The translations under genes and the position numbers were made by a program. A stretch of DNA of 64,000 nucleotides, taken from assembly GCF_035581365.1 (NCBI RefSeq), contig NZ_CP141590.1, positions 2,352,001-2,416,000 of the forward strand, written 5' to 3'. The notes under the pieces are model-generated. The model made no database searches. It had not been told where the DNA came from and saw only the letters and a program-made list of their open reading frames with translations. Positions within the stretch are counted from its first letter, which is position 1; each line of letters starts with the position of its first letter. The stretch comes from Tsuneonella sp. CC-YZS046 (GTDB taxonomy: Bacteria; Pseudomonadota; Alphaproteobacteria; Sphingomonadales; Sphingomonadaceae). Shown one piece after another: positions 1 through 64,000 of this stretch.

Positions 1-1591
1 AAGTTTCGCCCCCGCCGAGCGCCAGACCGCGCGGGAACGGATGGATCTGGCGATCCGCCGCCTGCGATCCGCAGACGAGGAAGCGGTGGCGGAACGGCAT
101 GAGATGCTGGCCGCGCGCGACGCGCTCGGCACCGGCGCGGTCGGTTTCGGCGACCATCACCTGAGCGTGCTAGTGCGCGAAAGCGACCTTGCCCGGCTGG
201 ACGATGCCTGCGCCGCCTGCGCCGCCGCCCTGGCCGACAGCGGGGCCATCGCCGTGCGCGAGGACACCAATCTGGAACCGGCCTTCTGGGGCCAGTTCCC
301 CGGCAATGAAGCCTATCTGGTGCGCCGGGCGATGATCTCCACCGCCAACATGGCCAGCTTCTGCTCGCTGCACGGCTTCGCCCTGGGGCAGGCCGGCGGC
401 AATCACTGGGGCGATGCCGTGACCTTGCTGGAAACGACCAGCGCGACGCCCTTCTTCTTCAATTTCCACCACGGCGATCTCGGCAATTTCTCGGTGATCG
501 GGCCGTCCGGATCGGGCAAGACCGTGGTGATGAATTTCCTCGCCGCACAGGCGCAGAAATTCAATCCCCGCACGATCCTGTTCGACAAGGACCGCGGCGC
601 GGAACTGTTCATTCGCGGCATCGGCGGCCGGTATGACCGGATCGCGGCGGGGCATCCCACCGGCTTCAACCCGCTTGCCCTGCCCGACAGCCCCGCCAGC
701 CGGGCGTTCCTGCGCGACTGGCTGGGCGTGCTGCTGAAGGCCGAGGGGCCTGAGGAACTGGCCACCATTTCCCATGCGGTGGATGCGGCCTATTCCCACG
801 ACGGTTCGCTGCGCCGCCTGCGCCATTTCCGCGAATTGCTGGCCGGCGCCCGCCGCCCGCAACCCGGCGATCTCGCGGATCGCCTGTCCCCGTGGATCGA
901 AGGCGGCGAGCATGGCTGGCTGTTCGACAATGCGGTGGACCGGCTCGATCTGTCGCATCGCGTGCTCGGCTTCGACATGACCGCACTGCTGGAAGCGCCG
1001 CGCCTGCGCACTCCGGTGATGATGTATCTGTTCCATCGCATCGACGAGCGGCTGGACGGCCATCCCACCATGATCCTGATCGACGAAGGCTGGAAGGCGC
1101 TGGATGACGAGGTCTTCGCCGCCCGCATCCGGGACTGGCTGAAAACCTTGCGCAAGCGCAACGCGCTGGTCGGGTTCGCGACCCAGAGCGCGCGCGATGC
1201 GCTCGACAGCCGCATTTCCACGGCGCTGGTCGAACAGACCGCGACCATGGTGTTCATGCCCAATGCCCGCGCCCGGTCGGAGGATTATTGCGAAGGGTTC
1301 GGCCTCACCCTGCATGAGCTGGAACTGATCCGCACCCTGCCCACGCACAGCCGCTGCTTCCTGGTGCGCCAGCCGGACGCATCCGTGGTGGTGCGGCTCG
1401 ACCTGTCCGGCGCGCCCGAAGTGCTGACGATCCTGTCGGGCCGCGAAAGCGCGGTGCGCCGCCTCGACCTGCTGCGCGAAGCGGTGGGCGATGAGCCGGC
1501 CGCCTGGTATCCGACACTGACCGGCCATCCCTGGCCGGGCGGCGAAGCGGATGGCGACGCCGGCTTTCCCGCATGGGCGGCCGCCGAATGA
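1..1591 (+). CDS. virB4: Type IV secretion ATPase VirB4 (5' partial)
   Basis: Cytoplasmic/inner-membrane ATPase that powers assembly and transport in type IV secretion. The frame is open from base 2 with no stop before the first ATG at 41, so the gene starts outside the window; about 530 codons are seen against about 800 in the family. A Walker A motif GPSGSGKT is encoded at about 500-523 and a Walker B ILIDE at about 1075-1089, followed by the GFATQSARDAL segment typical of VirB4/TrbE. The stop overlaps the virB6 start by ATGA, which indicates translational coupling within a virB operon. Family identity is secure; only the N-terminus is unknown. Confidence 0.93.
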   Translation, partial: SFAPAERQTARERMDLAIRRLRSADEEAVAERHEMLAARDALGTGAVGFGDHHLSVLVRESDLARLDDACAACAAALADSGAIAVREDTNLEPAFWGQFPGNEAYLVRRAMISTANMASFCSLHGFALGQAGGNHWGDAVTLLETTSATPFFFNFHHGDLGNFSVIGPSGSGKTVVMNFLAAQAQKFNPRTILFDKDRGAELFIRGIGGRYDRIAAGHPTGFNPLALPDSPASRAFLRDWLGVLLKAEGPEELATISHAVDAAYSHDGSLRRLRHFRELLAGARRPQPGDLADRLSPWIEGGEHGWLFDNAVDRLDLSHRVLGFDMTALLEAPRLRTPVMMYLFHRIDERLDGHPTMILIDEGWKALDDEVFAARIRDWLKTLRKRNALVGFATQSARDALDSRISTALVEQTATMVFMPNARARSEDYCEGFGLTLHELELIRTLPTHSRCFLVRQPDASVVVRLDLSGAPEVLTILSGRESAVRRLDLLREAVGDEPAAWYPTLTGHPWPGGEADGDAGFPAWAAAE

Positions 1592-2757
1592 GCGCGGCCT
1601 GCGACATAGCCCGGGCCGAAGTCGGCAACGGCGTCGCCGCCGCGCTGCGCGGGGTGGATTGCGTTGCCGGTGAAATGACGCAAACCGCCTTCGGCAGGCT
1701 GTTCGGCTCCGGCGGGGCGCTGGTGCCCGCCCTCACCATCCTGCTGACGCTTTATGTCGCCTTTTTCGCGATTTCGCTGCTGACCGGCCGCAGCCGCCTC
1801 GGCGTGAGCGCGCTGACCCCGCGCATGATGACGCTGGGCCTTGTCCTCACCTTCGCCACGAGTTGGGTCGCCTATCAAAGCGTCGTCTGGAATCTCGCCA
1901 CCGGCGCGCCGGACCAGATCGCGTCCATCATTGCCGGAAGCCAGGGATCGGCGACGACGCTGTTCGCCGACAAGATCGACATCGTGTTCGCCGCGATCGC
2001 GGAAGCGACCGAGGGTCAGGCCGAGGCCAGTGCAGGCACGTTCTCTCCGCCCAATCTGCTGTGGCTGGGGGCGATGCTGTTCCTGCTCGGCACCGTGGGC
2101 GTGCTGGTCACATCGCGGATCGCGCTTGCCGTGCTCATCGCCGTCGGCCCAGCCTTCGTCATCCTGGCCTTGTTCCAGGGCACGCGCGGGCTGTTCGTGG
2201 GCTGGCTTCGCGCCGTGGCGATGCTGGCGCTTGCCCCGCTGTTCGCGGTGCTGGCGGGCAGCCTGATGCTCGAACTGGCGGTGCCGGTGATCGCCAGCCT
2301 CGTCGACCTCGACGGGAAGATAAACCCGCGCGCGGCCATGGCCTTCTTCCTGGTCGGCGCCGTCCATGTCGCGCTGATGGTGCTGGTGATGCGCACGGCC
2401 GGAACCATGGTGGCCGGATGGCGGATATTCGGTCTGGCCGGAAAGGCCAGCGACGATGGCCGCACCGAAGCGCGCCCGGCATCCGTCCCCGCCCGCCCGG
2501 CCGCGCTTGCCCCCGCCCCGGCGGCGAGTTCGCCCGCCGCGGCAACGGCTCGCAGCATCGCCATATCCGGGGTGCCGGCTTCGGCCCCGGCAAACGATGC
2601 CGGGCCTGGCGGCATCCGTCGCGAAATCCGCTTCGATTCGCGCGGCATCGGCGAAGCGCCGGTTTCCGCGGCATCCTCATCCTCCCCTTCACGCGCGCGC
2701 GGGGTCGGCAGCCGCTTCCGCGCCACGCCTGCCCGCTTTACGGAGAAATCCCGATGA
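1588..2757 (+). CDS. virB6: Type IV secretion inner-membrane protein VirB6/TrbL
   Basis: Polytopic channel component of the type IV secretion inner-membrane complex. The 389-residue product has five or more strongly hydrophobic segments (residues about 48-70, 78-98, 155-200, 210-245 and 255-280) and a long Ala/Pro/Ser-rich C-terminal tail (about 290-389) that is probably cytoplasmic and disordered. I chose the ATG at 1588 because it overlaps the virB4 stop by four bases; an in-frame ATG lies 15 bases upstream. It overlaps virB9 by ATGA, leaving no room for a virB7 lipoprotein or virB8 gene here. Assignment rests on topology plus position between virB4 and virB9. Confidence 0.85.
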   Translation: MSAACDIARAEVGNGVAAALRGVDCVAGEMTQTAFGRLFGSGGALVPALTILLTLYVAFFAISLLTGRSRLGVSALTPRMMTLGLVLTFATSWVAYQSVVWNLATGAPDQIASIIAGSQGSATTLFADKIDIVFAAIAEATEGQAEASAGTFSPPNLLWLGAMLFLLGTVGVLVTSRIALAVLIAVGPAFVILALFQGTRGLFVGWLRAVAMLALAPLFAVLAGSLMLELAVPVIASLVDLDGKINPRAAMAFFLVGAVHVALMVLVMRTAGTMVAGWRIFGLAGKASDDGRTEARPASVPARPAALAPAPAASSPAAATARSIAISGVPASAPANDAGPGGIRREIRFDSRGIGEAPVSAASSSSPSRARGVGSRFRATPARFTEKSR

Positions 2758-3533
2758 TCCGCGCAATCGCGCCCCTGGCGCTTGCCTTGACCCTTGCCGC
2801 CCAGCCCGCCTTCGCTGGGGACCAGCGCCTTGTCGAGCGGGTCTACGATCCGGCTCAGGTGGTGCGGATCGAAGGGCGGACCAATGTCCAGGCGACCATC
2901 GTGTTCGGCGAGAGCGAACTGATCGAGAATGTCGCGATCGGAGATTCCGCCTCCTGGCAGGTCACGCCCAACAAGCGGGCCAACCTGCTGTTCGTGAAGC
3001 CGCTGGAAGCGAAGGCTTCCACCAATATGACGGTGGTGACCAACCGCCGCACCTATCTGTTCGATCTGGTGGCTAGCCCCTCCTCGAAGCCGCTTTACGT
3101 CCTGCGCTTCACCTATCCGCAGGACCCGAAGGAAGCGCAGGCGTCGGCGCTGGCGGAAGGTCCGAACGATCTCGAGATGACGGCCGCCAGCGATCCCTAC
3201 GCGGTCAAGGACCCGGCCAGCCTCAATTTTTCCTGGACCAGCAAGGGCAACCGCAAGCTGGTTCCCTCGCGAATCTACGACGATGGCGACGCGACATTCC
3301 TGACCTGGCCGAACGGCAGTCCCGTCCCGGCGATACTGATCGCCAATGAGGAAGGGGTGGAAGGCCCTGTCAATTACACGGTCCGGGGCGACACCGTGGT
3401 GGTCGACGGCGTGCCGCGTGAGATCATCCTCCGATCCGGCCGCGACAATGCGGTCCTGATCAACCAGCAACCAGAACGCAACGCAATGTCCCGGACGGAC
3501 GCTGCGCTTGCCCGCGCCGGGGAGTCCAACTGA
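2754..3533 (+). CDS. virB9: Type IV secretion outer-membrane-complex protein VirB9
   Basis: Periplasmic component of the VirB7-VirB9-VirB10 core complex. The 259-residue product begins with a Sec signal peptide (hydrophobic core LALALTLAAQ, cleavage near AFA-GD) and continues with the VirB9/CagX pattern: an N-terminal RVYDPAQVVRI strand region, a middle part with FDLVAS, and a C-terminal beta-domain with NFSWTSKG, PSRIYDDGDATFL and a late ILRSGRDN segment. A GGAGAAAT ribosome site precedes the ATG. The start overlaps the virB6 stop and the stop overlaps the virB10 start by one base. Confidence 0.92.
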   Translation: MIRAIAPLALALTLAAQPAFAGDQRLVERVYDPAQVVRIEGRTNVQATIVFGESELIENVAIGDSASWQVTPNKRANLLFVKPLEAKASTNMTVVTNRRTYLFDLVASPSSKPLYVLRFTYPQDPKEAQASALAEGPNDLEMTAASDPYAVKDPASLNFSWTSKGNRKLVPSRIYDDGDATFLTWPNGSPVPAILIANEEGVEGPVNYTVRGDTVVVDGVPREIILRSGRDNAVLINQQPERNAMSRTDAALARAGESN

Positions 3534-4651
3534 TGCGCCTTGCCATGCGTTTGCCGGAAAAGAAGGCCGGAGAAGCCGCGAACGATCGCGACCCGCGCGA
3601 GGGGATGTCGGCCGAGATCATAGATCTTGCCAGCCGCAACGCTTTCCCCGCCGTCACCCAGCGCAAGGGCAAGTCCGATGCCCTGGGTCTGGCCGCCGGA
3701 ATCGGCATCGTCGGCCTGCTCGGCGCGATCACGCTCTGGAGCATGGATACCGCCCGCGTTGCCAGCGAGGCCGGCCCGGCCCAGCAGGCGACCGTGCAGC
3801 CGGCCGGCAATCCCGCCCCTGCGCCCACGCAAGGCGCGGACGAACAGAAGCCGCAACCGCGCGTTGCGGCCCCGGCAGCTCCGCAAGCCGACCCCGCGCC
3901 GCAGGCCGTGCTGGCCAACCCGCCCGCCACCGCGCTGGCCCCGGCCAGCAACCCGCACGCTTCGCCCACCGTTGTGTTCGATGCGGGCGCCATGCCGGTT
4001 CCGCTGGTGGGGCCGGAACCAGGCGAAGCCGCCAAGACGGGCAATTCCGCTTCCGATTTCGCGAGCCGGATCGGCGGTGTGGGCGGCGCCCCGGCACAGG
4101 CGACCGCGATGGTCGACCCGGCCACCACCGTGACCCAGGGCACGCTGATCCCGGCCATTCTGGAAACCGCGATCAATACCGATGTTCCGGGCTATGTCCG
4201 GGCGGTCGTCAGCAGCGATGTGCGCTCCTTCGACGGCACGCGCATCCTCGTGCCGCGCAGTTCGCGCCTTGTCGGCCAATACCAGAGCGGCCTTCAAGGG
4301 GGGCAGAAGCGCGCCTATGTGATCTGGACGCGGCTGATCCGCCCGGATGGCGTATCCGTTGCCCTCGCTTCGCCCGGAACCGATTTCTCCGGCACCGCCG
4401 GGCTGCCCGGCAAGGTCAACAGCCACTTCTTCAAGCGCTTCGGTTCGGCCATGCTGCTTTCGGTCGTCGGAGGCCTGAGCACCATCGCCAGCGGCGGGTC
4501 TTCCGTGATCCTGGGCGGGGGCCAGAGCGCCGCCGCCGCCGCGGTGACGCAGGACAGCCAGATCGGCCCCACCGTGCGGGTGCGCCAGGGGGAACCGATC
4601 CGCGTGTTTACCGCGCGCGATCTCGATTTCTCCCGCGTGGCCACGCAGTGA
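3533..4651 (+). CDS. virB10: Type IV secretion core protein VirB10
   Basis: Protein spanning from inner to outer membrane in the secretion core. A short cytoplasmic N-terminus is followed by one transmembrane helix (about residues 56-73, AAGIGIVGLLGAITLW), a Pro/Ala/Gln-rich periplasmic linker (about 80-170) and the conserved C-terminal beta-barrel region with TLIPAILETAINTDVPG, VPRSSRLVG, a W-R-hydrophobic segment and GTAGLPGKVNSHFFKRFG, the helical antenna region. Total 372 residues, normal for the family. The start overlaps the virB9 stop (TGATG); an in-frame ATG at 3605 is possible but would remove part of the cytoplasmic tail. Confidence 0.92.
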   Translation: MRLAMRLPEKKAGEAANDRDPREGMSAEIIDLASRNAFPAVTQRKGKSDALGLAAGIGIVGLLGAITLWSMDTARVASEAGPAQQATVQPAGNPAPAPTQGADEQKPQPRVAAPAAPQADPAPQAVLANPPATALAPASNPHASPTVVFDAGAMPVPLVGPEPGEAAKTGNSASDFASRIGGVGGAPAQATAMVDPATTVTQGTLIPAILETAINTDVPGYVRAVVSSDVRSFDGTRILVPRSSRLVGQYQSGLQGGQKRAYVIWTRLIRPDGVSVALASPGTDFSGTAGLPGKVNSHFFKRFGSAMLLSVVGGLSTIASGGSSVILGGGQSAAAAAVTQDSQIGPTVRVRQGEPIRVFTARDLDFSRVATQ

Positions 4652-5658
4652 GCGCAGCGCTGCACCAGCTCATGCCGGTCGAGGAATGCGCTGAAGAAGA
4701 CGCATTGCCGGTCGGCAATGTCTATCTCGAGGCCTATCTCGCTCCGTTCCGCCGCTGGCTGGAACGCGACACGGTTACCGAAATCATCGTCAACCGGCCC
4801 GGCGAGCTATGGATCGAGGACGCCGCGACGCCGGGGATGCAGCGAATCGCGTTGCCCGAGATCGACGACCAGCTGATCAAACGGCTGGCCGAGCAGGTCG
4901 CCCGGGTCAGCCATCAGGGGATCAACCGCGAGCATCCGTTGCTCGGCGCGACACTGCCGGGCGGCGCGCGCGTGCAATTCTGCGGCCCGCCGGCAACGCG
5001 CGGGCCATGGGTGATGGCGATCCGCCGCCACCGCCGGCTGGACCTGCCGCTCGACGCCTATGACAGCGGCCCTCTGACCCGGCCTGAGCAAGCGCCGATG
5101 CCGGATCGCGAAGCCTCGCCCATCGCATGGCTGCGCGCGGCGATCGCGGCGCGCAAGACCATCCTCGTGTCGGGCGGCACGTCCACCGGCAAGACCACTT
5201 TCCTCAATGCCATGCTGGGCGAGATCCCGCGCGACGAACGGGTCGTGCTGGTGGAGGACACGCCCGAACTGCGCTTGCCCGGCGACAATGGCGTCGGCCT
5301 GGTGGCGGTGAAGGGCGAGCTTGGCGAGGCCAAGGTCACCGCCAATGAATTGCTGCAGGCCGCCCTGCGCCTGAGGCCGGACCGGATCGTGCTGGGCGAG
5401 TTGCGCGGCGCCGAATCCGTCAGCTTCCTGCGGGCGATCAACACCGGCCATCCCGGCTCCTTCTCCACCATCCATGCCAATTCGCTGCGCGGCGCGCTCG
5501 AACAGCTTGCGCTGATGGTGATGCAGACCGGGATCGGGCTGACCCGCAGCGATACGATTGCCTATGCGGCTTCGGTGATCGACGTGGTGGTGCAATTGGG
5601 GCGGCAGAACGGCAAGCGCGGAATTACCGCCATCGCGGAAAGCCGTGAATTGCTATAG
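4648..5658 (+). CDS. virB11: Type IV secretion traffic ATPase VirB11
   Basis: Hexameric AAA-like ATPase at the cytoplasmic base of the secretion channel. Walker A GGTSTGKT lies at about residues 176-183, the VEDTPELRLP Asp box follows, then LRLRPDRIVLGELRGAE (Walker B) and the His box GHPGSFSTIHANS. The N-terminal domain has the usual TEIIVNRPGELW signature. I start it at GTG 4648, which overlaps the virB10 stop by GTGA and gives 336 residues; ATG 4672 is the alternative. It is the last virB gene seen, and no virD4 coupling protein follows, so what the system exports cannot be told from here. Confidence 0.93.
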   Translation: MSAALHQLMPVEECAEEDALPVGNVYLEAYLAPFRRWLERDTVTEIIVNRPGELWIEDAATPGMQRIALPEIDDQLIKRLAEQVARVSHQGINREHPLLGATLPGGARVQFCGPPATRGPWVMAIRRHRRLDLPLDAYDSGPLTRPEQAPMPDREASPIAWLRAAIAARKTILVSGGTSTGKTTFLNAMLGEIPRDERVVLVEDTPELRLPGDNGVGLVAVKGELGEAKVTANELLQAALRLRPDRIVLGELRGAESVSFLRAINTGHPGSFSTIHANSLRGALEQLALMVMQTGIGLTRSDTIAYAASVIDVVVQLGRQNGKRGITAIAESRELL

Positions 5659-5700
5659 GCTGGCTCCGCGATGCCCGCGCATCGTCAAGCGCCTATCCCC

Positions 5701-5928
5701 TCAGACGTCGTAATTGCTTCCATTCGCCAGCGGCAGGGCCAGCCATTCCTGGGCCGGAAGCGCGAAGGGTGTCGCGGTCCCATGCCGGCAGAACACGAAA
5801 CCTTCGGCTTGCCCCACCGCCCGCACGGTCAGGCGCACTCGGCCAAGCGGACCGGAGACTTCCTGCACACGCACATGCGTCAGAGCTTCTTTTGGGTCGA
5901 TAGTCTCAACTAATTCCGGATTGCCCAT
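5701..5928 (-). CDS. Small hypothetical protein
   Basis: A 75-residue protein of unknown function, transcribed towards virB11. No signal peptide, membrane segment or recognised motif is visible; the composition is soluble and balanced, with one Cys-Arg-His stretch (FVFCRHGT). It fills most of the gap between the secretion and flagellar loci. No strong ribosome site precedes the ATG (upstream AGCGGGAAAAGC). The protein-like composition makes a real gene plausible, but it may be spurious. Confidence 0.45.
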   Translation of the reverse strand: MGNPELVETIDPKEALTHVRVQEVSGPLGRVRLTVRAVGQAEGFVFCRHGTATPFALPAQEWLALPLANGSNYDV

Positions 5929-6097
5929 GCTTTTCCCGCTCCGCCCTGCAGCAGCGATTGCAGAATCGAGGTCATTTTATGGTCTATTGTTACTATTTGA
6001 TGACAGTCCCGGCGGCGCGGCTTGAATCCAGCCGCCCTCACGGTTTCTTAACCACGATCGCCGTATGATCGGCATAGTGTTTCGCAAGGGCGGGATT

Positions 6098-6295
6098 ATG
6101 GCATTTCTCAAGGCACTTCCCCTGGGCGCATTTCTGACCTGGATCGTTTCCCTGTTCATAGGATCGGCAGGATCGACCGGCGGGTATCTTGCGATTCACA
6201 AGCTGGCGGTGGCCGATTACACGATACTCTGGTCGTGGCCCCTGTTCGTGGTCGCCACCGGGCTGGCCCTGGGGATTCTCCTGCTCATGAAATGA
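6098..6295 (+). CDS. Small two-helix membrane protein
   Basis: A 65-residue product with two predicted transmembrane helices (about residues 6-28 and 43-64), separated by a short loop containing GSTGGYLAIHK; the C-terminus ends LLLMK. Function unknown. I chose ATG 6098 over 6065 because AAGGGCGGG stands at good distance upstream of it. It lies alone between virB11 and flgF, in the same direction as the flagellar unit but 203 bases before flgF, so it need not be co-transcribed. Confidence 0.5.
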   Translation: MAFLKALPLGAFLTWIVSLFIGSAGSTGGYLAIHKLAVADYTILWSWPLFVVATGLALGILLLMK

Positions 6296-6498
6296 ACGCA
6301 CGGCCGCGCCCCCGCTCCGAAGCGGGAACGGGCCAGGTGAATGCATCCGGTTTCGAGAGACCAATCCACCGAAACAAGCAGAAGTTTAGCTCCGCCGGAA
6401 CGTCCCGCACGGGTTAAATCCGTTGTCGATGTATCGCGAATTGATCGCATGACCGGGCATCGTAACCATCCCCGCGACGGGAAAGATCGGGGGGTTCG

Positions 6499-7212
6499 AT
6501 GCCGGGGCTCATGGAGTCCGCATCCGCCATTCTTGCGTCTTCGGAACGCCGCGTGGAAGCGGTTTCCCGGAACGTGTCGAATGCGTCGACTGCGGGATAC
6601 AAGAAACAGGTCGCCTTCGCGCAGACCCTTGACCGGGCGACGGAATCCTTTCCCCCGCAGGTGGCCGAAACCCGCTTCCTGACCGATTTCAGCCAGGGCC
6701 GTCTTCGTCATACCGGCAAGCCTCTCGATCTCGCGATCCATGGTCCGGCGCTGCTTCAATTGCGCGCGGGGGACGATCTGATCTACTCGCGCGGCGGCGC
6801 CTTTACGCTGGGCGATGGCGGCTCCGTGATCGACGCAGCGGGCCGCATCCTGCAGCAGGCCGGTGGCGGCGATCTGGTGCTCGACGGTCAGGACGTGGAG
6901 ATCCTGGGCGACGGCACCGTCCTGCAGGCAGGCGTGCCGGTCGCGGCCATCGGGCTTTACGATGCAGGCCAGGGCTCCGGTATCGCGGCCATCGGCGGAT
7001 CGGTGTTCCGCGCCAGCCCGAGCGGGCTGGCCGAAGCGAATGGCAGCGTTCTGCGCCAGGGCCAGCTCGAAAGCTCCAATGTGGTGATGAGCGACGAGAT
7101 GGTCGTGATGATGGCCGCCGTGCGCCAGTCGGAAGGCGGCGCGCGGCTGGCGCAGACCTATGACCAGTTGATCGGCCAGGCGATTACCACCTTCAGCAGG
7201 AGCGGGCGATGA
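6499..7212 (+). CDS. flgF: Flagellar basal-body rod protein FlgF
   Basis: Proximal rod subunit of the flagellar axial structure, exported by the flagellar type III apparatus. 237 residues with the N-terminal rod signature (SRNVSNASTAGYKK, about residues 24-37), a middle insert domain with LDLAIHGPALLQL, and the C-terminal FLG_bbr-type helix (GQLESSNVVMSDEMVVMM and the coiled end). A GATCGGGGGG ribosome site precedes ATG 6499. First gene of a plus-strand unit running to about 21.99 kb, so the promoter should lie in 6296-6498, though I could not recognise a sigma-54 or sigma-28 box there. Confidence 0.9.
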   Translation: MPGLMESASAILASSERRVEAVSRNVSNASTAGYKKQVAFAQTLDRATESFPPQVAETRFLTDFSQGRLRHTGKPLDLAIHGPALLQLRAGDDLIYSRGGAFTLGDGGSVIDAAGRILQQAGGGDLVLDGQDVEILGDGTVLQAGVPVAAIGLYDAGQGSGIAAIGGSVFRASPSGLAEANGSVLRQGQLESSNVVMSDEMVVMMAAVRQSEGGARLAQTYDQLIGQAITTFSRSGR

Positions 7213-7982
7213 ACGGGGCCTTTGAAGTCGGGGCGGTGGCGCTCCGGGCGGAACAGCTCGCGCTGGAGATGATCGCCAACAACATCGCCAATGTGAACAG
7301 CCCGGCCTTCAAGCGCTCCGAGCCGCGCTTCTCGGAAATCCTGGCGCGGCAACCGCAGGCGGACGGGATCGGCGGCGCATTGGCCCCCAGCGGACTGCCG
7401 GAAGGCGGCGGAGTGCGGATCGTCCCCCAGGCCATGCTGTTCGCGCAAGGGGAGATCAGGCCGACCGGCAACCCTATGGATCTGGCGATCGAAGGGCAGG
7501 GGCTGATTGAATTGATGGGGCCATCCGGGCAGGACCTGCTCTGGCGGGGCGGACCGTTGCGGGTGAACGAGGACGGATTGCTGGCCACGGCGGATGGAAT
7601 CCCGCTGCGCGCCGGGATCGTGATACCGCTCGATGCGCAATCGCTTTCGATTTCGCCCGCTGGCATCGTGTCCGCGCTCACTTCCAGCGACGAAAGCGTG
7701 GAGGTGGGCCAGATCCGGCTGGTGCGCGTCGAGCATGAAGACGCGCTGGAACGGCTGGACAACGGCTTGCTGCGCCCGTTTGAGGATACGCGGCTGATCG
7801 ACAGCGCGGCGGGAGAGGACGGAACCGGATGGTTCCGTCAGGGCAGCCTCGAAGGCTCCAATGTCGAATTGTCGGAAGAGATGGTGAAAATGCTCATCAT
7901 CCAGCGGGCTTTCGCCGCTAACGCGCAAGCGATCCAGGCCGCCGACCAGCTCGCCGCCATCACCAACAATCTCAAGAAGTGA
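7209..7982 (+). CDS. flgG: Flagellar basal-body rod protein FlgG
   Basis: Distal rod subunit. 257 residues, close to the usual 260. N-terminal motif ANNIANVNSPAFKRSEP (about residues 21-37), central LDLAIEGQGLIEL-like strand (MDLAIEGQGLIEL) and C-terminal QGSLEGSNVELSEEMVKML followed by QRAFAANAQAIQAADQL, the classic end of rod and hook proteins. Start overlaps the flgF stop by ATGA. FlgF and FlgG are told apart by order and by the closer fit of this one to the FlgG termini. Confidence 0.92.
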   Translation: MNGAFEVGAVALRAEQLALEMIANNIANVNSPAFKRSEPRFSEILARQPQADGIGGALAPSGLPEGGGVRIVPQAMLFAQGEIRPTGNPMDLAIEGQGLIELMGPSGQDLLWRGGPLRVNEDGLLATADGIPLRAGIVIPLDAQSLSISPAGIVSALTSSDESVEVGQIRLVRVEHEDALERLDNGLLRPFEDTRLIDSAAGEDGTGWFRQGSLEGSNVELSEEMVKMLIIQRAFAANAQAIQAADQLAAITNNLKK

Positions 7983-8677
7983 CGATGCGGCCGGGCCTGT
8001 CCGCCATGCTGCTTGCCCTGGCATGCGCCGGATTGCCCGGCGATGCGGCAGCGGCGGAGCGTGTCGTGCTGCTGGCGCGGGAGATCACCGTCGCGGATCT
8101 TGCCCTGCTCGATGACGGGCAGCGGACGAGGCTTGGCCCATTGGCGATAGCGGTCATTCCGGCCGGACGCAGCCATCTCGAACTCGATAGCGCCACCCGC
8201 GCCAAGCTGCTGCGGCGGCGCGTGCCGGGGCAGGCATTGCGCCTTCGCCATGGCGGAAAGGTACGCTTCGAGTTTTCGGAAGCGTCGCAGCCCGGGCACG
8301 GCGCCCGCCAATGCCTCACGCTGCGGCACGATCTCGATGCCGGCGCCTATCTCCAGCCGGAAACCGTGGCGCCAGCCCTGTGCCGCGCTCATGCGGCCCG
8401 GCTGCCGCTTCTCTTCGATCGCCGCGTGAACGCGACGCGCCTCTCCGCGCCGCTGGCCGCCGGCACTTATCTCGGGCCGCTGGCTGTCCGGGGCGGGCCG
8501 GTCATCGGTGCGGGAACGGAACTTCGCCATGTCGCACGCCAGGGGCCGGTCACCATCGAACGCCGGGTAAACGCTCTCCAGCCCTCCCGCATGGGGCAGG
8601 CCGTATTCGTCCGCACCCATGATGGCGCCATCTTCGCCTCGCATCTCGCGGCGCCCGTCGAGGAGGCAAGCGAATGA
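7979..8677 (+). CDS. flgA: Flagellar P-ring chaperone FlgA
   Basis: Periplasmic chaperone needed for assembly of the FlgI P-ring. 232 residues with an N-terminal Sec signal peptide (AMLLALACAGLPGDAAAAE) and the SAF/ChapFlgA C-terminal domain: LTLRHDLDAGAYLQPETV, the LAAGTYLGPLAVR repeat and a final GQAVFVRT. The start shown is GTG overlapping the flgG stop (GTGA); ATG 7985 with AAGAAG upstream is equally likely. It sits directly before the flgH and flgI ring genes it would serve. Confidence 0.83.
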   Translation: MTMRPGLSAMLLALACAGLPGDAAAAERVVLLAREITVADLALLDDGQRTRLGPLAIAVIPAGRSHLELDSATRAKLLRRRVPGQALRLRHGGKVRFEFSEASQPGHGARQCLTLRHDLDAGAYLQPETVAPALCRAHAARLPLLFDRRVNATRLSAPLAAGTYLGPLAVRGGPVIGAGTELRHVARQGPVTIERRVNALQPSRMGQAVFVRTHDGAIFASHLAAPVEEASE

Positions 8678-9252
8678 AGGCGCGGCTGGTCTTGGCTTCG
8701 GTCCTTCTTGCAACCCTGTCGGCGGCGCAGGCACAGGCGGATCAGCTCTACAGCGGCGGGGGATGGCCGGCCGTCGCGGCGGACGATCGGGCCCGGGCGG
8801 TCGGCGATACGGTGACGGTTCTGATCCACGAAGCGGCCAGCGCTTCCAGCAAGCTGCAGAAGAATTCGTCCCGCAAGACGGAATTCGGCGGCGGGGTGAG
8901 CGGCGGATCGGTCGATGAATCGGTCTCGCTCGATTTCGGCGGAAACTACGGCGGCAAGGGCGAGCTGGTGCGCAGCGAGCAATTCGTCGCGCGCATGTCG
9001 GCCGAAGTGGTCGGGCTGGCTCCCAATGGCGATTTCCTGATCGAAGGCCGCCAGCGGATGCTGATAAACGGGGAAACCACCTCGATCGGCGTGCGGGGGC
9101 GAATCCGCCCGCAGGATATTTCGGCCAGCAACGCGATCCTGTCCTCCCGCATCGCCGATGCGCAGATCGATTATGACGGCAAGGGCTTCGTCAGCCGCAG
9201 CGCCAAGCCCGGCATCATCAATCGCATCCTCAGCTTCCTGGGGATCGGCTGA
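8674..9252 (+). CDS. flgH: Flagellar L-ring protein FlgH, apparently not a lipoprotein
   Basis: Outer-membrane ring subunit of the flagellar bushing. 192 residues with family motifs: LYSGGGWPAVAADDRARAVGD near the mature N-terminus, the VTVLIHEAASASSKL strand and the C-terminal RGRIRPQDISASNAILSSRIADAQIDY region. FlgH is normally a lipoprotein, but here the signal sequence (ARLVLASVLLATLSAAQAQA) has no lipobox cysteine and the protein has no Cys in this region, so it is probably cleaved as an ordinary secreted protein. Overlaps flgA by ATGA and flgI by one base. Confidence 0.9.
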   Translation: MKARLVLASVLLATLSAAQAQADQLYSGGGWPAVAADDRARAVGDTVTVLIHEAASASSKLQKNSSRKTEFGGGVSGGSVDESVSLDFGGNYGGKGELVRSEQFVARMSAEVVGLAPNGDFLIEGRQRMLINGETTSIGVRGRIRPQDISASNAILSSRIADAQIDYDGKGFVSRSAKPGIINRILSFLGIG

Positions 9253-10385
9253 TGCCCGCGCCCGCCCGTCTCCTGCTGCGCGGCCTCGCGGTGCTGATGG
9301 CCAGCGCGCTTCTGGCGGGCACGCCCGCCGCCGCGCAATCCGTGATGCTCAAGGGGCTGGGGCGGTTCGACGGCTGGCGCGACAATGCGCTCATCGGTTA
9401 CGGCATCGTCACCGGGCTGGCCGGCTCGGGCGACACCCGCCGCAACGAAGTGACACGGCAGGCGCTGCGCAACGTGCTGTCCCGGCTGGGCAGCACCGTT
9501 GCCGACGATCAGATCAACAGCCGCAATGTGGCCGTGGTCATCGTCACCGCCACCTTGCCCGCATCGGCCAATCCGGGCGACCGGATCGACGCGATCGTGT
9601 CCTCGATCGGCGATGCCCGCTCCCTCGCGGGCGGAACCCTGCTGATGACCCCGCTGCTCGGCCCCGATCAGCGCCCCTACGCGCTGGCGCAGGGATCGCT
9701 GACCGTGGGCGGATATGATTTCGAGGCCAATCTCAACCGGCAGCAGCGCAACTATCCGACCAGCGCGGTGCTGCCTGGCGGCGCGACGGTGGAAAGCGCG
9801 GTCGATGCCGCGATCCTGAAGAGCGACGGGCAGGTTTCGTTCCTGCTGACGGAACCGAGCTTCACCACCGCCCAGCGCGTGGCGGAGGCCATCAACCGCG
9901 CGCAGGGCCATGGCATCGCGGAAGTGAAGAACGCGGATGAAGTCGCGATCCGCTTCACCCGCCCGCCCGCGCAACTGGCGGCTTTCCTTTCGGATATAGA
10001 GAATCTTTCGGTGGAGCCGGGCCGTTCACCTCGGATCGTCATCAACGAACGGACCGGCACCGTGGTTGCGGGTGCCGATGTCAGGATCTCGAGCGTGGTC
10101 GTCTCGCAGGGTGATCTCAAGGTGACGATCACCAGCGAGAATTATGCATCGCAGCCCAGCTTCATCGGCGGCTTCGCCAGCGATGTGTCGAGCCTGTTGG
10201 TCACCAACACCAAGCTGGAGGTCGAGCAGGGCGCGAACAATACGGTGATGTCCTTTCCCAACACGACGGTGGGAACGCTGGTGCAAGGCCTTGCGCGGTC
10301 CCGCGTCGATACGCGCCGCATGATCGGCATCCTGCAGGCGATCAAGGCGGCGGGCGCGCTTCACGCCGATATTCTGGTGCAATGA
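9252..10385 (+). CDS. flgI: Flagellar P-ring protein FlgI
   Basis: Periplasmic ring subunit around the rod. 377 residues with a Sec signal peptide ending near PAAAQS, then the conserved block GRFDGWRDNALIGYGIVTGL, GSGDTRRNEVTRQALRNVL and the C-terminal NTTVGTLVQGL...MIGILQAIKAAGALHADILVQ. Full length and intact. It follows flgH with a one-base TGATG overlap and precedes flgB. Confidence 0.96.
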   Translation: MPAPARLLLRGLAVLMASALLAGTPAAAQSVMLKGLGRFDGWRDNALIGYGIVTGLAGSGDTRRNEVTRQALRNVLSRLGSTVADDQINSRNVAVVIVTATLPASANPGDRIDAIVSSIGDARSLAGGTLLMTPLLGPDQRPYALAQGSLTVGGYDFEANLNRQQRNYPTSAVLPGGATVESAVDAAILKSDGQVSFLLTEPSFTTAQRVAEAINRAQGHGIAEVKNADEVAIRFTRPPAQLAAFLSDIENLSVEPGRSPRIVINERTGTVVAGADVRISSVVVSQGDLKVTITSENYASQPSFIGGFASDVSSLLVTNTKLEVEQGANNTVMSFPNTTVGTLVQGLARSRVDTRRMIGILQAIKAAGALHADILVQ

Positions 10386-10396
10386 GGAGACCGGGG

Positions 10397-10741
10397 ATGG
10401 ATGAGCTTTCCGCAATTCTGCTGACCAGGGCGCTGGATGGCCTTGCCATGCGCGCATCCGCTATTTCGCAGAATATCGCCAATGCGAATTCGCCTTCCTA
10501 CCTGCCGTTCAAGGTGTCCTTCGAAGAGCAGCTGCGCGAGACGGCGGCGCAGGGCGCCGAAGCCGCGCGCCGTTTCAAGCCCGAGTTCACGCGCCTGCCG
10601 ATGGATCGATCCAATCGGGAAGTCCGCCTCGATCTCGAAATGGCCAGCGCCTCTCATACCGCCCTGCGCTATGCCGCGCTGATCGAGGTGCTCGGCCGCC
10701 AGATGCAGATCGCGCGGACGGCCGTGCGGGGAGGCCAGTGA
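10397..10741 (+). CDS. flgB: Flagellar basal-body rod protein FlgB
   Basis: Most proximal rod subunit. 114 residues; the N-terminal motif AISQNIANANSPSYLPFKVSF matches FlgB/FlgC, and the C-terminal half has the RSNREVRLDLEM and ALRYAALIEVLGRQMQIARTA helices of FlgB. Start taken at ATG 10397, which has AGGAG seven bases upstream, rather than ATG 10382, which would overlap flgI. Coupled to flgC. Confidence 0.87.
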   Translation: MDELSAILLTRALDGLAMRASAISQNIANANSPSYLPFKVSFEEQLRETAAQGAEAARRFKPEFTRLPMDRSNREVRLDLEMASASHTALRYAALIEVLGRQMQIARTAVRGGQ

Positions 10742-11175
10742 TGGAAGCCCTCGAAATCAGCCGCAGCGGCCTCGATGTGGAATGGCGACGGCTGGAGATC
10801 ATCGCCAGCAATCTCGCCAATATGCAGACCACGCGCACCGGCGACGGCGGCAGCTACATCCCGCTGCGCCTCGTTTCCGGCCCGGTCGAGAGCTTCCGCC
10901 GCATCCTTGCGCAGGAACAGGCCAGCGCGCCCGCTCATCCCAAGGGCGTCCGAGTTTACGGCGTCGAGACGCAGGATGCCGCCGTTCGCCAGGTTTACGA
11001 GCCGGGGCATCCCCATGCCGACCCGCAGGGCTTCGTCACCTATCCCGCCATCAGCCACGCGGAGGAAATGAGCCTGATGATCAAGACCACCCGCGCCTAT
11101 GAAGCCAATCTGGTCGCGATGGCCGCCGCGCAGCAGATCTATTCCAGCGCCCTGCAGCTGGGGCGGCAGTCATGA
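10741..11175 (+). CDS. flgC: Flagellar basal-body rod protein FlgC
   Basis: Rod subunit paired with FlgB. 144 residues with the family N-terminus (ALEISRSGLDVEWRRLEIIASNLAN) and C-terminus (GHPHADPQGFVTYPAIS and the final EEMSLMIKTTRAYEANLVAM helix). ATG 10741 with GGGGAGG upstream is preferred; a GTG one codon earlier also exists. The stop overlaps the fliE start. Confidence 0.92.
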   Translation: MEALEISRSGLDVEWRRLEIIASNLANMQTTRTGDGGSYIPLRLVSGPVESFRRILAQEQASAPAHPKGVRVYGVETQDAAVRQVYEPGHPHADPQGFVTYPAISHAEEMSLMIKTTRAYEANLVAMAAAQQIYSSALQLGRQS

Positions 11176-11495
11176 TCGAAATCGCGCCGATCGGTTCGGT
11201 CACGCTGGAAAGCGCGGCGCCTCTCCTCAACCGGCTGGGGATGGAGGCGCTGCCCGCCGCCAGCGCGCAGACAGGGGCGAGCTTCGCGTCCATCCTGCGC
11301 AGCGGGCTGGAGAGCGTGAACGACAAGATCGCCACGGCCGACGGGCTCGTCCGGCAATTCGCGCTGGATGACAGCATACCGGTGCATCAGGTCACTTTCG
11401 CGCTCGAGGAAGCGCGGCTCTCCGTGGAATTCGCGATGCAGGTCCGCCAGCGCCTGACCGAGACTTACCGCGAATTGATGAACATGCAGCTGTGA
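11172..11495 (+). CDS. fliE: Flagellar hook-basal body protein FliE
   Basis: Adaptor joining the MS-ring to the rod. 107 residues; the C-terminal half fits FliE well (ASFASILRSGLESVNDKI, then VHQVTFALEEARLSVEFAMQ and the terminal QRLTETYRELMNMQL). Start overlaps the flgC stop by ATGA. fliF follows after 34 bases, the usual fliE-fliF order. Confidence 0.92.
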   Translation: MIEIAPIGSVTLESAAPLLNRLGMEALPAASAQTGASFASILRSGLESVNDKIATADGLVRQFALDDSIPVHQVTFALEEARLSVEFAMQVRQRLTETYRELMNMQL

Positions 11496-11529
11496 TGGCG
11501 CGGCAGGCACGATCTTTCCGGCAAACCCG

Positions 11530-12765
11530 ATGAAGCGCAGGCAGCTCATCCTTTTCGGAACCGTGATGGCTGGGGTCTTCACCGTGCTATGCGTCCTCTA
11601 TTTTGCCTTCCTGCGGCCGGGCTATGCGGTGCTGTACGAGGATCTGCGCGAAGCGGATGTCGCTGCCATCGTCGGGGAGCTGGAAAAGCAAGGCATCGCC
11701 TATCGCCTCGCCGATCAGGGCCGCAGCGTGCTTGTCCCGGAAGACGAAGCCAGCCACGCGCGCGTCATCGTCGCCGGTTCCGGCATCACCATGGGCGGCG
11801 TGGTCGGCTTCGAGCTGTTCAACGAAAGCGACATGGGGCTGACAGAGTTCGCGCAGAAGGTGAACTATCAGCGGGCATTGCAGGGCGAACTTGCCCGCAC
11901 GATCATGCTGATGGACGGCATCAGCTCCGCCCGAGTCCATCTTTCCCTCCCGGAACGGGCGCTTTTCCGGGCGGTGCAGCACGGCCCCAAGGCGGCCGTC
12001 ACCGTCCAGACCATGGGGAAGCGCGCGCTCGACCCGGACCAGATCGCCGGAATCCAGCGCCTCGTCGCTTCTACCGTAACCGGCCTTTCCAGCGCCGATG
12101 TCGCGATCCTGGACGATCAGGGCGATCTGGTGAGCCCGGTCGTGCCGCAACCGTCCCAGGGCGGGGCCAGCGGGGAGCGAGGCGCGCTCGAAGAATATTT
12201 CCGGGCACGGGCCACCGCCGCCGCGGAGAGGATCGTGCCCGGCGCGCCATTTGAAATCCGGGTCTCGGCGCTCGATCTTGATGCTGTGGGACCGGATGCG
12301 CCCACGCCGCTGGATCGCTCCGGCCCGCCCGCAGGCGAGGCACGCAATTTCAAGCTGCGCATCGCGTTCCGCAGCGAAGGCGACCTCAATCCGGAGAATG
12401 AAGAGCGCCTTCGCCAGGCGATCACGCAGGCAGTCGGGCTCGATCCCGCGCGCGGCGACATTCTCCGCTTCGAAACCGGGCCGCTCGGGCTTCCGGAGAA
12501 CTCCGGGCTGGGCCGGCATGGCGACACGCGATCCGCCTTCGACGATCGCAGCGCGGCGCTTCCGCCCGCCCCAGCACAATCCGCCGGGGACTGGGCCAGC
12601 TGGCCTTCCTATCCCTGGCTGCTGGGCGGGCTGGCGATATTGGCGGCGATTGCTGTCGCCCGGTTTCGTCAGCGCAGCCGCCTGACCGGGGAAGAGCAGC
12701 AGAGCTTCGCGGACGTGCTTTCCGCCACTCTTTACTCCCGGGAGCTTGACCGCGATGAGCGCTAG
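11530..12765 (+). CDS. fliF: Compact flagellar MS-ring protein FliF
   Basis: Inner-membrane ring on which rod, export gate and rotor are built. 411 residues, well below the usual 530-570. First transmembrane helix at about residues 7-28, then ring-building domains with GYAVLYEDLREADVAAIV, VGFELFNESDMGLTEFAQKVNYQRALQGELARTI and ARVHLSLPER. The segment between the second ring domain and the second membrane helix (about 359-377) is only about 140 residues, too short for the beta-collar insertion of canonical FliF. A 34-residue charged tail ends the protein. It overlaps the next gene by 11 bases. Confidence 0.9.
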   Translation: MKRRQLILFGTVMAGVFTVLCVLYFAFLRPGYAVLYEDLREADVAAIVGELEKQGIAYRLADQGRSVLVPEDEASHARVIVAGSGITMGGVVGFELFNESDMGLTEFAQKVNYQRALQGELARTIMLMDGISSARVHLSLPERALFRAVQHGPKAAVTVQTMGKRALDPDQIAGIQRLVASTVTGLSSADVAILDDQGDLVSPVVPQPSQGGASGERGALEEYFRARATAAAERIVPGAPFEIRVSALDLDAVGPDAPTPLDRSGPPAGEARNFKLRIAFRSEGDLNPENEERLRQAITQAVGLDPARGDILRFETGPLGLPENSGLGRHGDTRSAFDDRSAALPPAPAQSAGDWASWPSYPWLLGGLAILAAIAVARFRQRSRLTGEEQQSFADVLSATLYSRELDRDER

Positions 12766-13150
12766 CGCGGAACCGTTGGATGCGCTGCTGGAGCGATGGC
12801 GCCACCTCTCGCGGGGGGACCGCAACGCCATCCTGCGCCACATGCCGGCCGAACGGCGGATCGACCTCCAGCAGGCTCTCGCCGAGCGATCCGCAGCGAG
12901 CGCATTTTCCGGCCAGCATGGCAATCAGGCCACGCAAGCCGCCTATTCACCCTGGCTCGCCCAGACCCTCGAAGCCATCGACAGCCCCGAAGATGCCGAG
13001 GCCCGGAATATCCTCCTTCCCCGGCCCGCAGCCCGCGAAGCGTTGAGCCGCGCTCGTGCCAGAGCGCAGGAACTCACCGTCAGCGAGCGGCGCCCGTCCC
13101 TGCTCGATCTTGCGAGATCGCTGCTATTCGAAGGGAGCGGCCGGAAGTGA
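12755..13150 (+). CDS. Small helical protein in the fliG position
   Basis: Function unproven. The 131-residue product lies exactly where fliG is found in most flagellar loci, between fliF and fliH, but is about 40 percent of FliG length. The first part (LLERWRHLSRGDRNAILRHM followed by PAERRIDLQQAL) has the alternating pattern of short helices seen in FliG middle and MgtE N-terminal repeats; the rest is Arg/Ala/Leu-rich. Start ATG 12755 has CGGGAG upstream and overlaps fliF; the stop overlaps the fliH start by GTGA. It could be a reduced FliG, a FliF-FliH adaptor or an unrelated assembly factor. Confidence 0.75.
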   Translation: MSASAEPLDALLERWRHLSRGDRNAILRHMPAERRIDLQQALAERSAASAFSGQHGNQATQAAYSPWLAQTLEAIDSPEDAEARNILLPRPAAREALSRARARAQELTVSERRPSLLDLARSLLFEGSGRK

Positions 13151-13905
13151 ACGCTCTCCTGAAAGCGCATGATCGGGATGCATTGGCCGATGTGCAGTCC
13201 TTCCGGGCGAGCCGTCCGCATGGCAGCCATGCGAGCCAATCGCCTATCAGCGCTGGCGAAGAGAGCGACAGGCAGTCGGAAACGCATGGGCATCGTGAAA
13301 CGGGAGCGGCCCGGGCTGCAGCGGCTCCGGCAACCGGCGATCCCGGGATCGAGCGGCTCGAAACCCAACTCGCGGCGCTTCAGGAAGAATTGAAGCAGGC
13401 CAAGGCGAAAGGCGAAGCCCAGGCGGCCGAGGCACTCCAACGCGGCAAGCTCCAGGGCGGGCAGGAAGCAGAAAAGAACGCGCAAGCGGCGCTGGAGAAA
13501 CTCTCCGCCGCATTGGAAAGTGCGCAGGCGGAATTTTCCGAAGGGTTCGAGCGATTCGAAGGGCTTGCGCTCCAGATCGCGCAGACCGCGCTCGCCCGGG
13601 TCCTGGGGGACAGCAGCCAATTTGCGGAAATGGTGTTCGAAGCGGTGCGGCACCAGTTGGCCGGGATCGACCGCGCCCTCGTCGCGGGCCTGCGCGTCTC
13701 GCCCTGCGACTTTACGGACGGGGATGCCGTGGCGGCTTGCGCATCCCGATTCGACAGGCTGGAGGTGACGGTCGATCCCGATCTGGCCGCCGGGGAATGC
13801 GTGATCGACCTGCGCATGGGTGCAATCGACGTCTCGATCGGCAAGCAATGGTCGCGCCTGTCCGCCTTGCTGGAGCAACTGGCCATGGAAGGCGCCCCAT
13901 CATGA
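13147..13905 (+). CDS. fliH: Flagellar export ATPase regulator FliH
   Basis: Peripheral stalk/negative regulator of the FliI ATPase. 252 residues starting at GTG 13147 (GTGA overlap). The N-terminal third is polar and low complexity, the middle (about residues 75-135) is a Glu/Ala/Lys-rich coiled coil (RLETQLAALQEELKQAKAKG, EAQAAEALQRGKLQGGQEAE) and the C-terminal domain has the FliH/YscL pattern, ending in VTVDPDLAAGECVIDLRMG and a short LSALLEQL helix. Followed by fliI with ATGA overlap. Confidence 0.85.
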   Translation: MNALLKAHDRDALADVQSFRASRPHGSHASQSPISAGEESDRQSETHGHRETGAARAAAAPATGDPGIERLETQLAALQEELKQAKAKGEAQAAEALQRGKLQGGQEAEKNAQAALEKLSAALESAQAEFSEGFERFEGLALQIAQTALARVLGDSSQFAEMVFEAVRHQLAGIDRALVAGLRVSPCDFTDGDAVAACASRFDRLEVTVDPDLAAGECVIDLRMGAIDVSIGKQWSRLSALLEQLAMEGAPS

Positions 13906-15227
13906 AGGCCCATCCCCTGGTGCAGCGCCTGGAACAGGCGGAGCTGACGCGATGGTGCGGAGCGGTCACCCGGATTTCGGCCGATTGGCTGGAGGCGGAT
14001 GGTCCGATCGCCATGATCGGCGATTATTGCGAGATCGAGCGGGCTGGCGGCGGGGCACCGCTGGTCGCGGAAGTGGTTGCGGTCCAGCCCGGCGCGCTCC
14101 GCCTCGCGCCCTTCGGCCCGATCCACGACCTGCTGCTGGGGGCCACGGTCACGCGTTGCCGCGACCTCGACCGGATCGCAGTGGGCGGGGGCTTCGCGGG
14201 GCGCGCGGTGGACGCGCTTGCCCGGCCGATCGACGATGGGCCGGCGATCCTGCCGGATCATCGCGGGCCAAGGGCGGGCGCCCTGCTTCCGGCACTGCAG
14301 CGCACCGTCGCCCGGGAGCGTGTCGAAACCGGGGTGCGGGCCATCGACGGCCTCCTGCCTCTGGGCAAGGGCCAGCGGATCGGGATCTTCGCCGCCAGCG
14401 GCGTCGGCAAGACCAGCCTGATAGATCAGCTTGCGCGCCAGATCGCCTGCGACCGGATGATCCTGTGCCTGGTGGGAGAACGCGGGCGCGAGGTGGAGAA
14501 GCTCTGGCGGACGCATCTGCAGGATGCAGCGCGCGCGCGTTTCACCCTGGTGGCCGCGACGGCGGACGAGAGCGCCAGCCTGCGCGTCCGCGCGATCGAT
14601 CAGGCGCTGGGCATGGCCGAATATTGGCGGGATCGGGGCGAGCATGTCGTGCTGATCGTGGATTCGATCACCCGGGTCGCGCTGGCCCTGCGCGAGCTTG
14701 GCCTGGCTTCCGGCGAACCGCCCGCCGTGCGCGCCTTCACCCCCAATGTCTTTTCCGCCCTGCCCCGGATCGTCGAGAGGTGCGGCGCCGCGCGCGATGG
14801 CGGGGCGATCACCGCGATCATGACGGTGCTGAGCGAGACGGACGATGTGGACGATCCCCTCGTCGAGCTGATGAAGTCCGTGCTCGACGGGCATATCGTC
14901 CTCTCCCGGACGCTGGCCGAGAGGGGGCATTTCCCGGCAATCGACATCGCGCGCAGCATCAGCCGCCTGGCCGGCGATCTCTTCTCGCCGCCGGAAGCGC
15001 AACTTGCGCGCAAGGCCCATGCGGCTCTCGCGCGCTTCGAGGAAGCCCGCCCGATGATCGAAAGCGGGCTGTATCGCAAAGGCTCCAACCCGGAAGTGGA
15101 TCAGGCCATCGCCTGGCAGCAGGATCTTGCCATCTTCCTGCAGCAGGAAGCGGACCGCCCCTGCAGCCGGAACGAAGGCTTCGCGATGCTCTCGCGGATC
15201 TGCGGAGGCGACGGCCATGCGCAATGA
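13902..15227 (+). CDS. fliI: Flagellum-specific ATP synthase FliI
   Basis: Cytoplasmic hexameric ATPase of flagellar type III export. 441 residues. Walker A ASGVGKTS at residues 165-172, LVGERGREVEKLW after it, Walker B VVLIVDSITRVA with Asp254, and the late YRKGSNPEVDQAI segment typical of FliI. All catalytic motifs are intact. The start overlaps fliH by ATGA; fliJ begins inside its last codons. Confidence 0.96.
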   Translation: MKAHPLVQRLEQAELTRWCGAVTRISADWLEADGPIAMIGDYCEIERAGGGAPLVAEVVAVQPGALRLAPFGPIHDLLLGATVTRCRDLDRIAVGGGFAGRAVDALARPIDDGPAILPDHRGPRAGALLPALQRTVARERVETGVRAIDGLLPLGKGQRIGIFAASGVGKTSLIDQLARQIACDRMILCLVGERGREVEKLWRTHLQDAARARFTLVAATADESASLRVRAIDQALGMAEYWRDRGEHVVLIVDSITRVALALRELGLASGEPPAVRAFTPNVFSALPRIVERCGAARDGGAITAIMTVLSETDDVDDPLVELMKSVLDGHIVLSRTLAERGHFPAIDIARSISRLAGDLFSPPEAQLARKAHAALARFEEARPMIESGLYRKGSNPEVDQAIAWQQDLAIFLQQEADRPCSRNEGFAMLSRICGGDGHAQ

Positions 15228-15675
15228 CCGCAACCGATGCAGGAGCTTGGGCCAGCTCACTATGCTGCAAAGCTTGCGGGTGGCGCAGGGCGAGCTGTCG
15301 CTGGCCGATGCCACGGCGGCGCGGGCGGAGGCCGAGGAGGCCGAGCGGGAAGCGGAGCGGCTGCTCGATGCCGCCCGGCAGGACTATCACCGGATGCTTT
15401 CCTCCGGTTCCTTCGCCGCGGAAGGCTTCCGGCTGGCTGGCGCGATGGTGAACCTGCTGGAGCAGGAAGCCGGGACGAGGCGCGAGCGAACGGCACAGGC
15501 CAGGGAAGCGGAAGCCGCAAGGGAATTGCGCTGGCAGCGCCAGCGCCATCGGCAGGACCAGCTCGGCGCGCTCCACAAGGCCGCGCGCCGCAAGCTTGCC
15601 CGCAAGGAGGAGGAAAAGGCCATAGCCGAAGCGGGCCAGCTGCTCCTTCACCGGGGCGGGAGGAGCCGGGCATGA
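15217..15675 (+). CDS. fliJ: Flagellar export chaperone FliJ (by position and coiled coil)
   Basis: Likely FliJ, the small coiled-coil protein that sits in the FliI ring and works with the export gate. The 152 residues are almost wholly charged helix (ARAEAEEAEREAERLLDAAR, ARELRWQRQRHRQDQLGAL), as expected for FliJ, but coiled-coil composition alone is weak evidence. Start ATG 15217 has GGAGG at good spacing and overlaps the end of fliI; fliK overlaps its stop by ATGA. Confidence 0.7.
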   Translation: MRNDRNRCRSLGQLTMLQSLRVAQGELSLADATAARAEAEEAEREAERLLDAARQDYHRMLSSGSFAAEGFRLAGAMVNLLEQEAGTRRERTAQAREAEAARELRWQRQRHRQDQLGALHKAARRKLARKEEEKAIAEAGQLLLHRGGRSRA

Positions 15676-16523
15676 GGATCGCGCATGAGCCGGGCGGGCC
15701 ACCCGCCAGCACCGGCCGCAACCTGCCGCACGGCAGCCCGGCGGGGATGGAGCCTGCCCCACTGCCGTTCGCGGCGTTGATGGCCGCCTATTCCGCGAAC
15801 CCCGGCAATCCGGCGGAACACGAAACGGCAGCGCTGGCTGCCACGATCATACCGGGCACGATCATACCGAACGCGGTCGCAGCCCCTGCCCCGGCCCAGC
15901 CTGAAATCGCCGCCATCTGGCCCGCCATTGGCGAAGGCGCCCATCCCTTCTGCGCATCCGCCTTGCTGGTAAGCACCGCATTCCCGCCGCAGACGGCAGG
16001 CGCCGGGGCGGAGCCTCGCATGGTACAGCCGGCGGCAGGCTCAACCCCCGGCCTGACCTTGCCGCAATCCGATCCGGCCATGACACTCGCAGCCCCCTTC
16101 GAGGCAAGCCGATCCGCATCCCTGGGCAGCTCCGCGCCAGCATTGCCGCAAGGGAGCCACCTGCCCGGCCCCGCACTCCTGCCCAGAGGGGCGTCGCCTG
16201 CCGCAATGACCTCAACCGCTGCGGCATCCGCGCCTCCCCGCCCCGGCCTGTCCGCGCAAACACAGCCCGATAGCCGCCCGGCAGGCGAGCGCTCGTCCAG
16301 TGTCCGCAGCCGGTCCGCGCTGGCCGATCCATCGCGCCCGGCAGCCACGGCAACGGCCCTGGCGCAATTCGTGCCGCTGGAAGGGGGATTGCGGCTGGTG
16401 CTGCGCCTGCCGCGCCTGCCGGACGACATGCGCGCCGAGCTGGAGGCGAGACTGCACCAGTTGCTGGCCGCCTTCGGCCATTCCCGGCATGAATTGCTGA
16501 TCCGCCAGAGCGGGCGAGGATAG
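15672..16523 (+). CDS. fliK: Probable hook-length control protein FliK
   Basis: Probable molecular ruler that stops hook export. 283 residues, short for FliK. Residues 1-210 are Pro/Ala/Ser-rich and low complexity, as in the FliK ruler region; the C-terminal part (FVPLEGGLRLVLRLPRLPDD, then a helix and HELLIRQSGRG) resembles the FliK C-terminal domain but ends early. The call rests on composition and on lying between fliJ and flgD. No signal peptide. Confidence 0.65.
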   Translation: MRIAHEPGGPPASTGRNLPHGSPAGMEPAPLPFAALMAAYSANPGNPAEHETAALAATIIPGTIIPNAVAAPAPAQPEIAAIWPAIGEGAHPFCASALLVSTAFPPQTAGAGAEPRMVQPAAGSTPGLTLPQSDPAMTLAAPFEASRSASLGSSAPALPQGSHLPGPALLPRGASPAAMTSTAAASAPPRPGLSAQTQPDSRPAGERSSSVRSRSALADPSRPAATATALAQFVPLEGGLRLVLRLPRLPDDMRAELEARLHQLLAAFGHSRHELLIRQSGRG

Positions 16524-16530
16524 GACAAGC

Positions 16531-16980
16531 ATGGCATCCGCCCCGATCGACGGCCTCACCGGCGTCCAGCAGAACGGCTCCGCCAATGCGTCAGGCACGC
16601 AGGCCGCGACCGATGCGTTCGGCCTCAGCTTCGAATCCCTGCTGAAGATCGTGCTGACCCAGCTGACCTATCAGGACCCGCTGAAGCCGATGGACAATTT
16701 CGAATTCGTCTCGCAGCTCGCCCAGTTCTCGCAGATCCAGCAGACGCAGGAAATGTCGGAAAGCCTGCGCACCCTGGTCGCGGCGCAATCCACCTCGCAG
16801 GCGGCCGGGCTGCTCGGCAAGATCGTCGACATTCCGGCCGGGGCCGCCACGCTGAGCGGGGAAGTGACCGCCGTGGCCTTCGTCGATGGCGCCCCGCGGC
16901 TGACCATCCGCACCGCCGGCGATCAAACCATCAGCAATATCGCACTCAGCTCCATTTCTCAGATCCGGGAGGCAAACTGA
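16531..16980 (+). CDS. flgD: Flagellar hook-cap protein FlgD (short form)
   Basis: Scaffold for hook polymerisation. The N-terminal signature is clear: ESLLKIVLTQLTYQDPLKPM followed by DNFEFVSQLAQFSQIQQTQE (about residues 30-70). At 149 residues it is far shorter than the usual 220-240; after the linker only one small beta region remains (GKIVDIPAGAATLSG, AVAFVDGAPRLTI), so most of the FnIII/Tudor-like hook-cap domain is missing. Seven bases separate it from fliK, and flgE follows directly. Confidence 0.88.
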   Translation: MASAPIDGLTGVQQNGSANASGTQAATDAFGLSFESLLKIVLTQLTYQDPLKPMDNFEFVSQLAQFSQIQQTQEMSESLRTLVAAQSTSQAAGLLGKIVDIPAGAATLSGEVTAVAFVDGAPRLTIRTAGDQTISNIALSSISQIREAN

Positions 16981-16981
16981 T

Positions 16982-18157
16982 ATGTTCGGTTCCATCTATA
17001 TCGGCCTGAGCGGCCTCAATGCCTATTCGCAAGGGCTGAAGACGGTCAGCAACAATGTCAGCAATCTCAACAGCGCGGGCTTCAAGGCTGCCGACATCTC
17101 CTTCTCCGACATCTATGGCGGGGGCAGCGCAGGCGGGCTCAACTATGGCGCGGGCTACCGCGCCCAGGGCCACGGGGTCAGCTTCGACGATGTCACGATA
17201 AATTTCTCGCAGGGGGAGTTGCGCCAGACCGGCCGCGACCTCGACCTCGCGATAGATGGCGGCGGCTTCCTCACGCTGATCGACGGCGACCGGACCTATT
17301 ACGCCCGCACCGGCAGCTTCGTGATCGACGAGGATGGCCATGTCGTGCTCGCGGGCACGGACCTCAGGCTGGCGGTGCTCGATTCCGGCGGCCGTCCGGT
17401 CGGCCTGAATATCGACACGGCGCGCACCAGCCCACCAGAGCAGACCACGAAGATCGTCTTTTCCGACAACCTTTCCTCCACCGCCACGACCCACACGATT
17501 TCCGATCTCAAGCTCTTCGACGAAGGGGGCGGGGAGCATCTCTGGACCATCGCACTGACCCGCGAGGAGACGGTGCCGAATCAGTGGACCGTGCAGGTGA
17601 CCGACGGGGATGGCGACGAGATCGGCTCTCAGACCCTGAACTTCGTGGGCGGCCTGCCGGATATCGCCAATACGACGCTGACTTTCGAGGATAGCGACAG
17701 CGGCCTTTCCGTCGCATTCGACTTTTCGGGCATCACCTCCTTTTCCTCCGGCACCGTGTCCACACTGCGGGCGTCGCAGGTCGATGGACATGGCACCGGC
17801 ACCATCACCACCCTGACGGTCAATGAGCAGGGCCAGTTCGAGATCGCCTACAGCAATGAGGAAACGCGCGAGCTGGGCGCCATCGCCCTGGCCGATTTCC
17901 GCGATCCGCAGAAGCTGCAGCAGCGCAGCAACGGGCTGTTCGCGCATAGCGGGTTCGGCCAGGTCCAGTATCTCTCCGCGCAGGACAGCAGGGTGGGCAG
18001 CATCTTGTCTGGGCGGCTCGAAGCGTCCAACGTCGATCTGGGGGCGCAATTCGGCGACCTGATCCTGATCCAGCGCGGCTTTCAGGCATCCTCGCAAATC
18101 ATCAGCGTCAGCAATGACATGATCCAGCAACTGTTCGGCATCCGGGGGCAGGGATGA
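16982..18157 (+). CDS. flgE: Flagellar hook protein FlgE
   Basis: Hook subunit. 391 residues with the axial-protein N-terminus (YIGLSGLNAYSQGLKTVSNN, VSNLNSAGFKAADI), the conserved QGELRQTGRDLDLAIDGGGF strand block, variable D1/D2 hook domains and the C-terminal helix (LEASNVDLGAQFGDLILIQRG, FQASSQIISVSNDMIQQL). Intact and full length for the alphaproteobacterial range. Located between flgD and fliM. Confidence 0.94.
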   Translation: MFGSIYIGLSGLNAYSQGLKTVSNNVSNLNSAGFKAADISFSDIYGGGSAGGLNYGAGYRAQGHGVSFDDVTINFSQGELRQTGRDLDLAIDGGGFLTLIDGDRTYYARTGSFVIDEDGHVVLAGTDLRLAVLDSGGRPVGLNIDTARTSPPEQTTKIVFSDNLSSTATTHTISDLKLFDEGGGEHLWTIALTREETVPNQWTVQVTDGDGDEIGSQTLNFVGGLPDIANTTLTFEDSDSGLSVAFDFSGITSFSSGTVSTLRASQVDGHGTGTITTLTVNEQGQFEIAYSNEETRELGAIALADFRDPQKLQQRSNGLFAHSGFGQVQYLSAQDSRVGSILSGRLEASNVDLGAQFGDLILIQRGFQASSQIISVSNDMIQQLFGIRGQG

Positions 18158-18924
18158 CGGGCACGCCACGAAGCTGGCTTCCCGAATGCGCCCTGACCTC
18201 GCCCATCGCGGTCAAGCCGATGGCCGACTGGCTGGATGAGTGGTCGCGCGCATGGCTGGTATCGGGCCGTCTCACGCCCGCACCCGCCTGGAAGGAAGCG
18301 CGCCGCGACACTTGGAGCGATACCGGTGGGACCACGCAATGGCAGGACGACAGCGGCTTTCGCGTCTCATCGCGGGCGGAAACACAGCACCTGCTGGCCG
18401 GCGCCATGCTGGGGCACGCGATCACCGACAGGGACATCAGGACCCCCGGCGACAGGATGGTGATCGGCGATCTCGTGAAAGCCGCGATCAAGGATCTTTC
18501 CGACAAGCTGGATGCGAAGCTGCAGGGCGCGCTGCCGACGCCGGCCGGCGAAGCGGAATATTGCCTGCCGATATTCCTCGATGCCGGGCCGGAAATATTG
18601 GCGATCACGGCGCGCCGCTCGATCGTGACAGGATTGGCCCGGCGCTATGCCGGCCCGCCCCGCAGCAGGCCGGAACCGGGGGAAAGATCGCAGGCCCTCG
18701 CCCGGCAGGAGATCGGACTCTCGGCCATCATCGGCCGCACCCGGCTCGGCCTGCGGGATCTCGAACGGCTCGGGATAGGCGATGTCATCACGCTCGGCAC
18801 GCCGACCGACCGACCCTTGGACGTCAGCATGGGCGGGATTTCCTGCAGCTCGGCTGCCGCGTCCCTCGCCCTGCAGGGCGAACGCTTCGGCCTCCGGATC
18901 GAAAGGCATGTGAACCAATGGTAG
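18154..18924 (+). CDS. fliM: FliM-like rotor/export protein without the CheY-binding motif
   Basis: Probable FliM-type C-ring protein. 256 residues, against about 330 for FliM. The C-terminal 70 residues form a SpoA domain (RTRLGLRDLERLGIGDVITL, SMGGISCSSAAASLALQGER), which would dimerise with FliN. The N-terminus lacks the EIDALL-type peptide that binds phosphorylated CheY, and the middle domain matches FliM poorly. It could equally be called a SctQ-like protein. Overlaps flgE by four bases and fliN by seven. Confidence 0.7.
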   Translation: MTGTPRSWLPECALTSPIAVKPMADWLDEWSRAWLVSGRLTPAPAWKEARRDTWSDTGGTTQWQDDSGFRVSSRAETQHLLAGAMLGHAITDRDIRTPGDRMVIGDLVKAAIKDLSDKLDAKLQGALPTPAGEAEYCLPIFLDAGPEILAITARRSIVTGLARRYAGPPRSRPEPGERSQALARQEIGLSAIIGRTRLGLRDLERLGIGDVITLGTPTDRPLDVSMGGISCSSAAASLALQGERFGLRIERHVNQW

Positions 18925-19190
18925 ATGACGATATTCTTCCGGCTTCCGCGCCGCAGGAAAGACCGGCCCGGCTGATCGACCATGTCGAGGTCGAGATCGA
19001 AGTGCTGCTCGGGGAAGCCCGGCTGACGGTGGCGGGTCTGAACGCGCTTGCCGCCGGGGACGTGCTTCCAATCGACCGCAAGCTCAGCGAGGCGGCCGAT
19101 ATACGAGTGAACGGGCAAGTGATCGCCCGGGGCGAGATCGTCACGCTGGATGACAAATTCGCCATTCGCGTCACGGAAATCGGCGAATAG
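18918..19190 (+). CDS. fliN: Flagellar motor switch/export protein FliN
   Basis: Small SpoA-domain protein that forms the lower C-ring and docks FliH for export. 90 residues: a short polar N-terminus, then IDHVEVEIEVLLGEARLTVA, LNALAAGDVLPIDRKLSEAA and DIRVNGQVIARGEIVTLDDK, the full FliN domain. Start ATG 18918 lies inside the end of fliM. Its position with fliO and fliP downstream is the standard fliMNOP order. Confidence 0.92.
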   Translation: MVDDDILPASAPQERPARLIDHVEVEIEVLLGEARLTVAGLNALAAGDVLPIDRKLSEAADIRVNGQVIARGEIVTLDDKFAIRVTEIGE

Positions 19191-19197
19191 GCGCGCC

Positions 19198-19566
19198 ATG
19201 CAGGCATTGCGATATATTCCGGGCCTGCCCGCCCTGCTCATCGCCGCGCCCGCGCTGGCCGCCGGGCTGGGCAAGGGCACCGCGCCCGCCATACCCTGGG
19301 CGCGGATTGCGCTCGCCTTCGTGTTCTGCATTGCGCTGGCTGCGGGCGCGATCCTGCTGATGCGCAAATATCGCCTGCATGACGGCGGCGGCTTCTCCTT
19401 TCCGCGCCGCCCGGCCGGCCAGCGCGCCATCGAGATCGTGGAAACCCGGCGAGTGAGCCAGCACGGCGATGCCTGCCTGCTGCGCTGCCATGGGCAGGAC
19501 TATCTGTTCGTCATCACACCCCACAAAGTCGTGCTGCTCGACAAGCTCGGGGCGCAGGGCGAATGA
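19198..19566 (+). CDS. fliO: Flagellar biosynthetic protein FliO
   Basis: Small membrane protein that stabilises FliP during assembly of the export gate. 122 residues with a signal-like hydrophobic start, one transmembrane helix at about residues 36-55 (IALAFVFCIALAAGAILLM) and a cytoplasmic domain with the FliO pattern IEIVETRRVSQHGDACLLRC and LFVITPHKVVLL. Start ATG 19198; the stop overlaps fliP by ATGA. Confidence 0.85.
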   Translation: MQALRYIPGLPALLIAAPALAAGLGKGTAPAIPWARIALAFVFCIALAAGAILLMRKYRLHDGGGFSFPRRPAGQRAIEIVETRRVSQHGDACLLRCHGQDYLFVITPHKVVLLDKLGAQGE

Positions 19567-20288
19567 GGCCATCGCTGCGCAGGCTGGCATGCCTTGTGGC
19601 CTTTGCCGCGACCATGGCCGCCGCGCCCGCCGCCCATGCAGCCAACGCCGCCGTGGTGGGCGGCACCGGGCAGGCAGTGCAGATCGCCGTCGTCCTCGCG
19701 GTGCTGGCGGTGATCCCCGCGATCCTGATCAGCACCACCAGCTTCGTGCGGATCGTGATCGTCCTCGCCATGGTTCGCCACGCCTTCGGTATGCCGCAAA
19801 CCCCGCCCAATGCGGTGCTGACCAGCCTTGCCCTGTTCATGACGGCATTCGTGATGGGGCCGACCCTGTCGCAGCTCAACCAGGATGCCTTGCAGCCGCT
19901 GCTCAGCGGGAAGGCCGAGCTGGGCGAAGTGATGGATAAGGGAGCGGCCCCGCTCAAGAGCTTCATGCTCAAGCATACGCGCGACCGCGATATCGAGATG
20001 ATCTACGAAATAGCGCGGACACCCCTGCCGGAGCGGACCGAGGACATTGACCTGTTCAAGCTGACTCCGGCCTTCATGCTCAACGAGCTGCGGGTCTCCT
20101 TCACCATCGGCTTCGTCATCCTCCTGCCGTTCCTGCTGATCGATCTGGTCGTGGCCAGCATACTTCTCGCGCTGGGCATGATGATGGTGCCGCCAGCCAC
20201 CATTTCCCTGCCGATCAAGGTGCTGATGTTCGTACTGATCGACGGCTGGAGCCTGGTTCTGGAGGGCTTGCTCGGCAGCTTCGGATGA
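19563..20288 (+). CDS. fliP: Flagellar export-gate protein FliP
   Basis: Core subunit of the FliP5-FliQ4-FliR1 export gate. 241 residues with a cleavable signal sequence (about 1-26), and the family blocks ISTTSFVRIVIVLAMVRHAF, GMPQTPPNAVLTSLALFMTA, PAFMLNELRVSFTIGFVILL and LLIDLVVASILLALGMMMV. Intact. The ORF overlaps fliO and fliA by ATGA on both sides. Confidence 0.97.
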   Translation: MRPSLRRLACLVAFAATMAAAPAAHAANAAVVGGTGQAVQIAVVLAVLAVIPAILISTTSFVRIVIVLAMVRHAFGMPQTPPNAVLTSLALFMTAFVMGPTLSQLNQDALQPLLSGKAELGEVMDKGAAPLKSFMLKHTRDRDIEMIYEIARTPLPERTEDIDLFKLTPAFMLNELRVSFTIGFVILLPFLLIDLVVASILLALGMMMVPPATISLPIKVLMFVLIDGWSLVLEGLLGSFG

Positions 20289-21028
20289 GCGGGCGGCGGG
20301 CTCGCGGCCTCGACCTGCTGACCCGGCCGGACCGGGTCGAGGCCTCCCTCTGGCGCTCCCGCTTGAGCGAAGCGGGAGAAGCATCGCGGCAGCGCCTGTT
20401 CGATCATTACCGGCCCTTCGCCCGCAAGCTGGCCGCCTATCACTGGGCGCGCAGGAAACCCGATAATTTCGAGCGTGGAGATATCGAGCAGCTTGCCTAT
20501 GAAGCTCTGCTGCAGGCGATCGACCGCTACGATCCGCACCGCAACGTCCCGTTCGAAGCCTATGCGCGGCTGCGGATCGCCGGACATATCGCCAATGGCC
20601 TGGCAAGGATGAGCGAGGCTTCGGCGCAGTATCGCTATCGGCGACGGACCGAGCGTGAGCGCCTGCGTTCCTTGAGCGAGGGTGGCGACGAAGCGGGAGA
20701 AGACGCCCTGGCGGCGCTTTCCCGCCTGGCGGCCACGCTCGCCCTCGGGCTGATGCTGGAGGAGGACGGCCCCATCGACCCGGATTCGCTGCCGGATGCG
20801 CAACCATCCGCCTTCGAAAGCCTGGCGTGGCACGAAATGAAGCGGAAGATCGCGGACCAGATCGCGACCCTGCCCGCGCGCGAGGCCGATGTGGTGCGAC
20901 AGCATTACCAGAACGGTGTCAGTTTCCAGCAGATTGCCGAGCTGATGGGGCTGAGCAAGGGGCGGATATCGCAGATTCACCGGTCCGCCTTGTCGAGATT
21001 GCGAGACCAGCTCGCCCGCTTTCGATAA
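20285..21028 (+). CDS. fliA: Flagellar sigma factor FliA (sigma-28 type)
   Basis: RNA polymerase sigma factor for late flagellar genes. 247 residues: region 2 at about 35-105 (RQRLFDHYRPFARKLAAYHW, FERGDIEQLAYEALLQAIDR and FEAYARLRIAGHIANGLARM) and region 4 at the C-terminus (LPAREADVVRQHYQNGVSFQ and QIAELMGLSKGRISQIHRSA). Its location inside the structural operon is unusual but occurs in lateral-type systems. No obvious FlgM is next to it; the small gene at 21646 could be tested for that role. Confidence 0.9.
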   Translation: MSGRRARGLDLLTRPDRVEASLWRSRLSEAGEASRQRLFDHYRPFARKLAAYHWARRKPDNFERGDIEQLAYEALLQAIDRYDPHRNVPFEAYARLRIAGHIANGLARMSEASAQYRYRRRTERERLRSLSEGGDEAGEDALAALSRLAATLALGLMLEEDGPIDPDSLPDAQPSAFESLAWHEMKRKIADQIATLPAREADVVRQHYQNGVSFQQIAELMGLSKGRISQIHRSALSRLRDQLARFR

Positions 21029-21051
21029 CAAGGGAATTAAGGGGAAACGAC

Positions 21052-21627
21052 ATGAAACTGTCCGATGAAAGCGAGATCGCAGCGCTGCTGGAATCGATCC
21101 GGGGCGATGATGCGGATGATCTGGCGCAAGCCGAGCGGCTGCTGGCCCGCTTCCCGGATGATCCGAGGCTGCATTTCCTGCGCGGCTCGATCCTGGCCGG
21201 ACGGCAACGACCGATCGAAGCGCATGTCTCGCTCGCGCGGGCGGTCGAGCTGGCGCCGGAGTTCCATATCGCGCGGTATCAGCTCGGGTTCTTCGAGCTG
21301 ACCTCGGGGGAAGCCGACAAGGCGCTCTCGACCTGGGGGCCGCTGCTGCGCCTGCCGCAGACCCATCACCTGCGGCTGTTCGTGGAAGGGCTTACCCATC
21401 TGGTGCGGGACGAGTTCGCGGAAGCGATCGACAGCATGAAAGCCGGGATGGCGGCGAATACGGAGAATCCGCCGCTGAACAACGACATCGCACTGCTGGT
21501 CGCCGAATGCGAGAAGCTGGTCGGCCAAAGTGACGAGGGCGGCGGCGATGCGGAGCGGGAGGATTCCGATCTATCCGCCACTTCCCTGATGCTCGGCCAG
21601 TTCTCGCCTGGCCCGACCAGGCACTGA
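21052..21627 (+). CDS. TPR-repeat protein of the flagellar unit
   Basis: A 191-residue soluble protein of tandem tetratricopeptide-like helices: AERLLARFPDDPRLHFLRGS, ILAGRQRPIEAHVSLARAVE, LAPEFHIARYQLGFFELTSG and a further repeat near residues 110-150. The C-terminal tail is acidic. TPR proteins of this size act as type III export chaperones or assembly factors, so that role is a reasonable inference; the substrate is unknown. Clear AAGGGGAAAC ribosome site before ATG 21052, 23 bases after fliA. Confidence 0.8.
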   Translation: MKLSDESEIAALLESIRGDDADDLAQAERLLARFPDDPRLHFLRGSILAGRQRPIEAHVSLARAVELAPEFHIARYQLGFFELTSGEADKALSTWGPLLRLPQTHHLRLFVEGLTHLVRDEFAEAIDSMKAGMAANTENPPLNNDIALLVAECEKLVGQSDEGGGDAEREDSDLSATSLMLGQFSPGPTRH

Positions 21628-21645
21628 GACGGGCGCCGGAAGCCG

Positions 21646-21987
21646 ATGACCCGCATCAACCAGGTCGACCAGGTGCTGATGCTGCTGCGGCAGCAATTGC
21701 AGCGCATGGGCAAGGCGCAGCGCAGGCCGCAGGCCGCGAAGGCGGGCACGCCGTCCGCGATCAAGCGCGCGGCGGCACTGGCGCAGATCGAGGGTCTTTC
21801 GCCCGAAGACCTCGAACAATCCCTGATCCGGGCCTTGCTGACCGAGGAATTCGGCGAAGCGCTGGCGAGCGATGCCCGGTTTCAGAAGGTGGTGGCCGAT
21901 GTCCACAGGATCATCGCCACGGATCGCGAGACAAGCCAATTGCTCCGGCAGGCGGTGGAGCAGCTGAAACAGCCGGGCACGGGCTGA
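21646..21987 (+). CDS. Small helical protein at the end of the flagellar unit
   Basis: Unrecognised 113-residue protein. It starts with a basic amphipathic helix (INQVDQVLMLLRQQLQRMGK), has a Lys/Arg-rich linker, and ends in a helical region (LSPEDLEQSLIRALLTEEFG, FQKVVADVHRIIATDRETSQ). No membrane segment or signal. Position 18 bases after the TPR gene and last in the unit suggests an export chaperone or a FlgM-like anti-sigma factor; neither motif is proven. It ends three bases from the stop of the converging TPR gene. Confidence 0.72.
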   Translation: MTRINQVDQVLMLLRQQLQRMGKAQRRPQAAKAGTPSAIKRAAALAQIEGLSPEDLEQSLIRALLTEEFGEALASDARFQKVVADVHRIIATDRETSQLLRQAVEQLKQPGTG

Positions 21988-21990
21988 ACG

Positions 21991-23106
21991 CTATCTGGCC
22001 ATCCGCCGCAGCGCATCGCCGATCGTCCTGCCCTGCTCGTCCAGCACCTGCCCGAGCGCCATGTCCATGATGCGCTGCACGGCTTGCTGGTCGCCATCCC
22101 CGGCGGCGATCAGCAGTTTGGCGAAGGCGGCGGAAAAACACTGGCGATCCAGCCCGAAAGCGACTTCCAGCCCCCGTTCCGCACTCGCTCGGTTCCCCTC
22201 AAGCAAATTCAGCACCGCCAGCGAACCATGGGATTCCGCGAAATTCGGGTCGAGCCGAAGCGCATGCTCGAACCGCCCGCGCGCCTTTTCGCGGTTGCCG
22301 CCAAGGAGATAGGCCCAGCCCGCCGCAATCCAGCTGCCGAGATGATCGCCGAAAAGTTCCGCCCCCTTGTCGAGCGCCGCCGCAGCCGCATGATGATCGC
22401 CGCCGGCGAGATCGGCCAGCCCCAGCCCGATCCAGCCGCGGGGCGAGCCTGCGTTCGCCGCCAGGGCACGCTCGAACAGGGGCCGGGCCGTCTCATGCGC
22501 CTGCTCAGCCAGCGCCAGCGTGCCGAGCACCGCCAGAGCGTCGGGGTGGCCATCCGCCCGTTCCGCGCATTGCCGCGCCAGTTCCTCGTCTTCCATATCC
22601 ACCGCAAGAACAGAGATCGCGGCCAGCAAGGGCGGATAATCGGCATGAACGGAAAGATGCTGCCTGGCCCGCGCGAGCGCTTCATCGAACGCCCCCGCTT
22701 CATGCAGCAATTGCACTTCCAGCATCGCCGCCTGCGGCAAGGCCCGGGTGGTTGTCTCATCGAGCAAGCCGGCGGCCCCGGCGCGATCCTGCGCCAGCGC
22801 GCGCGCCCAGGCGAGATTGAAGCGCAGCCCGGCATCCCCCGGCGCGACGGTGAGAAGCTGCTCGAAGATGCGCGCGGCCTGCACCGGATCGCCGCCCTGC
22901 ATCAAGGCGATTGCCAGCAGGTTGCGGTCGGCGGCGGCAAGGGCATCGGCCTGTTCGAGGCGCGACAGCAAATCCACCGTCAGGCCGGGTTCATGGGCCG
23001 CAAATGCCGCCTGCGCCGCATCGCGCAGCAGCGAAGGGTTGAGCGGATCGCAGTCGAGGAATCCGAGCAGGCGATCCAGCGCTTCACGATCAGGGACATC
23101 AGCCAT
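21991..23106 (-). CDS. Large TPR-repeat protein downstream of flhA
   Basis: 371-residue protein of about nine TPR-like repeats (for example PVQAARIFEQLLTVAPGDAG, RGWIGLGLADLAGGDHHAAA, GRFEHALRLDPNFAESHGSL). No signal peptide, so probably cytoplasmic. It is the last gene of the minus-strand fliQ-fliR-flhB-flhA unit, 77 bases after flhA. I start it at ATG 23106 with GTGAGG upstream; a GTG ten codons earlier is possible. A scaffold or chaperone for flagellar export is inferred from context only. Confidence 0.8.
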   Translation of the reverse strand: MADVPDREALDRLLGFLDCDPLNPSLLRDAAQAAFAAHEPGLTVDLLSRLEQADALAAADRNLLAIALMQGGDPVQAARIFEQLLTVAPGDAGLRFNLAWARALAQDRAGAAGLLDETTTRALPQAAMLEVQLLHEAGAFDEALARARQHLSVHADYPPLLAAISVLAVDMEDEELARQCAERADGHPDALAVLGTLALAEQAHETARPLFERALAANAGSPRGWIGLGLADLAGGDHHAAAAALDKGAELFGDHLGSWIAAGWAYLLGGNREKARGRFEHALRLDPNFAESHGSLAVLNLLEGNRASAERGLEVAFGLDRQCFSAAFAKLLIAAGDGDQQAVQRIMDMALGQVLDEQGRTIGDALRRMAR

Positions 23107-23183
23107 CCGGGACCTCACTTCCGACACAGCCCGCACATGCGCAGGCCCCTAAACCCATATTATCGGCTACTTCAAACAGGCGT

Positions 23184-25220
23184 TCATCCATCGGCCTTCA
23201 CCACATCGAAGGATTGCAGGCTGATGCGCAACGGAATCTCGTCCACCGAAAGCACGGACAGATGCGGAATGGAACGCTGGGTAAGCTTCAGGAGAATGCG
23301 GCGGATCGGCCCGGCGCACAGCAGGACGGGCGATTTTCCCTGCCGCATCATGGCTTCCGCCAGCGGCGCGAGCTTGCGGAGCAATTGCTCGGCCAGGCGC
23401 GGCTCCATGCCGAATGCGCTCGCGTCCCGCGCGCCGGCGCTGGTCAGAAGCTGGTTTTCCAGCCTGGGATCGAGGCTGAGCACCGACAAATGGGGATTGC
23501 GCCCGCGCAGGCCGTTGCAGATGACCGTGCTCAGCGCCTGACGAACCTTTTCGGTAAGCTCGGCAGGGTCGCGTTCCGATCGCCCGATATCCACCAGCGT
23601 TTCCACGATCAGGTCGATATTGGCGATGGACACCCTTTCCTGGACGAGGTTCTGCAGAATCCTCTGCACATCCGAGATGGTCATGACGTTCGGCACGAGT
23701 TCCTCGACCAGGCCCGGCTGCCGTTCCCGCACCTGATCCAGCAATTCGCCGACCGCCGACCGAGTCAGCAAGGTAGCGGCTTCCATCCGCACGATCTCGT
23801 TGAAATGCGTAATCATCGCCGTTTCAGGCTCGACCACGCTGTATCCGCTGCCCGATGCCTGCTCCGCCTCGGCGGCTTCCACCCAGATCCCGCCGATCCC
23901 GAAGGCGGGATCATGGCCGGCGATGCCCTCCAGCTTCGGCACATCCTCATTCTGGGGAATGGCCAGCACCCGCCCGGGATGGACCTGCCCGCTGCCGTAG
24001 GCGGTCCCATGGATTTCGATGCGGTATTCCAGGCTGCCCAGTTCCGGCGCATCCGCGAAACGGACGGCGGGAAAGGCGATGCCGAAGGTCTGCTCATGCG
24101 CGGCGCGCGCGGTGGCGATGCGATCCAGCAGCAGCGCTTTCCTGCCTGCCCATGCCTCGCTCAACTGGCTGCCGAGACCGATCTGGAGCGCGGCCCGCAC
24201 CCCGGCGCGCGCGGGCGGACCATCCTGCTCCGCCGCGCCATCGATGGCGTCCGCAGCCTGGCCACGGCGCCGCGCGCGGACACGCAGCCAGGCCAGGAAG
24301 GAAATCCCCAGCAGCAGGGCGATGGGCCATTTGGGCATGCCCGGCAGCAGCATGAGCGCGAACAGCACCGCGATCACTATCAGGGGAATGCGCGGCTCCG
24401 ACGCCAATTGCCGGAAGATCTCCGCGCTCAGCTGGCGATCCGCCGACGACCGCGTCACGATGATGCCGGTGGCGATGGAAATAATCAGCGCCGGAAGCTG
24501 GGTCGCGATGCCATCGCCGATGGTCAGCAGGGCGAACCGTTGCAGCGCCTCGCCCCAGCCCATCCCCATCTGGGTGACGCCGACGATCAGCCCCGCCACT
24601 ATGTTGATGAGGAGAATCAGGATTCCGGCAATCGCATCGCCCTTCACGAACTTGCTGGCCCCGTCCATCGCGCCATAGAACGACGCTTCCTTTTCCAGTT
24701 CCGCGCGCCGTTCGATCGCCTGCTTCTGGTCGATCAGCCCCAGATTGAGATCGGCATCAATGCTCATCTGCTGGCCCGGCATGGAATCCAGCGTGAAGCG
24801 CGCCGCCACTTCGGAAACACGCTGCGCGCCCGAGGTAACCACGACATATTGCACCACGATCAGGATGGTGAAGACGACCAGCCCGATGACGAAATTGCCC
24901 TGCACCGCATAGGTGCCGATGGATTCGATCACATCACCTGCATCCGCGCCGGTCAGGATCAGGCGGGTGGCGGCGACATTGAGCGAGAGACGGTACAGCG
25001 TGGCGACCAGCAGCAGCGAGGGAAAGGTGGAAAATTCGACCGGCTTGGTGACGTAGAACGTCAGCAGCATGATGGTCAGCCCGAGCGCGAAATTGACGAT
25101 GATCGCCAGGTCCAGCAAGGCCGGGGGAATCGGGGAAAACAGGATCAGCAGGATCAGGATGGTGCCCAACACCAGGACGAGATCCTTGTTGCGGTCGAAC
25201 AGCTCACCCATGCAAGGCAT
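23184..25220 (-). CDS. flhA: Flagellar export-gate protein FlhA
   Basis: Nonameric export-gate subunit. 678 residues: eight transmembrane helices in the first half with the FHIPEP-type blocks (PALLDLAIIVNFALGLTIML, EFSTFPSLLLVATLYRLSLN, GNFVIGLVVFTILIVVQYVV, SEVAARFTLDSMPGQQMSID, SFYGAMDGASKFVKGDAIAG), then the cytoplasmic substrate-binding domain ending LSVLSVDEIPLRISLQSFDV. A GGAAGG site favours ATG 25220; ATG 25211 is the alternative. It overlaps the end of flhB. Confidence 0.96.
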   Translation of the reverse strand: MPCMGELFDRNKDLVLVLGTILILLILFSPIPPALLDLAIIVNFALGLTIMLLTFYVTKPVEFSTFPSLLLVATLYRLSLNVAATRLILTGADAGDVIESIGTYAVQGNFVIGLVVFTILIVVQYVVVTSGAQRVSEVAARFTLDSMPGQQMSIDADLNLGLIDQKQAIERRAELEKEASFYGAMDGASKFVKGDAIAGILILLINIVAGLIVGVTQMGMGWGEALQRFALLTIGDGIATQLPALIISIATGIIVTRSSADRQLSAEIFRQLASEPRIPLIVIAVLFALMLLPGMPKWPIALLLGISFLAWLRVRARRRGQAADAIDGAAEQDGPPARAGVRAALQIGLGSQLSEAWAGRKALLLDRIATARAAHEQTFGIAFPAVRFADAPELGSLEYRIEIHGTAYGSGQVHPGRVLAIPQNEDVPKLEGIAGHDPAFGIGGIWVEAAEAEQASGSGYSVVEPETAMITHFNEIVRMEAATLLTRSAVGELLDQVRERQPGLVEELVPNVMTISDVQRILQNLVQERVSIANIDLIVETLVDIGRSERDPAELTEKVRQALSTVICNGLRGRNPHLSVLSLDPRLENQLLTSAGARDASAFGMEPRLAEQLLRKLAPLAEAMMRQGKSPVLLCAGPIRRILLKLTQRSIPHLSVLSVDEIPLRISLQSFDVVKADG

Positions 25221-26292
25221 CGCCCCCTTCCGCTTGCTCCGCCGCCCGGCGCAGCCGGCCGTAATGCCGCGCCACGGCGTGAAAATGCGCAGGCGCAATC
25301 GGCTTGCCCGCTTCGGTTTCCCGGAACAGCCGGCGGGCAAGCGCCGGATCGGCAATCAAGGGAATGCCGAGCAGGCGGGCCTTGCGCTTGAGCAATTGCG
25401 CGAAATGATTCCGGCCCTTGGCCCGCACCATCGGCGCATCCATCCGGTCCGGCCGATAGGCCAGCGCGACCGCGAAATGATCGGGATTGGTGACCACGAA
25501 ATCCGAGCCGGGAAGCTGGCCCAGCCCTTCGGCCTGCTTGCGCATCTCGCCATGAAGCTCGCGCCGTTTCTGCTTGAGGCGCGGCTCGCCTTCCCTGTCC
25601 TTCGTCTCGCGCGTCAATTCGCGGCGGCTCATCCGCATCTGCTTGCCAAATTCCCGCCGCGCCATCACCTGATCCAGCAGCATGAACAGGAAGGCCGCGC
25701 CCAGGAATGCGAACAACAGGCGCTTGGCCGCCCCTTCCAAGGCCCGCGAGAGCGACAGGGCATCCTGCAATGTATCGCCGAAGATCCGGATGGCGCTGGC
25801 AATCATGAGCCAGGCGATCACCGAATAGACCGCCATCTTGGCGATGTTCTTGAGCGTTTCCTTCACCATCCGCAGCGAAAAGATGCGCTTCAGCCCCTTG
25901 GCGGGATTGAGCCGGCTGAAATCCGGCTTGAGCGGGGCGGCGGTGAAGATGAAGCCCCGCAGCTGGATCAGTTCCAGGCAGATCAGGATCACGGCGATCA
26001 CCCCGCCCAGCAGCAGCAAGGGCTGGAAGGCCATCCAGTACACCGTCTTGACCGTCGCCAGCACCGAAGGCGCATGTCCGGCCTGATCGATCCCGACAGT
26101 GAGGGACAGCCGCATCAATTCAGCCAGCCTGGCGACGAAGGCCGGCCCGGCCAGCAGGATGAAGGCGGCGAAGGCCAGCAGGCTGCCGACGAAGCCCAGG
26201 TCCATGCCCCGCGCCACCTGCCCCTTTTCCCGGGCGCGTTTCAGCTTGAACGGCGTCGCTTCTTCCGTGCGATCCTGGTCCTGCCCTTCCAT
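25204..26292 (-). CDS. flhB: Flagellar export switch protein FlhB with NPDH cleavage site
   Basis: Controls the switch from rod/hook to late substrates. 362 residues: cytosolic N-terminus with DRTEEATPFKLKRAREKGQV, four transmembrane helices (about 33-53, 88-110, 150-175, 188-210) and the basic cytoplasmic domain. The self-cleavage site is N269-P270-D271-H272 (bases 25477-25488) instead of the near-universal NPTH; Asn and Pro, which carry out cleavage, are kept. Stop overlaps flhA; three bases after fliR. Confidence 0.95.
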   Translation of the reverse strand: MEGQDQDRTEEATPFKLKRAREKGQVARGMDLGFVGSLLAFAAFILLAGPAFVARLAELMRLSLTVGIDQAGHAPSVLATVKTVYWMAFQPLLLLGGVIAVILICLELIQLRGFIFTAAPLKPDFSRLNPAKGLKRIFSLRMVKETLKNIAKMAVYSVIAWLMIASAIRIFGDTLQDALSLSRALEGAAKRLLFAFLGAAFLFMLLDQVMARREFGKQMRMSRRELTRETKDREGEPRLKQKRRELHGEMRKQAEGLGQLPGSDFVVTNPDHFAVALAYRPDRMDAPMVRAKGRNHFAQLLKRKARLLGIPLIADPALARRLFRETEAGKPIAPAHFHAVARHYGRLRRAAEQAEGGDALHG

Positions 26293-26295
26293 CGC

Positions 26296-27066
26296 TCAGG
26301 CTCCGCCCTGGCCCAGCAGGCGGGGTACCGCTTCCAGCGAGAGCCGGATCATGCGCAACAGCAGCCCCGCCGAAAGCGAGAGCGACAGCGGGAGAACGAC
26401 CAGAACCGCCAGCGACTTGACCTGAAAGCCGAGCAGCAGGACATTCATCTGCGGCAGGGTGCGCGACATGAAGGCGATCGACAGGTCGAGCAGGAACAGC
26501 ACGAGCAGGATGAGGCCGACCAGCCCGATGCCCATGGCGAACAGGCTCGCCACCAATCCGAGCAAGGCGCGCGCATCGCCTGTATACAAGCCATGGCCCA
26601 GCGGCATGAAATCCAGCGTCGCGGCCCATAGCGCCAGCAGATCATGCGCACCGTCGGTGGCGAAGAAGACGATGGCGGCGGCATAGGCGAACACGGTGCC
26701 GACCAGCGGCATCTGGGCCTGGGTGGTGGGGTCGGCGATCATGGCCAGTCCGAACCCCGCCTGCACGTCGATGATGCGCCCGGCCCAGAGAATGGCGGCA
26801 TAGGCCAGCTGCAGGCTGAGCGCGACGGCGAGGCCCACGAACAGTTCCCCGGCGGCTAGGCCCGGCAGGGGGTATCCGGCCATGACGCGGGCGGTCGTCG
26901 CATCCGGCCGTCCCGCCACCAGCCATAGCGCCAGGGCCAACGAGAGCAGCACCCGCACCGTCACGGGAATCCGCAGCATGGCAAATGGCCCGCCAAAGGC
27001 AAGCACGGGTGCGATCCGCAAGCTGACCAGCAGGACCGCCGTCAATTGCGCCGTCATTTCCTCCAT
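26296..27066 (-). CDS. fliR: Flagellar export-gate protein FliR
   Basis: Inner-membrane export-gate subunit. 256 residues with about six hydrophobic helices and FliR blocks: LRIAPVLAFGGPFAMLRIPV near the start, GYPLPGLAAGELFVGLAVAL, DVQAGFGLAMIADPTTQAQM and LLLGFQVKSLAVLVVLPLSL. Full length. Lies nine bases after fliQ and three bases before flhB on the minus strand. Confidence 0.95.
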   Translation of the reverse strand: MEEMTAQLTAVLLVSLRIAPVLAFGGPFAMLRIPVTVRVLLSLALALWLVAGRPDATTARVMAGYPLPGLAAGELFVGLAVALSLQLAYAAILWAGRIIDVQAGFGLAMIADPTTQAQMPLVGTVFAYAAAIVFFATDGAHDLLALWAATLDFMPLGHGLYTGDARALLGLVASLFAMGIGLVGLILLVLFLLDLSIAFMSRTLPQMNVLLLGFQVKSLAVLVVLPLSLSLSAGLLLRMIRLSLEAVPRLLGQGGA

Positions 27067-27075
27067 CGGGCCGGT

Positions 27076-27345
27076 TCAACCCGCCAGCGAGGGGATGAGC
27101 AGATAGAGCGAGCGGGCGAAGCCGGTCAGCCGCGCGATCATCCACGGGCCCAGCGCGATCAGCAGGACCATGGCCGCGAGCATCTTCGGCACGTAGCTCA
27201 ACGTGATTTCCTGGATCTGGGTGGCGACCTGAAACACCGACACGATCAGGCCGACGGCAAGCGTGGCAAGAAGCACCGGCCCGGCGACAATCGCCGTGTT
27301 CCAGAGCATCTCGTTCATGAGGTTGAGCGCGCGATCCGGCCCCAT
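27076..27345 (-). CDS. fliQ: Flagellar export-gate protein FliQ
   Basis: Smallest export-gate subunit. 89 residues with two transmembrane helices (about 15-37 and 52-72) and the FliQ core LLATLAVGLIVSVFQVATQI, QEITLSYVPKMLAAM. ATG 27345 has GGGGGAA upstream; a longer in-frame extension begins at 27459 but is not protein-like. First gene of the minus-strand export unit, so its promoter should be in 27346-27514, where I see no clear sigma-54 or sigma-28 element. Confidence 0.94.
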   Translation of the reverse strand: MGPDRALNLMNEMLWNTAIVAGPVLLATLAVGLIVSVFQVATQIQEITLSYVPKMLAAMVLLIALGPWMIARLTGFARSLYLLIPSLAG

Positions 27346-27514
27346 CCGTTCCCCCAAGGCAAAGGCCACCTTCTCCGCCCGTGGCGGGAGATCGGTGTCC
27401 GCTTCACCTCGCCGTCCGGCCCCGCAAGGTCCATCGGAGTTAGGACGGAAACGGTCCAATTGGCTCGGCGGAAAGCGGCAGGCCCTCGCGGCGCTGATGG
27501 CCCAGGGTCAGGGC

Positions 27515-28129
27515 CTAAACGGCCAGCGCGGCGCCCCTGAGAAAGAATCGCACGCGCATGGCGACATCGACGGAATCGTCGAGCGTCACTCCGCTGATCG
27601 TCTGCAGCAGATGCTCGTGGCAGATCAGCGCGAAGAACAGGCCGGCAAGCTCCTCAGGACTGTTGGCGCCCGCGGCGGCGACTTCCTTGCGCGCCGCGAA
27701 GAAGGCGGCAAGCTCGACTCGCGCCCGCTCCATCCCTTCCTCGCAGAACTCCCGCACGAAATCGTCATTGTCGATGCTTCGCGCGATGAGGATGCGGAAC
27801 AGGGCCATCGAGGAGGTTTCCCCGAAAGCCTGCTGGAAACGTTCCGCCATCAGGGTCAGGCTGTCGAGCAGGGGCAGCCCCTTCGCCCCGACATCGCGAA
27901 CGATCTCTTCACCCGAAACGGTTGTTTCTTCGACCACCGCGGTCAGCAGCCCTTCCTTGCTGCGGAACAGCTTGTAGAGCGTCGCCAGCGAGCCGCCCGC
28001 CCGCTCCACCACCTGGGCCAGCGTGGTGCGTTCGAAGCCTTCGCTGAGAAAAGCCTCGCGAGCGGCTTCGATGAATGCCGTCCGCCTCCGTATGAGGCGA
28101 GCGTCCGCACAATCCTGCTCAGACCACAT
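27515..28129 (-). CDS. TetR-family repressor of the RND efflux operon
   Basis: DNA-binding repressor. 204 residues with the TetR helix-turn-helix near the N-terminus (FIEAAREAFLSEGFERTTLA, QVVERAGGSLATLYKLFRSK) and an AcrR-like C-terminal ligand domain (FRILIARSIDNDDFVREFCE). ATG 28129 is preferred over an upstream start because GGGGGGGATCG lies before it. Divergent from an RND efflux operon, with a perfect palindrome between the two genes, so it very likely represses that operon and possibly itself. The inducer is unknown. Confidence 0.88.
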   Translation of the reverse strand: MWSEQDCADARLIRRRTAFIEAAREAFLSEGFERTTLAQVVERAGGSLATLYKLFRSKEGLLTAVVEETTVSGEEIVRDVGAKGLPLLDSLTLMAERFQQAFGETSSMALFRILIARSIDNDDFVREFCEEGMERARVELAAFFAARKEVAAAGANSPEELAGLFFALICHEHLLQTISGVTLDDSVDVAMRVRFFLRGAALAV

Positions 28130-28162
28130 TTTACTTCGATCCCCCCCTTGCGATGGACTTGT

Positions 28163-28176
28163 GTAATATATATTAC
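28163..28176. promoter_or_regulatory. 14-bp perfect palindrome, candidate TetR operator
   Basis: GTAATATATATTAC reads the same on both strands and is the only markedly AT-rich stretch in the divergent region between the TetR gene and the efflux operon. It lies 24 bases before the membrane-fusion-protein start, where bound repressor would block transcription or initiation. AcrR/TtgR-type repressors typically bind palindromes of this size; that this repressor binds it is inference. Confidence 0.7.
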
Positions 28177-28200
28177 GCCTTCGCGCTGCACAATGGAAGG

Positions 28201-29403
28201 ATGGCACAATTGACCAGATCTAGTATCGCGGCCGCTCTCAGCCTGCTTCTTGCTGCCTGCAGCGGCGGCGAAGCGGAAGCGCCGCCGGCCATTCCTGTCG
28301 AAACCCTCACGGTCAGCGCCCGGGAAGTACCCAATGTCATCGAATTACCGGGCCGAGTCGCGCCGGTGCGGGTGGCGGAAGTGCGCGCCCGCGTGACGGG
28401 CATCGTCGAACGCCGCCTCTACAAGGAAGGCTCCGACGTGCGCGCCGGCCAGCCGCTGTTCCAGATCAACCCGTCCGAACTGCGGGCCAGCTATGCCCAG
28501 ACCAAGGCCAGCCTCGATCGCGCCCGGGCGACCGCCGCGAACGCCGCGGCCGTGGTGGAGCGCTATCGTCCACTGGTCGCCGAAAACGCGATCAGCCGGC
28601 AGGAATACGACGCCGCCGTCGCCGCGTCCCGCGAGGCTTCGGCCAATGTCGCGCAGATCCGCGCCCAGCTCGACGCGGCATCGCTGCAGCTCGGCTACAC
28701 CACCGTGCGCGCGCCGATTTCCGGGCGGGCAGGCCCGGCCCAGGTGACTGAAGGCGCGCTGGTGAGCCAGACGGACGCGACCCTGATGGCGCGGGTCGAG
28801 CAGATCAGCCCGGTCTATGTGGTGTTTTCCCAATCCGCCAGCGAGCTGCTGAACCTCCGCAAGAGCATGAGCGACGGAAGCCTCGAGCTGAAGGACGGGC
28901 AGATGGTCGAAGTCCGCCTGACCTTGGCGAACGGCAGCGAATACGAGACGCCGGGATTCATCGACCTGGTCGACTTCTCGGTGGATGAAACCACCGGCAC
29001 GGTCGCGCTGCGCGCCGAATTTCCCAACCCGAGCCGGCAATTGCTGACCGGCGAATTCGTCCGCGCCAGGATCTACGCGGGCAAGGTGCCTTCCGGCATC
29101 GCGATCCCGCAGCGCGCGGTCATGGTGAACGAAGGCGGCAGCAGCGTGTATGTGGTGGACAGCGCGGGCAACGCGGCGCTGCGCCCCATCGAAACGGGTG
29201 CGCTGGTGGATGGCATGTGGGTCGTCCAGAGCGGCTTGCAGCCGGGCGACGTCGTGATCCTGAGCAATTTCCAGAAACTGCGGCCCGGCGTTCCGGTCGC
29301 GGCGAAGGCAAAGGCGAAAGCGGCCGGGGCGAAAGCGACCGGGACGAAGCCCGCCGGAAATGCCGCGCAGAAGCAGGCTCCTGCAAAGTCGCAGGAGCGC
29401 TGA
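28201..29403 (+). CDS. RND efflux membrane-fusion lipoprotein (AcrA/MexA type)
   Basis: Periplasmic adaptor linking the RND pump to the outer-membrane channel. 400 residues; lipoprotein signal with lipobox LLAAC (Cys20), then lipoyl/barrel-sandwich halves (VRARVTGIVERRLYKEGSDV and TTVRAPISGRAGPAQVTEGA), a helical hairpin between them, beta-barrel and membrane-proximal domains (IPQRAVMVNEGGSSVYVVD, GLQPGDVVIL). The C-terminus is an unusual Lys/Ala-rich tail. ATG 28201 gives the best signal peptide; GGAAGG lies rather close to it. Confidence 0.92.
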   Translation: MAQLTRSSIAAALSLLLAACSGGEAEAPPAIPVETLTVSAREVPNVIELPGRVAPVRVAEVRARVTGIVERRLYKEGSDVRAGQPLFQINPSELRASYAQTKASLDRARATAANAAAVVERYRPLVAENAISRQEYDAAVAASREASANVAQIRAQLDAASLQLGYTTVRAPISGRAGPAQVTEGALVSQTDATLMARVEQISPVYVVFSQSASELLNLRKSMSDGSLELKDGQMVEVRLTLANGSEYETPGFIDLVDFSVDETTGTVALRAEFPNPSRQLLTGEFVRARIYAGKVPSGIAIPQRAVMVNEGGSSVYVVDSAGNAALRPIETGALVDGMWVVQSGLQPGDVVILSNFQKLRPGVPVAAKAKAKAAGAKATGTKPAGNAAQKQAPAKSQER

Positions 29404-29407
29404 CGGG

Positions 29408-32400
29408 ATGCCTCGTTTCTTCATCGACCGGCCGATCTTCGCCTGGGTCATCGCGCTGGGCGTGTTCCTTTCGGGATTCATCGCCCTGCGCAATCTGCCG
29501 ATCGAGCAATATCCGGAAGTCGCCCCGCCTTCGCTGACCATATCCGTGGTCTATCCGGGCGCGGACGCGCAAACGCTGGAACAGAACGTCACCCAGGTCA
29601 TCGAGCAGCAGCTCAATGGCGTGGACGGCTTTCTCTACATGAATTCCAACAGCCTATCGAACGGAACGGCCTCGATCGACCTGACCTTCGAGGCCGGAAC
29701 GGACATCGATATCGCGCAGACCGAGGTCCAGAACCGGCTCAGCACGGTCGAGGCCCGCCTGCCCGAGGAAGTCCGCCGCCAGGGCATCACCGTGCGCCAG
29801 GCGAACAACAACTTCCTGATGATCGTCGCCCTCACTTCCAAGAGCGGCGCGCTCTCGAATATCGACCTCGGCAACATCGCCGCGATCCGGGTGGTGGACG
29901 AACTGCGCCGGGTGCCGGGCGTGGGCGACATCCGCCTGTTCGGCTCCGAATATGCGATGCGGATCTGGCTCGATCCTGCCAAGCTGGCATCCTACAATCT
30001 TTCGCCCAGCGCCGTGCTCACCGCGATCAGGGAGCAGAACAGCCAGACTGCGGGCGGCTCCCTCGGCGCCCTGCCATCGGTGAACGGGCAGCAGATCAAC
30101 GCCACCATCGTCACGCAGAATCGCTTTTCCACCGTCAGGGAATTCGAGAACATCCTGCTGCGCACAGATACCGGCGGCGCCACGGTCAGGCTCGCCGACG
30201 TGGGCCGGATCGAGGTCGGCGCCCAGAATTACGGGGTGAGGACCACCCGCAACGGCGACCCTATGGCGGGCATGGGTGTCCAGCTCGCGACCGGGGCAAA
30301 CGCCCTGGCGACGGCCGAGGCCGTGCGCGAGCGGATGGCGCAGATCGCACCCGGCCTGCCCAGCGACGTGGAGTGGTCGATCCCCTACGACACGACCCCC
30401 TTCGTCGAGATTTCGGTGGAGGAAGTGGTCAAGACCCTGGTGGAAGCGATGGTGCTCGTCTTCCTGGTCATGTTCCTGTTCCTGCAGAACTGGCGGGCCA
30501 CGCTGATCCCCACGCTGGTCGTGCCCATTGCCTTGGCCGGGGCCTGTCTCGGCCTGTGGATCTTCGGCTTCTCGATCAATGTGCTGACCCTGTTCGGCAT
30601 GGTGCTGGCGATCGGCATCCTGGTGGACGACGCGATCGTGGTGATCGAGAACGTCGAGCGCATCATGCGCGAGGAGGGGCTGAGTCCGGTCGCCGCCACG
30701 CGCAAGGCGATGGACCAGATCACGGGCGCCATCATCGGAATCACCCTGGTGCTGATCGCGGTGTTCCTGCCGATGGCGTTCTTCCCCGGATCGACCGGCG
30801 GAATCTATCGCCAGTTCTCGGTGACGCTGGCCATTTCGATCTTCTTCTCCGCGCTGATGGCGGTCACGCTCACCCCGGCGCTTTGCGCCCATTTCCTCAA
30901 GCCGATCGATCATGACCACGATCCCGACCCAGCCGACGAGGCCGTGCCGGAAACAGCGCCGCAGCCCGGCATCCGGGGCTGGATCGCGAAGGGACAGAGC
31001 TTTTCGCGCCGCTTCTTCAACCGCTTCAATATCTGGTTCGCGGACATGACCGGCCGATACAGCCGTTCCAACGACCGGCTGTTGAGCAAGCCGATGCGCG
31101 GGCTGGCGGTTTTCGCGGCGCTGACTGCCGTGACCATCGTCCTGTTCATGCGCCTGCCCACCGCGTTCCTGCCGACCGAGGACCAGGGCTATCTGATCAC
31201 CGTTGTCCAAGGCCCGCCCGGCGCGACGGCGGAACGGATGGAAGAAGCGATCGACCCGATCCAGAAGTTCTGGATGAGCCAGCCCGAAGTGAAGCACACC
31301 GTCGTCGTGCGCGGATTCAGCTTCTTCGGCCAGGGCCAGAACAACGCGATCATGTTCACCCCGCTCCACCCCTGGGACGAGAGGACCGCCACCGGCAGCA
31401 GCGCGGGCGAGCTGCTGGGCCGGGCCATGCAGGAGTTCGGCGGCATGGACAATGCGCTGGCCTTCGTGATCCAGCCGCCCGCGATCAGCGCGCTCGGCAA
31501 TGCCAGCGGGTTCACCATGAAGCTGGAAGACCGCGCCGGGCTGGGCCGGGAAACCCTGATCTCAGCGCGTGACCAGATGATGGAGCTGGCCTCGCAAAGC
31601 AAGATCATCACCAATCTGCGCCCGGAAGACCAGCAGCCCGCGCCGCAACTGCGGGTCGACATCGACCGCATCCAGGCGCGCGCGCTCGGGCTTTCGATCG
31701 CCGATGTGAATGCCGCGCTTTCGATCAATTTCGGCTCCGCCTACGCCAATGACTTCACCCGCCAGGGCCGGGTGCTGCAGGTGCTGGTCCAGGCGGATGC
31801 GCCGTTCCGCATGAATCCGGAAGACGTCATGGCGCTGCGGGTGCCGAACAGCAGGGGCGAGCTGGTGCCTTTCAGCACCTTCGCCACCGCGAAGTGGACG
31901 GCCGCGCCGCCCAGCCTCGCCCGCTATAACGGCTATCCGGCGATGACCCTTTCGGGCGAAGCGGCCCCCGGCTATTCCTCGGGCGACGCTCTGGCGGAGA
32001 TGGAGCAGCTCGCCGGGCAGCTGCCATCCGGCATCGGGTATGAATGGACCGGCATCAGCTTCGAGGAAAAGCAGTCGGCCGGGCAGGTCGGCGCGCTGCT
32101 GGGCCTTTCGGTCATCGTCGTGTTCCTGCTGCTCGCGGCGCTGTATGAAAGCTGGGCGGTTCCGCTCGCGGTGCTGCTCATCGTGCCGATGGGCGTCCTC
32201 GGCGCGGTGCTGTTCTCGATGGTCCGGGGGCTTTCCGCCGACGTCTATTTCAATGTCGGGCTGATAACCATCATCGGCCTTGCCGCCAAGAACGCGATCC
32301 TGATCGTGGAATTCGCGATCGAGGAGGAGGAAAGCGGCATGTCGATCATCGACGCTGTGAAAGCGGCGGCGCGCCTGCGCCTGCGGCCGATCATCATGAC

Positions 32401-32647
32401 CTCGCTGGCCTTCATCCTGGGCATGGTCCCGCTGGTGATCGCCAGCGGCGCCGGCGCGGCCAGCCGCATCGCGGTGGGCACGGGCGTGATGGGCGGCATG
32501 ATCGCCGCGACCGCGATCGGCATCTTCGTCATTCCGATACTCTATCTGACGGTGCGCAAATATCTCAGCCGTCAGAATCCGACCGCCGCGGGGCATATGG
32601 ACACGCACGATCCGGAAGAGCCCAGCCAGGGCGGACAGCACGCATGA
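29408..32647 (+). CDS. RND multidrug efflux transporter (AcrB/MexB, HAE1 family)
   Basis: Proton-driven trimeric inner-membrane pump. 1079 residues, two halves each with a large periplasmic loop. N-terminal FFIDRPIFAWVIALGVFLSG, YPEVAPPSLTISVVYPGADA, the helix-4 GILVDDAIVVIENVER with the paired Asp of the proton relay, and the repeated second half (LLLAALYESWAVPLAVLLIV, GLAAKNAILIVEFAIEEEES). Substrates cannot be read from the sequence; HAE1 members export hydrophobic or amphiphilic compounds. Five bases after the fusion-protein gene, ATGA overlap with the outer-membrane factor. Confidence 0.95.
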   Translation: MPRFFIDRPIFAWVIALGVFLSGFIALRNLPIEQYPEVAPPSLTISVVYPGADAQTLEQNVTQVIEQQLNGVDGFLYMNSNSLSNGTASIDLTFEAGTDIDIAQTEVQNRLSTVEARLPEEVRRQGITVRQANNNFLMIVALTSKSGALSNIDLGNIAAIRVVDELRRVPGVGDIRLFGSEYAMRIWLDPAKLASYNLSPSAVLTAIREQNSQTAGGSLGALPSVNGQQINATIVTQNRFSTVREFENILLRTDTGGATVRLADVGRIEVGAQNYGVRTTRNGDPMAGMGVQLATGANALATAEAVRERMAQIAPGLPSDVEWSIPYDTTPFVEISVEEVVKTLVEAMVLVFLVMFLFLQNWRATLIPTLVVPIALAGACLGLWIFGFSINVLTLFGMVLAIGILVDDAIVVIENVERIMREEGLSPVAATRKAMDQITGAIIGITLVLIAVFLPMAFFPGSTGGIYRQFSVTLAISIFFSALMAVTLTPALCAHFLKPIDHDHDPDPADEAVPETAPQPGIRGWIAKGQSFSRRFFNRFNIWFADMTGRYSRSNDRLLSKPMRGLAVFAALTAVTIVLFMRLPTAFLPTEDQGYLITVVQGPPGATAERMEEAIDPIQKFWMSQPEVKHTVVVRGFSFFGQGQNNAIMFTPLHPWDERTATGSSAGELLGRAMQEFGGMDNALAFVIQPPAISALGNASGFTMKLEDRAGLGRETLISARDQMMELASQSKIITNLRPEDQQPAPQLRVDIDRIQARALGLSIADVNAALSINFGSAYANDFTRQGRVLQVLVQADAPFRMNPEDVMALRVPNSRGELVPFSTFATAKWTAAPPSLARYNGYPAMTLSGEAAPGYSSGDALAEMEQLAGQLPSGIGYEWTGISFEEKQSAGQVGALLGLSVIVVFLLLAALYESWAVPLAVLLIVPMGVLGAVLFSMVRGLSADVYFNVGLITIIGLAAKNAILIVEFAIEEEESGMSIIDAVKAAARLRLRPIIMTSLAFILGMVPLVIASGAGAASRIAVGTGVMGGMIAATAIGIFVIPILYLTVRKYLSRQNPTAAGHMDTHDPEEPSQGGQHA

Positions 32648-34110
32648 ACAGGAAGCTGATCCTCGCCCTGGGCTCCGCCCTTGCCTTGTCCGGCTGCATC
32701 AACATGGCGCCGAAGCATGAACGGCCGGCCCTGTCGACCGCGCCCGCCTACGATCCCGAATACCGGCCGGACGGCGGCGTGATCGCCAGCCGGATCGGGT
32801 GGCAGGACTATTTCACCGACCCCCGGCTGGATGCGCTGATCGAAAGCGCCCTGGCCAACAACCGCGATCTCGCGGCGGCGACCGCCCGGATCGAGCAGGC
32901 GCGCGCGCAATACCGGATTCAGGACAGCCGCCGCCTGCCCGCCGTGGTCGCCGATGCCGGGGGCAGCCGCACGCGGCAGCCGCTCGAGAGCGGCACTTCG
33001 GTGGGCGGCACCGGCTCTTCCGGGGAATCGGCCGGGGCGACGACCTACAATCGCTTCAATGTTGGCGTCGGCATAACCGCATTCGAACTCGATTTCTGGG
33101 GCAGGCTCGCCAATCTGAGCGAAGCCGCGCGGGCGGAATATCTCGCCACCGTGGCGGCGCAGCGCGCCTTCTATCTCTCGCTCATCGGCGATGTCGCCTC
33201 GACCTATTATCAATTGATCGAAAGCGAGCAGCAGATCGCACTGGCCGAGGCCACCGCGGAAAGCAGGCGGGAAGGATTGCGCATCGCCCAGCTCCGGCTG
33301 GATGCCGGCGTCACGTCCGCCTTGCCCTATCGCCAGGCGGAAACCCTGCTGACCCAGGCCGAGCAGCAGCTGGCCGAGCAGAGGCTCGCCGCCGCGCGCA
33401 CCCGCAACCAGCTTGCGGTCCTCGTCGGCGGGCAGCTTCCGCAGGATCTCCCGCCGGGCCGCACGCTGGCCGATCAGGGGCCGCTGGAACGGATCGACGC
33501 GGGCCTTCCCTCGGATCTCCTGCTGCAGCGGCCGGACATCATCGCCGCCGAGGAACGGCTGCGCGGCGCCCGCGCCAACATCGGCGCGGCCCGGGCCGCA
33601 TTCTTCCCCACCATATCGCTGACCGGCAGCGCGGGATTCGTTTCCAGCGCACTAGATAGCCTGTTCGACAGCAATTCCCGGACCTGGACCTTCGGCCCCG
33701 CGATCAGCCTGCCCTTGTTCGACTGGGGCGCGCGCGAAGCCGATCTCGGGCTGGCCAAGGCGCGGGAAGTCGAGGCGGTCGCCAATTACGACAGCACGGT
33801 GCAGAACGCCTTCCGCGAAGTGTCGGACGGGCTGGCCGGCCGCCGCTGGCTGGCCGATCAGGCGGTTGCGCTGGCGCGAGGCGTCGCGGCGCAGGAGAAG
33901 ATCGCCCATATCGCGCGCCTGCGCTATCGCGAAGGGGTGGCCGATTATCTCGAGGTGCTGGATGCGGAGCGCAATTTGTTCAGCGCGCAGCAGCAATTGC
34001 TGGCCACCCATCGCGCGCAATATCAGAACCTGGTGACGCTGTTCATCGCGCTGGGCGGCGGACAGGCATCGGCAGGAGGCGACCCGGCCCAGGCCCCCGC
34101 CGCACAGTGA
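32644..34110 (+). CDS. RND outer-membrane factor (OprM/NodT-type lipoprotein)
   Basis: Trimeric outer-membrane channel for the efflux pump. 488 residues; lipobox LSGC (Cys18), then two homologous TolC-like repeats: DPRLDALIESALANNRDLAA with NRFNVGVGITAFELDFWGRL, and LPSDLLLQRPDIIAAEERLR with ARAAFFPTISLTGSAGF, WTFGPAISLPLFDWGARE and LRYREGVADYLEVLDAERNL. Third gene of the efflux operon, overlapping the pump gene by four bases. Confidence 0.93.
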   Translation: MNRKLILALGSALALSGCINMAPKHERPALSTAPAYDPEYRPDGGVIASRIGWQDYFTDPRLDALIESALANNRDLAAATARIEQARAQYRIQDSRRLPAVVADAGGSRTRQPLESGTSVGGTGSSGESAGATTYNRFNVGVGITAFELDFWGRLANLSEAARAEYLATVAAQRAFYLSLIGDVASTYYQLIESEQQIALAEATAESRREGLRIAQLRLDAGVTSALPYRQAETLLTQAEQQLAEQRLAAARTRNQLAVLVGGQLPQDLPPGRTLADQGPLERIDAGLPSDLLLQRPDIIAAEERLRGARANIGAARAAFFPTISLTGSAGFVSSALDSLFDSNSRTWTFGPAISLPLFDWGAREADLGLAKAREVEAVANYDSTVQNAFREVSDGLAGRRWLADQAVALARGVAAQEKIAHIARLRYREGVADYLEVLDAERNLFSAQQQLLATHRAQYQNLVTLFIALGGGQASAGGDPAQAPAAQ

Positions 34111-34213
34111 CGGCGGGGACGCATCCGCCCTTGCCTTCCGGCGGGCGAACCAGTCCCTCGACATCGCGGCCAATGCTTGCCAAGCTGGCGCGACAACCGG
34201 AAGGGAGAGACAG

Positions 34214-34591
34214 ATGCAGGCCGGGTTCGACCTTGGATTGGAAGAGGCGCGGTTTTCCGCAACGATAGCCCATGATGTCGAGGCCATGCGGGCCTGCCTG
34301 CGCGACGATTTCACCTTCATCCATTCGAGCGGGCGGATCGACGGCAAGCAGAGCTATCTCGACCTGCTCGGCAGCGGGACCCTGCGCTATCTCGAGATGC
34401 AGTGGAGCGACATGCGCCTGCTCGCCCGGATCGGCCCCATGGCCCAGGTGTTCTCCCGGCTCGACTTCACTGCGGATTTTGGAGGCAGCGATGTGGCCGT
34501 CAGCGCCTATATCGTCTCCACCTGGATCGAGGAGGACGGCGCCTGGCGCGTGCTCACCGTTCAGTCGTCCGGCCTTCCCCAGGGCCACTGA
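34214..34591 (+). CDS. SnoaL/DUF4440-like NTF2-fold protein
   Basis: 125-residue cytoplasmic protein with the NTF2-like pattern of an N-terminal helix pair (EEARFSATIAHDVEAMRACL), the DDFTFIHSSGRIDGKQSYLD strand and a C-terminal WRVLTVQSS strand. Such proteins are small isomerase/hydrolase-type enzymes or binding domains; the substrate is unknown. GAAGGGAGAGA precedes the ATG. It is followed after 46 bases by a VOC-fold protein, suggesting a two-gene unit. Confidence 0.72.
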   Translation: MQAGFDLGLEEARFSATIAHDVEAMRACLRDDFTFIHSSGRIDGKQSYLDLLGSGTLRYLEMQWSDMRLLARIGPMAQVFSRLDFTADFGGSDVAVSAYIVSTWIEEDGAWRVLTVQSSGLPQGH

Positions 34592-34637
34592 CCGCACAGG
34601 AGCCAGCGGCCGGAAGCGCCGCGCCAAGGAGAGAACG

Positions 34638-35168
34638 ATGCTTGCCGGAATCAGACCCTGCCAGATCGCCTATTACGTGCCCGACATCCGGGAAGCGGCG
34701 TTGCAGCATCACCGGCTGTTCGGCTCCGGCCCCTATTTCGTCGCGGAAAGCATAGATTTCGCCGTGCATGAGCATCGCGGCGTGCAGTGCGAATGGGATC
34801 AGTCGTCCTCCTTCGGCTATTGGGGCGACATCATGATGGAGTTCATGGTGCAGAACAAGCCGGGCCGCTCCGTGCTGGAGGATGTGATGGCGCTGAACAA
34901 AGCGCCGTCGGGGATGCATCATGTCGGCTATTACGTGGACGATCCCGAAGCGGTGGTGGCCGGGTTCGAGAAGATCGGCTGCCCCAAGGCGATGCGCGCG
35001 GTGCTGGCCAACGGCATCGAGGTGTTCATGGTCGATACGATCCCGCTCTACGGCCATATGATCGAACTCTACGAGCCGACCCCCACGCTGATGGAAGTGC
35101 ATGGCTTCATCCGCCAGGCGACGCAGGATTTCGACGGGACCGACCCGGTCCGCGACTTCGCGCTCTGA
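34638..35168 (+). CDS. VOC (glyoxalase/dioxygenase-fold) protein
   Basis: 176-residue protein of the vicinal-oxygen-chelate superfamily. Two beta-alpha-beta-beta-beta modules: CQIAYYVPDIREAALQHHRL in the first, MHHVGYYVDDPEAVVAGFEK in the second, with late MIELYEP carrying a probable Glu metal ligand and His residues in both modules. The pattern is closest to methylmalonyl-CoA epimerase-like or related lyase-type VOC proteins, but the reaction is not determinable. AAGGAGAG stands before ATG 34638. Confidence 0.78.
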   Translation: MLAGIRPCQIAYYVPDIREAALQHHRLFGSGPYFVAESIDFAVHEHRGVQCEWDQSSSFGYWGDIMMEFMVQNKPGRSVLEDVMALNKAPSGMHHVGYYVDDPEAVVAGFEKIGCPKAMRAVLANGIEVFMVDTIPLYGHMIELYEPTPTLMEVHGFIRQATQDFDGTDPVRDFAL

Positions 35169-35219
35169 AAGGCGCGCAAGACCCTATACTCCATCATCGG
35201 GACGATGTAGGGCGCGGCC

Positions 35220-35546
35220 ATGCGCACGCTGGTGCATCTCCTGCTGATCTTCAGCGTCCTGTGGTGCGGATCGCATCTGGGCGAGCCGGCACAGGCGCAT
35301 GAGCACGGCGCGGAGCAGGCCCTGACGCTCGACGCGCATCTCCTGCCCGGCGATGGCGACGGGACCGGCGAAACCCCCGGCGAGCACGCCAAGGGCGGCC
35401 ATCATCACTGCCCGATCGCGCCGGACGGCCTGGCCGCACCCGCGCTGTGCGATCCCCTCCCCGCCACAGCGCCGCTCTTCGCCCGGCGCATCGCCGCCCT
35501 GAACTCGCTGTCGCAGGCCCCGCCCGTCCAGCCGCCCGCCGCCTGA
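35220..35546 (+). CDS. Secreted His-rich small protein upstream of a TonB receptor
   Basis: 108-residue protein with a Sec signal peptide (LVHLLLIFSVLWCGSHLG, cleavage near AQA-HEH) and a His-rich mature part: HEHG at the mature start and GGHHHCPIAPDG in the middle, a Pro/Ala-rich end. Metal binding is suggested by His and Cys content. It precedes the TonB receptor by 64 bases on the same strand, so the pair may take up a metal or metal chelate; no conserved family was recognised. Confidence 0.65.
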   Translation: MRTLVHLLLIFSVLWCGSHLGEPAQAHEHGAEQALTLDAHLLPGDGDGTGETPGEHAKGGHHHCPIAPDGLAAPALCDPLPATAPLFARRIAALNSLSQAPPVQPPAA

Positions 35547-35610
35547 TTCCCGAACCGCAGCGCGAGCCGATGCCCGCGCCGTCATGCAACGGAAATCAGG
35601 AGCAGACTTC

Positions 35611-37575
35611 ATGTCACCGTCAATCAGGCTCGCGCTGGGCGCGAGCGCAATGCTATTTGCCCAAGACCCTGCCCATGCGCAGGAGCAAGCCCCCGCCAGC
35701 CACGCCGAAGCAGCCGAAGAGATCATCGTCCAGGCGACCCGCTCGGGCCGCCGCCTGCAGGACGAGCCGGTCCGGGTCGAAGTGGTCAACCGCGAGGAGA
35801 TCGAGGAGAAGATCCTCATGCGCCCCGGCAACATCGCCACGATCCTGAGCGAGACCGGCGGCCTCCGGGTGCAGGTCACGTCGCCCGCGCTCGGCGCCGC
35901 CAATGTGCGGGTGCAGGGCATGGATGGCCGCTTCACCCAGCTTCTGGCGGATGGGTTGCCGCTCTACGGCGGACAGGCGTCATCGCTCGGCCTGCTGCAG
36001 ATACCACCCACCGACCTGGGCCAGGTGGAAGTGATCAAGGGCGCGGCATCGGCCCTCTACGGCCCGTCCGCGCTGGGCGGAGTCATCAATCTCGTGTCGC
36101 GCCGCCCGTCCGACATCGCGGAAGGCGAAATGCTGCTCAACGCCACCACTCGCAACGGGCAGGATGCCACCGCCTATCTGGCGGCGCCCCTGGGCGAAGG
36201 CCTGGGCGCGTCCATCACCGGCGGATACCATCGCCAGAGCCGGCAGGACCTGGACGACGACGGCTGGGCCGACATGCCGGGCTACGAACGCTGGACCGTG
36301 CGCCCGCGCCTGTTCTGGGAAGGCGCGGAAGGGGCATCGCTGTTCCTCACCGCCGGCGCGATGAAGGAGGAGCGGCGCGGCGGCACCCTGCCCGGCGGCA
36401 CCGCTCCCGACGGCAGCCCGTTCCCGCAGGGGCAGGACACCGAACGCTACGACGCCGGGCTGGTAGCGAAGCTCCCGGTGGGCGATACGGTGGCCGCGCA
36501 TCTGCGGGCCTCGGGCATGGCGCAGGACCATACGCACCGCTTCGGCGAGGTGGTGGAGGATGATCGCCACCGGACCCTGTTCACCGAAGCCTCGCTGTCC
36601 GGCAAGGCGGGCGGCACCGCATGGGTCGGCGGCTTCGCCTATCAGATCGACAGCTTCCGCTCGCGGACCTTTCCGGCCTTCGACTACACCTACCGGGTTC
36701 CCGGCATCTTCGGCCAGCTGGAGCAGGAGCTGGGCGGCAGCGTGACGCTGGCGGCAAGCGCCCGGACCGACTTCCACAATCGCTATGGCACGCAGTTCAG
36801 CCCGCGCCTGTCGCTGCTCTACCGGACCGGGCCCTGGACGGTAAGGGCATCGGGCGGGCGCGGCTTCTACGCGCCCACGCCCTTCGTCGAGGAGATCGAG
36901 GCGGCCGGCCTGTCGCGGCTCGAGCCGCTGGGCCGCCTGCGCGCCGAAAGCGCAAGGACCGCTTCGCTGGATATCGGCTATGCGCGCGGGCCGCTGGAGG
37001 CGAACCTCACCCTGTTCGGCGCCGATGTCCGCAACACGACCCGGATCGAGCCGCTGGAAAACGACCCGGCTCGCGTTCGCCTCGTCAATGTCGCCGGGCT
37101 GACGCGGATCAGGGGCTCCGAGCTGCTGCTGCGCTATCGCTGGGACAGCTTCGTGGTGACCGGCAGCTATGTCTATGTGGACGCGTCCGAACCGGACCCG
37201 GACGGTTTCGGGCGCAGGACCAAGCCGCTGACGCCGAAGCACACCGCTGGTCTCGTCGCCATGTGGGAGGAGCGCGGCAAGGGCCGGATCGGGCTGGAGG
37301 TCTATTACACCGGCAGGCAAGCGCTCGACGACAATCCCTATCGCCGCCAGAGCAAGCCCTATTTCGAGATCGGACTGCTGGGAGAAGTGGCGGTCGGCAA
37401 GGCCCGGCTGTTCGCCAACGCGGAGAACATCCTCGGCATCCGGCAAACCCGTTACGATCCGCTGCTCAGGCCCAGCCGGGCGGCCGACGGACGCTGGACC
37501 GTGGACGCCTGGGCGCCGACCGAAGGCTTCGTGCTCAACGCGGGAATCCGGCTGCGGTTCGGCGGGGAGGACTGA
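35611..37575 (+). CDS. TonB-dependent outer-membrane receptor
   Basis: Outer-membrane gated channel energised by TonB. 654 residues with a signal peptide (cleavage near AHAQE), a plug domain (EIIVQATRSGRRLQDEPVRV, GNIATILSETGGLRVQV, VRVQGMDGRFTQLLADGLPL and VEVIKGAASALYGPSALGGV) and a 22-strand barrel ending in VLNAGIRLRF. The size and plug resemble BtuB/CirA/ZnuD-type receptors. The His-rich neighbour hints at metal uptake, but the substrate is open. Start ATG 35611 has AGGAG at eight bases; ATG 35584 is the longer option. Confidence 0.93.
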   Translation: MSPSIRLALGASAMLFAQDPAHAQEQAPASHAEAAEEIIVQATRSGRRLQDEPVRVEVVNREEIEEKILMRPGNIATILSETGGLRVQVTSPALGAANVRVQGMDGRFTQLLADGLPLYGGQASSLGLLQIPPTDLGQVEVIKGAASALYGPSALGGVINLVSRRPSDIAEGEMLLNATTRNGQDATAYLAAPLGEGLGASITGGYHRQSRQDLDDDGWADMPGYERWTVRPRLFWEGAEGASLFLTAGAMKEERRGGTLPGGTAPDGSPFPQGQDTERYDAGLVAKLPVGDTVAAHLRASGMAQDHTHRFGEVVEDDRHRTLFTEASLSGKAGGTAWVGGFAYQIDSFRSRTFPAFDYTYRVPGIFGQLEQELGGSVTLAASARTDFHNRYGTQFSPRLSLLYRTGPWTVRASGGRGFYAPTPFVEEIEAAGLSRLEPLGRLRAESARTASLDIGYARGPLEANLTLFGADVRNTTRIEPLENDPARVRLVNVAGLTRIRGSELLLRYRWDSFVVTGSYVYVDASEPDPDGFGRRTKPLTPKHTAGLVAMWEERGKGRIGLEVYYTGRQALDDNPYRRQSKPYFEIGLLGEVAVGKARLFANAENILGIRQTRYDPLLRPSRAADGRWTVDAWAPTEGFVLNAGIRLRFGGED

Positions 37576-37594
37576 CCGCCCTTGCCCCACTGTG

Positions 37595-37620
37595 CTTCCC
37601 CGCCCGACAGGCCGGGGAAG
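37595..37620. terminator. Hairpin between TonB receptor and brnA
   Basis: CTTCCCC (37595-37601) pairs with GGGGAAG (37614-37620) around a 12-base loop that itself can pair partly. It lies between convergent genes. There is no T-run on either side, so it may slow polymerase or protect 3' ends rather than act as a full intrinsic terminator. Confidence 0.4.
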
Positions 37621-37648
37621 CCGGATTGGGAACCCACCAAAAGGTTGT

Positions 37649-37918
37649 TCAGCGTGCAGCCTTCTCCGCCGCCTTGCGCAGGGCTTCATTCATCCGGCTT
37701 TGCCAGCCCGGGCCGCCCGCCTTGAACTTGGCGATGATATCCTTGTCCAGGCGCAGCGAAATCAGCTGCTTGGCATCCGGCTTGGTGGAGCCGGCCGGGC
37801 GGCCCGGCTTGCGGACCAGGGCATTGAGGACATGCTTGGGGTGGACCTGATCCGCGGGCCTGGCCCTGGCAAAGTCTTCCTTGGTCCATTCCGGGTTGTC
37901 ATCGAAGGGCTTATTCAT
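37649..37918 (-). CDS. brnA: BrnA-family antitoxin
   Basis: Antitoxin that binds the BrnT ribonuclease and represses its own operon. 89 residues: N-terminal PFDDNPEWTKEDFARARPA, the family signature GRPAGSTKPDAKQLISLRL and a ribbon-helix-helix-like C-terminus (DKDIIAKFKAGGPGWQSRMN, EALRKAAEK). It overlaps the end of brnT by eight bases, the normal toxin-first order of this family. Confidence 0.9.
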   Translation of the reverse strand: MNKPFDDNPEWTKEDFARARPADQVHPKHVLNALVRKPGRPAGSTKPDAKQLISLRLDKDIIAKFKAGGPGWQSRMNEALRKAAEKAAR

Positions 37919-38168
37919 AGCGCCTCATCTCCTTTTCGCGGGCCCGGCGGAAGCTGATCAGCCGGATGCCCGCATCGGTTTCAGTATAAACGATCATGTA
38001 ACCCTTGCCGCCGATCCGGCCGAAAGCACGGAAACGGGTTTCGCCATAATCGCGACGATCATCGATCACCACGACAGGGATATTATCGAAGCCCTGGTAA
38101 TCCTCGAAGGAAAGTCCGCGTTCCCGGATATTCCGTTCGTTCTTCGCTGGGTCGAATTCGATCTTCAC
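37911..38168 (-). CDS. brnT: BrnT-family ribonuclease toxin
   Basis: RelE-fold mRNA interferase that arrests growth when free. 85 residues with the BrnT blocks FDPAKNERNIRERGLSFED, DDRRDYGETRFRAFGRIGGK, YMIVYTETDAGIRLISFRRA and the terminal REKEMRRYE. Complete. The start is GTG 38168 with no good ribosome site, which would keep expression low. Two near-identical 11-mers stand directly upstream. Confidence 0.9.
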   Translation of the reverse strand: MKIEFDPAKNERNIRERGLSFEDYQGFDNIPVVVIDDRRDYGETRFRAFGRIGGKGYMIVYTETDAGIRLISFRRAREKEMRRYE

Positions 38169-38176
38169 GAATTATC

Positions 38177-38222
38177 TGTATCTACGATCCGCTTCTGATG
38201 CAAGGATAAAATGTAGCTACGA
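38177..38222. promoter_or_regulatory. Paired 11-mers upstream of brnT, candidate BrnA operator
   Basis: TGTATCTACGA (38177-38187) and TGTAGCTACGA (38212-38222) differ at one base and start 35 bases apart, close to three and a half helical turns. The second contains the palindrome GTAGCTAC. They flank the likely brnT promoter region. BrnA is known to repress its own operon, so these are plausible binding sites; binding is inferred. Confidence 0.5.
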
Positions 38223-38248
38223 ATAAAAGGGCGGCACCGCCTGAAGGA

Positions 38249-38273
38249 GGAGTAGGCTCTTCTTTCCTACTCC
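38249..38273. repeat. Eight-base-pair hairpin in the brnT upstream gap
   Basis: GGAGTAGG (38249-38256) and CCTACTCC (38266-38273) form a perfect stem with a nine-base pyrimidine-rich loop. No T-run follows on either strand. It lies in the 510-base gap between brnT and the MaoC gene; role unknown. Confidence 0.4.
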
Positions 38274-38342
38274 GCGAAAATCTGGCTTACCCTGCCGGAT
38301 GGCACGTGCCCTTCCTGTTCTCCCACTCGCTTGTTTCGCTAC

Positions 38343-38400
38343 CGTCAAGCGGGAACCCGGGATGCGTGGACGGCTGAATCCCCCTTTGCACGGGGATGAT
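38343..38400. repeat. Degenerate REP/REPIN-like unit
   Basis: A decayed copy of the unit seen twice at 63.57-63.96 kb. The right half is well kept (ATCCCCC, TTTGC, ACGGGGATGA), giving the hairpin edge; the left half keeps only CGTCA and GGGAACCC. It abuts the conserved block at 38428. Confidence 0.6.
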
Positions 38401-38427
38401 GGAAATGGGCCAGCAAGGAAGCGCCCT

Positions 38428-38550
38428 CCCGCGAAAGGTCACACCGAAAAGCGCGCCTCGCGCGCCATGGAAGGCAGCTTTTTCACGGGGTTGCGGCGCA
38501 CCGGAAAGGAAAATCGAAATGCACATTTCCGGCGTTCCGCGTCAACCGGC
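38428..38550. repeat. Dispersed repeat block, copy 1
   Basis: Noncoding block whose ends recur in inverted orientation at 63671-63791. The left edge CCGCGAAAGGTCACAC is identical, and the right edge (GAAATG..., GCACATTT, CGGCGTT, CGCGTCAACCGGC) differs at few bases; the centre has diverged. Long ORFs can be drawn through it in several frames, but none looks like a protein, and such phantom ORFs are expected in a mobile noncoding repeat. Confidence 0.65.
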
Positions 38551-38678
38551 CCGACCCATTCCAAAGGCCGCTGGCATTCGCCCGATCCTGCCCCTATGCT
38601 TTGACCAATTGATCCACCGGCGCGGTTTGCCTGCAGGCAGCGGGCGGGCCGGCGGCGGGGATGAGAGGTGCCTTTTCC

Positions 38679-39113
38679 ATGACAGATCTCGGGCTCGCCA
38701 TCGGCGACCGCACCCAGTTCAGCAAGACCGTGAGCGAGAGCGACGTCTATCTCTTCGCCGGGATCGTGGGGGATTTTTCCGCCAATCATGTGAACGAGCA
38801 CGCCATGCGCCAGACCCCGTTCGGCGGCCGCATCGCCCATGGCGCGCTGCTGGTGGGCTATATGTCCACCTGTTCCACCGCCATGGCGCAGAAGGCGGCG
38901 GACAATGGCTGCAGGGCCGTGCCGGTCGCGCTGGGCTTCGACCGCATCCGCTTTGTCAAGCCCGTGCGGATCGGCGATACGATCCGCATCGACTATGTGG
39001 TGGCCGGGATCGAATCCGAATCCCGCAGGAGCCACGCCGAGGTTACAGTGAACAATCAGGATGATGAGGTCGTTGCCGTGGCCCATCACATCATCAAATG
39101 GGTGGATGAATGA
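38679..39113 (+). CDS. MaoC-like (R)-specific enoyl-CoA hydratase
   Basis: Hot-dog-fold hydratase acting on enoyl-CoA or a similar thioester. 144 residues with the hydratase-2 motif FAGIVGDFSANHVNEHAMRQ, where Asp and His form the catalytic pair, then FGGRIAHGALLVGYMS. ATG 38679 has GAGAGG ten bases upstream; an in-frame ATG at 38661 is possible. It overlaps the SDR gene by ATGA, so hydration followed by oxidation of the resulting hydroxyacyl compound is a natural reading. Confidence 0.85.
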   Translation: MTDLGLAIGDRTQFSKTVSESDVYLFAGIVGDFSANHVNEHAMRQTPFGGRIAHGALLVGYMSTCSTAMAQKAADNGCRAVPVALGFDRIRFVKPVRIGDTIRIDYVVAGIESESRRSHAEVTVNNQDDEVVAVAHHIIKWVDE

Positions 39114-39886
39114 GCGAGCGTCGCGTTGCAGTGATAACAGGGGCAGCCTCCGGCGTGGGGGCGGCCTGCGCGGAATGGTTCGCCCGGCAGTCCTTCGACG
39201 TGCTCGTCAATTACCGCGCGAGCGAGGCATCCGCCCGCACCGTCGTCGAGCAGTGCCGGACCTTGGGCGCAGATGCCCTGGCCGTGCAGGGGGACGTGGC
39301 GGAAGACACCGACTGCAGGCGGATCGCCGCGGAAGCGGTGAAGCGCTGGGGCCGCATCGATGTCCTGGTGAACAGCGCGGGCACGACGCTGTTCCGCTCC
39401 TTGACGGATCTCGACGCGCTCGATCTCGACGACTTCCTCGGCATCTACGCGGTAAACGCCGTCGGCCCCTACCAGATGACGCGGGCCGTGGCGCCGCACA
39501 TGGATGCGGGCAGCGCGATCGTGAACGTGTCGTCCGTCGGCGGCCTCAACGGCACCGGCAGTTCCTACGCCTATGCCGCGTCGAAAGGCGCGCTCAACAC
39601 GCTGACGCTGGCCCTGGCCCGCAATCTCGCGCCCGATATCCGGGTCAATGCGGTGCTGCCCGGAATGATCGAAGGCAAATGGCTGCTGGAGGGGGTGGGC
39701 GAGGACGCCTACAACGAGCTGCGCAACAAATTTGCCGGCGACGCCGCGCTCGAACGGGTCGCGACGCCCGCCCAGATCGCCGAAACCGTGGGCTGGCTCG
39801 CCATATCCGCCGAGCTGCTGACCGGGCAGCTGATTACCGCCGATGCCGGGCTGCTGCTGGGGCGCCCGCCCAAGGTATTGAAATAA
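39110..39886 (+). CDS. Short-chain dehydrogenase/reductase
   Basis: NAD(P)-dependent oxidoreductase of the FabG-like SDR class. 258 residues; cofactor motif TGAASGVG near the N-terminus, NSAG in the fourth strand, catalytic Ser in VNVSSVGG and Tyr/Lys in YAYAASKG. Probably acts on the hydroxyacyl product of the upstream MaoC protein with which it is translationally coupled; the substrate is unknown. Confidence 0.9.
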   Translation: MSERRVAVITGAASGVGAACAEWFARQSFDVLVNYRASEASARTVVEQCRTLGADALAVQGDVAEDTDCRRIAAEAVKRWGRIDVLVNSAGTTLFRSLTDLDALDLDDFLGIYAVNAVGPYQMTRAVAPHMDAGSAIVNVSSVGGLNGTGSSYAYAASKGALNTLTLALARNLAPDIRVNAVLPGMIEGKWLLEGVGEDAYNELRNKFAGDAALERVATPAQIAETVGWLAISAELLTGQLITADAGLLLGRPPKVLK

Positions 39887-39922
39887 CGCTCGAACAGGGC
39901 AGATGCCGGGAGAGGAACGACA

Positions 39923-40855
39923 ATGTCACAACCGAAGCTGATCGCGTCATATTTCACGCTGGCCGGCAACATCATTCCCTTCGCCTCGTCCGATCCCGCC
40001 CCGTTCGGGCTGAAGGAACGCGCGGAAGCGGCGGCCGCGGCAGGCTTCGTCGGCATCGGGCTGGAGACCAACGATCTTGCCCATTACGTGAGGACCATCG
40101 GCTATGGCGGTATCCGCAAGATCATGGCCGATGCCGGGCTGGACTATATCGAATTCGAAGTGCTGACGGACTGGTTCACCGAGGGCGAGCGAAGGGCTGC
40201 TTCCGACGCGAACCGCGCCTTCCTGCTGGAAGCGGCGGCGGAGCTTGGCGCCGCCCAGATCAAGACGGTGGGTGAATTGTTCCTGGCCCCCGGCCCGGCT
40301 TCCGTATCGTCCTGGCCGCTGGAGAAGGTGGGCGACGATTTCGGCCAGCTCTGCCGCGAGGCGGCCAAGGCGGGCACGCGCGTCAGCATCGAACTGGTGC
40401 CGGGCGCGGCGATTCAGGATCTGGAAACCGGACGGCGCGTGGTGGATCATGCGAGCGAGCCGAACGGCGGCCTGCTGATCGACATCTGGCACATGGCGCG
40501 GGGCGGGATTTCCTATGACGATGTCGCCAATCTTCCGCCCTATCTGGTGACGGCGGTGGAAGTGGACGACGCGATGAAGCAGCAGGTCGGCACCATTTTC
40601 GAGGATACGATCAACAACCGCAAGCTGCCGGGCGAAGGCGAGCTGGACGTGCCCGCGTTTCTGCACAGCATCATGCTGACCGGCTATCAGGGTGTATACG
40701 GGATCGAGATCGTATCGGACGAGCACCGCCGCCGCACGCTGGAGGACGCGGCGCGAAGCTCCTTCGATTCAACCATGGCGCAATTCGAAAAGGCGCGGAG
40801 CCTAGGGTCGGGACCTGTTGATGGCGTGAGCCGTGGTGGCGCATCGGCGGGCTGA
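39923..40855 (+). CDS. Sugar-phosphate isomerase/epimerase-like TIM-barrel protein
   Basis: 310-residue protein of the xylose-isomerase-like/AP-endonuclease-2 barrel superfamily. Barrel strands carry likely metal ligands: GIGLETND, TVGELFLAPG, VSIELVPGAA, GLLIDIWHMARGG and GVYGIEIVSDEH. Members isomerise or epimerise sugars, inositols or act on aromatic-pathway intermediates. AGGAACG before the ATG. It lies 36 bases after the SDR and so probably shares its operon. Confidence 0.82.
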   Translation: MSQPKLIASYFTLAGNIIPFASSDPAPFGLKERAEAAAAAGFVGIGLETNDLAHYVRTIGYGGIRKIMADAGLDYIEFEVLTDWFTEGERRAASDANRAFLLEAAAELGAAQIKTVGELFLAPGPASVSSWPLEKVGDDFGQLCREAAKAGTRVSIELVPGAAIQDLETGRRVVDHASEPNGGLLIDIWHMARGGISYDDVANLPPYLVTAVEVDDAMKQQVGTIFEDTINNRKLPGEGELDVPAFLHSIMLTGYQGVYGIEIVSDEHRRRTLEDAARSSFDSTMAQFEKARSLGSGPVDGVSRGGASAG

Positions 40856-41192
40856 GAACGGACCGGCACCGGAATGGCTTCGCCCGCGCGGCGCGGAAAA
40901 GCGCTTCCGCCATGGACTTTTGCCGGCCCCGCACCTATCTCACCCTCGTGAAGGGTGAATCAGCCAGTTCCGCGCCGCACTGCCGTCCACACATCGCGCA
41001 GTGCGGTAACGCAATCGGCGAACGACCTCTCCCCCTCGGCAATCCGCTTTTGGCTTGCGCCGCGATCCACTGGCCCTCCGCCCGGCTCCGCGCCGCCATG
41101 AGGAGCCGGTTGCCCGATCCGGCGGCGATATTGCCCGGGACGAGCGATCGGGAGCGTCACCCTGGCTTCAAACCGATCTGCCGGAGCCTGCC
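40856..41192. other. Intergenic stretch before the enoyl-CoA hydratase gene
   Basis: No gene seen. It contains one perfect seven-base-pair hairpin, TCACCCT / AGGGTGA (40940-40946 and 40952-40958, loop CGTGA), without a T-run. Short ORFs on both strands are Arg/Pro-rich and not protein-like. The promoter of the following gene is presumably here, but no box was recognised. Confidence 0.5.
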
Positions 41193-41975
41193 ATGACTGA
41201 AACTATCGAAATCGGCGCCTTCACGATGGAGGTGCGGGCCGATGGCGTCGCCGTCGTCACCTTTTCACGCCCTCCGGTCAACGCGATCTCGCTTTCGGTC
41301 TATCAGGACATCGGGCACTTCGCCGATCACGTCGCCAGCGACGAACGGATCAAGGTCATCATCATCACCGCCCCGGACGATGCGCGGGCCTGGTGCGGCG
41401 GCGCGGATCTGCATGATTTCAAGGGCATGACCGCCGCCAGGCGCAAGGAACGCTACGACTTCATCAACGAGCAATTGCCGCGCTTCCACAAGATCGACCG
41501 CCCGATGATCGCGGCGATCAGGGGCGCGACGATCGGCGTCGGGGTGATGCTGGCCGGAATGTGCGACCTGCGCATTGTCAGCGAGACGGCCCGCTTTGCG
41601 TGCCCGGAAGTGGATTACGGCCTGATCGGGGGCAGCGCCGGCCTGCTCGCGACCCTGCGCATGCCCGAAGCGAAGATCCGCGAGATGGTCTATACCGGGC
41701 GAGCCTTCACCGCGGGCCAGCTGGAAGCCACCGGCTTCTTCAACTATGTGGTTCCCGCAGCCGCGGTTCTCCCGCTCGCGCTCGATCTCGGGCAGGAAAT
41801 CGCGCGCAAGCCCTTGCAAACGCTGCGGGCACGCAAACTGGCCTCGCTGATGTTCGAGGGGCCGGAATGGATGGACGCCTATATGGAAGCGCAGGAAATG
41901 TCTTCCTCGCTGGTCGAGGCGCCATCGAGCGAAGCCGCCGTCCATTCCGCGCTCAAGGGTGGGCGCAGGCGCTAG
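41193..41975 (+). CDS. Enoyl-CoA hydratase/isomerase family protein
   Basis: Crotonase-fold enzyme. 260 residues with the oxyanion-hole segments ARAWCGGADLHDFKG and AAIRGATIGVGVMLAGMCDL, then RIVSETARFACPEVDYGLIG. The first catalytic Glu of crotonase is not clearly at its usual place, so hydratase is less certain than the fold; isomerase or lyase activity is possible. ATG 41193 follows CCGGAGCC. It is on the same strand as the MaoC/SDR group 337 bases upstream and may belong to the same pathway. Confidence 0.87.
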   Translation: MTETIEIGAFTMEVRADGVAVVTFSRPPVNAISLSVYQDIGHFADHVASDERIKVIIITAPDDARAWCGGADLHDFKGMTAARRKERYDFINEQLPRFHKIDRPMIAAIRGATIGVGVMLAGMCDLRIVSETARFACPEVDYGLIGGSAGLLATLRMPEAKIREMVYTGRAFTAGQLEATGFFNYVVPAAAVLPLALDLGQEIARKPLQTLRARKLASLMFEGPEWMDAYMEAQEMSSSLVEAPSSEAAVHSALKGGRRR

Positions 41976-42101
41976 AGTCAGGACCTGAACAGGGCATCTT
42001 CGCAGCAAGACGCCCTCGCAGCGACCACCCGTAGGGGGCCGCTTCCTGAGCGTCTCGGGAAATGGCCCCGCCCCCTCGCGAGCGTCCGATGCCTGCAAAG
42101 G

Positions 42102-43448
<1,347 letters not shown>

Positions 43449-43695
43449 TCATCTTCCCACGCAGATTGATCGACCATGACCCGCTAGCAGCCGCTCGCCA
43501 GTAGACAATCCCTTTGGGGCCGGTCGCGGTGTTTCACAAAGGCTGCCGCTGGTGGCGCGAGGAGGAACATCCGCAATCGCAGCGCCCGTCGAACCGTCAC
43601 TCAGCTCGCGTCCAGGCCGCATCTATTGACATCGAGAACAAGCATGTCTTCCGGACGCATCCGCTCCGATCATCCTGCCGGGAACCATGGCCGTT

Positions 43696-45291
43696 TCAAG
43701 CCGGCGTGAAGCGATCCGGCCGCGCCCGATCCCAGTTGTCCCGATAAAAGCGCGATGCCGCGCGCTTCTCGACCAGATCGTTATGCTCGGCGAAATAGTG
43801 CATTCTGTCGAACTGCCGGGTTTCGACAGTGCTGACCCGATGCACCAGATGATGGGGCCTGAGTTCGTCGGGATGGTGAAGCCCGGCAGCCGCGAGAAGC
43901 TCGGCAAGCGCCTGCACGGTGCGCGCATGATAGCGCCAAACCCGCTCGGCCTTTTCCGGCACCACCAGCGCCCGGCTCCGCCGGTGATCCTGCGTCGCGA
44001 TGCCGGTCGGGCAGTAATTGGTGTGGCAACTCATCGACTGGATGCACCCGAGCGCGAACATGAAGCCACGCGCCGAGTTTGCCCAATCGGCTCCGATTGC
44101 GAGCACCGCCGCCAGATCGAAGGCGCTAATCAGCTTTCCCGCCACGCCCACCCGAATCTGATCGCGCAGGCCCGCGCCTACCAGGGTGTTGTGAACGAAC
44201 AGCAATCCCTCGCGCATCGGAACGCCGATATGGTCGCTGAATTCGACCGGCGCCGCGCCGGTCCCCCCTTCGGCGCCGTCAACGACGATAAAGTCGGGCA
44301 TGACGCCCGTCGCCAGCATCGCCTTCACGATCGCCATGAACTCCCACGGCAGGCCGACGCACAGTTTGAAGCCGACCGGCTTGCCCCCGGACAGCGTGCG
44401 CAACTGCTGAAGGAACGCCATCATTTCCAGCGGCGTGCCGAACGCCGAATGGCAAGCCGGCGAGATACAGTCTACGCCAGTGGCGATGCCGCGCGTGGCG
44501 GCAATCTCCGGCGTCACCTTGCGCCCGGGCAGGACCCCGCCATGGCCCGGCTTGGCGCCCTGGCTCAGCTTCAGTTCGATCATCCGCACCTGGTCGGTAG
44601 CGGCCTGGGCGGCGAAGCGGTCCGGATCGAAACGCCCGAGTTCGTCGCGGCAGCCGAAATAGCCCGACGCGATCTGCCACGTGATGTCGCCGCCGTGTTC
44701 GCGATGGTAAGGGCTGATGCTTCCTTCGCCGGTGTCATGGAAGAACCCGCCTCGGGCAGCGCCGGCGTTGAGCGCCCGGATCGCATTGGCCGACAAGGCA
44801 CCGAAGCTCATGGCGGAGATGTTCAATACGCTCGCGCTATAGGGCCGCGAGCACTGGGCATTTCCGACAGTCACCCGGAAGGAAGCCGGGTCGGGAACCG
44901 GAACCGGCGCCAGCGAATGCTGGATGAACTCATAATCATCGGCATAGACGTCCATCAGCGTCCCGAAAGGATGATCCGAGGGCGCTTCCTTGGCGCGCCT
45001 GTAGACCAGCGATCGCTGCGCCCTGGAAAAGGGCGTCGCATCGGTATCGCTCTCCAGCAGATACTGGCGGATTTCCGGACGGATCATCTCGACCAGCCAG
45101 CGCACATGGCCGATGACAGGATAATTGCGCAGCAGGGAATGGTGCGGCTGCCAAAGATCCCGGATGCCAACCGCAACCAGCACCGCGAAAGCCACGGTGG
45201 CGGCGCCGCCCCAGAAACCGGCCGGGCGCAGGAACAGCGTCACGGCCAGTCCGAGAATGGAAAGCAGAAGCGCCGTATGCCTTAAAGTCAT
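43696..45291 (-). CDS. Membrane-anchored FMN-binding glutamate synthase-domain protein
   Basis: 531 residues. One or two N-terminal transmembrane helices (about 5-22 and 27-44), then the FMN-binding GltB-type barrel: AMSFGALSANAIRALNAGAA, GEGSISPYHREHGGDITWQI, KLSQGAKPGHGGVLPGRKVT, and VVDGAEGGTGAAPVEFSDHI. The late CIQSMSCHTNYCPTGIATQD supplies Cys residues that could hold an iron-sulfur cluster. No glutaminase domain is present, so it is not full glutamate synthase; the real reaction of this stand-alone class is unsettled. Confidence 0.88.
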   Translation of the reverse strand: MTLRHTALLLSILGLAVTLFLRPAGFWGGAATVAFAVLVAVGIRDLWQPHHSLLRNYPVIGHVRWLVEMIRPEIRQYLLESDTDATPFSRAQRSLVYRRAKEAPSDHPFGTLMDVYADDYEFIQHSLAPVPVPDPASFRVTVGNAQCSRPYSASVLNISAMSFGALSANAIRALNAGAARGGFFHDTGEGSISPYHREHGGDITWQIASGYFGCRDELGRFDPDRFAAQAATDQVRMIELKLSQGAKPGHGGVLPGRKVTPEIAATRGIATGVDCISPACHSAFGTPLEMMAFLQQLRTLSGGKPVGFKLCVGLPWEFMAIVKAMLATGVMPDFIVVDGAEGGTGAAPVEFSDHIGVPMREGLLFVHNTLVGAGLRDQIRVGVAGKLISAFDLAAVLAIGADWANSARGFMFALGCIQSMSCHTNYCPTGIATQDHRRSRALVVPEKAERVWRYHARTVQALAELLAAAGLHHPDELRPHHLVHRVSTVETRQFDRMHYFAEHNDLVEKRAASRFYRDNWDRARPDRFTPA

Positions 45292-45536
45292 GATCGTGGA
45301 GCTTTTCCCGTGGCTGCAGTCCGGGCCCTAGAGGCTGGCGTATGCTCTGGCCAATTTTGCCCCCAGTGCAACCACGAAGGCGCGGCGATATAAGAGCCTG
45401 CCTGCCCCTTATTCTGCTGGACGTGACTGGCCATGATTCCCACGACCGCCCTCGACGCAAGGCGTTTGGCACCTTGAGGCATCCGTAAGCAACGGAATTT
45501 AGGGGCCTTCCGCAGATTTGCCATCTGCAAGAGACT

Positions 45537-45623
45537 TGGTGCCCAGAAGAGGACTCGAACCTCCACGCCCTTGCGAGCGCCAGCACCTGAAGCTGGTGCG
45601 TCTACCAATTCCGCCATCTGGGC
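45537..45623 (-). tRNA. tRNA-Leu (anticodon CAG)
   Basis: Reading the minus strand from 45623, the acceptor GCCCAGA pairs with TCTGGGC at the 3' end, followed by A and an encoded CCA. The D-arm is TGGCGGAATTGGTAGACGC, the anticodon stem CCAGC/GCTGG holds loop TTCAGGT with CAG, a long class II variable arm (GCTCGCAAGGGC) follows, and the T-loop is GGTTCGAGTCC. All features fit bacterial tRNA-Leu. It stands alone. Confidence 0.96.
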
Positions 45624-45779
45624 ACGGGGCGAAGCGCGGGAATGCGTTTCGCCAGGTAGGAGCGGGCCGATAGCGGCTGATATTGGCACTTGTCAATGCG
45701 TTCGATGGTTGCAGGTCACGCCTGCTTGCTGCATGGCGCAGTCATCACCCAATCTCAGGCGTAGCGGATCGCAAGGAAC

Positions 45780-46745
45780 ATGGCGCTCAAACACGAACTC
45801 GACGGCAAATTGGTGGTTCTGATCGGCGGAAGCGGCTTCTTCGGCAGCTATGTCGCGCAGCAATTGCTTTCCTGTGGGGCACGCCTGCGCGTGGCCAGCC
45901 GCCACCCCGAAGCGGCGTTCAAGCTGAAGCCGCTCGCGAATCTGGGCCAGATCCAGTTCGCGCGGTGCGACGTCACGAAACCGGAGAGCATCGCGGCCAT
46001 CATGCACGGCGCGGATGCAGCCATCTACATGGTCGGCGCATTCTCCGGCGATCTGGCGGCATTGCACAAAACAGGTCCGGCGATTGCGGCAGGCGCGGCG
46101 CGCAACGCCGGCGCGGACGCTTTCGTGCATATTTCGGCGCTGGGCGCGGATGCGGCGTCCGAAGTCTATTATGCGCAGACCAAGGCCGAAGGCGAGGACG
46201 CCGTTCGTGCCGCCTTCCCCAAGGCGACGATCCTGCGGCCATCTGTGCTATTCGGCGAGGATGACGATTTCATCAATATGTTTGCCCGTATGATCGCTGG
46301 TTTTCCGGCCATGCCGGTGTTCGGCCCCGAGGCGCGGCTCCAGCCGCTGTGGGTCGACGACGCCGCGCGGGCCGCGGTCAACGCGCTGGCCGACCCGGAG
46401 CGGCACGGCGGCAAGACCTACGAGATCGCGGGGCCGGAAGCGCTGACCATGGCCCAGATCAACCGCGCCATCGCCCAGGCCCAGGGCCGCGACCGCCTTT
46501 TCATCGAACTGCCCGACGCGGTTTCCTCGGCCTTCGCCACGCTGACCGGCTGGCTGCCCGGAGCGCCGCTGACCCAGGACCAGTGGCGCCTGCTCAAGGC
46601 CGGCAACGTGCCTTCGGGCGACCGGCCGGGGATCAAGGCGCTGGGCGTCAGCCCCAGCCCGCTGGGCCTGTTCCTGGATCGCTGGATGGTGCGCTATCGT
46701 AAGCACGGCCGGTTCGGCGTGAAGGCCAGCGCGGCGCGGCGCTGA
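45780..46745 (+). CDS. NDUFA9-like NAD(P)-binding protein (atypical SDR)
   Basis: 321-residue Rossmann protein of the complex-I NDUFA9/YbjT-like group. Cofactor motif VVLIGGSGFFGSYVAQQLL near the start, RVASRHPEAAFKLKPLANLG after the second strand, AAIYMVGAFSGD, and VHISALGADAASEVYYAQTK; the Tyr-x3-Lys pair is partly kept (YYAQTKAEGE). C-terminal LRPSVLFGEDDDFINMFARM is typical. Homologues act in quinone or complex-I related roles; the exact job is not known. Confidence 0.88.
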   Translation: MALKHELDGKLVVLIGGSGFFGSYVAQQLLSCGARLRVASRHPEAAFKLKPLANLGQIQFARCDVTKPESIAAIMHGADAAIYMVGAFSGDLAALHKTGPAIAAGAARNAGADAFVHISALGADAASEVYYAQTKAEGEDAVRAAFPKATILRPSVLFGEDDDFINMFARMIAGFPAMPVFGPEARLQPLWVDDAARAAVNALADPERHGGKTYEIAGPEALTMAQINRAIAQAQGRDRLFIELPDAVSSAFATLTGWLPGAPLTQDQWRLLKAGNVPSGDRPGIKALGVSPSPLGLFLDRWMVRYRKHGRFGVKASAARR

Positions 46746-46785
46746 CAGGCGACTGACCTGACCGGAGCGCTGTCCGCCCGTCCGG

Positions 46786-47238
46786 TCAGCCGGCGACAGG
46801 CTCCACCAGCAGCACCGCGCCATCGTTCCCGGTGATGCGCACCCGCGTGCCGGGCGCGGCGTCCGGCCCGCGCGCCAGCCATTCACTGTCGCCATGATGG
46901 ACCCTGCCCATGCCGCCGTCGATCGCCTGGGTGACAACCGCCGTTTCACCGACCAGGCGCGCGCCGCGCCGGTTCATCAACGGGTCCGCGTCGGCAATGG
47001 GATTGTCGCGCAGATAGCGGCGGCCGGAAAAGACGGCCACGATCGCCAGGACCGCGAAGATCACGATCTGGACCGCAAGCTCGAGCGGCAGCAGCCAGGT
47101 CAGCACCCCGGTGACCAGCGCCGCGCCAGCCAGCCAGATCAGGAACACGCCGGGAACCGCCATCTCGGCAGCGGCGAGAAACAGCCCGATAGCCAGCCAG
47201 ACCCAATGGGGATCGAGATTGTCGAGACTTTCCATCAT
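46786..47238 (-). CDS. NfeD-family membrane protein
   Basis: Partner of SPFH/stomatin proteins in bacterial membranes. 150 residues with two or three hydrophobic helices (about 11-30, 32-50 and 55-75) and a C-terminal OB-fold domain ([40 protein letters not shown]). It overlaps the SPFH gene by ATGA, the usual operon pair. The start could be one codon further in. Confidence 0.88.
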
Positions 47239-48269
47239 TCCCGTCCCGGACCCGGGGGAACGGGCGGCCGCGAGGCAGAGGGCTGCGGCGCCCACGGGGC
47301 CGTGCGGGCGGGCGGCGCGCCCTTTCCGCCGCCATGGCCGCCACCGTTGCCGCCCCCATTGCCGCTGTCGCCCAGCGCATCCTTCACCAGCTCGCCGATG
47401 CCGCCCAAGCTGCCGATCAGGCCGGTCGCCTCGACCGGGAACAGGATGGTCTTGGCGTTGGGCGAGGTGGCGAATTGCGAAACCGCCTCGGTATATTTCT
47501 GGGCGATGAAGTAATTGAGCGCCTGCGTGCCGGAAGCCGCGATCGCATCCGACACCATCTGCGTCGCCTTGGCCTCGGCCTCGGCCTCGCGCTCGCGCGC
47601 CTCGGCATCGCGGAAGGCGGCTTCGCGGCGCCCTTCCGCCTGCAGGATCTGGGATTGCTTCTCGCCCTCCGCCCGCAGGATCTCGGAAGCGCGCAGGCCT
47701 TCCGCCTCGAGGATCGAGGCGCGCTTCTCGCGCTCCGCCTTCATCTGCCGCGCCATGGCGTTGGAAATATCCGCGGGCGGGCGGATATCCTTGATTTCGA
47801 TGCGGGTGATCTTGACGCCCCAGGGCGAGGTGGCGTGATCGATCACGGACAGCAGCTTGGCGTTGATCTCGTCACGCTTCGACAGCGTCTCGTCGAGATC
47901 CATGGAACCCATCACCGTGCGCAGGTTGGTGGTGGTGAGCTGCATGATCGCGACATAGAGGCTGGCCACCTCATAGGCCGCCTTGCCCGCATCCAGCACC
48001 TGGAAGAACACCACCGCGTCCACGCCCACCATGGCGTTGTCGCGCGTGATGATCTCCTGGCCCGGAATGTCGAGCACCTGCTCCATCATGTTCACCTTGT
48101 GCCCGACCCGGTCGATGAACGGTATGATGACGTGCAGCCCGGGGGTAGCCGCCAGCGTGAACTTGCCAAGCCGCTCGATCGTGTAGACATATCCCTGCCG
48201 GACGACCCGAACGCCCATCAGCAGGAACACCACTACCACGAAAACCAGTGCGATCAGGAAACTGCCCAT
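47235..48269 (-). CDS. SPFH/Band 7 membrane protein (QmcA/stomatin-like)
   Basis: 344-residue membrane-scaffold protein. An N-terminal transmembrane helix ([20 protein letters not shown]) precedes the SPFH domain ([60 protein letters not shown]), then a long Glu/Ala/Arg coiled coil (about 190-240) and a Gly/Pro-rich tail. ATG 48269 has GGGGAGAG upstream. With NfeD it probably organises membrane microdomains; no substrate is implied. Confidence 0.92.
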
Positions 48270-48376
48270 TAGAACTCTCCCCAAGGACGAAAGGCATGTT
48301 AACCCGGCGGGGCGATACGGCAAGGGATTAACGCCCCCGCGGAACGACGGAAAATTGCGACAGGAGGACGACGCTT

Positions 48377-49384
48377 ATGAACGGCTCACCACGCCAGACC
48401 CGCAGAACCATAGGCACGCGGGCGGTCAATCCGATCGGGCTGGGCTGCATGAACATCGTGTGGGGCTACGGGCTGCTTCCCGCCCCCGAGGATTGCGCGA
48501 AGCTGCTCGATCGCGCGATAGATCGCGGATACGACCATCTCGACACGGCCCGGATATACGGGCTGGGCAAGAGCGAGGAACTGATCGGGCAAACGCTGCG
48601 GGGGCGGCGCGAGCGGTTCTATCTGGCATCCAAGACCGGCATCAGGGTGGATGGAGAGAAGCGCCATAGTGATTCCCGCCCGGAATTCATCCGCGCCGCG
48701 CTGGAAGAGAGCCTCAGGCTGCTGCGGACCGATCACATCGACCTCTATTATTTGCACCGGCGCGATTTCACCGTGCCGATCGAGGAATCCGTGGGCGCGC
48801 TGGCCGATCTCGTGCAGGAAGGCAAGATCGGCGGCATCGGCCTTTCGGAAATGAGCGCGGAAACCCTGCGGCGCGCCCATGCCACCCACCCGATCACCGC
48901 CATGCAGACCGAATATTCGCTCTGGACCCGGCAGGTCGAGATCGCGGTGCTCGACACCTGCCGCGAACTCGGGGTCACGATGGTCGCGTTCTCGCCGCTC
49001 GGGCGCGGCGCGCTGGGCGGCGGATTGCGCGATCCGGGCGCCCTGCCGGAGAGCGACCTGCGCCGCACCATGCCGCGCTTCCAGCACGATCACTGGCCGC
49101 GCAACCTGTCCGCCCTCGACCGCTTCTTCGCGCTGGCGGCCGAAGCCGGGGTCACGCCGGCGCAGCTGGCGCTGGCCTGGGTGCTGTCCCGCGGGGAGCA
49201 TATCGTCGCGATACCGGGCACCACCAGCATCGCCCATATGGAAGAGAACATCGCCGCGGCGGAACTGGCGATCGACCCGGCCGTCCTGGACCGCGCCGGC
49301 CGGATCATCAGCCCGGAAACCATATCCGGTCCGCGCTATCCGCCGCATATGCAGAGAAGCATCGATACCGAGGAATATGCCTGA
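48377..49384 (+). CDS. Aldo/keto reductase
   Basis: NADPH-dependent oxidoreductase of the AKR barrel superfamily. 335 residues with the tetrad: Asp and Tyr in DHLDTARIYGLGKSEEL, Lys in YLASKTGI and His in LYYLHRRDF, then the cofactor-binding AFSPLGRGALGG and PGTTSIAHMEENIAAAEL near the end. The substrate is not predictable. GACAGGAGGACG before the ATG is a strong ribosome site. Confidence 0.93.
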   Translation: MNGSPRQTRRTIGTRAVNPIGLGCMNIVWGYGLLPAPEDCAKLLDRAIDRGYDHLDTARIYGLGKSEELIGQTLRGRRERFYLASKTGIRVDGEKRHSDSRPEFIRAALEESLRLLRTDHIDLYYLHRRDFTVPIEESVGALADLVQEGKIGGIGLSEMSAETLRRAHATHPITAMQTEYSLWTRQVEIAVLDTCRELGVTMVAFSPLGRGALGGGLRDPGALPESDLRRTMPRFQHDHWPRNLSALDRFFALAAEAGVTPAQLALAWVLSRGEHIVAIPGTTSIAHMEENIAAAELAIDPAVLDRAGRIISPETISGPRYPPHMQRSIDTEEYA

Positions 49385-49389
49385 GCGGC

Positions 49390-50310
49390 TCAGCCCGCCT
49401 TGGTCTTGAGCCGTTCCGAAAACAGCGCCGACAGCCTGGCCCAGGCCCGCTCGGCGGCAGGCTCGTCGTAAGCGGGGGAATCCGGCACCGTCCAGCCGTG
49501 ATCGGCGGGATAGACCTCTATCTCCGCCGGGCGGCGCGCCTTGTCCGCCGCCTTGCGCAGCACATCCCTGGTCTCCGGCTCCTTGGCGTCGTCGTTCCGG
49601 GCGATCGCGAACAGATAGGCCGCTTCCGTCTGGGCGAGCAGCCGGTGCGGGCTGTCCGGGGCATCGGTCGCCAGGCCGCCGCCATGCAGCGAAGCCGCCG
49701 CGCCGATGCGCCTGGGCGCGGCCGCCGCGGCGCGCACCGCGAAAGGGCCGCCCATGCAAAAGCCCATCGTGCCGATTCGCGCGGTGGAATCGACCGCTTC
49801 CCGCCCATCCAGCCAGGCGACATAGGCCCTGGCGTCGCGGGTGACGGCATCCGCGCTCAAACCATTGCGCAAGGGCTGGATCTTCGCCTTGCCTTCCGGC
49901 GTCATCCATTCGGAAAAGCTTTCCAGCACCGGCGCGCGGGCGCCCCGGTAATAGGGATTGACCGCCAGCACGGCATAGCCCTGCCGTGCAAGGCGGCGGG
50001 CCATCAGCTTGAAGGCATCGCGCAAGCCCCCGACATCCGGCCACAGCAGGATCGCGGGATGCCGCCCGCTGGCCGGGTGGACGAAGAACGCATCCGCCTC
50101 GCCATCGGGCGTGCCGATGGAAACCATCGCCTCGCCCAGCGGAGCCGGGCCGGATGGAGAAGGCCCCGCTTCCGGGCCTGCCGCCTCCGGCTTGCCGCTG
50201 CTGCAGGCCCAGACCAGCACGGCCGCCCCCATCGCGGCGAATTGCCGCCGGTTCAGCCCGCGCCGGGCGAGCGCCGCATCGAATTGGGCAGAATCGGTTT
50301 CATCGCACAT
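49390..50310 (-). CDS. Tat-exported dienelactone hydrolase-family lipoprotein
   Basis: 306-residue alpha/beta hydrolase. Residues 17-36 look like a twin-arginine signal (RRGLNRRQFAAMGAAVLVW, then Cys36 in WACSSG), suggesting a Tat-dependent lipoprotein. The catalytic domain has LLWPDVGGLRDAFKLMARRL, nucleophile Cys185 in GFCMGG, and the late His in PADHGWT. Dienelactone hydrolases usually act in the cytoplasm, so a periplasmic location would be notable. Its natural ester or lactone substrate is unknown. Confidence 0.88.
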   Translation of the reverse strand: MCDETDSAQFDAALARRGLNRRQFAAMGAAVLVWACSSGKPEAAGPEAGPSPSGPAPLGEAMVSIGTPDGEADAFFVHPASGRHPAILLWPDVGGLRDAFKLMARRLARQGYAVLAVNPYYRGARAPVLESFSEWMTPEGKAKIQPLRNGLSADAVTRDARAYVAWLDGREAVDSTARIGTMGFCMGGPFAVRAAAAAPRRIGAAASLHGGGLATDAPDSPHRLLAQTEAAYLFAIARNDDAKEPETRDVLRKAADKARRPAEIEVYPADHGWTVPDSPAYDEPAAERAWARLSALFSERLKTKAG

Positions 50311-50392
50311 CGGGCAGCCTCCTTCTCCGATATAACGGCAGAGGCGGGCGCGGGTTGCAAGCCCGGTTCAGGATCTTGTGCCGCTGGCCGGA

Positions 50393-51403
50393 TCAGCGCC
50401 GGGCCAGCGCGGCCTCGCTCTCCGCCATCAGCGCGGCCAGAATATCGGCCACCGGCTCTTCCGCCTTGACCATCCCGACCGACTGGCCGGCCATCAGCGA
50501 GCCGTTCTCCACATCGCCATCGATCACCGCGCGGCGCAATGCGCCCGCCCAGTAATGCTCGATCCGCAGCTGGGCCTCGCCCATCTCGACCTTGCCTTCG
50601 TCCAGCAATTGCGCGACCTCGCGCTGCTTGGCGGTAAATTCCTCGGTGCCCTTGTTCTTGAGCGCGCGCACCGGAATCACCGGCAGGCGCGGATCGACCT
50701 GCACGCTGGCCACCGCGTCGCGCGCGCTCGCCCGGAAGAACGCCTGCTTGAAGGCGAGATGAGCGATGCTTTCCTTCGCGCAGGCGAAGCGGGTGCCGAG
50801 CTGGACCCCGGCCGCGCCCATTTCGAGATAGCCGGCCATCGCTTCGCCACGGCCGATGCCCCCAGCCACGAACACCAGGTGATCTTCGGCCAGCTCGGGC
50901 AGAAATTCCTGCGCCAGCACGCTGGTCGCCACCGGGCCGATATGGCCGCCCGCCTCCATCCCTTCGATCACCAGCGCATCGGCGCCGGAACGCAGCAGCT
51001 TCTTCGCCAGCGCCAGGGTCGGCGCGAACACGACGACCTTAGCGTCGAAGGCCTTGATCGCCTCCACGCTGCCCTTGGGCGGAATGCCGCCCGCCAGCAC
51101 GACATGGCCGACGCGATGCTTGCCGCACACCGCGATCAGGTCGAACAGCTGCGGATGCATGGTGATGAGGTTCACGCCGAACGGCTTGCCGGTCAGCGCC
51201 CTGGTCCCGGCGATCTCCGCATCCAGCAGATCCGGGGTCATCGCCCCGCAGGCGATCACGCCGAAGCCGCCGGCATTGCTGATCGCGGAGACGAGGTGCC
51301 GCTCCGAAACCCAGCTCATCGCGCCGCACAGGATCGCATAATCGCTGCCGAGGAATTCTGCGCCCCGGCGCATCAGTGCGGAAGTCTTGGAATAGCTTGT
51401 CAT
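50393..51403 (-). CDS. Nitronate monooxygenase-like FMN protein
   Basis: 336-residue TIM-barrel flavoprotein of the 2-nitropropane dioxygenase/nitronate monooxygenase family. GAMSWVSERHLVSAISNAGG at the N-terminus, GKPFGVNLITMHP, EGMEAGGHIGP and VFVAGGIGRGEAMAGYLEMG, then AGVQLGTRF match the FMN-binding loops. Many members reduce other substrates (for example enoyl-ACP), so the name is provisional. ATG 51403 is chosen because the upstream extension is not protein-like. Divergent from katG. Confidence 0.85.
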   Translation of the reverse strand: MTSYSKTSALMRRGAEFLGSDYAILCGAMSWVSERHLVSAISNAGGFGVIACGAMTPDLLDAEIAGTRALTGKPFGVNLITMHPQLFDLIAVCGKHRVGHVVLAGGIPPKGSVEAIKAFDAKVVVFAPTLALAKKLLRSGADALVIEGMEAGGHIGPVATSVLAQEFLPELAEDHLVFVAGGIGRGEAMAGYLEMGAAGVQLGTRFACAKESIAHLAFKQAFFRASARDAVASVQVDPRLPVIPVRALKNKGTEEFTAKQREVAQLLDEGKVEMGEAQLRIEHYWAGALRRAVIDGDVENGSLMAGQSVGMVKAEEPVADILAALMAESEAALARR

Positions 51404-51510
51404 CGCGCGCCGCTTAGGGCGTGATCGGCCCAGCGGCAAGTATGCAGCGCATCGCAAACCGCGAACGGCCTGCCGGGAATCGCCCCGGAATGAAACCCGC
51501 GCTGCGATGG

Positions 51511-53848
<2,338 letters not shown>

Positions 53849-53893
53849 CGCTTACCGCGCCGGAGCGCGGGAAAGCGCGCTTCGGCAGATAGG

Positions 53894-53931
53894 AACCCCC
53901 CGGCCGCGCCCTCATGGCCGGGGAGGTTTTT
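53894..53931. terminator. Intrinsic terminator between katG and lysC
   Basis: CCCCGGCC (53898-53905) pairs with GGCCGGGG (53916-53923), extended by AACC/GGTT with one bulged A, around a ten-base loop, and followed by TTTTT at 53927-53931. It closes katG; because lysC converges on it, the stem may serve both strands, although only the plus strand has the T-run. Confidence 0.8.
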
Positions 53932-53935
53932 CCTG

Positions 53936-55216
53936 TCAGGCGGCCTTGTCTTCCGCGTCCAGCCCATAGGCCGTGTGCAGCACGCGCACGGCCAGTTCGG
54001 TTTCGTCCTCGTCGATCAGGACGCTGACCTTGATCTCGCTGGTGGAAATGGCCTGGATATTGATCCCGCGCTCGGCCAGCCCCTTGAACATGGTGGAAGC
54101 GACGCCCGCATGGCTGCGCATCCCCACGCCGACGACGCTGATCTTGGCGACCTTGCTGTCCGCGATCATGCGATAATAGCCGATCGTCTGCTGCGCGCCT
54201 TCGAGCAGGGCCTGGGTGCGCACCAGATCCGCACCCGGAACGGTGAAGGTGACGTCCGTCTCGCCCTTGTCCTTGGCGACGTTCTGGATAATCATGTCGA
54301 CATTGATGTTCGCGGCGGCCAGCGGGCCGAAGATCGCGGCGACCGCGCCGGGCCGGTCGGCGATGCGGGTCAGGGTGATCTTGGCTTCGTTCTTGTCGGC
54401 AGCGATGCCGGTGATCATCTGGCGTTCCATTTCCAATCCTTCCAGTTCGCCGGAGAGTTCCTCTTCGCTGACGATCATCGTGCCGGGCAGGTCATCGCCC
54501 AATGGCGCATCGTCGTCGATGAAGGATGACAGGACCTGCACCCGGACATTTTCCTTCATGGCCAGGCTGACGGAGCGGGTCTGCAGCACCTTGGAGCCGA
54601 CCGAGGCCAGTTCCAGCATTTCCTCGTAAGTGACCTTCTTCAGCTTGCGCGCCTTGGCCACGATCCGGGGATCGGTGGTATAGACGCCGTCCACATCGGT
54701 GTAGATGTCGCAGCGGTCGGCCTTGACCGCGGCGGCGACGGCGACGGCGGAGGTATCCGATCCGCCCCGGCCCAGCGTGGTGATCCGGCCATGCCGGGAA
54801 AGCCCCTGGAACCCCGGAATCACGGCGACTTCGCCTGCCGCCATCGACGCCGCCAGGGTGTCCGCCTCGATATCCTCGATCCGCGCCTTGGCATGGGCAT
54901 CGTCCGTATGGATCGGCAGCTGCCAGCCGAGCCAGCTGCGCGCCTTGCAGCCCATGGCCTGCAGCGTCAGCGCGAGCAGGCCGGAAGTGACCTGCTCTCC
55001 GCTGGCGACTACCACGTCATATTCCGCCGGATCATAGAGCGGATTCGCCTCGCGGCAGAAAGTGACGAGGCGGTCTGTCTCGCCCGCCATGGCGGAAACC
55101 ACGACGGCGACCTCATGCCCCGCTTCCTGGTGACGGCGCACGATATTGGCGACACGGCGAATACGCTCCGTGCCGGCCATGGAGGTGCCGCCGAACTTCA
55201 TCACGATCCGGGCCAA
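53936..55216 (-). CDS. lysC: Aspartate kinase
   Basis: First enzyme of the aspartate family of amino acids. 426 residues: kinase domain with KFGGTSMAGTERIRRVANIV, TLGRGGSDTSAVAVAAAVKA and CDIYTDVDGVYTTDPRIV, and two C-terminal ACT domains (KITLTRIADRPGAVAAIFGP, KISVVGVGMRSHAGVASTMF) for feedback inhibition by lysine or threonine. Full length with no internal beta-subunit start obvious. Divergent from ubiG by 55 bases, an arrangement common in sphingomonads. Confidence 0.96.
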   Translation of the reverse strand: MARIVMKFGGTSMAGTERIRRVANIVRRHQEAGHEVAVVVSAMAGETDRLVTFCREANPLYDPAEYDVVVASGEQVTSGLLALTLQAMGCKARSWLGWQLPIHTDDAHAKARIEDIEADTLAASMAAGEVAVIPGFQGLSRHGRITTLGRGGSDTSAVAVAAAVKADRCDIYTDVDGVYTTDPRIVAKARKLKKVTYEEMLELASVGSKVLQTRSVSLAMKENVRVQVLSSFIDDDAPLGDDLPGTMIVSEEELSGELEGLEMERQMITGIAADKNEAKITLTRIADRPGAVAAIFGPLAAANINVDMIIQNVAKDKGETDVTFTVPGADLVRTQALLEGAQQTIGYYRMIADSKVAKISVVGVGMRSHAGVASTMFKGLAERGINIQAISTSEIKVSVLIDEDETELAVRVLHTAYGLDAEDKAA

Positions 55217-55271
55217 GGCGCTTTTGCTCCCACTGCTGGAATCAGGTTCCGCGCGCTGCTAGGGGACATGC

Positions 55272-55991
55272 ATGGCAAGTGCAACCATTCGTCCGGAAGA
55301 GGCCGCCCATTTCGGCGCATTGGCAAGGGATTGGTGGGACCCGAAGGGTTCCTCCGCCATGCTCCACCGGCTGAATCCGGTGCGCCTGGCCTTCATCCGG
55401 GAGGCGATCGACCGGCACTGGCGCGCCGATCCCCAGGGCCTCAGGCCGCTGGCCGGCAAGCGCGCCCTGGACGTGGGCTGCGGCGCGGGCCTGCTGGCCG
55501 AACCGCTCGCCCGGCTGGGGGCGGAAGTGACAGGGGTCGATGCCGCGGCCGAGAATATCGCGGCGGCGCAGGCCCATGCCGCCGGTTCGGGCCTTGCCAT
55601 CGCCTATCGCCATGGCGAGCTGGGCGTGCTCGGCCTCGGCCAGTTCGATCTGGTGACGGCGATGGAAGTGATCGAGCATGTGGCGGACAAGCCGGCGTTC
55701 GTGGCGCAACTTGCGCAGCACCTCGCCCCCGGCGGACTGCTGATCCTCTCCACCCCCAATCGCACCGCCCGCTCTCGCCTGCTGCTGATCGGCGCGGCGG
55801 AAGCGCTGGGCGCGATTCCCAGGGGCACGCATCATTGGGACGATTTCATCACGCCCGAGGAACTGGGCGAGCTGCTCGACGCCGCCGGCCTGCGGATGGG
55901 CCAGCCCGGGGGAATCGCCTTCTCGCCCGCCAGGGGGCTTCACCTGTCCGCCGATCTCTCGCTGAACTATATCGTCACCGCGCAGCGCTGA
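55272..55991 (+). CDS. ubiG: Ubiquinone biosynthesis O-methyltransferase UbiG
   Basis: SAM-dependent methyltransferase performing both O-methylations of ubiquinone synthesis. 239 residues: N-terminal HFGALARDWWDPKGSSAMLH and LNPVRLAFI, SAM motif LDVGCGAGLLAEPLARLG, VTGVDAAAENIAAAQAHA, and AMEVIEHVADKPAFVAQLA, then GTHHWDDFITPEEL, all specific for UbiG. The ATG is preceded by only a weak ribosome site. Confidence 0.95.
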   Translation: MASATIRPEEAAHFGALARDWWDPKGSSAMLHRLNPVRLAFIREAIDRHWRADPQGLRPLAGKRALDVGCGAGLLAEPLARLGAEVTGVDAAAENIAAAQAHAAGSGLAIAYRHGELGVLGLGQFDLVTAMEVIEHVADKPAFVAQLAQHLAPGGLLILSTPNRTARSRLLLIGAAEALGAIPRGTHHWDDFITPEELGELLDAAGLRMGQPGGIAFSPARGLHLSADLSLNYIVTAQR

Positions 55992-56121
55992 GAGCGCGCT
56001 GGAATGCGTATTGCCCCGGCCGAAAGGCAATATTAGGCTGCGCCATTCGACCGCGGCTCCGGCACGGACAAGCGCCGGACAAAAAAGACACGCCGCGGGG
56101 AAGGAGCTTGGGAGAAAGCCC

Positions 56122-58398
56122 GTGGGCAGTGCGCCATTATCCGCCGATACGGAAGTCCATTATCGCATCTGTCCGTTCTGCGAGCAGAACTGCGCCACCG
56201 AAGTGACGATAGACCGCGCGAGCGAAAGCGTGGTGACGATCCGGGGGGACAAGGCCGACCCGCTGAGCAAGGGCTATATCTGCCCCAAGGCATACGCCCT
56301 GAAGGACCTTCATCACGATCCCGAAATGCTGACCGGGCCATTGATGAAACGCAATGGCCGCTTCGAGGAAGTTTCCTGGGCCGAGGCGCTGGATTTCACC
56401 GCCGCGCGGCTTGCCGAACTGCAGCGGAAATACGGGCCGAACAGCATCGCATCCTATTTCGGGACCGGGCTTACCCATGTGCCGGGCCTCGCGCTCTATG
56501 CGCCGCTGCTGCTGACCACGCTGGGTTCGAACCAGGTCTATTCCGCATCGAGCGTGGACAGCCACGCCCATTTCATGACCACCGCCACCATGTTCGGCGG
56601 GCTGGCCTCCATGCCGATCCCTGACATCGACAACAGCGATTATTTCGTGCTGATCGGCGCGAATCCGCTGCAATCCAACGGCAGCTTCCTGACCGCGCCC
56701 GGCGTGCCCCGCCGCCTGCGAGACATCCAGGCACGCCAGGGCAAGGTCGTGGCGATCGACCCCCGCCGCAGCGAGACCGCCCAAATGGCGGATTGGCACC
56801 TGTCGATCCGCCCCGGCTCCGATGCCGTCCTGCTGCTCGCGGTGGCCCATGTCCTGTTCGGGGAAGGGCTCGTCGATCTGCGCCACATCGCGGACCATGC
56901 GAAGAATCTGGACGAACTGCGCGCGATCGCCATGCGCTTCACCCCGGAGACGGCAAGCGCCGCCTGCGATATTCCGGCGGAGGACATCCGTCGCCTGGCC
57001 CGGGAGCTTGCCGCCGCGCCCCGCGCCTGCATCTATGGCCGGATCGGTTCCTCGATGCAGCAATTCGGCTCCATCACCAACTGGTTGATCGTTGCCGTGA
57101 ACGCGCTCACCGGCAATCTGGACCGGCCGGGCGGATCGATGTTCCCGCGCGGCGTGTTCGAGGCGATCCTGTTCTCGGAGCGCTATCGCGACGGCTCCAT
57201 CCCCTATGGCCGCTGGCATACCCGCGTCAGCGGCCTGCCGGAGCTTGGCACGCAATTGCCCTGCGCGGCGATGATGGAGGAAATGGACACGCCGGGCGAA
57301 GGGCAGGTCCAGGGCCTGATCACGCTATGCGGCAATCCGGCCCTTTCCACTCCCAATGGCGGCGGACGCCTGACCCGGGCGCTGGAGCAGCTCGATTTCA
57401 TCCTGTCTTTCGACATCTTCATCAATGAAACCACCCGCCATGCGGATGTGATCCTGCCATCGCCCAAATGCCTGGCGCATTCGGATTTCATGGTGGTCTA
57501 TCCCTTCTTCACCGTGCGCGATTACATCCGCTGGAGCGCGCCCGTGTTCGAGGCACCGCCGGGGGCGCTGCACGATTGCGACATCATGTGCGAACTGGTT
57601 GCCCGGCTGAAGGGAATCACTGCGAAGGAAGCGGACGAGCTGGCGCTGCGGATGCTCCACGGCCAGCTTCGCGAGCAGGGCAATCCGGTCGCCGGCCACA
57701 TCTCCTTCGAGGATGCGCTCGAAGCCCTGACCGAGCAAGGCGGGCAGGACCGGATGTTCGAGCTGCTGGTGCGGTCAGGCACCTATGGCGACCATTTCGG
57801 CGAAAGGCCCGACGGGCTGACGCTGGAGAAGCTGAAGGCCATGCCGCATGGCGTCGATTTCGGCCCAATGCAGCCCCGCATCGCGGAAGTGATTCACTTC
57901 CCGGACGGAAAGATAGATTTCGCGCCCGAAGCGATCACCCGCGACCTGCCCCGCCTGGAACAATGGCTGGCGGAAGGCAGGCCGCGGGGCCTGCATCTGC
58001 TGGGCCGCCGCCATATGCGCTCCTTCAACACCTGGATGCATAATTTCCCTTCCCTGTCGAAAGGGCCGAATCCCTGCACGCTGCTGATGAATCCGCGCGA
58101 CGCGGAACTGCGCCAGATCGTGGACGGGCAATATGTGCGAATCCGTTCGAGGACGGGGGCAATCGACGCGCCTGTCGAGCTGAGCGACGAAATACGCGAG
58201 GGCGTCGTCAGCCTACCGCATGGCTGGGGGCATGACGACCACGAAGTGCCGGGCCAGGAGCGGGCGAAGGCGCGGGCCGGCGTCAATTACAACCTGCTGG
58301 CGGACGAGAGCCTGCTTGACGTGCCGTCCTGCAACACCAACCTCAACCACATTCCGGTCGAGGTGACGCCTCTCCAGCGGGAAACGGCTCAGCCGTAA
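56122..58398 (+). CDS. Molybdopterin-dependent oxidoreductase (iron-sulfur, BisC/formate-dehydrogenase type)
   Basis: 758-residue molybdoenzyme. Cys17, Cys20, Cys24 and Cys54 (CPFCEQNC and GYICPKA) form the N-terminal iron-sulfur site. Molybdopterin-binding blocks follow: VLIGANPLQSNGSFLTAPGV, AIDPRRSETAQMADWHLSIR, GNPALSTPNGGGRL, and the C-terminal MNPRDAELRQIVDGQYVRIR. The position of the usual Mo ligand Cys/SeCys reads SASSVDSHAHF, with Asp or Ser rather than Cys. No signal peptide or partner subunit gene is adjacent, so reaction and electron acceptor are open. GTG 56122 follows GGGAG. Confidence 0.88.
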   Translation: MGSAPLSADTEVHYRICPFCEQNCATEVTIDRASESVVTIRGDKADPLSKGYICPKAYALKDLHHDPEMLTGPLMKRNGRFEEVSWAEALDFTAARLAELQRKYGPNSIASYFGTGLTHVPGLALYAPLLLTTLGSNQVYSASSVDSHAHFMTTATMFGGLASMPIPDIDNSDYFVLIGANPLQSNGSFLTAPGVPRRLRDIQARQGKVVAIDPRRSETAQMADWHLSIRPGSDAVLLLAVAHVLFGEGLVDLRHIADHAKNLDELRAIAMRFTPETASAACDIPAEDIRRLARELAAAPRACIYGRIGSSMQQFGSITNWLIVAVNALTGNLDRPGGSMFPRGVFEAILFSERYRDGSIPYGRWHTRVSGLPELGTQLPCAAMMEEMDTPGEGQVQGLITLCGNPALSTPNGGGRLTRALEQLDFILSFDIFINETTRHADVILPSPKCLAHSDFMVVYPFFTVRDYIRWSAPVFEAPPGALHDCDIMCELVARLKGITAKEADELALRMLHGQLREQGNPVAGHISFEDALEALTEQGGQDRMFELLVRSGTYGDHFGERPDGLTLEKLKAMPHGVDFGPMQPRIAEVIHFPDGKIDFAPEAITRDLPRLEQWLAEGRPRGLHLLGRRHMRSFNTWMHNFPSLSKGPNPCTLLMNPRDAELRQIVDGQYVRIRSRTGAIDAPVELSDEIREGVVSLPHGWGHDDHEVPGQERAKARAGVNYNLLADESLLDVPSCNTNLNHIPVEVTPLQRETAQP

Positions 58399-58766
58399 TC
58401 GACCCATTCCAGCAGCAGGCCGTCATCGTCGAACAGATAGAAGGTGGCGGTCTTGTGCCGCACTTCCTGCCCGGCCTCCGACCATCCCTCCCAATTTCCG
58501 GCGGCCTTCCCGGAATACCAGCCTTCGCGAATCACGAGATTGCCCGACACGGTGACGCGCTCAGGCGTTTCCAGCCGCCTTTCCGGCATGATGTTGCTGG
58601 CGAAGTGAATCAGCAGGTCGACGAACTCGTCGCGGTTGTCGATCGCGAAGCCCCGGTTGAAATGGCGAAACTTGTGGTTCGGCGCCATCAGGCTGCGCAG
58701 CCTGTCGAAATCCATTTCGTTGAAGGCTTCCACCACCCGGTCGGCCGCCGCCGCGAAATCCACCAT
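58389..58766 (-). CDS. SnoaL-like NTF2-fold protein
   Basis: 125-residue NTF2-fold protein: ADRVVEAFNEMDFDRLRSLM, FRHFNRGFAIDNRDEFVDLL, WEGWSEAGQEVRHKTATFYL and a final LLLEWVDYG. Its function is unknown; related proteins are small lyases or hydrolases. The end overlaps the end of the molybdoenzyme gene by ten bases. AGGGAGAG precedes the ATG. Confidence 0.78.
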   Translation of the reverse strand: MVDFAAAADRVVEAFNEMDFDRLRSLMAPNHKFRHFNRGFAIDNRDEFVDLLIHFASNIMPERRLETPERVTVSGNLVIREGWYSGKAAGNWEGWSEAGQEVRHKTATFYLFDDDGLLLEWVDYG

Positions 58767-58995
58767 CGCACTCTCCCTTCGTCATTCTCCGGCATGAGAT
58801 TGCCCGGCCCGCGATATCCCTGCAAGAGCGGGAAGGCCGCTCGCGGGATGACCATCCCGGCGGGCGCATGATCGTGGCCCGCGCCATGCCGCCGGCTCCG
58901 CCTTGCGGTTGTCGGTTTCCCGATCCGCCGATAAGGGGGAGATCACGGCAAGCCGGACGGTTCGCCGCGTGGATGGCGGGAATTGCAGGTATCTG

Positions 58996-59796
58996 GTGAG
59001 CGGGACAACCAACCGAGTCGATCTCGAACTGAGCGGGAAAGAGTATGACCGGCTTTCGGACGAAGCCGGCGCGCCGCGCTATCTGTTCCTCTGCACCACG
59101 CCGCGCACCGGCTCGCACCGCCTGTCGCGGGCCATGTATGAGCTGGGCCTGGCCTTTCCGGGCGAATATCTCCACCCCTGGGCCTTCGAACGGCTGGCGA
59201 AGCGTTGGTGCCCGGATGTCGACCCCACCACCCCCGAGGGTTTCGGAGCCTATTGGAGCCATGTCTGCCGCTGGCGCGGAAGGGACGGCATCGTGGCCTG
59301 CGCCGCCTTCGGATACCAGATCGCGCAGGTCAGGCAGATCGTCGGCACGGGCGAGGGCCATCTGTTCATCCATCTCCACCGGCGGACGCGCAGCGATCAG
59401 GTGGCCAGCCTGATGACGCTCTACCAGACCAAGATGCCCTATGAAGGCCACGCCCAAATTTCCGGCATTCCGGACATATCCGAGATTTCGCCGCGCTCGA
59501 TCCGCATCGTCAACCAGTTCCTCGACCTGCAGGAAAGGCGCTGGCAGGCCTTCCTGCGCGACAAGCCGCATCTCGCCGTGGCCAGCGAAGATTTCTTCGC
59601 CGATCCAGCGGGTGTCCTGGAACGCATAGCCATCCACTGCGGGCGCGATCCGGCGGCATTGCCGATCGCCGAAGCGGCCGGGATGGCGGCGGCGACCCGG
59701 GCCTATACGGTCAACCGGGAAACGAAGAACAGGCTGATGGCGCAATTTCCCGAGGCATTCGCGGAACTCGACAAGGCGCGCGGCCGTGGAGTTTAA
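58996..59796 (+). CDS. Stf0-like sulfotransferase
   Basis: 266-residue enzyme probably transferring sulfate from PAPS. The N-terminal 5'-phosphosulfate loop CTTPRTGSHRLSRAMYELGL is close to the TPRSGS loop of Stf0 (trehalose sulfotransferase), followed by GEYLHPWAFERL; later HLHRRTRSDQVASLMTLYQT and SEDFFADPAGVLERIA match the second half. Start GTG 58996 is a guess; earlier GTG and TTG codons are in frame. Overlaps the next gene by 11 bases. The acceptor is unknown. Confidence 0.82.
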   Translation: MSGTTNRVDLELSGKEYDRLSDEAGAPRYLFLCTTPRTGSHRLSRAMYELGLAFPGEYLHPWAFERLAKRWCPDVDPTTPEGFGAYWSHVCRWRGRDGIVACAAFGYQIAQVRQIVGTGEGHLFIHLHRRTRSDQVASLMTLYQTKMPYEGHAQISGIPDISEISPRSIRIVNQFLDLQERRWQAFLRDKPHLAVASEDFFADPAGVLERIAIHCGRDPAALPIAEAAGMAAATRAYTVNRETKNRLMAQFPEAFAELDKARGRGV

Positions 59797-60724
59797 TCAT
59801 ATCCTGCAGCATTCCCTCGAAGGATTGCAGCGGATCGAGCGGTTGGCCGGCAGGGACGATCTCCCGGTCCGCAAGGCTCTGTTCGCCGCGGAGGAACTGG
59901 TCGCCCACGGGCACCCCGGCGCGAGCAGGCCGATCTCGATCCTGCAAGCGGAAACCCGGCATCGCAATGTGATCGCCTATGCGGAGCTGATCGGAAAGAC
60001 CTTCTCCGAGATCAGGAAATTCTACAGGATCGAAAACGCGAGCAGGAAGCACATCGAAATCTGCTACCGCAAGAATTCCTTCCTGCATGCGAGAAATTCG
60101 GCGGAAAGCGATGCGCTTCTCGTGATTTTCACCAATATGTTCAATAATTTCTATGTCTCGAATGCAGCGCTGATCGCGATGCTGTCCAGGCTGCCATGCG
60201 ACATCCTGCTGCTCAAGGACGCGAGCTTCCTGAACTACCATGGCGGCATATCCGGCTTCGCGGCGGATATGCCCGGAATCGCGGAATCGATCCGGCGCTT
60301 CGCGGACAAGCGCGGTAAGCGGCGCATATATGTCAGCGGATATTCGAGCGGGGGCTACGCCGCGCTGCTCACCTCGCTGCTCATGCCTTGCGACGGCTAT
60401 CTCGGCTTCTCCCACCAGACCGATCTGGGCAAGGATTCGCCGCTGCCCGCCCCGCGCCTGTTCAGCGATGAAGTGCGCGCGCGGGTGAACCCCGAATGGC
60501 TGCTCGATTGCAGGCCATTGCTGGAACAGGCCGACCCCGCCGTCCCCCGCACCTTGGTCTACGGCGGACGCAACGACCGCGACGTGGCCCATGCGACGCA
60601 TCTCGATGGGCTGGCGTCCATCGGCCTGGTCCATCTGCCCGGGGCCGCTCACAATACGATCCAGCCCCTCATCGCCGAAGGGAAGCTGATCGAAATGTTC
60701 AGGGCGCTGGTTGCGCCCGGATAA
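59786..60724 (+). CDS. Alpha/beta hydrolase-like protein
   Basis: 312-residue protein starting at GTG 59786. The C-terminal half is an alpha/beta hydrolase: nucleophile elbow GYSSGG (Ser187), acid in YGGRNDRDV and His in LPGAAHNT. The N-terminal 100 residues are helical and match no known domain. Being translationally coupled to a sulfotransferase, it may act on the same acceptor (ester removal or transfer). No signal peptide. The end overlaps the acyl carrier gene on the other strand by 26 bases. Confidence 0.72.
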   Translation: MEFNHILQHSLEGLQRIERLAGRDDLPVRKALFAAEELVAHGHPGASRPISILQAETRHRNVIAYAELIGKTFSEIRKFYRIENASRKHIEICYRKNSFLHARNSAESDALLVIFTNMFNNFYVSNAALIAMLSRLPCDILLLKDASFLNYHGGISGFAADMPGIAESIRRFADKRGKRRIYVSGYSSGGYAALLTSLLMPCDGYLGFSHQTDLGKDSPLPAPRLFSDEVRARVNPEWLLDCRPLLEQADPAVPRTLVYGGRNDRDVAHATHLDGLASIGLVHLPGAAHNTIQPLIAEGKLIEMFRALVAPG

Positions 60725-60947
60725 GCTCGGCCAGCTGCGCCATGGTGGTTCCGGACGTGACCGGCTCCACCGGCACCTCGACCCCGGTGCGTTCCTCTAC
60801 CAGCATCAGCAATTCCACGGTGGCGAGGCTGTCCAGCTCCAGTCGCTCCACGGTGAGATCGCCGAAGGGCGCATCGCCCAGTTCGTGCCCCATCTCGATC
60901 AGCAGCTCATGGATAAGCGCAAGTTCGGTATCGTCGGCTGGGTTCAT
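60699..60947 (-). CDS. Stand-alone acyl carrier protein
   Basis: 82-residue acidic protein with the 4'-phosphopantetheine attachment site LELDSLATVELLMLVEERTG (Ser40) and the helix pattern of the PP-binding family. It differs from fatty-acid AcpP (usually DSLDTVELVM), so it probably serves a dedicated acylation or adenylation system. It lies 46 bases after a beta-propeller gene in a minus-strand unit; no ligase or synthase is next to it. Confidence 0.85.
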   Translation of the reverse strand: MNPADDTELALIHELLIEMGHELGDAPFGDLTVERLELDSLATVELLMLVEERTGVEVPVEPVTSGTTMAQLAELIRAQPAP

Positions 60948-60993
60948 CTGCTGGTCTGTGCCCTGTCTCCGGCCCAATCGCCGGAACGCCCTC

Positions 60994-62049
60994 TTAGCCG
61001 GAGAAAGCGCCCAAGCCCAGCCGCTCCAGCACATCGCGCAGCGGAAGTTTGAGCAGGATCGCCTCCTCGTCCCAGACCCCGTAGGAAAAGACCACGCTTT
61101 CCCCGACAAGCGCGATCCCGCAGCAGAATTCCACGCGCTCCCCCTCGAAGGTGAATTCCGGGCTGACCGCCAGCACGTCGCAATTCGCGGAATATATGAC
61201 CAGGCTATGGGTATAGGCGACCAGCGCCTCGCCCTCCGCCGGGTCATTCAGAACGCCGGGATATTTGCGATGGATGACGGAAATGAACCTGTCGCCGAAG
61301 GGCACGACGCAGGAACCGCCGCTCTGGCCTGCCAGTTCCGGCCTTGCTTGCGGGAAAATCTGGTCCGTTATCGTCCTCTGTTCGATCTTCAGGATATTAT
61401 AGGGGTCCTGCGCATAGATCAGGTGCAGCTCGTTGTTCCTGATCCAGGGCATCCAGTTCTTTTCATAGTCCTGCCAGCCCGGCAGCAGCAGCACCGGGTG
61501 CAGGGTTCCGCCCTTCAATTCGCACAGCAGGATTCGATTGATCTTCCGGAAGCCGCCCAATTCGGGCTCCGGCTTGTGAGTGATGGCCGCCCCGGCGCAG
61601 AACGGCTTCCCGTTCCATGAGAACAGGCGCAGGTCCTGGATTCCGTTGTATGCATAGGAATTCGCGCGGATATGCCGGTCTTCGATGAAGCCCGCGCGCT
61701 CGATCTCGAGATCTTCCGACAAGACCGCAAGGTAATTCTGGCTATCGGAAAAGGGGACGGAAAATCCGCCATACCAGGCTCGATAACCGCCCTTGCGAAG
61801 CTTGAAGTTGATCCCCTTGTAGACCGCCAGGAGCTTGCCCTGCCAGGAGATCACCGAGGGATTGCAAGCGCTGTGCAGGGTGAGTTGAGGCAGCGCGACC
61901 CGGCTGCGCGAAGCCGGATCGGCAATATCCTTCAGACGGATCGTCACATTGGGCACACTTTCGATTGCAGGGACACCCTCTCCGCTCTGCCGATCAGGAT
62001 TGAGGTTCTGTCCCGCGCGCGAGGCGGCGCGAACGTCAGGCCCGCTCAT
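60994..62049 (-). CDS. Five-bladed beta-propeller protein (glycosidase-like)
   Basis: 351 residues without signal peptide. Repeated motifs fit a five-bladed propeller as in GH43/GH130 and invertase-like enzymes: SACNPSVISWQGKLLAVYKG, NSYAYNGIQDLRLFSWNGKP, NWMPWIRNNELHLIYAQDPY, GQSGGSCVVPFGDRFISVIH and VEFCCGIALVGESVVFSYGV. Conserved acids (EDR, DLR, GGSC followed by H) resemble GH130, but the catalytic residue is uncertain. Start ATG 62049 overlaps the upstream gene by ATGA. Confidence 0.72.
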   Translation of the reverse strand: MSGPDVRAASRAGQNLNPDRQSGEGVPAIESVPNVTIRLKDIADPASRSRVALPQLTLHSACNPSVISWQGKLLAVYKGINFKLRKGGYRAWYGGFSVPFSDSQNYLAVLSEDLEIERAGFIEDRHIRANSYAYNGIQDLRLFSWNGKPFCAGAAITHKPEPELGGFRKINRILLCELKGGTLHPVLLLPGWQDYEKNWMPWIRNNELHLIYAQDPYNILKIEQRTITDQIFPQARPELAGQSGGSCVVPFGDRFISVIHRKYPGVLNDPAEGEALVAYTHSLVIYSANCDVLAVSPEFTFEGERVEFCCGIALVGESVVFSYGVWDEEAILLKLPLRDVLERLGLGAFSG

Positions 62050-62462
62050 CCCAGATCGTTCGCCTGCATGGCGATCAGACGCGAATCCTCCAGCGCGGCG
62101 GTGCGATGGATCATGTGCCGCTGATATTCCGGATCGTCGAACAATGTCAGCAAGGCATCCGGCGTGGGATATTCCATGATAAGGATCTCGTCCCACCGCT
62201 CGTCCGCCGGGCATACGAGATGGGCCATGGCCGCCCCGCTCCAGATCGCACGCGCCCCGAGGCGAGTCGCGATGGGCATCACCCCAACCGCATAACGCTC
62301 GAAATAGGCTTCCCTCCCGCTGCACGGCGGGAACCCGCCGCCCTCCTCATAGTCCGCCACATCCCGGAACCGCAGCAGGTTGAGATTGGTGATCGGCTTG
62401 TCCGGCGGAAGCGAGGCGACCATTTCGCGCAATACTTCCCGAGTGATGGTCACGGTCTTCAT
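62046..62462 (-). CDS. DUF1330-family protein
   Basis: 138-residue ferredoxin-like-fold protein: ITNLNLLRFRDVADYEEGGG, AYFERYAVGVMPIATRLGAR, WDEILIMEYPTPDALLTLFD, PEYQRHMIHRTAALEDSRLI. This pattern is typical of DUF1330/EthD-like dimeric alpha-beta barrels, which include small monooxygenases and unknown enzymes. Between an epoxide hydrolase-like gene and the propeller gene in one unit. Confidence 0.83.
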   Translation of the reverse strand: MKTVTITREVLREMVASLPPDKPITNLNLLRFRDVADYEEGGGFPPCSGREAYFERYAVGVMPIATRLGARAIWSGAAMAHLVCPADERWDEILIMEYPTPDALLTLFDDPEYQRHMIHRTAALEDSRLIAMQANDLG

Positions 62463-62491
62463 CGGCCTGTCCCTTCCGCCCGCGGATTCGC

Positions 62492-63469
62492 TCAGATCTC
62501 GACCGTGGCGAGAAATTCCAGCAAGGCGGCGGTCGTCTCGGCCGGGCGCTCCTGCTGAATCCAGTGGCCCGCACCGGGAATGATGCGTTCCATCCGCAGG
62601 TCGAGGCACATTTCCCGCTGCGCTTCCACGCATCCGGGGAACATGGCGAGGACGATTTCCCGGTCGCCCAGTACCAGCCCGGCGGGCTGCTTTATCCGCT
62701 GGTCGCCATAGGCGCGCGCCTGCTGCTCGTTCCGGTCCCAGTTGCGATACCAGTTCAGCGGGCCATGGAAGCTGCCCCTGGCGAAGGCATCGGCATAGGC
62801 ATCCAGATCCTCGTCGGTCATGAAGCTGAGCGGCCCGGACGGCGGCTGCGCAAGGCCCTTGAGCACGGGATCGTCGATCGGCCGCTCGCTCGTCCAGTCG
62901 AACAGCGGCGCATCGCCGGAGAGGGAGAAATAGATGCGCTTCAGCGAATCGCGCGGGTCGCGATCCAGCTCGATTTCGGCGGGGCCGACCGGCTCGAAGT
63001 AGCGCATGTAGTAGAAGCGGTTGGGATAGGCGCTGTCGAACCACTCATGCGCGCTGATCTCGGCGGCGGGGCGATGCGGCACACTGAAGGAAAATACCGC
63101 CGCCACCTGATCCGGGAAGCGCAGCGCGCAGCGCCAGGCAACGGGAGAACCCCAGTCGTGCCCGACCGAGATCCAGCGCTCCGCCCCCAGGGCGCGGGCG
63201 AGCGCGCCCATGTCGTCGGCATGGGCATCGGTCGAATAGAGCGCGGGATCGTAAGGCTTGGCGCTGCGCCCGTAGCCGCGCATGTCGGGCGCCGCGACCC
63301 GGTATCCGGCGGCGACCAGCGGAGCGATCTGATGGCGGTAGGAAAAGCCAAGCTCCGGCCAGCCGTGCATCAGGATGACCAGCGGCCCCTCGCCGTCGAC
63401 AGCCGCGGAAATCGGGCCGTTGGGGGTCTGGAAAGTCTGTATCCTGCTGCTGAATTCCTGCCATCGCAT
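62492..63469 (-). CDS. Epoxide hydrolase-like alpha/beta hydrolase
   Basis: 325-residue cytoplasmic enzyme. HGWPELGFSYRHQIAPL gives the oxyanion motif, PDMRGYGRSAKP follows, the nucleophile is Asp105 in VGHDWGSPVAW, and the final His is in GAGHWIQQERPAE; a helical cap lies between. The Asp nucleophile and HGWP fit epoxide hydrolase (haloalkane or fluoroacetate dehalogenases are alternatives). First gene of the minus-strand unit ending with the acyl carrier protein. Confidence 0.9.
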   Translation of the reverse strand: MRWQEFSSRIQTFQTPNGPISAAVDGEGPLVILMHGWPELGFSYRHQIAPLVAAGYRVAAPDMRGYGRSAKPYDPALYSTDAHADDMGALARALGAERWISVGHDWGSPVAWRCALRFPDQVAAVFSFSVPHRPAAEISAHEWFDSAYPNRFYYMRYFEPVGPAEIELDRDPRDSLKRIYFSLSGDAPLFDWTSERPIDDPVLKGLAQPPSGPLSFMTDEDLDAYADAFARGSFHGPLNWYRNWDRNEQQARAYGDQRIKQPAGLVLGDREIVLAMFPGCVEAQREMCLDLRMERIIPGAGHWIQQERPAETTAALLEFLATVEI

Positions 63470-63574
63470 ATATGCATCTCCTCTGCCGGGGGCGGACCCT
63501 ATCGGGGAAAAACGGGTTTAGCGAGCGGTTTGCGCCGCCGTTCGTCATGCCAGCCCAAGAACAACACTCCTCTC

Positions 63575-63643
63575 CGTCATTCCCGCGAACGCGGGAACCC
63601 AGGGGCCAGATTGAACTGGATCCCCGTTTACACGGGGATGACG
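63575..63643. repeat. REPIN-like element, unit A
   Basis: Bounded by CGTCAT and ATGACG as inverted ends. Inside are two perfect hairpins: TTCCCGC-GAAC-GCGGGAA (63580-63597) and ATCCCCGT-TTAC-ACGGGGAT (63620-63639). The same plan is found in unit B, and decayed at 38343. This is the structure of palindromic REP/REPIN elements that are moved by RAYT transposases in many bacteria. Confidence 0.75.
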
Positions 63644-63670
63644 AATGATGAGATGATGGATGCCCCCCCA

Positions 63671-63791
63671 GCCGGTTGACGCAGAACGCCGAAAATGTGC
63701 ATTTGCATTTCGGCCCGCACTCGCACCATGGCTCGCGATGAACAGCCGTTCCGGGGCGAAGGGCCGGGCGCAACCGTGTGACCTTTCGCGG
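63671..63791. repeat. Dispersed repeat block, copy 2 (inverted relative to 38428-38550)
   Basis: Reverse complement of the block near 38.4 kb at both ends: GTGTGACCTTTCGCGG at the right edge and GCCGGTTGACGCAGAACGCC at the left edge, with a diverged middle. It lies between units A and B. Noncoding; the ORFs through it are phantoms. Confidence 0.65.
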
Positions 63792-63885
63792 AAGGCATCC
63801 GTCCATCTCCACTATGCCAGTCAGCCGAGAAGCCGGGATGACGCAGAAGGCGAAAACAGCACTCCTCGTCATTCCCGCCCCTCTC

Positions 63886-63956
63886 CGTCATTCCCGCGAA
63901 GGCGGGAATCCAAGGCAATGTCGCAAATAGACTCCCCCGTTTGCACGGGGATGACG
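63886..63956. repeat. REPIN-like element, unit B
   Basis: Same plan as unit A: CGTCAT start, stem TTCCCGC/GCGGGAA, CCCCGT-TTGC-ACGGGG stem, ATGACG end. A truncated start (CGTCATTCCCGC) also lies at 63867. No gene is seen from 63470 to 64000; the whole stretch is repeat-rich. Confidence 0.75.
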
Positions 63957-64000
63957 GATAGGGCCGGGATGCTCTGCGTCTCATCCGTCAGGATAAGCCA

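What the first reader, a model, noticed from the sequence alone, without database searches (positions are those of the whole stretch)
12755..13150. No fliG; a 131-residue helical protein occupies its place
All export, MS-ring, rod, ring and hook genes are present, but fliG, the rotor torque protein usually between fliF and fliH, is missing. The gene there encodes a short helical protein with a FliG-middle/MgtE-like segment and no torque-helix domain. Either rotation needs a FliG from elsewhere or this is a non-rotary or minimal rotor. That it is a reduced FliG is inference.
Basis: partly seen in the sequence, partly recalled or inferred. Interest (0 to 1): 0.75.

Follow-up and report, generated by a model that had tools for sequence, protein, structure and literature searches.

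The report
Flagellum-like export machine without FliG
The gene sits in a second, flagellum-derived machine that has no torque protein, stator or filament genes of its own, carries a small helical protein where the torque protein should be, and in many relatives lies beside giant toxin-like proteins that it may export.

Summary
In detail: window 12755-13150 encodes a 131-aa helical protein (X) between fliF and fliH in a second flagellar set (about 6.5-27.5 kb) without fliG. The genome's one fliG lies 2.1 Mb away in a canonical flagellar cluster. That FliG is not the answer: of 27 genomes with the window-type set, 8 gave no FliG match, and the same 8 no flagellin match; the other 19 have one FliG match each. 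X stood in FliG's slot in all 26 loci where that stretch could be read and is under purifying selection. FliM keeps its fold but has lost the GGxG motif in 22 of 23. The "FliG-middle/MgtE" reading is not supported; a weak, non-significant trace points to the FliF-binding FliG N-domain. Best explanation: a non-rotary, filament-less hook-basal body used for export, with X as static adaptor between FliF and FliM/FliN (inferred). Giant Rhs/YD-repeat proteins with a shared N-terminus lie beside the set in 11 of 16 well-covered neighbourhoods, including three Burkholderiales plasmids, and are the likely cargo. The window's genome has a relative of them, but far from the set. Such sets seem to have been glimpsed in print; my searches found no description.

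The parts
12755..13150 (+). X: 131-aa helical protein in the place of fliG
11530..12765 (+). short FliF (411 aa); about 30-residue cytoplasmic tail (my reading)
13147..13905 (+). fliH-like
13902..15227 (+). fliI ATPase
15217..15675 (+). fliJ by position (no family match)
15672..16523 (+). fliK by position (no family search made)
16531..16980 (+). flgD
16982..18157 (+). flgE-like hook protein
18154..18924 (+). FliM-like: CheC-like middle fold, GGxG motif lost, SpoA-type C-terminal domain
18918..19190 (+). fliN
19150..19566 (+). fliO
19563..20288 (+). fliP
20285..21028 (+). FliA/WhiG-like sigma factor
21052..21627 (+). tprA: TPR protein, marker of the set
21646..21987 (+). orf113: conserved small protein of the set
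21991..23106 (-). TPR protein
23184..25211 (-). flhA
25204..26292 (-). flhB (SctU model scores slightly higher)
26296..27066 (-). fliR
27076..27345 (-). fliQ
6499..7212 (+). flgF-like rod protein
7209..7982 (+). flgG-like rod protein
7979..8677 (+). flgA
8674..9252 (+). flgH (L ring)
9252..10385 (+). flgI (P ring)
10382..10741 (+). flgB
10738..11175 (+). flgC
11172..11495 (+). fliE

Best explanation
The window holds a flagellar-type export machine, inherited apart from the motile flagellum (MS ring, rod, P and L rings, hook, export gate, ATPase, its own FliM/FliN and sigma factor), that has given up rotation: relatives keep it in genomes without FliG or flagellin, and, where tested, without MotB and FliD (shown by comparison). 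X replaces FliG as a small, static adaptor: its N-terminal helices probably grip the short FliF tail, and the rest probably holds the altered FliM/FliN ring in place as an export platform (inferred from gene position, the lost GGxG motif of FliM and the conserved FliF tail). The machine most likely exports giant Rhs/YD-repeat proteins that share one N-terminus, encoded beside it in most well-covered neighbourhoods (association shown; export inferred).
For: FliG_C: no match in 8 of 27 genomes with the set, one match in each of 19. Flagellin_N: none in the same 8, present in the same 19. MotB_plug: none in 4 of 4 FliG-less, present in 5 of 5 FliG-bearing genomes tested. FliD_N: none in 8 of 8 FliG-less, present in the 3 others tested (the Caulobacter control is also missed by this model). 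X slot filled in 26 of 26 readable loci. X dN/dS 0.15-0.27 in four of five pairs. FliM-like model: best fold match C-ring FliM (Foldseek E 2e-6; VIA Z 10.2 to FliY and 9.5 to a FliM middle domain). GGxG in 1 of 23 (residues 56-125 scanned) against 5 of 5 canonical FliM read. Giants beside the set in 11 of 16 well-covered neighbourhoods and in 2 of 17 loci with short or one-sided flanks; shared N-terminus in 11 aligned copies and two more by eye; RHS_repeat in 4 of 4 N-termini, DUF6531 over cut-off in 3 of 4.
Against: X has no significant relation to FliG, SctK or any family, so its role rests on position. No giant was found near the set in G233, G069, G310, G000 and on the 28-kb contig of G535; in G000 the one relative found lies 2.1 Mb away beside the canonical cluster. 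Of the 8 FliG-less genomes, 3 have a giant beside the set (G133, G201, G304), 2 have none in well-covered flanks (G233, G069), 3 could not be judged. MotB was tested in 9 of 27 genomes, FliD in 11; FlgK was not searched for. Completeness is unknown for G303, G304 and G309, and G303 is a 2.2-Mb MAG. No export experiment exists.
Confidence: 0.6

Rival explanations
1. X is not a C-ring adaptor but an export helper (for example a chaperone, or a partner of FliH/FliI), and FliF binds FliM/FliN directly or through another protein.
For: No detectable FliG or SctK relation; X is small, helical and fast-evolving, as chaperones often are; in Undibacterium fliH has moved away and X adjoins fliI.
Against: X keeps the slot after fliF in 26 of 26 readable loci, also in Undibacterium where fliH has moved; FliM lost its FliG-binding GGxG but kept its fold; of ten profile comparisons FliG_N is the best, weakly.
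Confidence: 0.25
2. The window set rotates and borrows the canonical FliG and MotAB encoded 2.1 Mb away.
For: The genome has a canonical cluster with fliG, and motB near it.
Against: The set is kept in 8 of 27 genomes without a FliG match, 4 of 4 tested of these without MotB. FliM of the set lacks GGxG in 22 of 23, and its FliF lacks the long canonical tail (my reading).
Confidence: 0.06
3. The set is a decaying second flagellum and X a worn-out fliG remnant without function.
For: X is short and poorly conserved (mean column identity 36%).
Against: Purifying selection on X (dN/dS 0.15-0.27); syntenic sets in several genera and on Burkholderiales plasmids. One exception: flgI is annotated in two pieces in Undibacterium YM2.
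Confidence: 0.03
4. The giant Rhs proteins lie beside the set for another reason (for example a shared mobile island) and leave the cell by another route; the set exports something else or only its own hook.
For: No giant near the set in 5 of 16 well-covered neighbourhoods, the window's own among them; Undibacterium KW1's plasmid has a TprA relative beside a giant of the same family and no FliF match at E<=1e-30; Rhs proteins are usually linked to other secretion routes (recalled).
Against: One shared N-terminus of about 115 residues in 11 giants from alpha- and betaproteobacteria; at least three different positions around the set, yet adjacent each time.
Confidence: 0.3

Closest known systems
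Canonical flagellar C-ring protein FliG
   Same: Gene slot between fliF and fliH; helical; proposed partners FliF and FliM
   Different: 131 against 337 aa in this genome; no FliG_C, no EHPQ; no significant profile match
Buchnera aphidicola flagellar basal bodies (PMC8109811, passages read)
   Same: Basal body, hook and export genes kept, flagellin and MotAB lost
   Different: Buchnera keeps FliG (found in the isolated complexes) and flgK, and is an endosymbiont; here FliG is replaced, in genomes of 2.2-7.1 Mb, many of which also hold a motile flagellum set
Non-flagellar T3SS / injectisome with SctK-SctQ sorting platform (platform recalled)
   Same: Non-rotary export; static platform between ring and ATPase (proposed here)
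   Different: Export genes score higher as flagellar (except FlhB); rod, hook, P- and L-ring genes present; X has no SctK match. Secretin and needle genes were not searched for
Myxococcal NF-T3SS (PMC3459982, passages and section 13 read)
   Same: Lacks FliG and MotAB
   Different: Said there to lack FlgBCDEK, FliE and FlgH as well; FlgB, C, D, E, H and FliE are present here (FlgK not searched for)
Nonflagellar T3SS operons with FliO in Sphingomonadales, Burkholderiales and other orders (PMC12403147, passages and section 7 read)
   Same: Two of the same orders, FliO present; may include this set
   Different: Named in a short passage; FliG, X, cargo and gene content are not described in that section; its dataset was not seen
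T3SS on a large plasmid of Sphingomonas sp. SKA58 (PMC2702493, passages read)
   Same: Said to share features of T3SSs and the flagellar motor
   Different: Not analysed further in the passages read; identity with this set not tested here

Membership tests
FliG | FliG_C torque domain (PF01706) | tested here: not met
   No match in X at E<=10, nor in any of 20 members at E<=1
FliG | FliG_N domain that binds the FliF tail (role recalled) | tested here: inconclusive
   hhalign: best of ten comparisons with 26 sequences (local 20.2, global 15.8) but probability only 5.5%; with 20 sequences TprA scored higher locally (21.0) and orf113 globally
FliG | FliG_M with EHPQ motif | tested here: not met
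   hhalign score 12.6, like the controls; EHPQ in 0 of 26
MgtE_N | Curated score cut-off of PF03448 | tested here: not met
   16.2 bits against 25.9; 1 of 20 members
Flagellar-type T3SS | Export gate and ATPase closer to flagellar than injectisome models | tested here: met
   FlhA 706 v 549, FliP 249 v 188, FliQ 91 v 50, FliR 126 v 79, FliI 439 v 416 bits; exception FlhB 250 v SctU 272
Flagellar-type T3SS | Rod, hook, P- and L-ring proteins | tested here: met
   FlgB, C, D, E, F/G, H, I and FliE matches
Motile flagellum | FliG, stator, flagellin, cap | tested here: not met
   In the FliG-less genomes: FliG and flagellin 0 of 8, FliD 0 of 8, MotB 0 of 4 tested
FliM | CheC-like middle domain and FliMN_C domain | tested here: met
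FliM | GGxG motif that binds FliG (role recalled) | tested here: not met
   1 of 23 against 5 of 5 canonical read
Injectisome SctK | Match to SctK families | tested here: inconclusive
   No Pfam or NCBIfam match in X, but SctK is very variable (recalled)
Rhs polymorphic toxins (the giants, not X) | RHS repeats, DUF6531, variable toxin C-terminus | tested here: met
   RHS_repeat 4 of 4 and DUF6531 over cut-off 3 of 4 N-termini; of 6 C-termini one has a GH-E nuclease, one only sub-threshold hits, four no match, so the toxin ends are shown in one case only

The most novel reading that the evidence does not exclude
A distinct class of flagellum-derived, non-rotary secretion machine: a full hook-basal body in which FliG has been replaced by a dedicated mini-adaptor, found in alpha- and betaproteobacteria (also on plasmids), and dedicated to exporting giant Rhs polymorphic toxins that carry one shared N-terminal signal.
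Probability: 0.5. Interest if true: 0.92.

Novelty: new variant of a known kind. Interest (0 to 1): 0.8.

Why it matters
How a rotary flagellum turns into a secretion device is an old question, so far argued from injectisomes and Buchnera. Here is a hook-basal body set that is kept without torque protein or filament, with a defined protein in FliG's slot and a candidate cargo. It makes the step from motor to exporter directly testable, and it would add a secretion route for giant Rhs proteins.

Tried and rejected
FliG homology of X by profile: hhalign X (20 sequences) against 14 FliG: probability 1.4%, E 0.037. Column-shuffled FliG reached that score in 1 of 150, but a real helical control (TprA) scored higher (21.0 against 19.5). 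Cut to domains, FliG_N gave 20.1 (0 of 150 shuffles, local and global) and FliG_M 12.0. Twenty further real controls stayed at or below 14.6 locally, but orf113 beat FliG_N globally (11.5 against 9.9). With 26 sequences FliG_N led both lists of ten (three FliG pieces, seven controls), still at probability 5.5%. I treat this as a hint only.

Fold of X: AlphaFold2 pLDDT 83, pTM 0.43, all helical. Foldseek against PDB gave four matches at E<=10, none at E<=0.001; FliG (1lkv) was the fourth at E 9.8; VIA found one row with Z 2.1 among 5 chains. Absence there does not show a new fold. PDB sequence search with the X profile: nothing better than E 0.074. PHROGs: nothing better than E 0.017, unknown function.

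Undibacterium X (169 aa) first looked to me like FliG_M; Pfam, NCBIfam and hhalign did not support it.

Dropped hits: G015 in the X search (no flagellar synteny); L065-L067 (no set); G734 (weak TPR match, no other gene of the set). Loci L045, L050, L052, L054, L056, L060 and L062 gave no complete fliF-fliI stretch and are not in the 26. Canonical FliM: of 7 extra loci fetched, 3 (L088-L090) gave no FliM at my threshold and are not in the 5 of 5.

Giants: my first pattern missed copies that begin otherwise than MVA; a wider scan on re-check added G307, G304 and G311, which I had first taken as without (G307) or not scanned in full. The loci with short or one-sided flanks (17 of 33 set loci) gave 2 giants and are not in the 16.

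Papers: ten searches showed no description of this set in their listings or in what I read; they cover open-licence PMC papers only.

Full report
What is there. The window lies at 2,352,001-2,416,000 of a 3.35-Mb single-contig genome. From 6.5 to 27.5 kb it holds a second flagellar gene set: flgF/G-like, flgA, H, I, B, C, fliE, F, X, fliH, I, J, K, flgD, E, fliM, N, O, P, a FliA-like sigma factor, tprA, orf113, then on the other strand a TPR gene, flhA, flhB, fliR and fliQ. fliJ and fliK are named by position only. X is 131 aa at 12755-13150; its ends overlap fliF and fliH.

FliG. The genome's only FliG match is at 262,630-263,643(-), inside a canonical cluster with its own fliF (548 aa), fliM, fliN, fliP, flhA and flagellin, in the order fliE-fliF-fliG-fliH-fliI-fliJ. 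So X occupies the slot that fliG has in the genome's other operon.

Relatives. A search of 298 family genomes with X gave 10 matches, 9 of them (the window's own included) in a syntenic set, one without. A scan of 84,980 species genomes with two peptide patterns from TprA gave 24 loci: 21 with genes of the set, 3 without; three of the 21 were already in hand. Record titles name Croceicoccus, Novosphingobium, Sphingopyxis, Altererythrobacter, Erythrobacter, Parerythrobacter, Sphingomonas, Sphingorhabdus, and MAGs labelled Sphingomonadales, Alphaproteobacteria, Telmatospirillum and Acidobacteria. The set is patchy: TprA (E<=1e-15) in 7 of 396 genomes of the order; at class level (E<=1e-10) in the window's genome and one weak hit without the set among 385. 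In 26 of 26 distinct loci where the stretch from fliF to fliI could be read, a small open frame stands in the slot.

Does the set need a FliG? Of 27 genomes with the set, 19 have one FliG_C match and 8 have none. Flagellin_N, which by my reading also picks up FlgL, is present in the same 19 and absent from the same 8. MotB_plug follows in all 9 tested (5 with, 4 without), FliD_N in all 11 tested (3 with, 8 without; that model also misses the Caulobacter control). Four of the 8 are 99-100% complete (G133, G233, G069, G201) and G192 is 92%; G303, G304 and G309 have no figure. X itself was read in 23 of the 27 genomes, 6 of the 8 FliG-less ones; in the other four the locus is cut or broken. So the set is maintained without FliG, filament or, where tested, stator.

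What X is. X is all helical in the model (pLDDT 83, pTM 0.43), fast-evolving but selected: dN/dS 0.22, 0.15, 0.27, 0.19 in four pairs, a fifth saturated. No family claims it. Profile comparison gives a weak hint of the FliG N-domain, with helices in the same order, but helical controls come close. Descent from FliG is therefore open.

Partners. The FliM of the set matches sequence families only at its C-terminus but has the FliM/CheC middle fold (Foldseek E 2e-6 to C-ring FliM; VIA Z 10.2, rmsd 3.9 over 155 residues to FliY, and Z 9.5, rmsd 4.8 over 153, to a FliM middle domain). The GGxG motif, known (recalled) as the FliG contact, is in 5 of 5 canonical FliM read and in 1 of 23 of the set's FliM (L063); two more keep only GGP. 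The FliF of the set is short, and its tail after the last membrane helix is about 30 residues with a recurring amphipathic stretch, against about 80 in the canonical FliF (my reading). These features fit a replaced FliG. That X joins FliF and FliM is inference.

Cargo. Beside the set lie giant proteins of about 3,300 to 12,900 residues that share about 115 N-terminal residues (11 aligned, most beginning MVAI or MTAI; two more, L058 and L063, by eye), followed by Rhs/YD repeats. Sixteen neighbourhoods are well covered; 11 have a giant: G133, G098, G247, G096 (two copies), G302, G201, G503, G307, and plasmids of Variovorax, Burkholderia ubonensis and Undibacterium YM2. Five have none: G233, G069, G310, G000, and G535 on its 28-kb contig. 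Of 17 further set loci with short or one-sided flanks, 2 show one (G304 and G311, the first FliG-less). In G000 I scanned about half of the chromosome and found one relative, at 223,001-230,680, open at its 5' end because the stretch stops there, 59% identical over 1516 residues to the Croceicoccus giant. It lies beside the canonical flagellar cluster, not the set, which speaks against a tight link in this genome. RHS_repeat is found in 4 of 4 N-termini tested, DUF6531 over its cut-off in 3 of 4; of 6 C-termini one carries a GH-E nuclease domain, one has only sub-threshold hits, four have no match. This is broadly the make-up of polymorphic Rhs toxins (PMC3482391, passages read).

Spread. The Burkholderiales plasmids carry the same genes in nearly the same order with a small protein in X's slot and no annotated fliG (Undibacterium YM2 and B. 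ubonensis; Variovorax is unannotated and was read by tblastn and translation). The B. ubonensis plasmid is typed as conjugative. In Undibacterium KW1 a TprA relative stands beside a giant of the same family without a FliF match on that plasmid.

Mechanism proposed. Shown: a flagellar-type export set with rings, rod and hook, kept without FliG or filament in 8 of 27 genomes; X in FliG's slot under selection; FliM altered at the FliG site. Inferred: X as static adaptor; no rotation; export of the giants through the hook. Not known: whether X descends from FliG, and whether the set is built in the window's organism.

In print. PMC12403147 (passages, section 7) reports FliO in 'nonflagellar T3SS operons' of Sphingomonadales, Burkholderiales and other orders; PMC2702493 (passages) a plasmid T3SS of Sphingomonas SKA58 with T3SS and flagellar features. 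Both may be this set; I did not test it. PMC3459982 (passages, section 13) discusses flagella turned into exporters; PMC8109811 (passages) shows FliG in Buchnera's isolated basal bodies. In what I read of PMC12199754 (passages) and PMC9380563 (abstract and outline) it is not mentioned. My searches showed no account of a FliG replacement or of Rhs giants with a flagellar set, in open-licence PMC papers only.

Re-check. 

Noticed in passing
window 41-5658: Upstream of the set lie frames that look like conjugative type IV secretion genes (VirB4, VirB6, VirB9, VirB10, VirB11 by my reading; no family search made). In several relatives a giant gene lies on that side of flgF instead.
   Followed up: no
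L209:2-7681 (G000:C1:223001-230680): The window's own genome has a YD-repeat giant beside its canonical flagellar cluster; its 5' end was not fetched.
   Followed up: partly
L111 (G096:C1:1497500-1517499): Two giant YD-repeat genes in a row with similar N-termini.
   Followed up: no
L190:3-7517 (G201:C1:327500-347499): A second YD-rich frame (2505 residues, open at one end) about 12 kb upstream of the set of G201, besides the giant next to fliQ.
   Followed up: no
L094:1-20591 (Undibacterium KW1 plasmid): A TprA relative next to a giant of the same family, without a FliF match on that plasmid: TprA may belong to the giant rather than to the basal body.
   Followed up: partly
L193:10282-11481: The giant of G503 ends in a GH-E (HNH/Endo VII) nuclease domain, E 2.2e-26; the other five C-termini tested do not.
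   Followed up: partly
window 25204-26292: FlhB of the set scores slightly higher with the injectisome SctU model (272 bits) than with FlhB (250), unlike the other export genes.
   Followed up: no
L017:17284-19236 (G096): Beside the set of G096 lies an flhA only 37% identical to that of the window's set; flagellin, motB and fliG of this genome lie within about 15-25 kb of it.
   Followed up: no
L050: This MAG locus has only flgF, sigma, TprA, orf113 and TPR pieces of the set; possibly an assembly fault.
   Followed up: no
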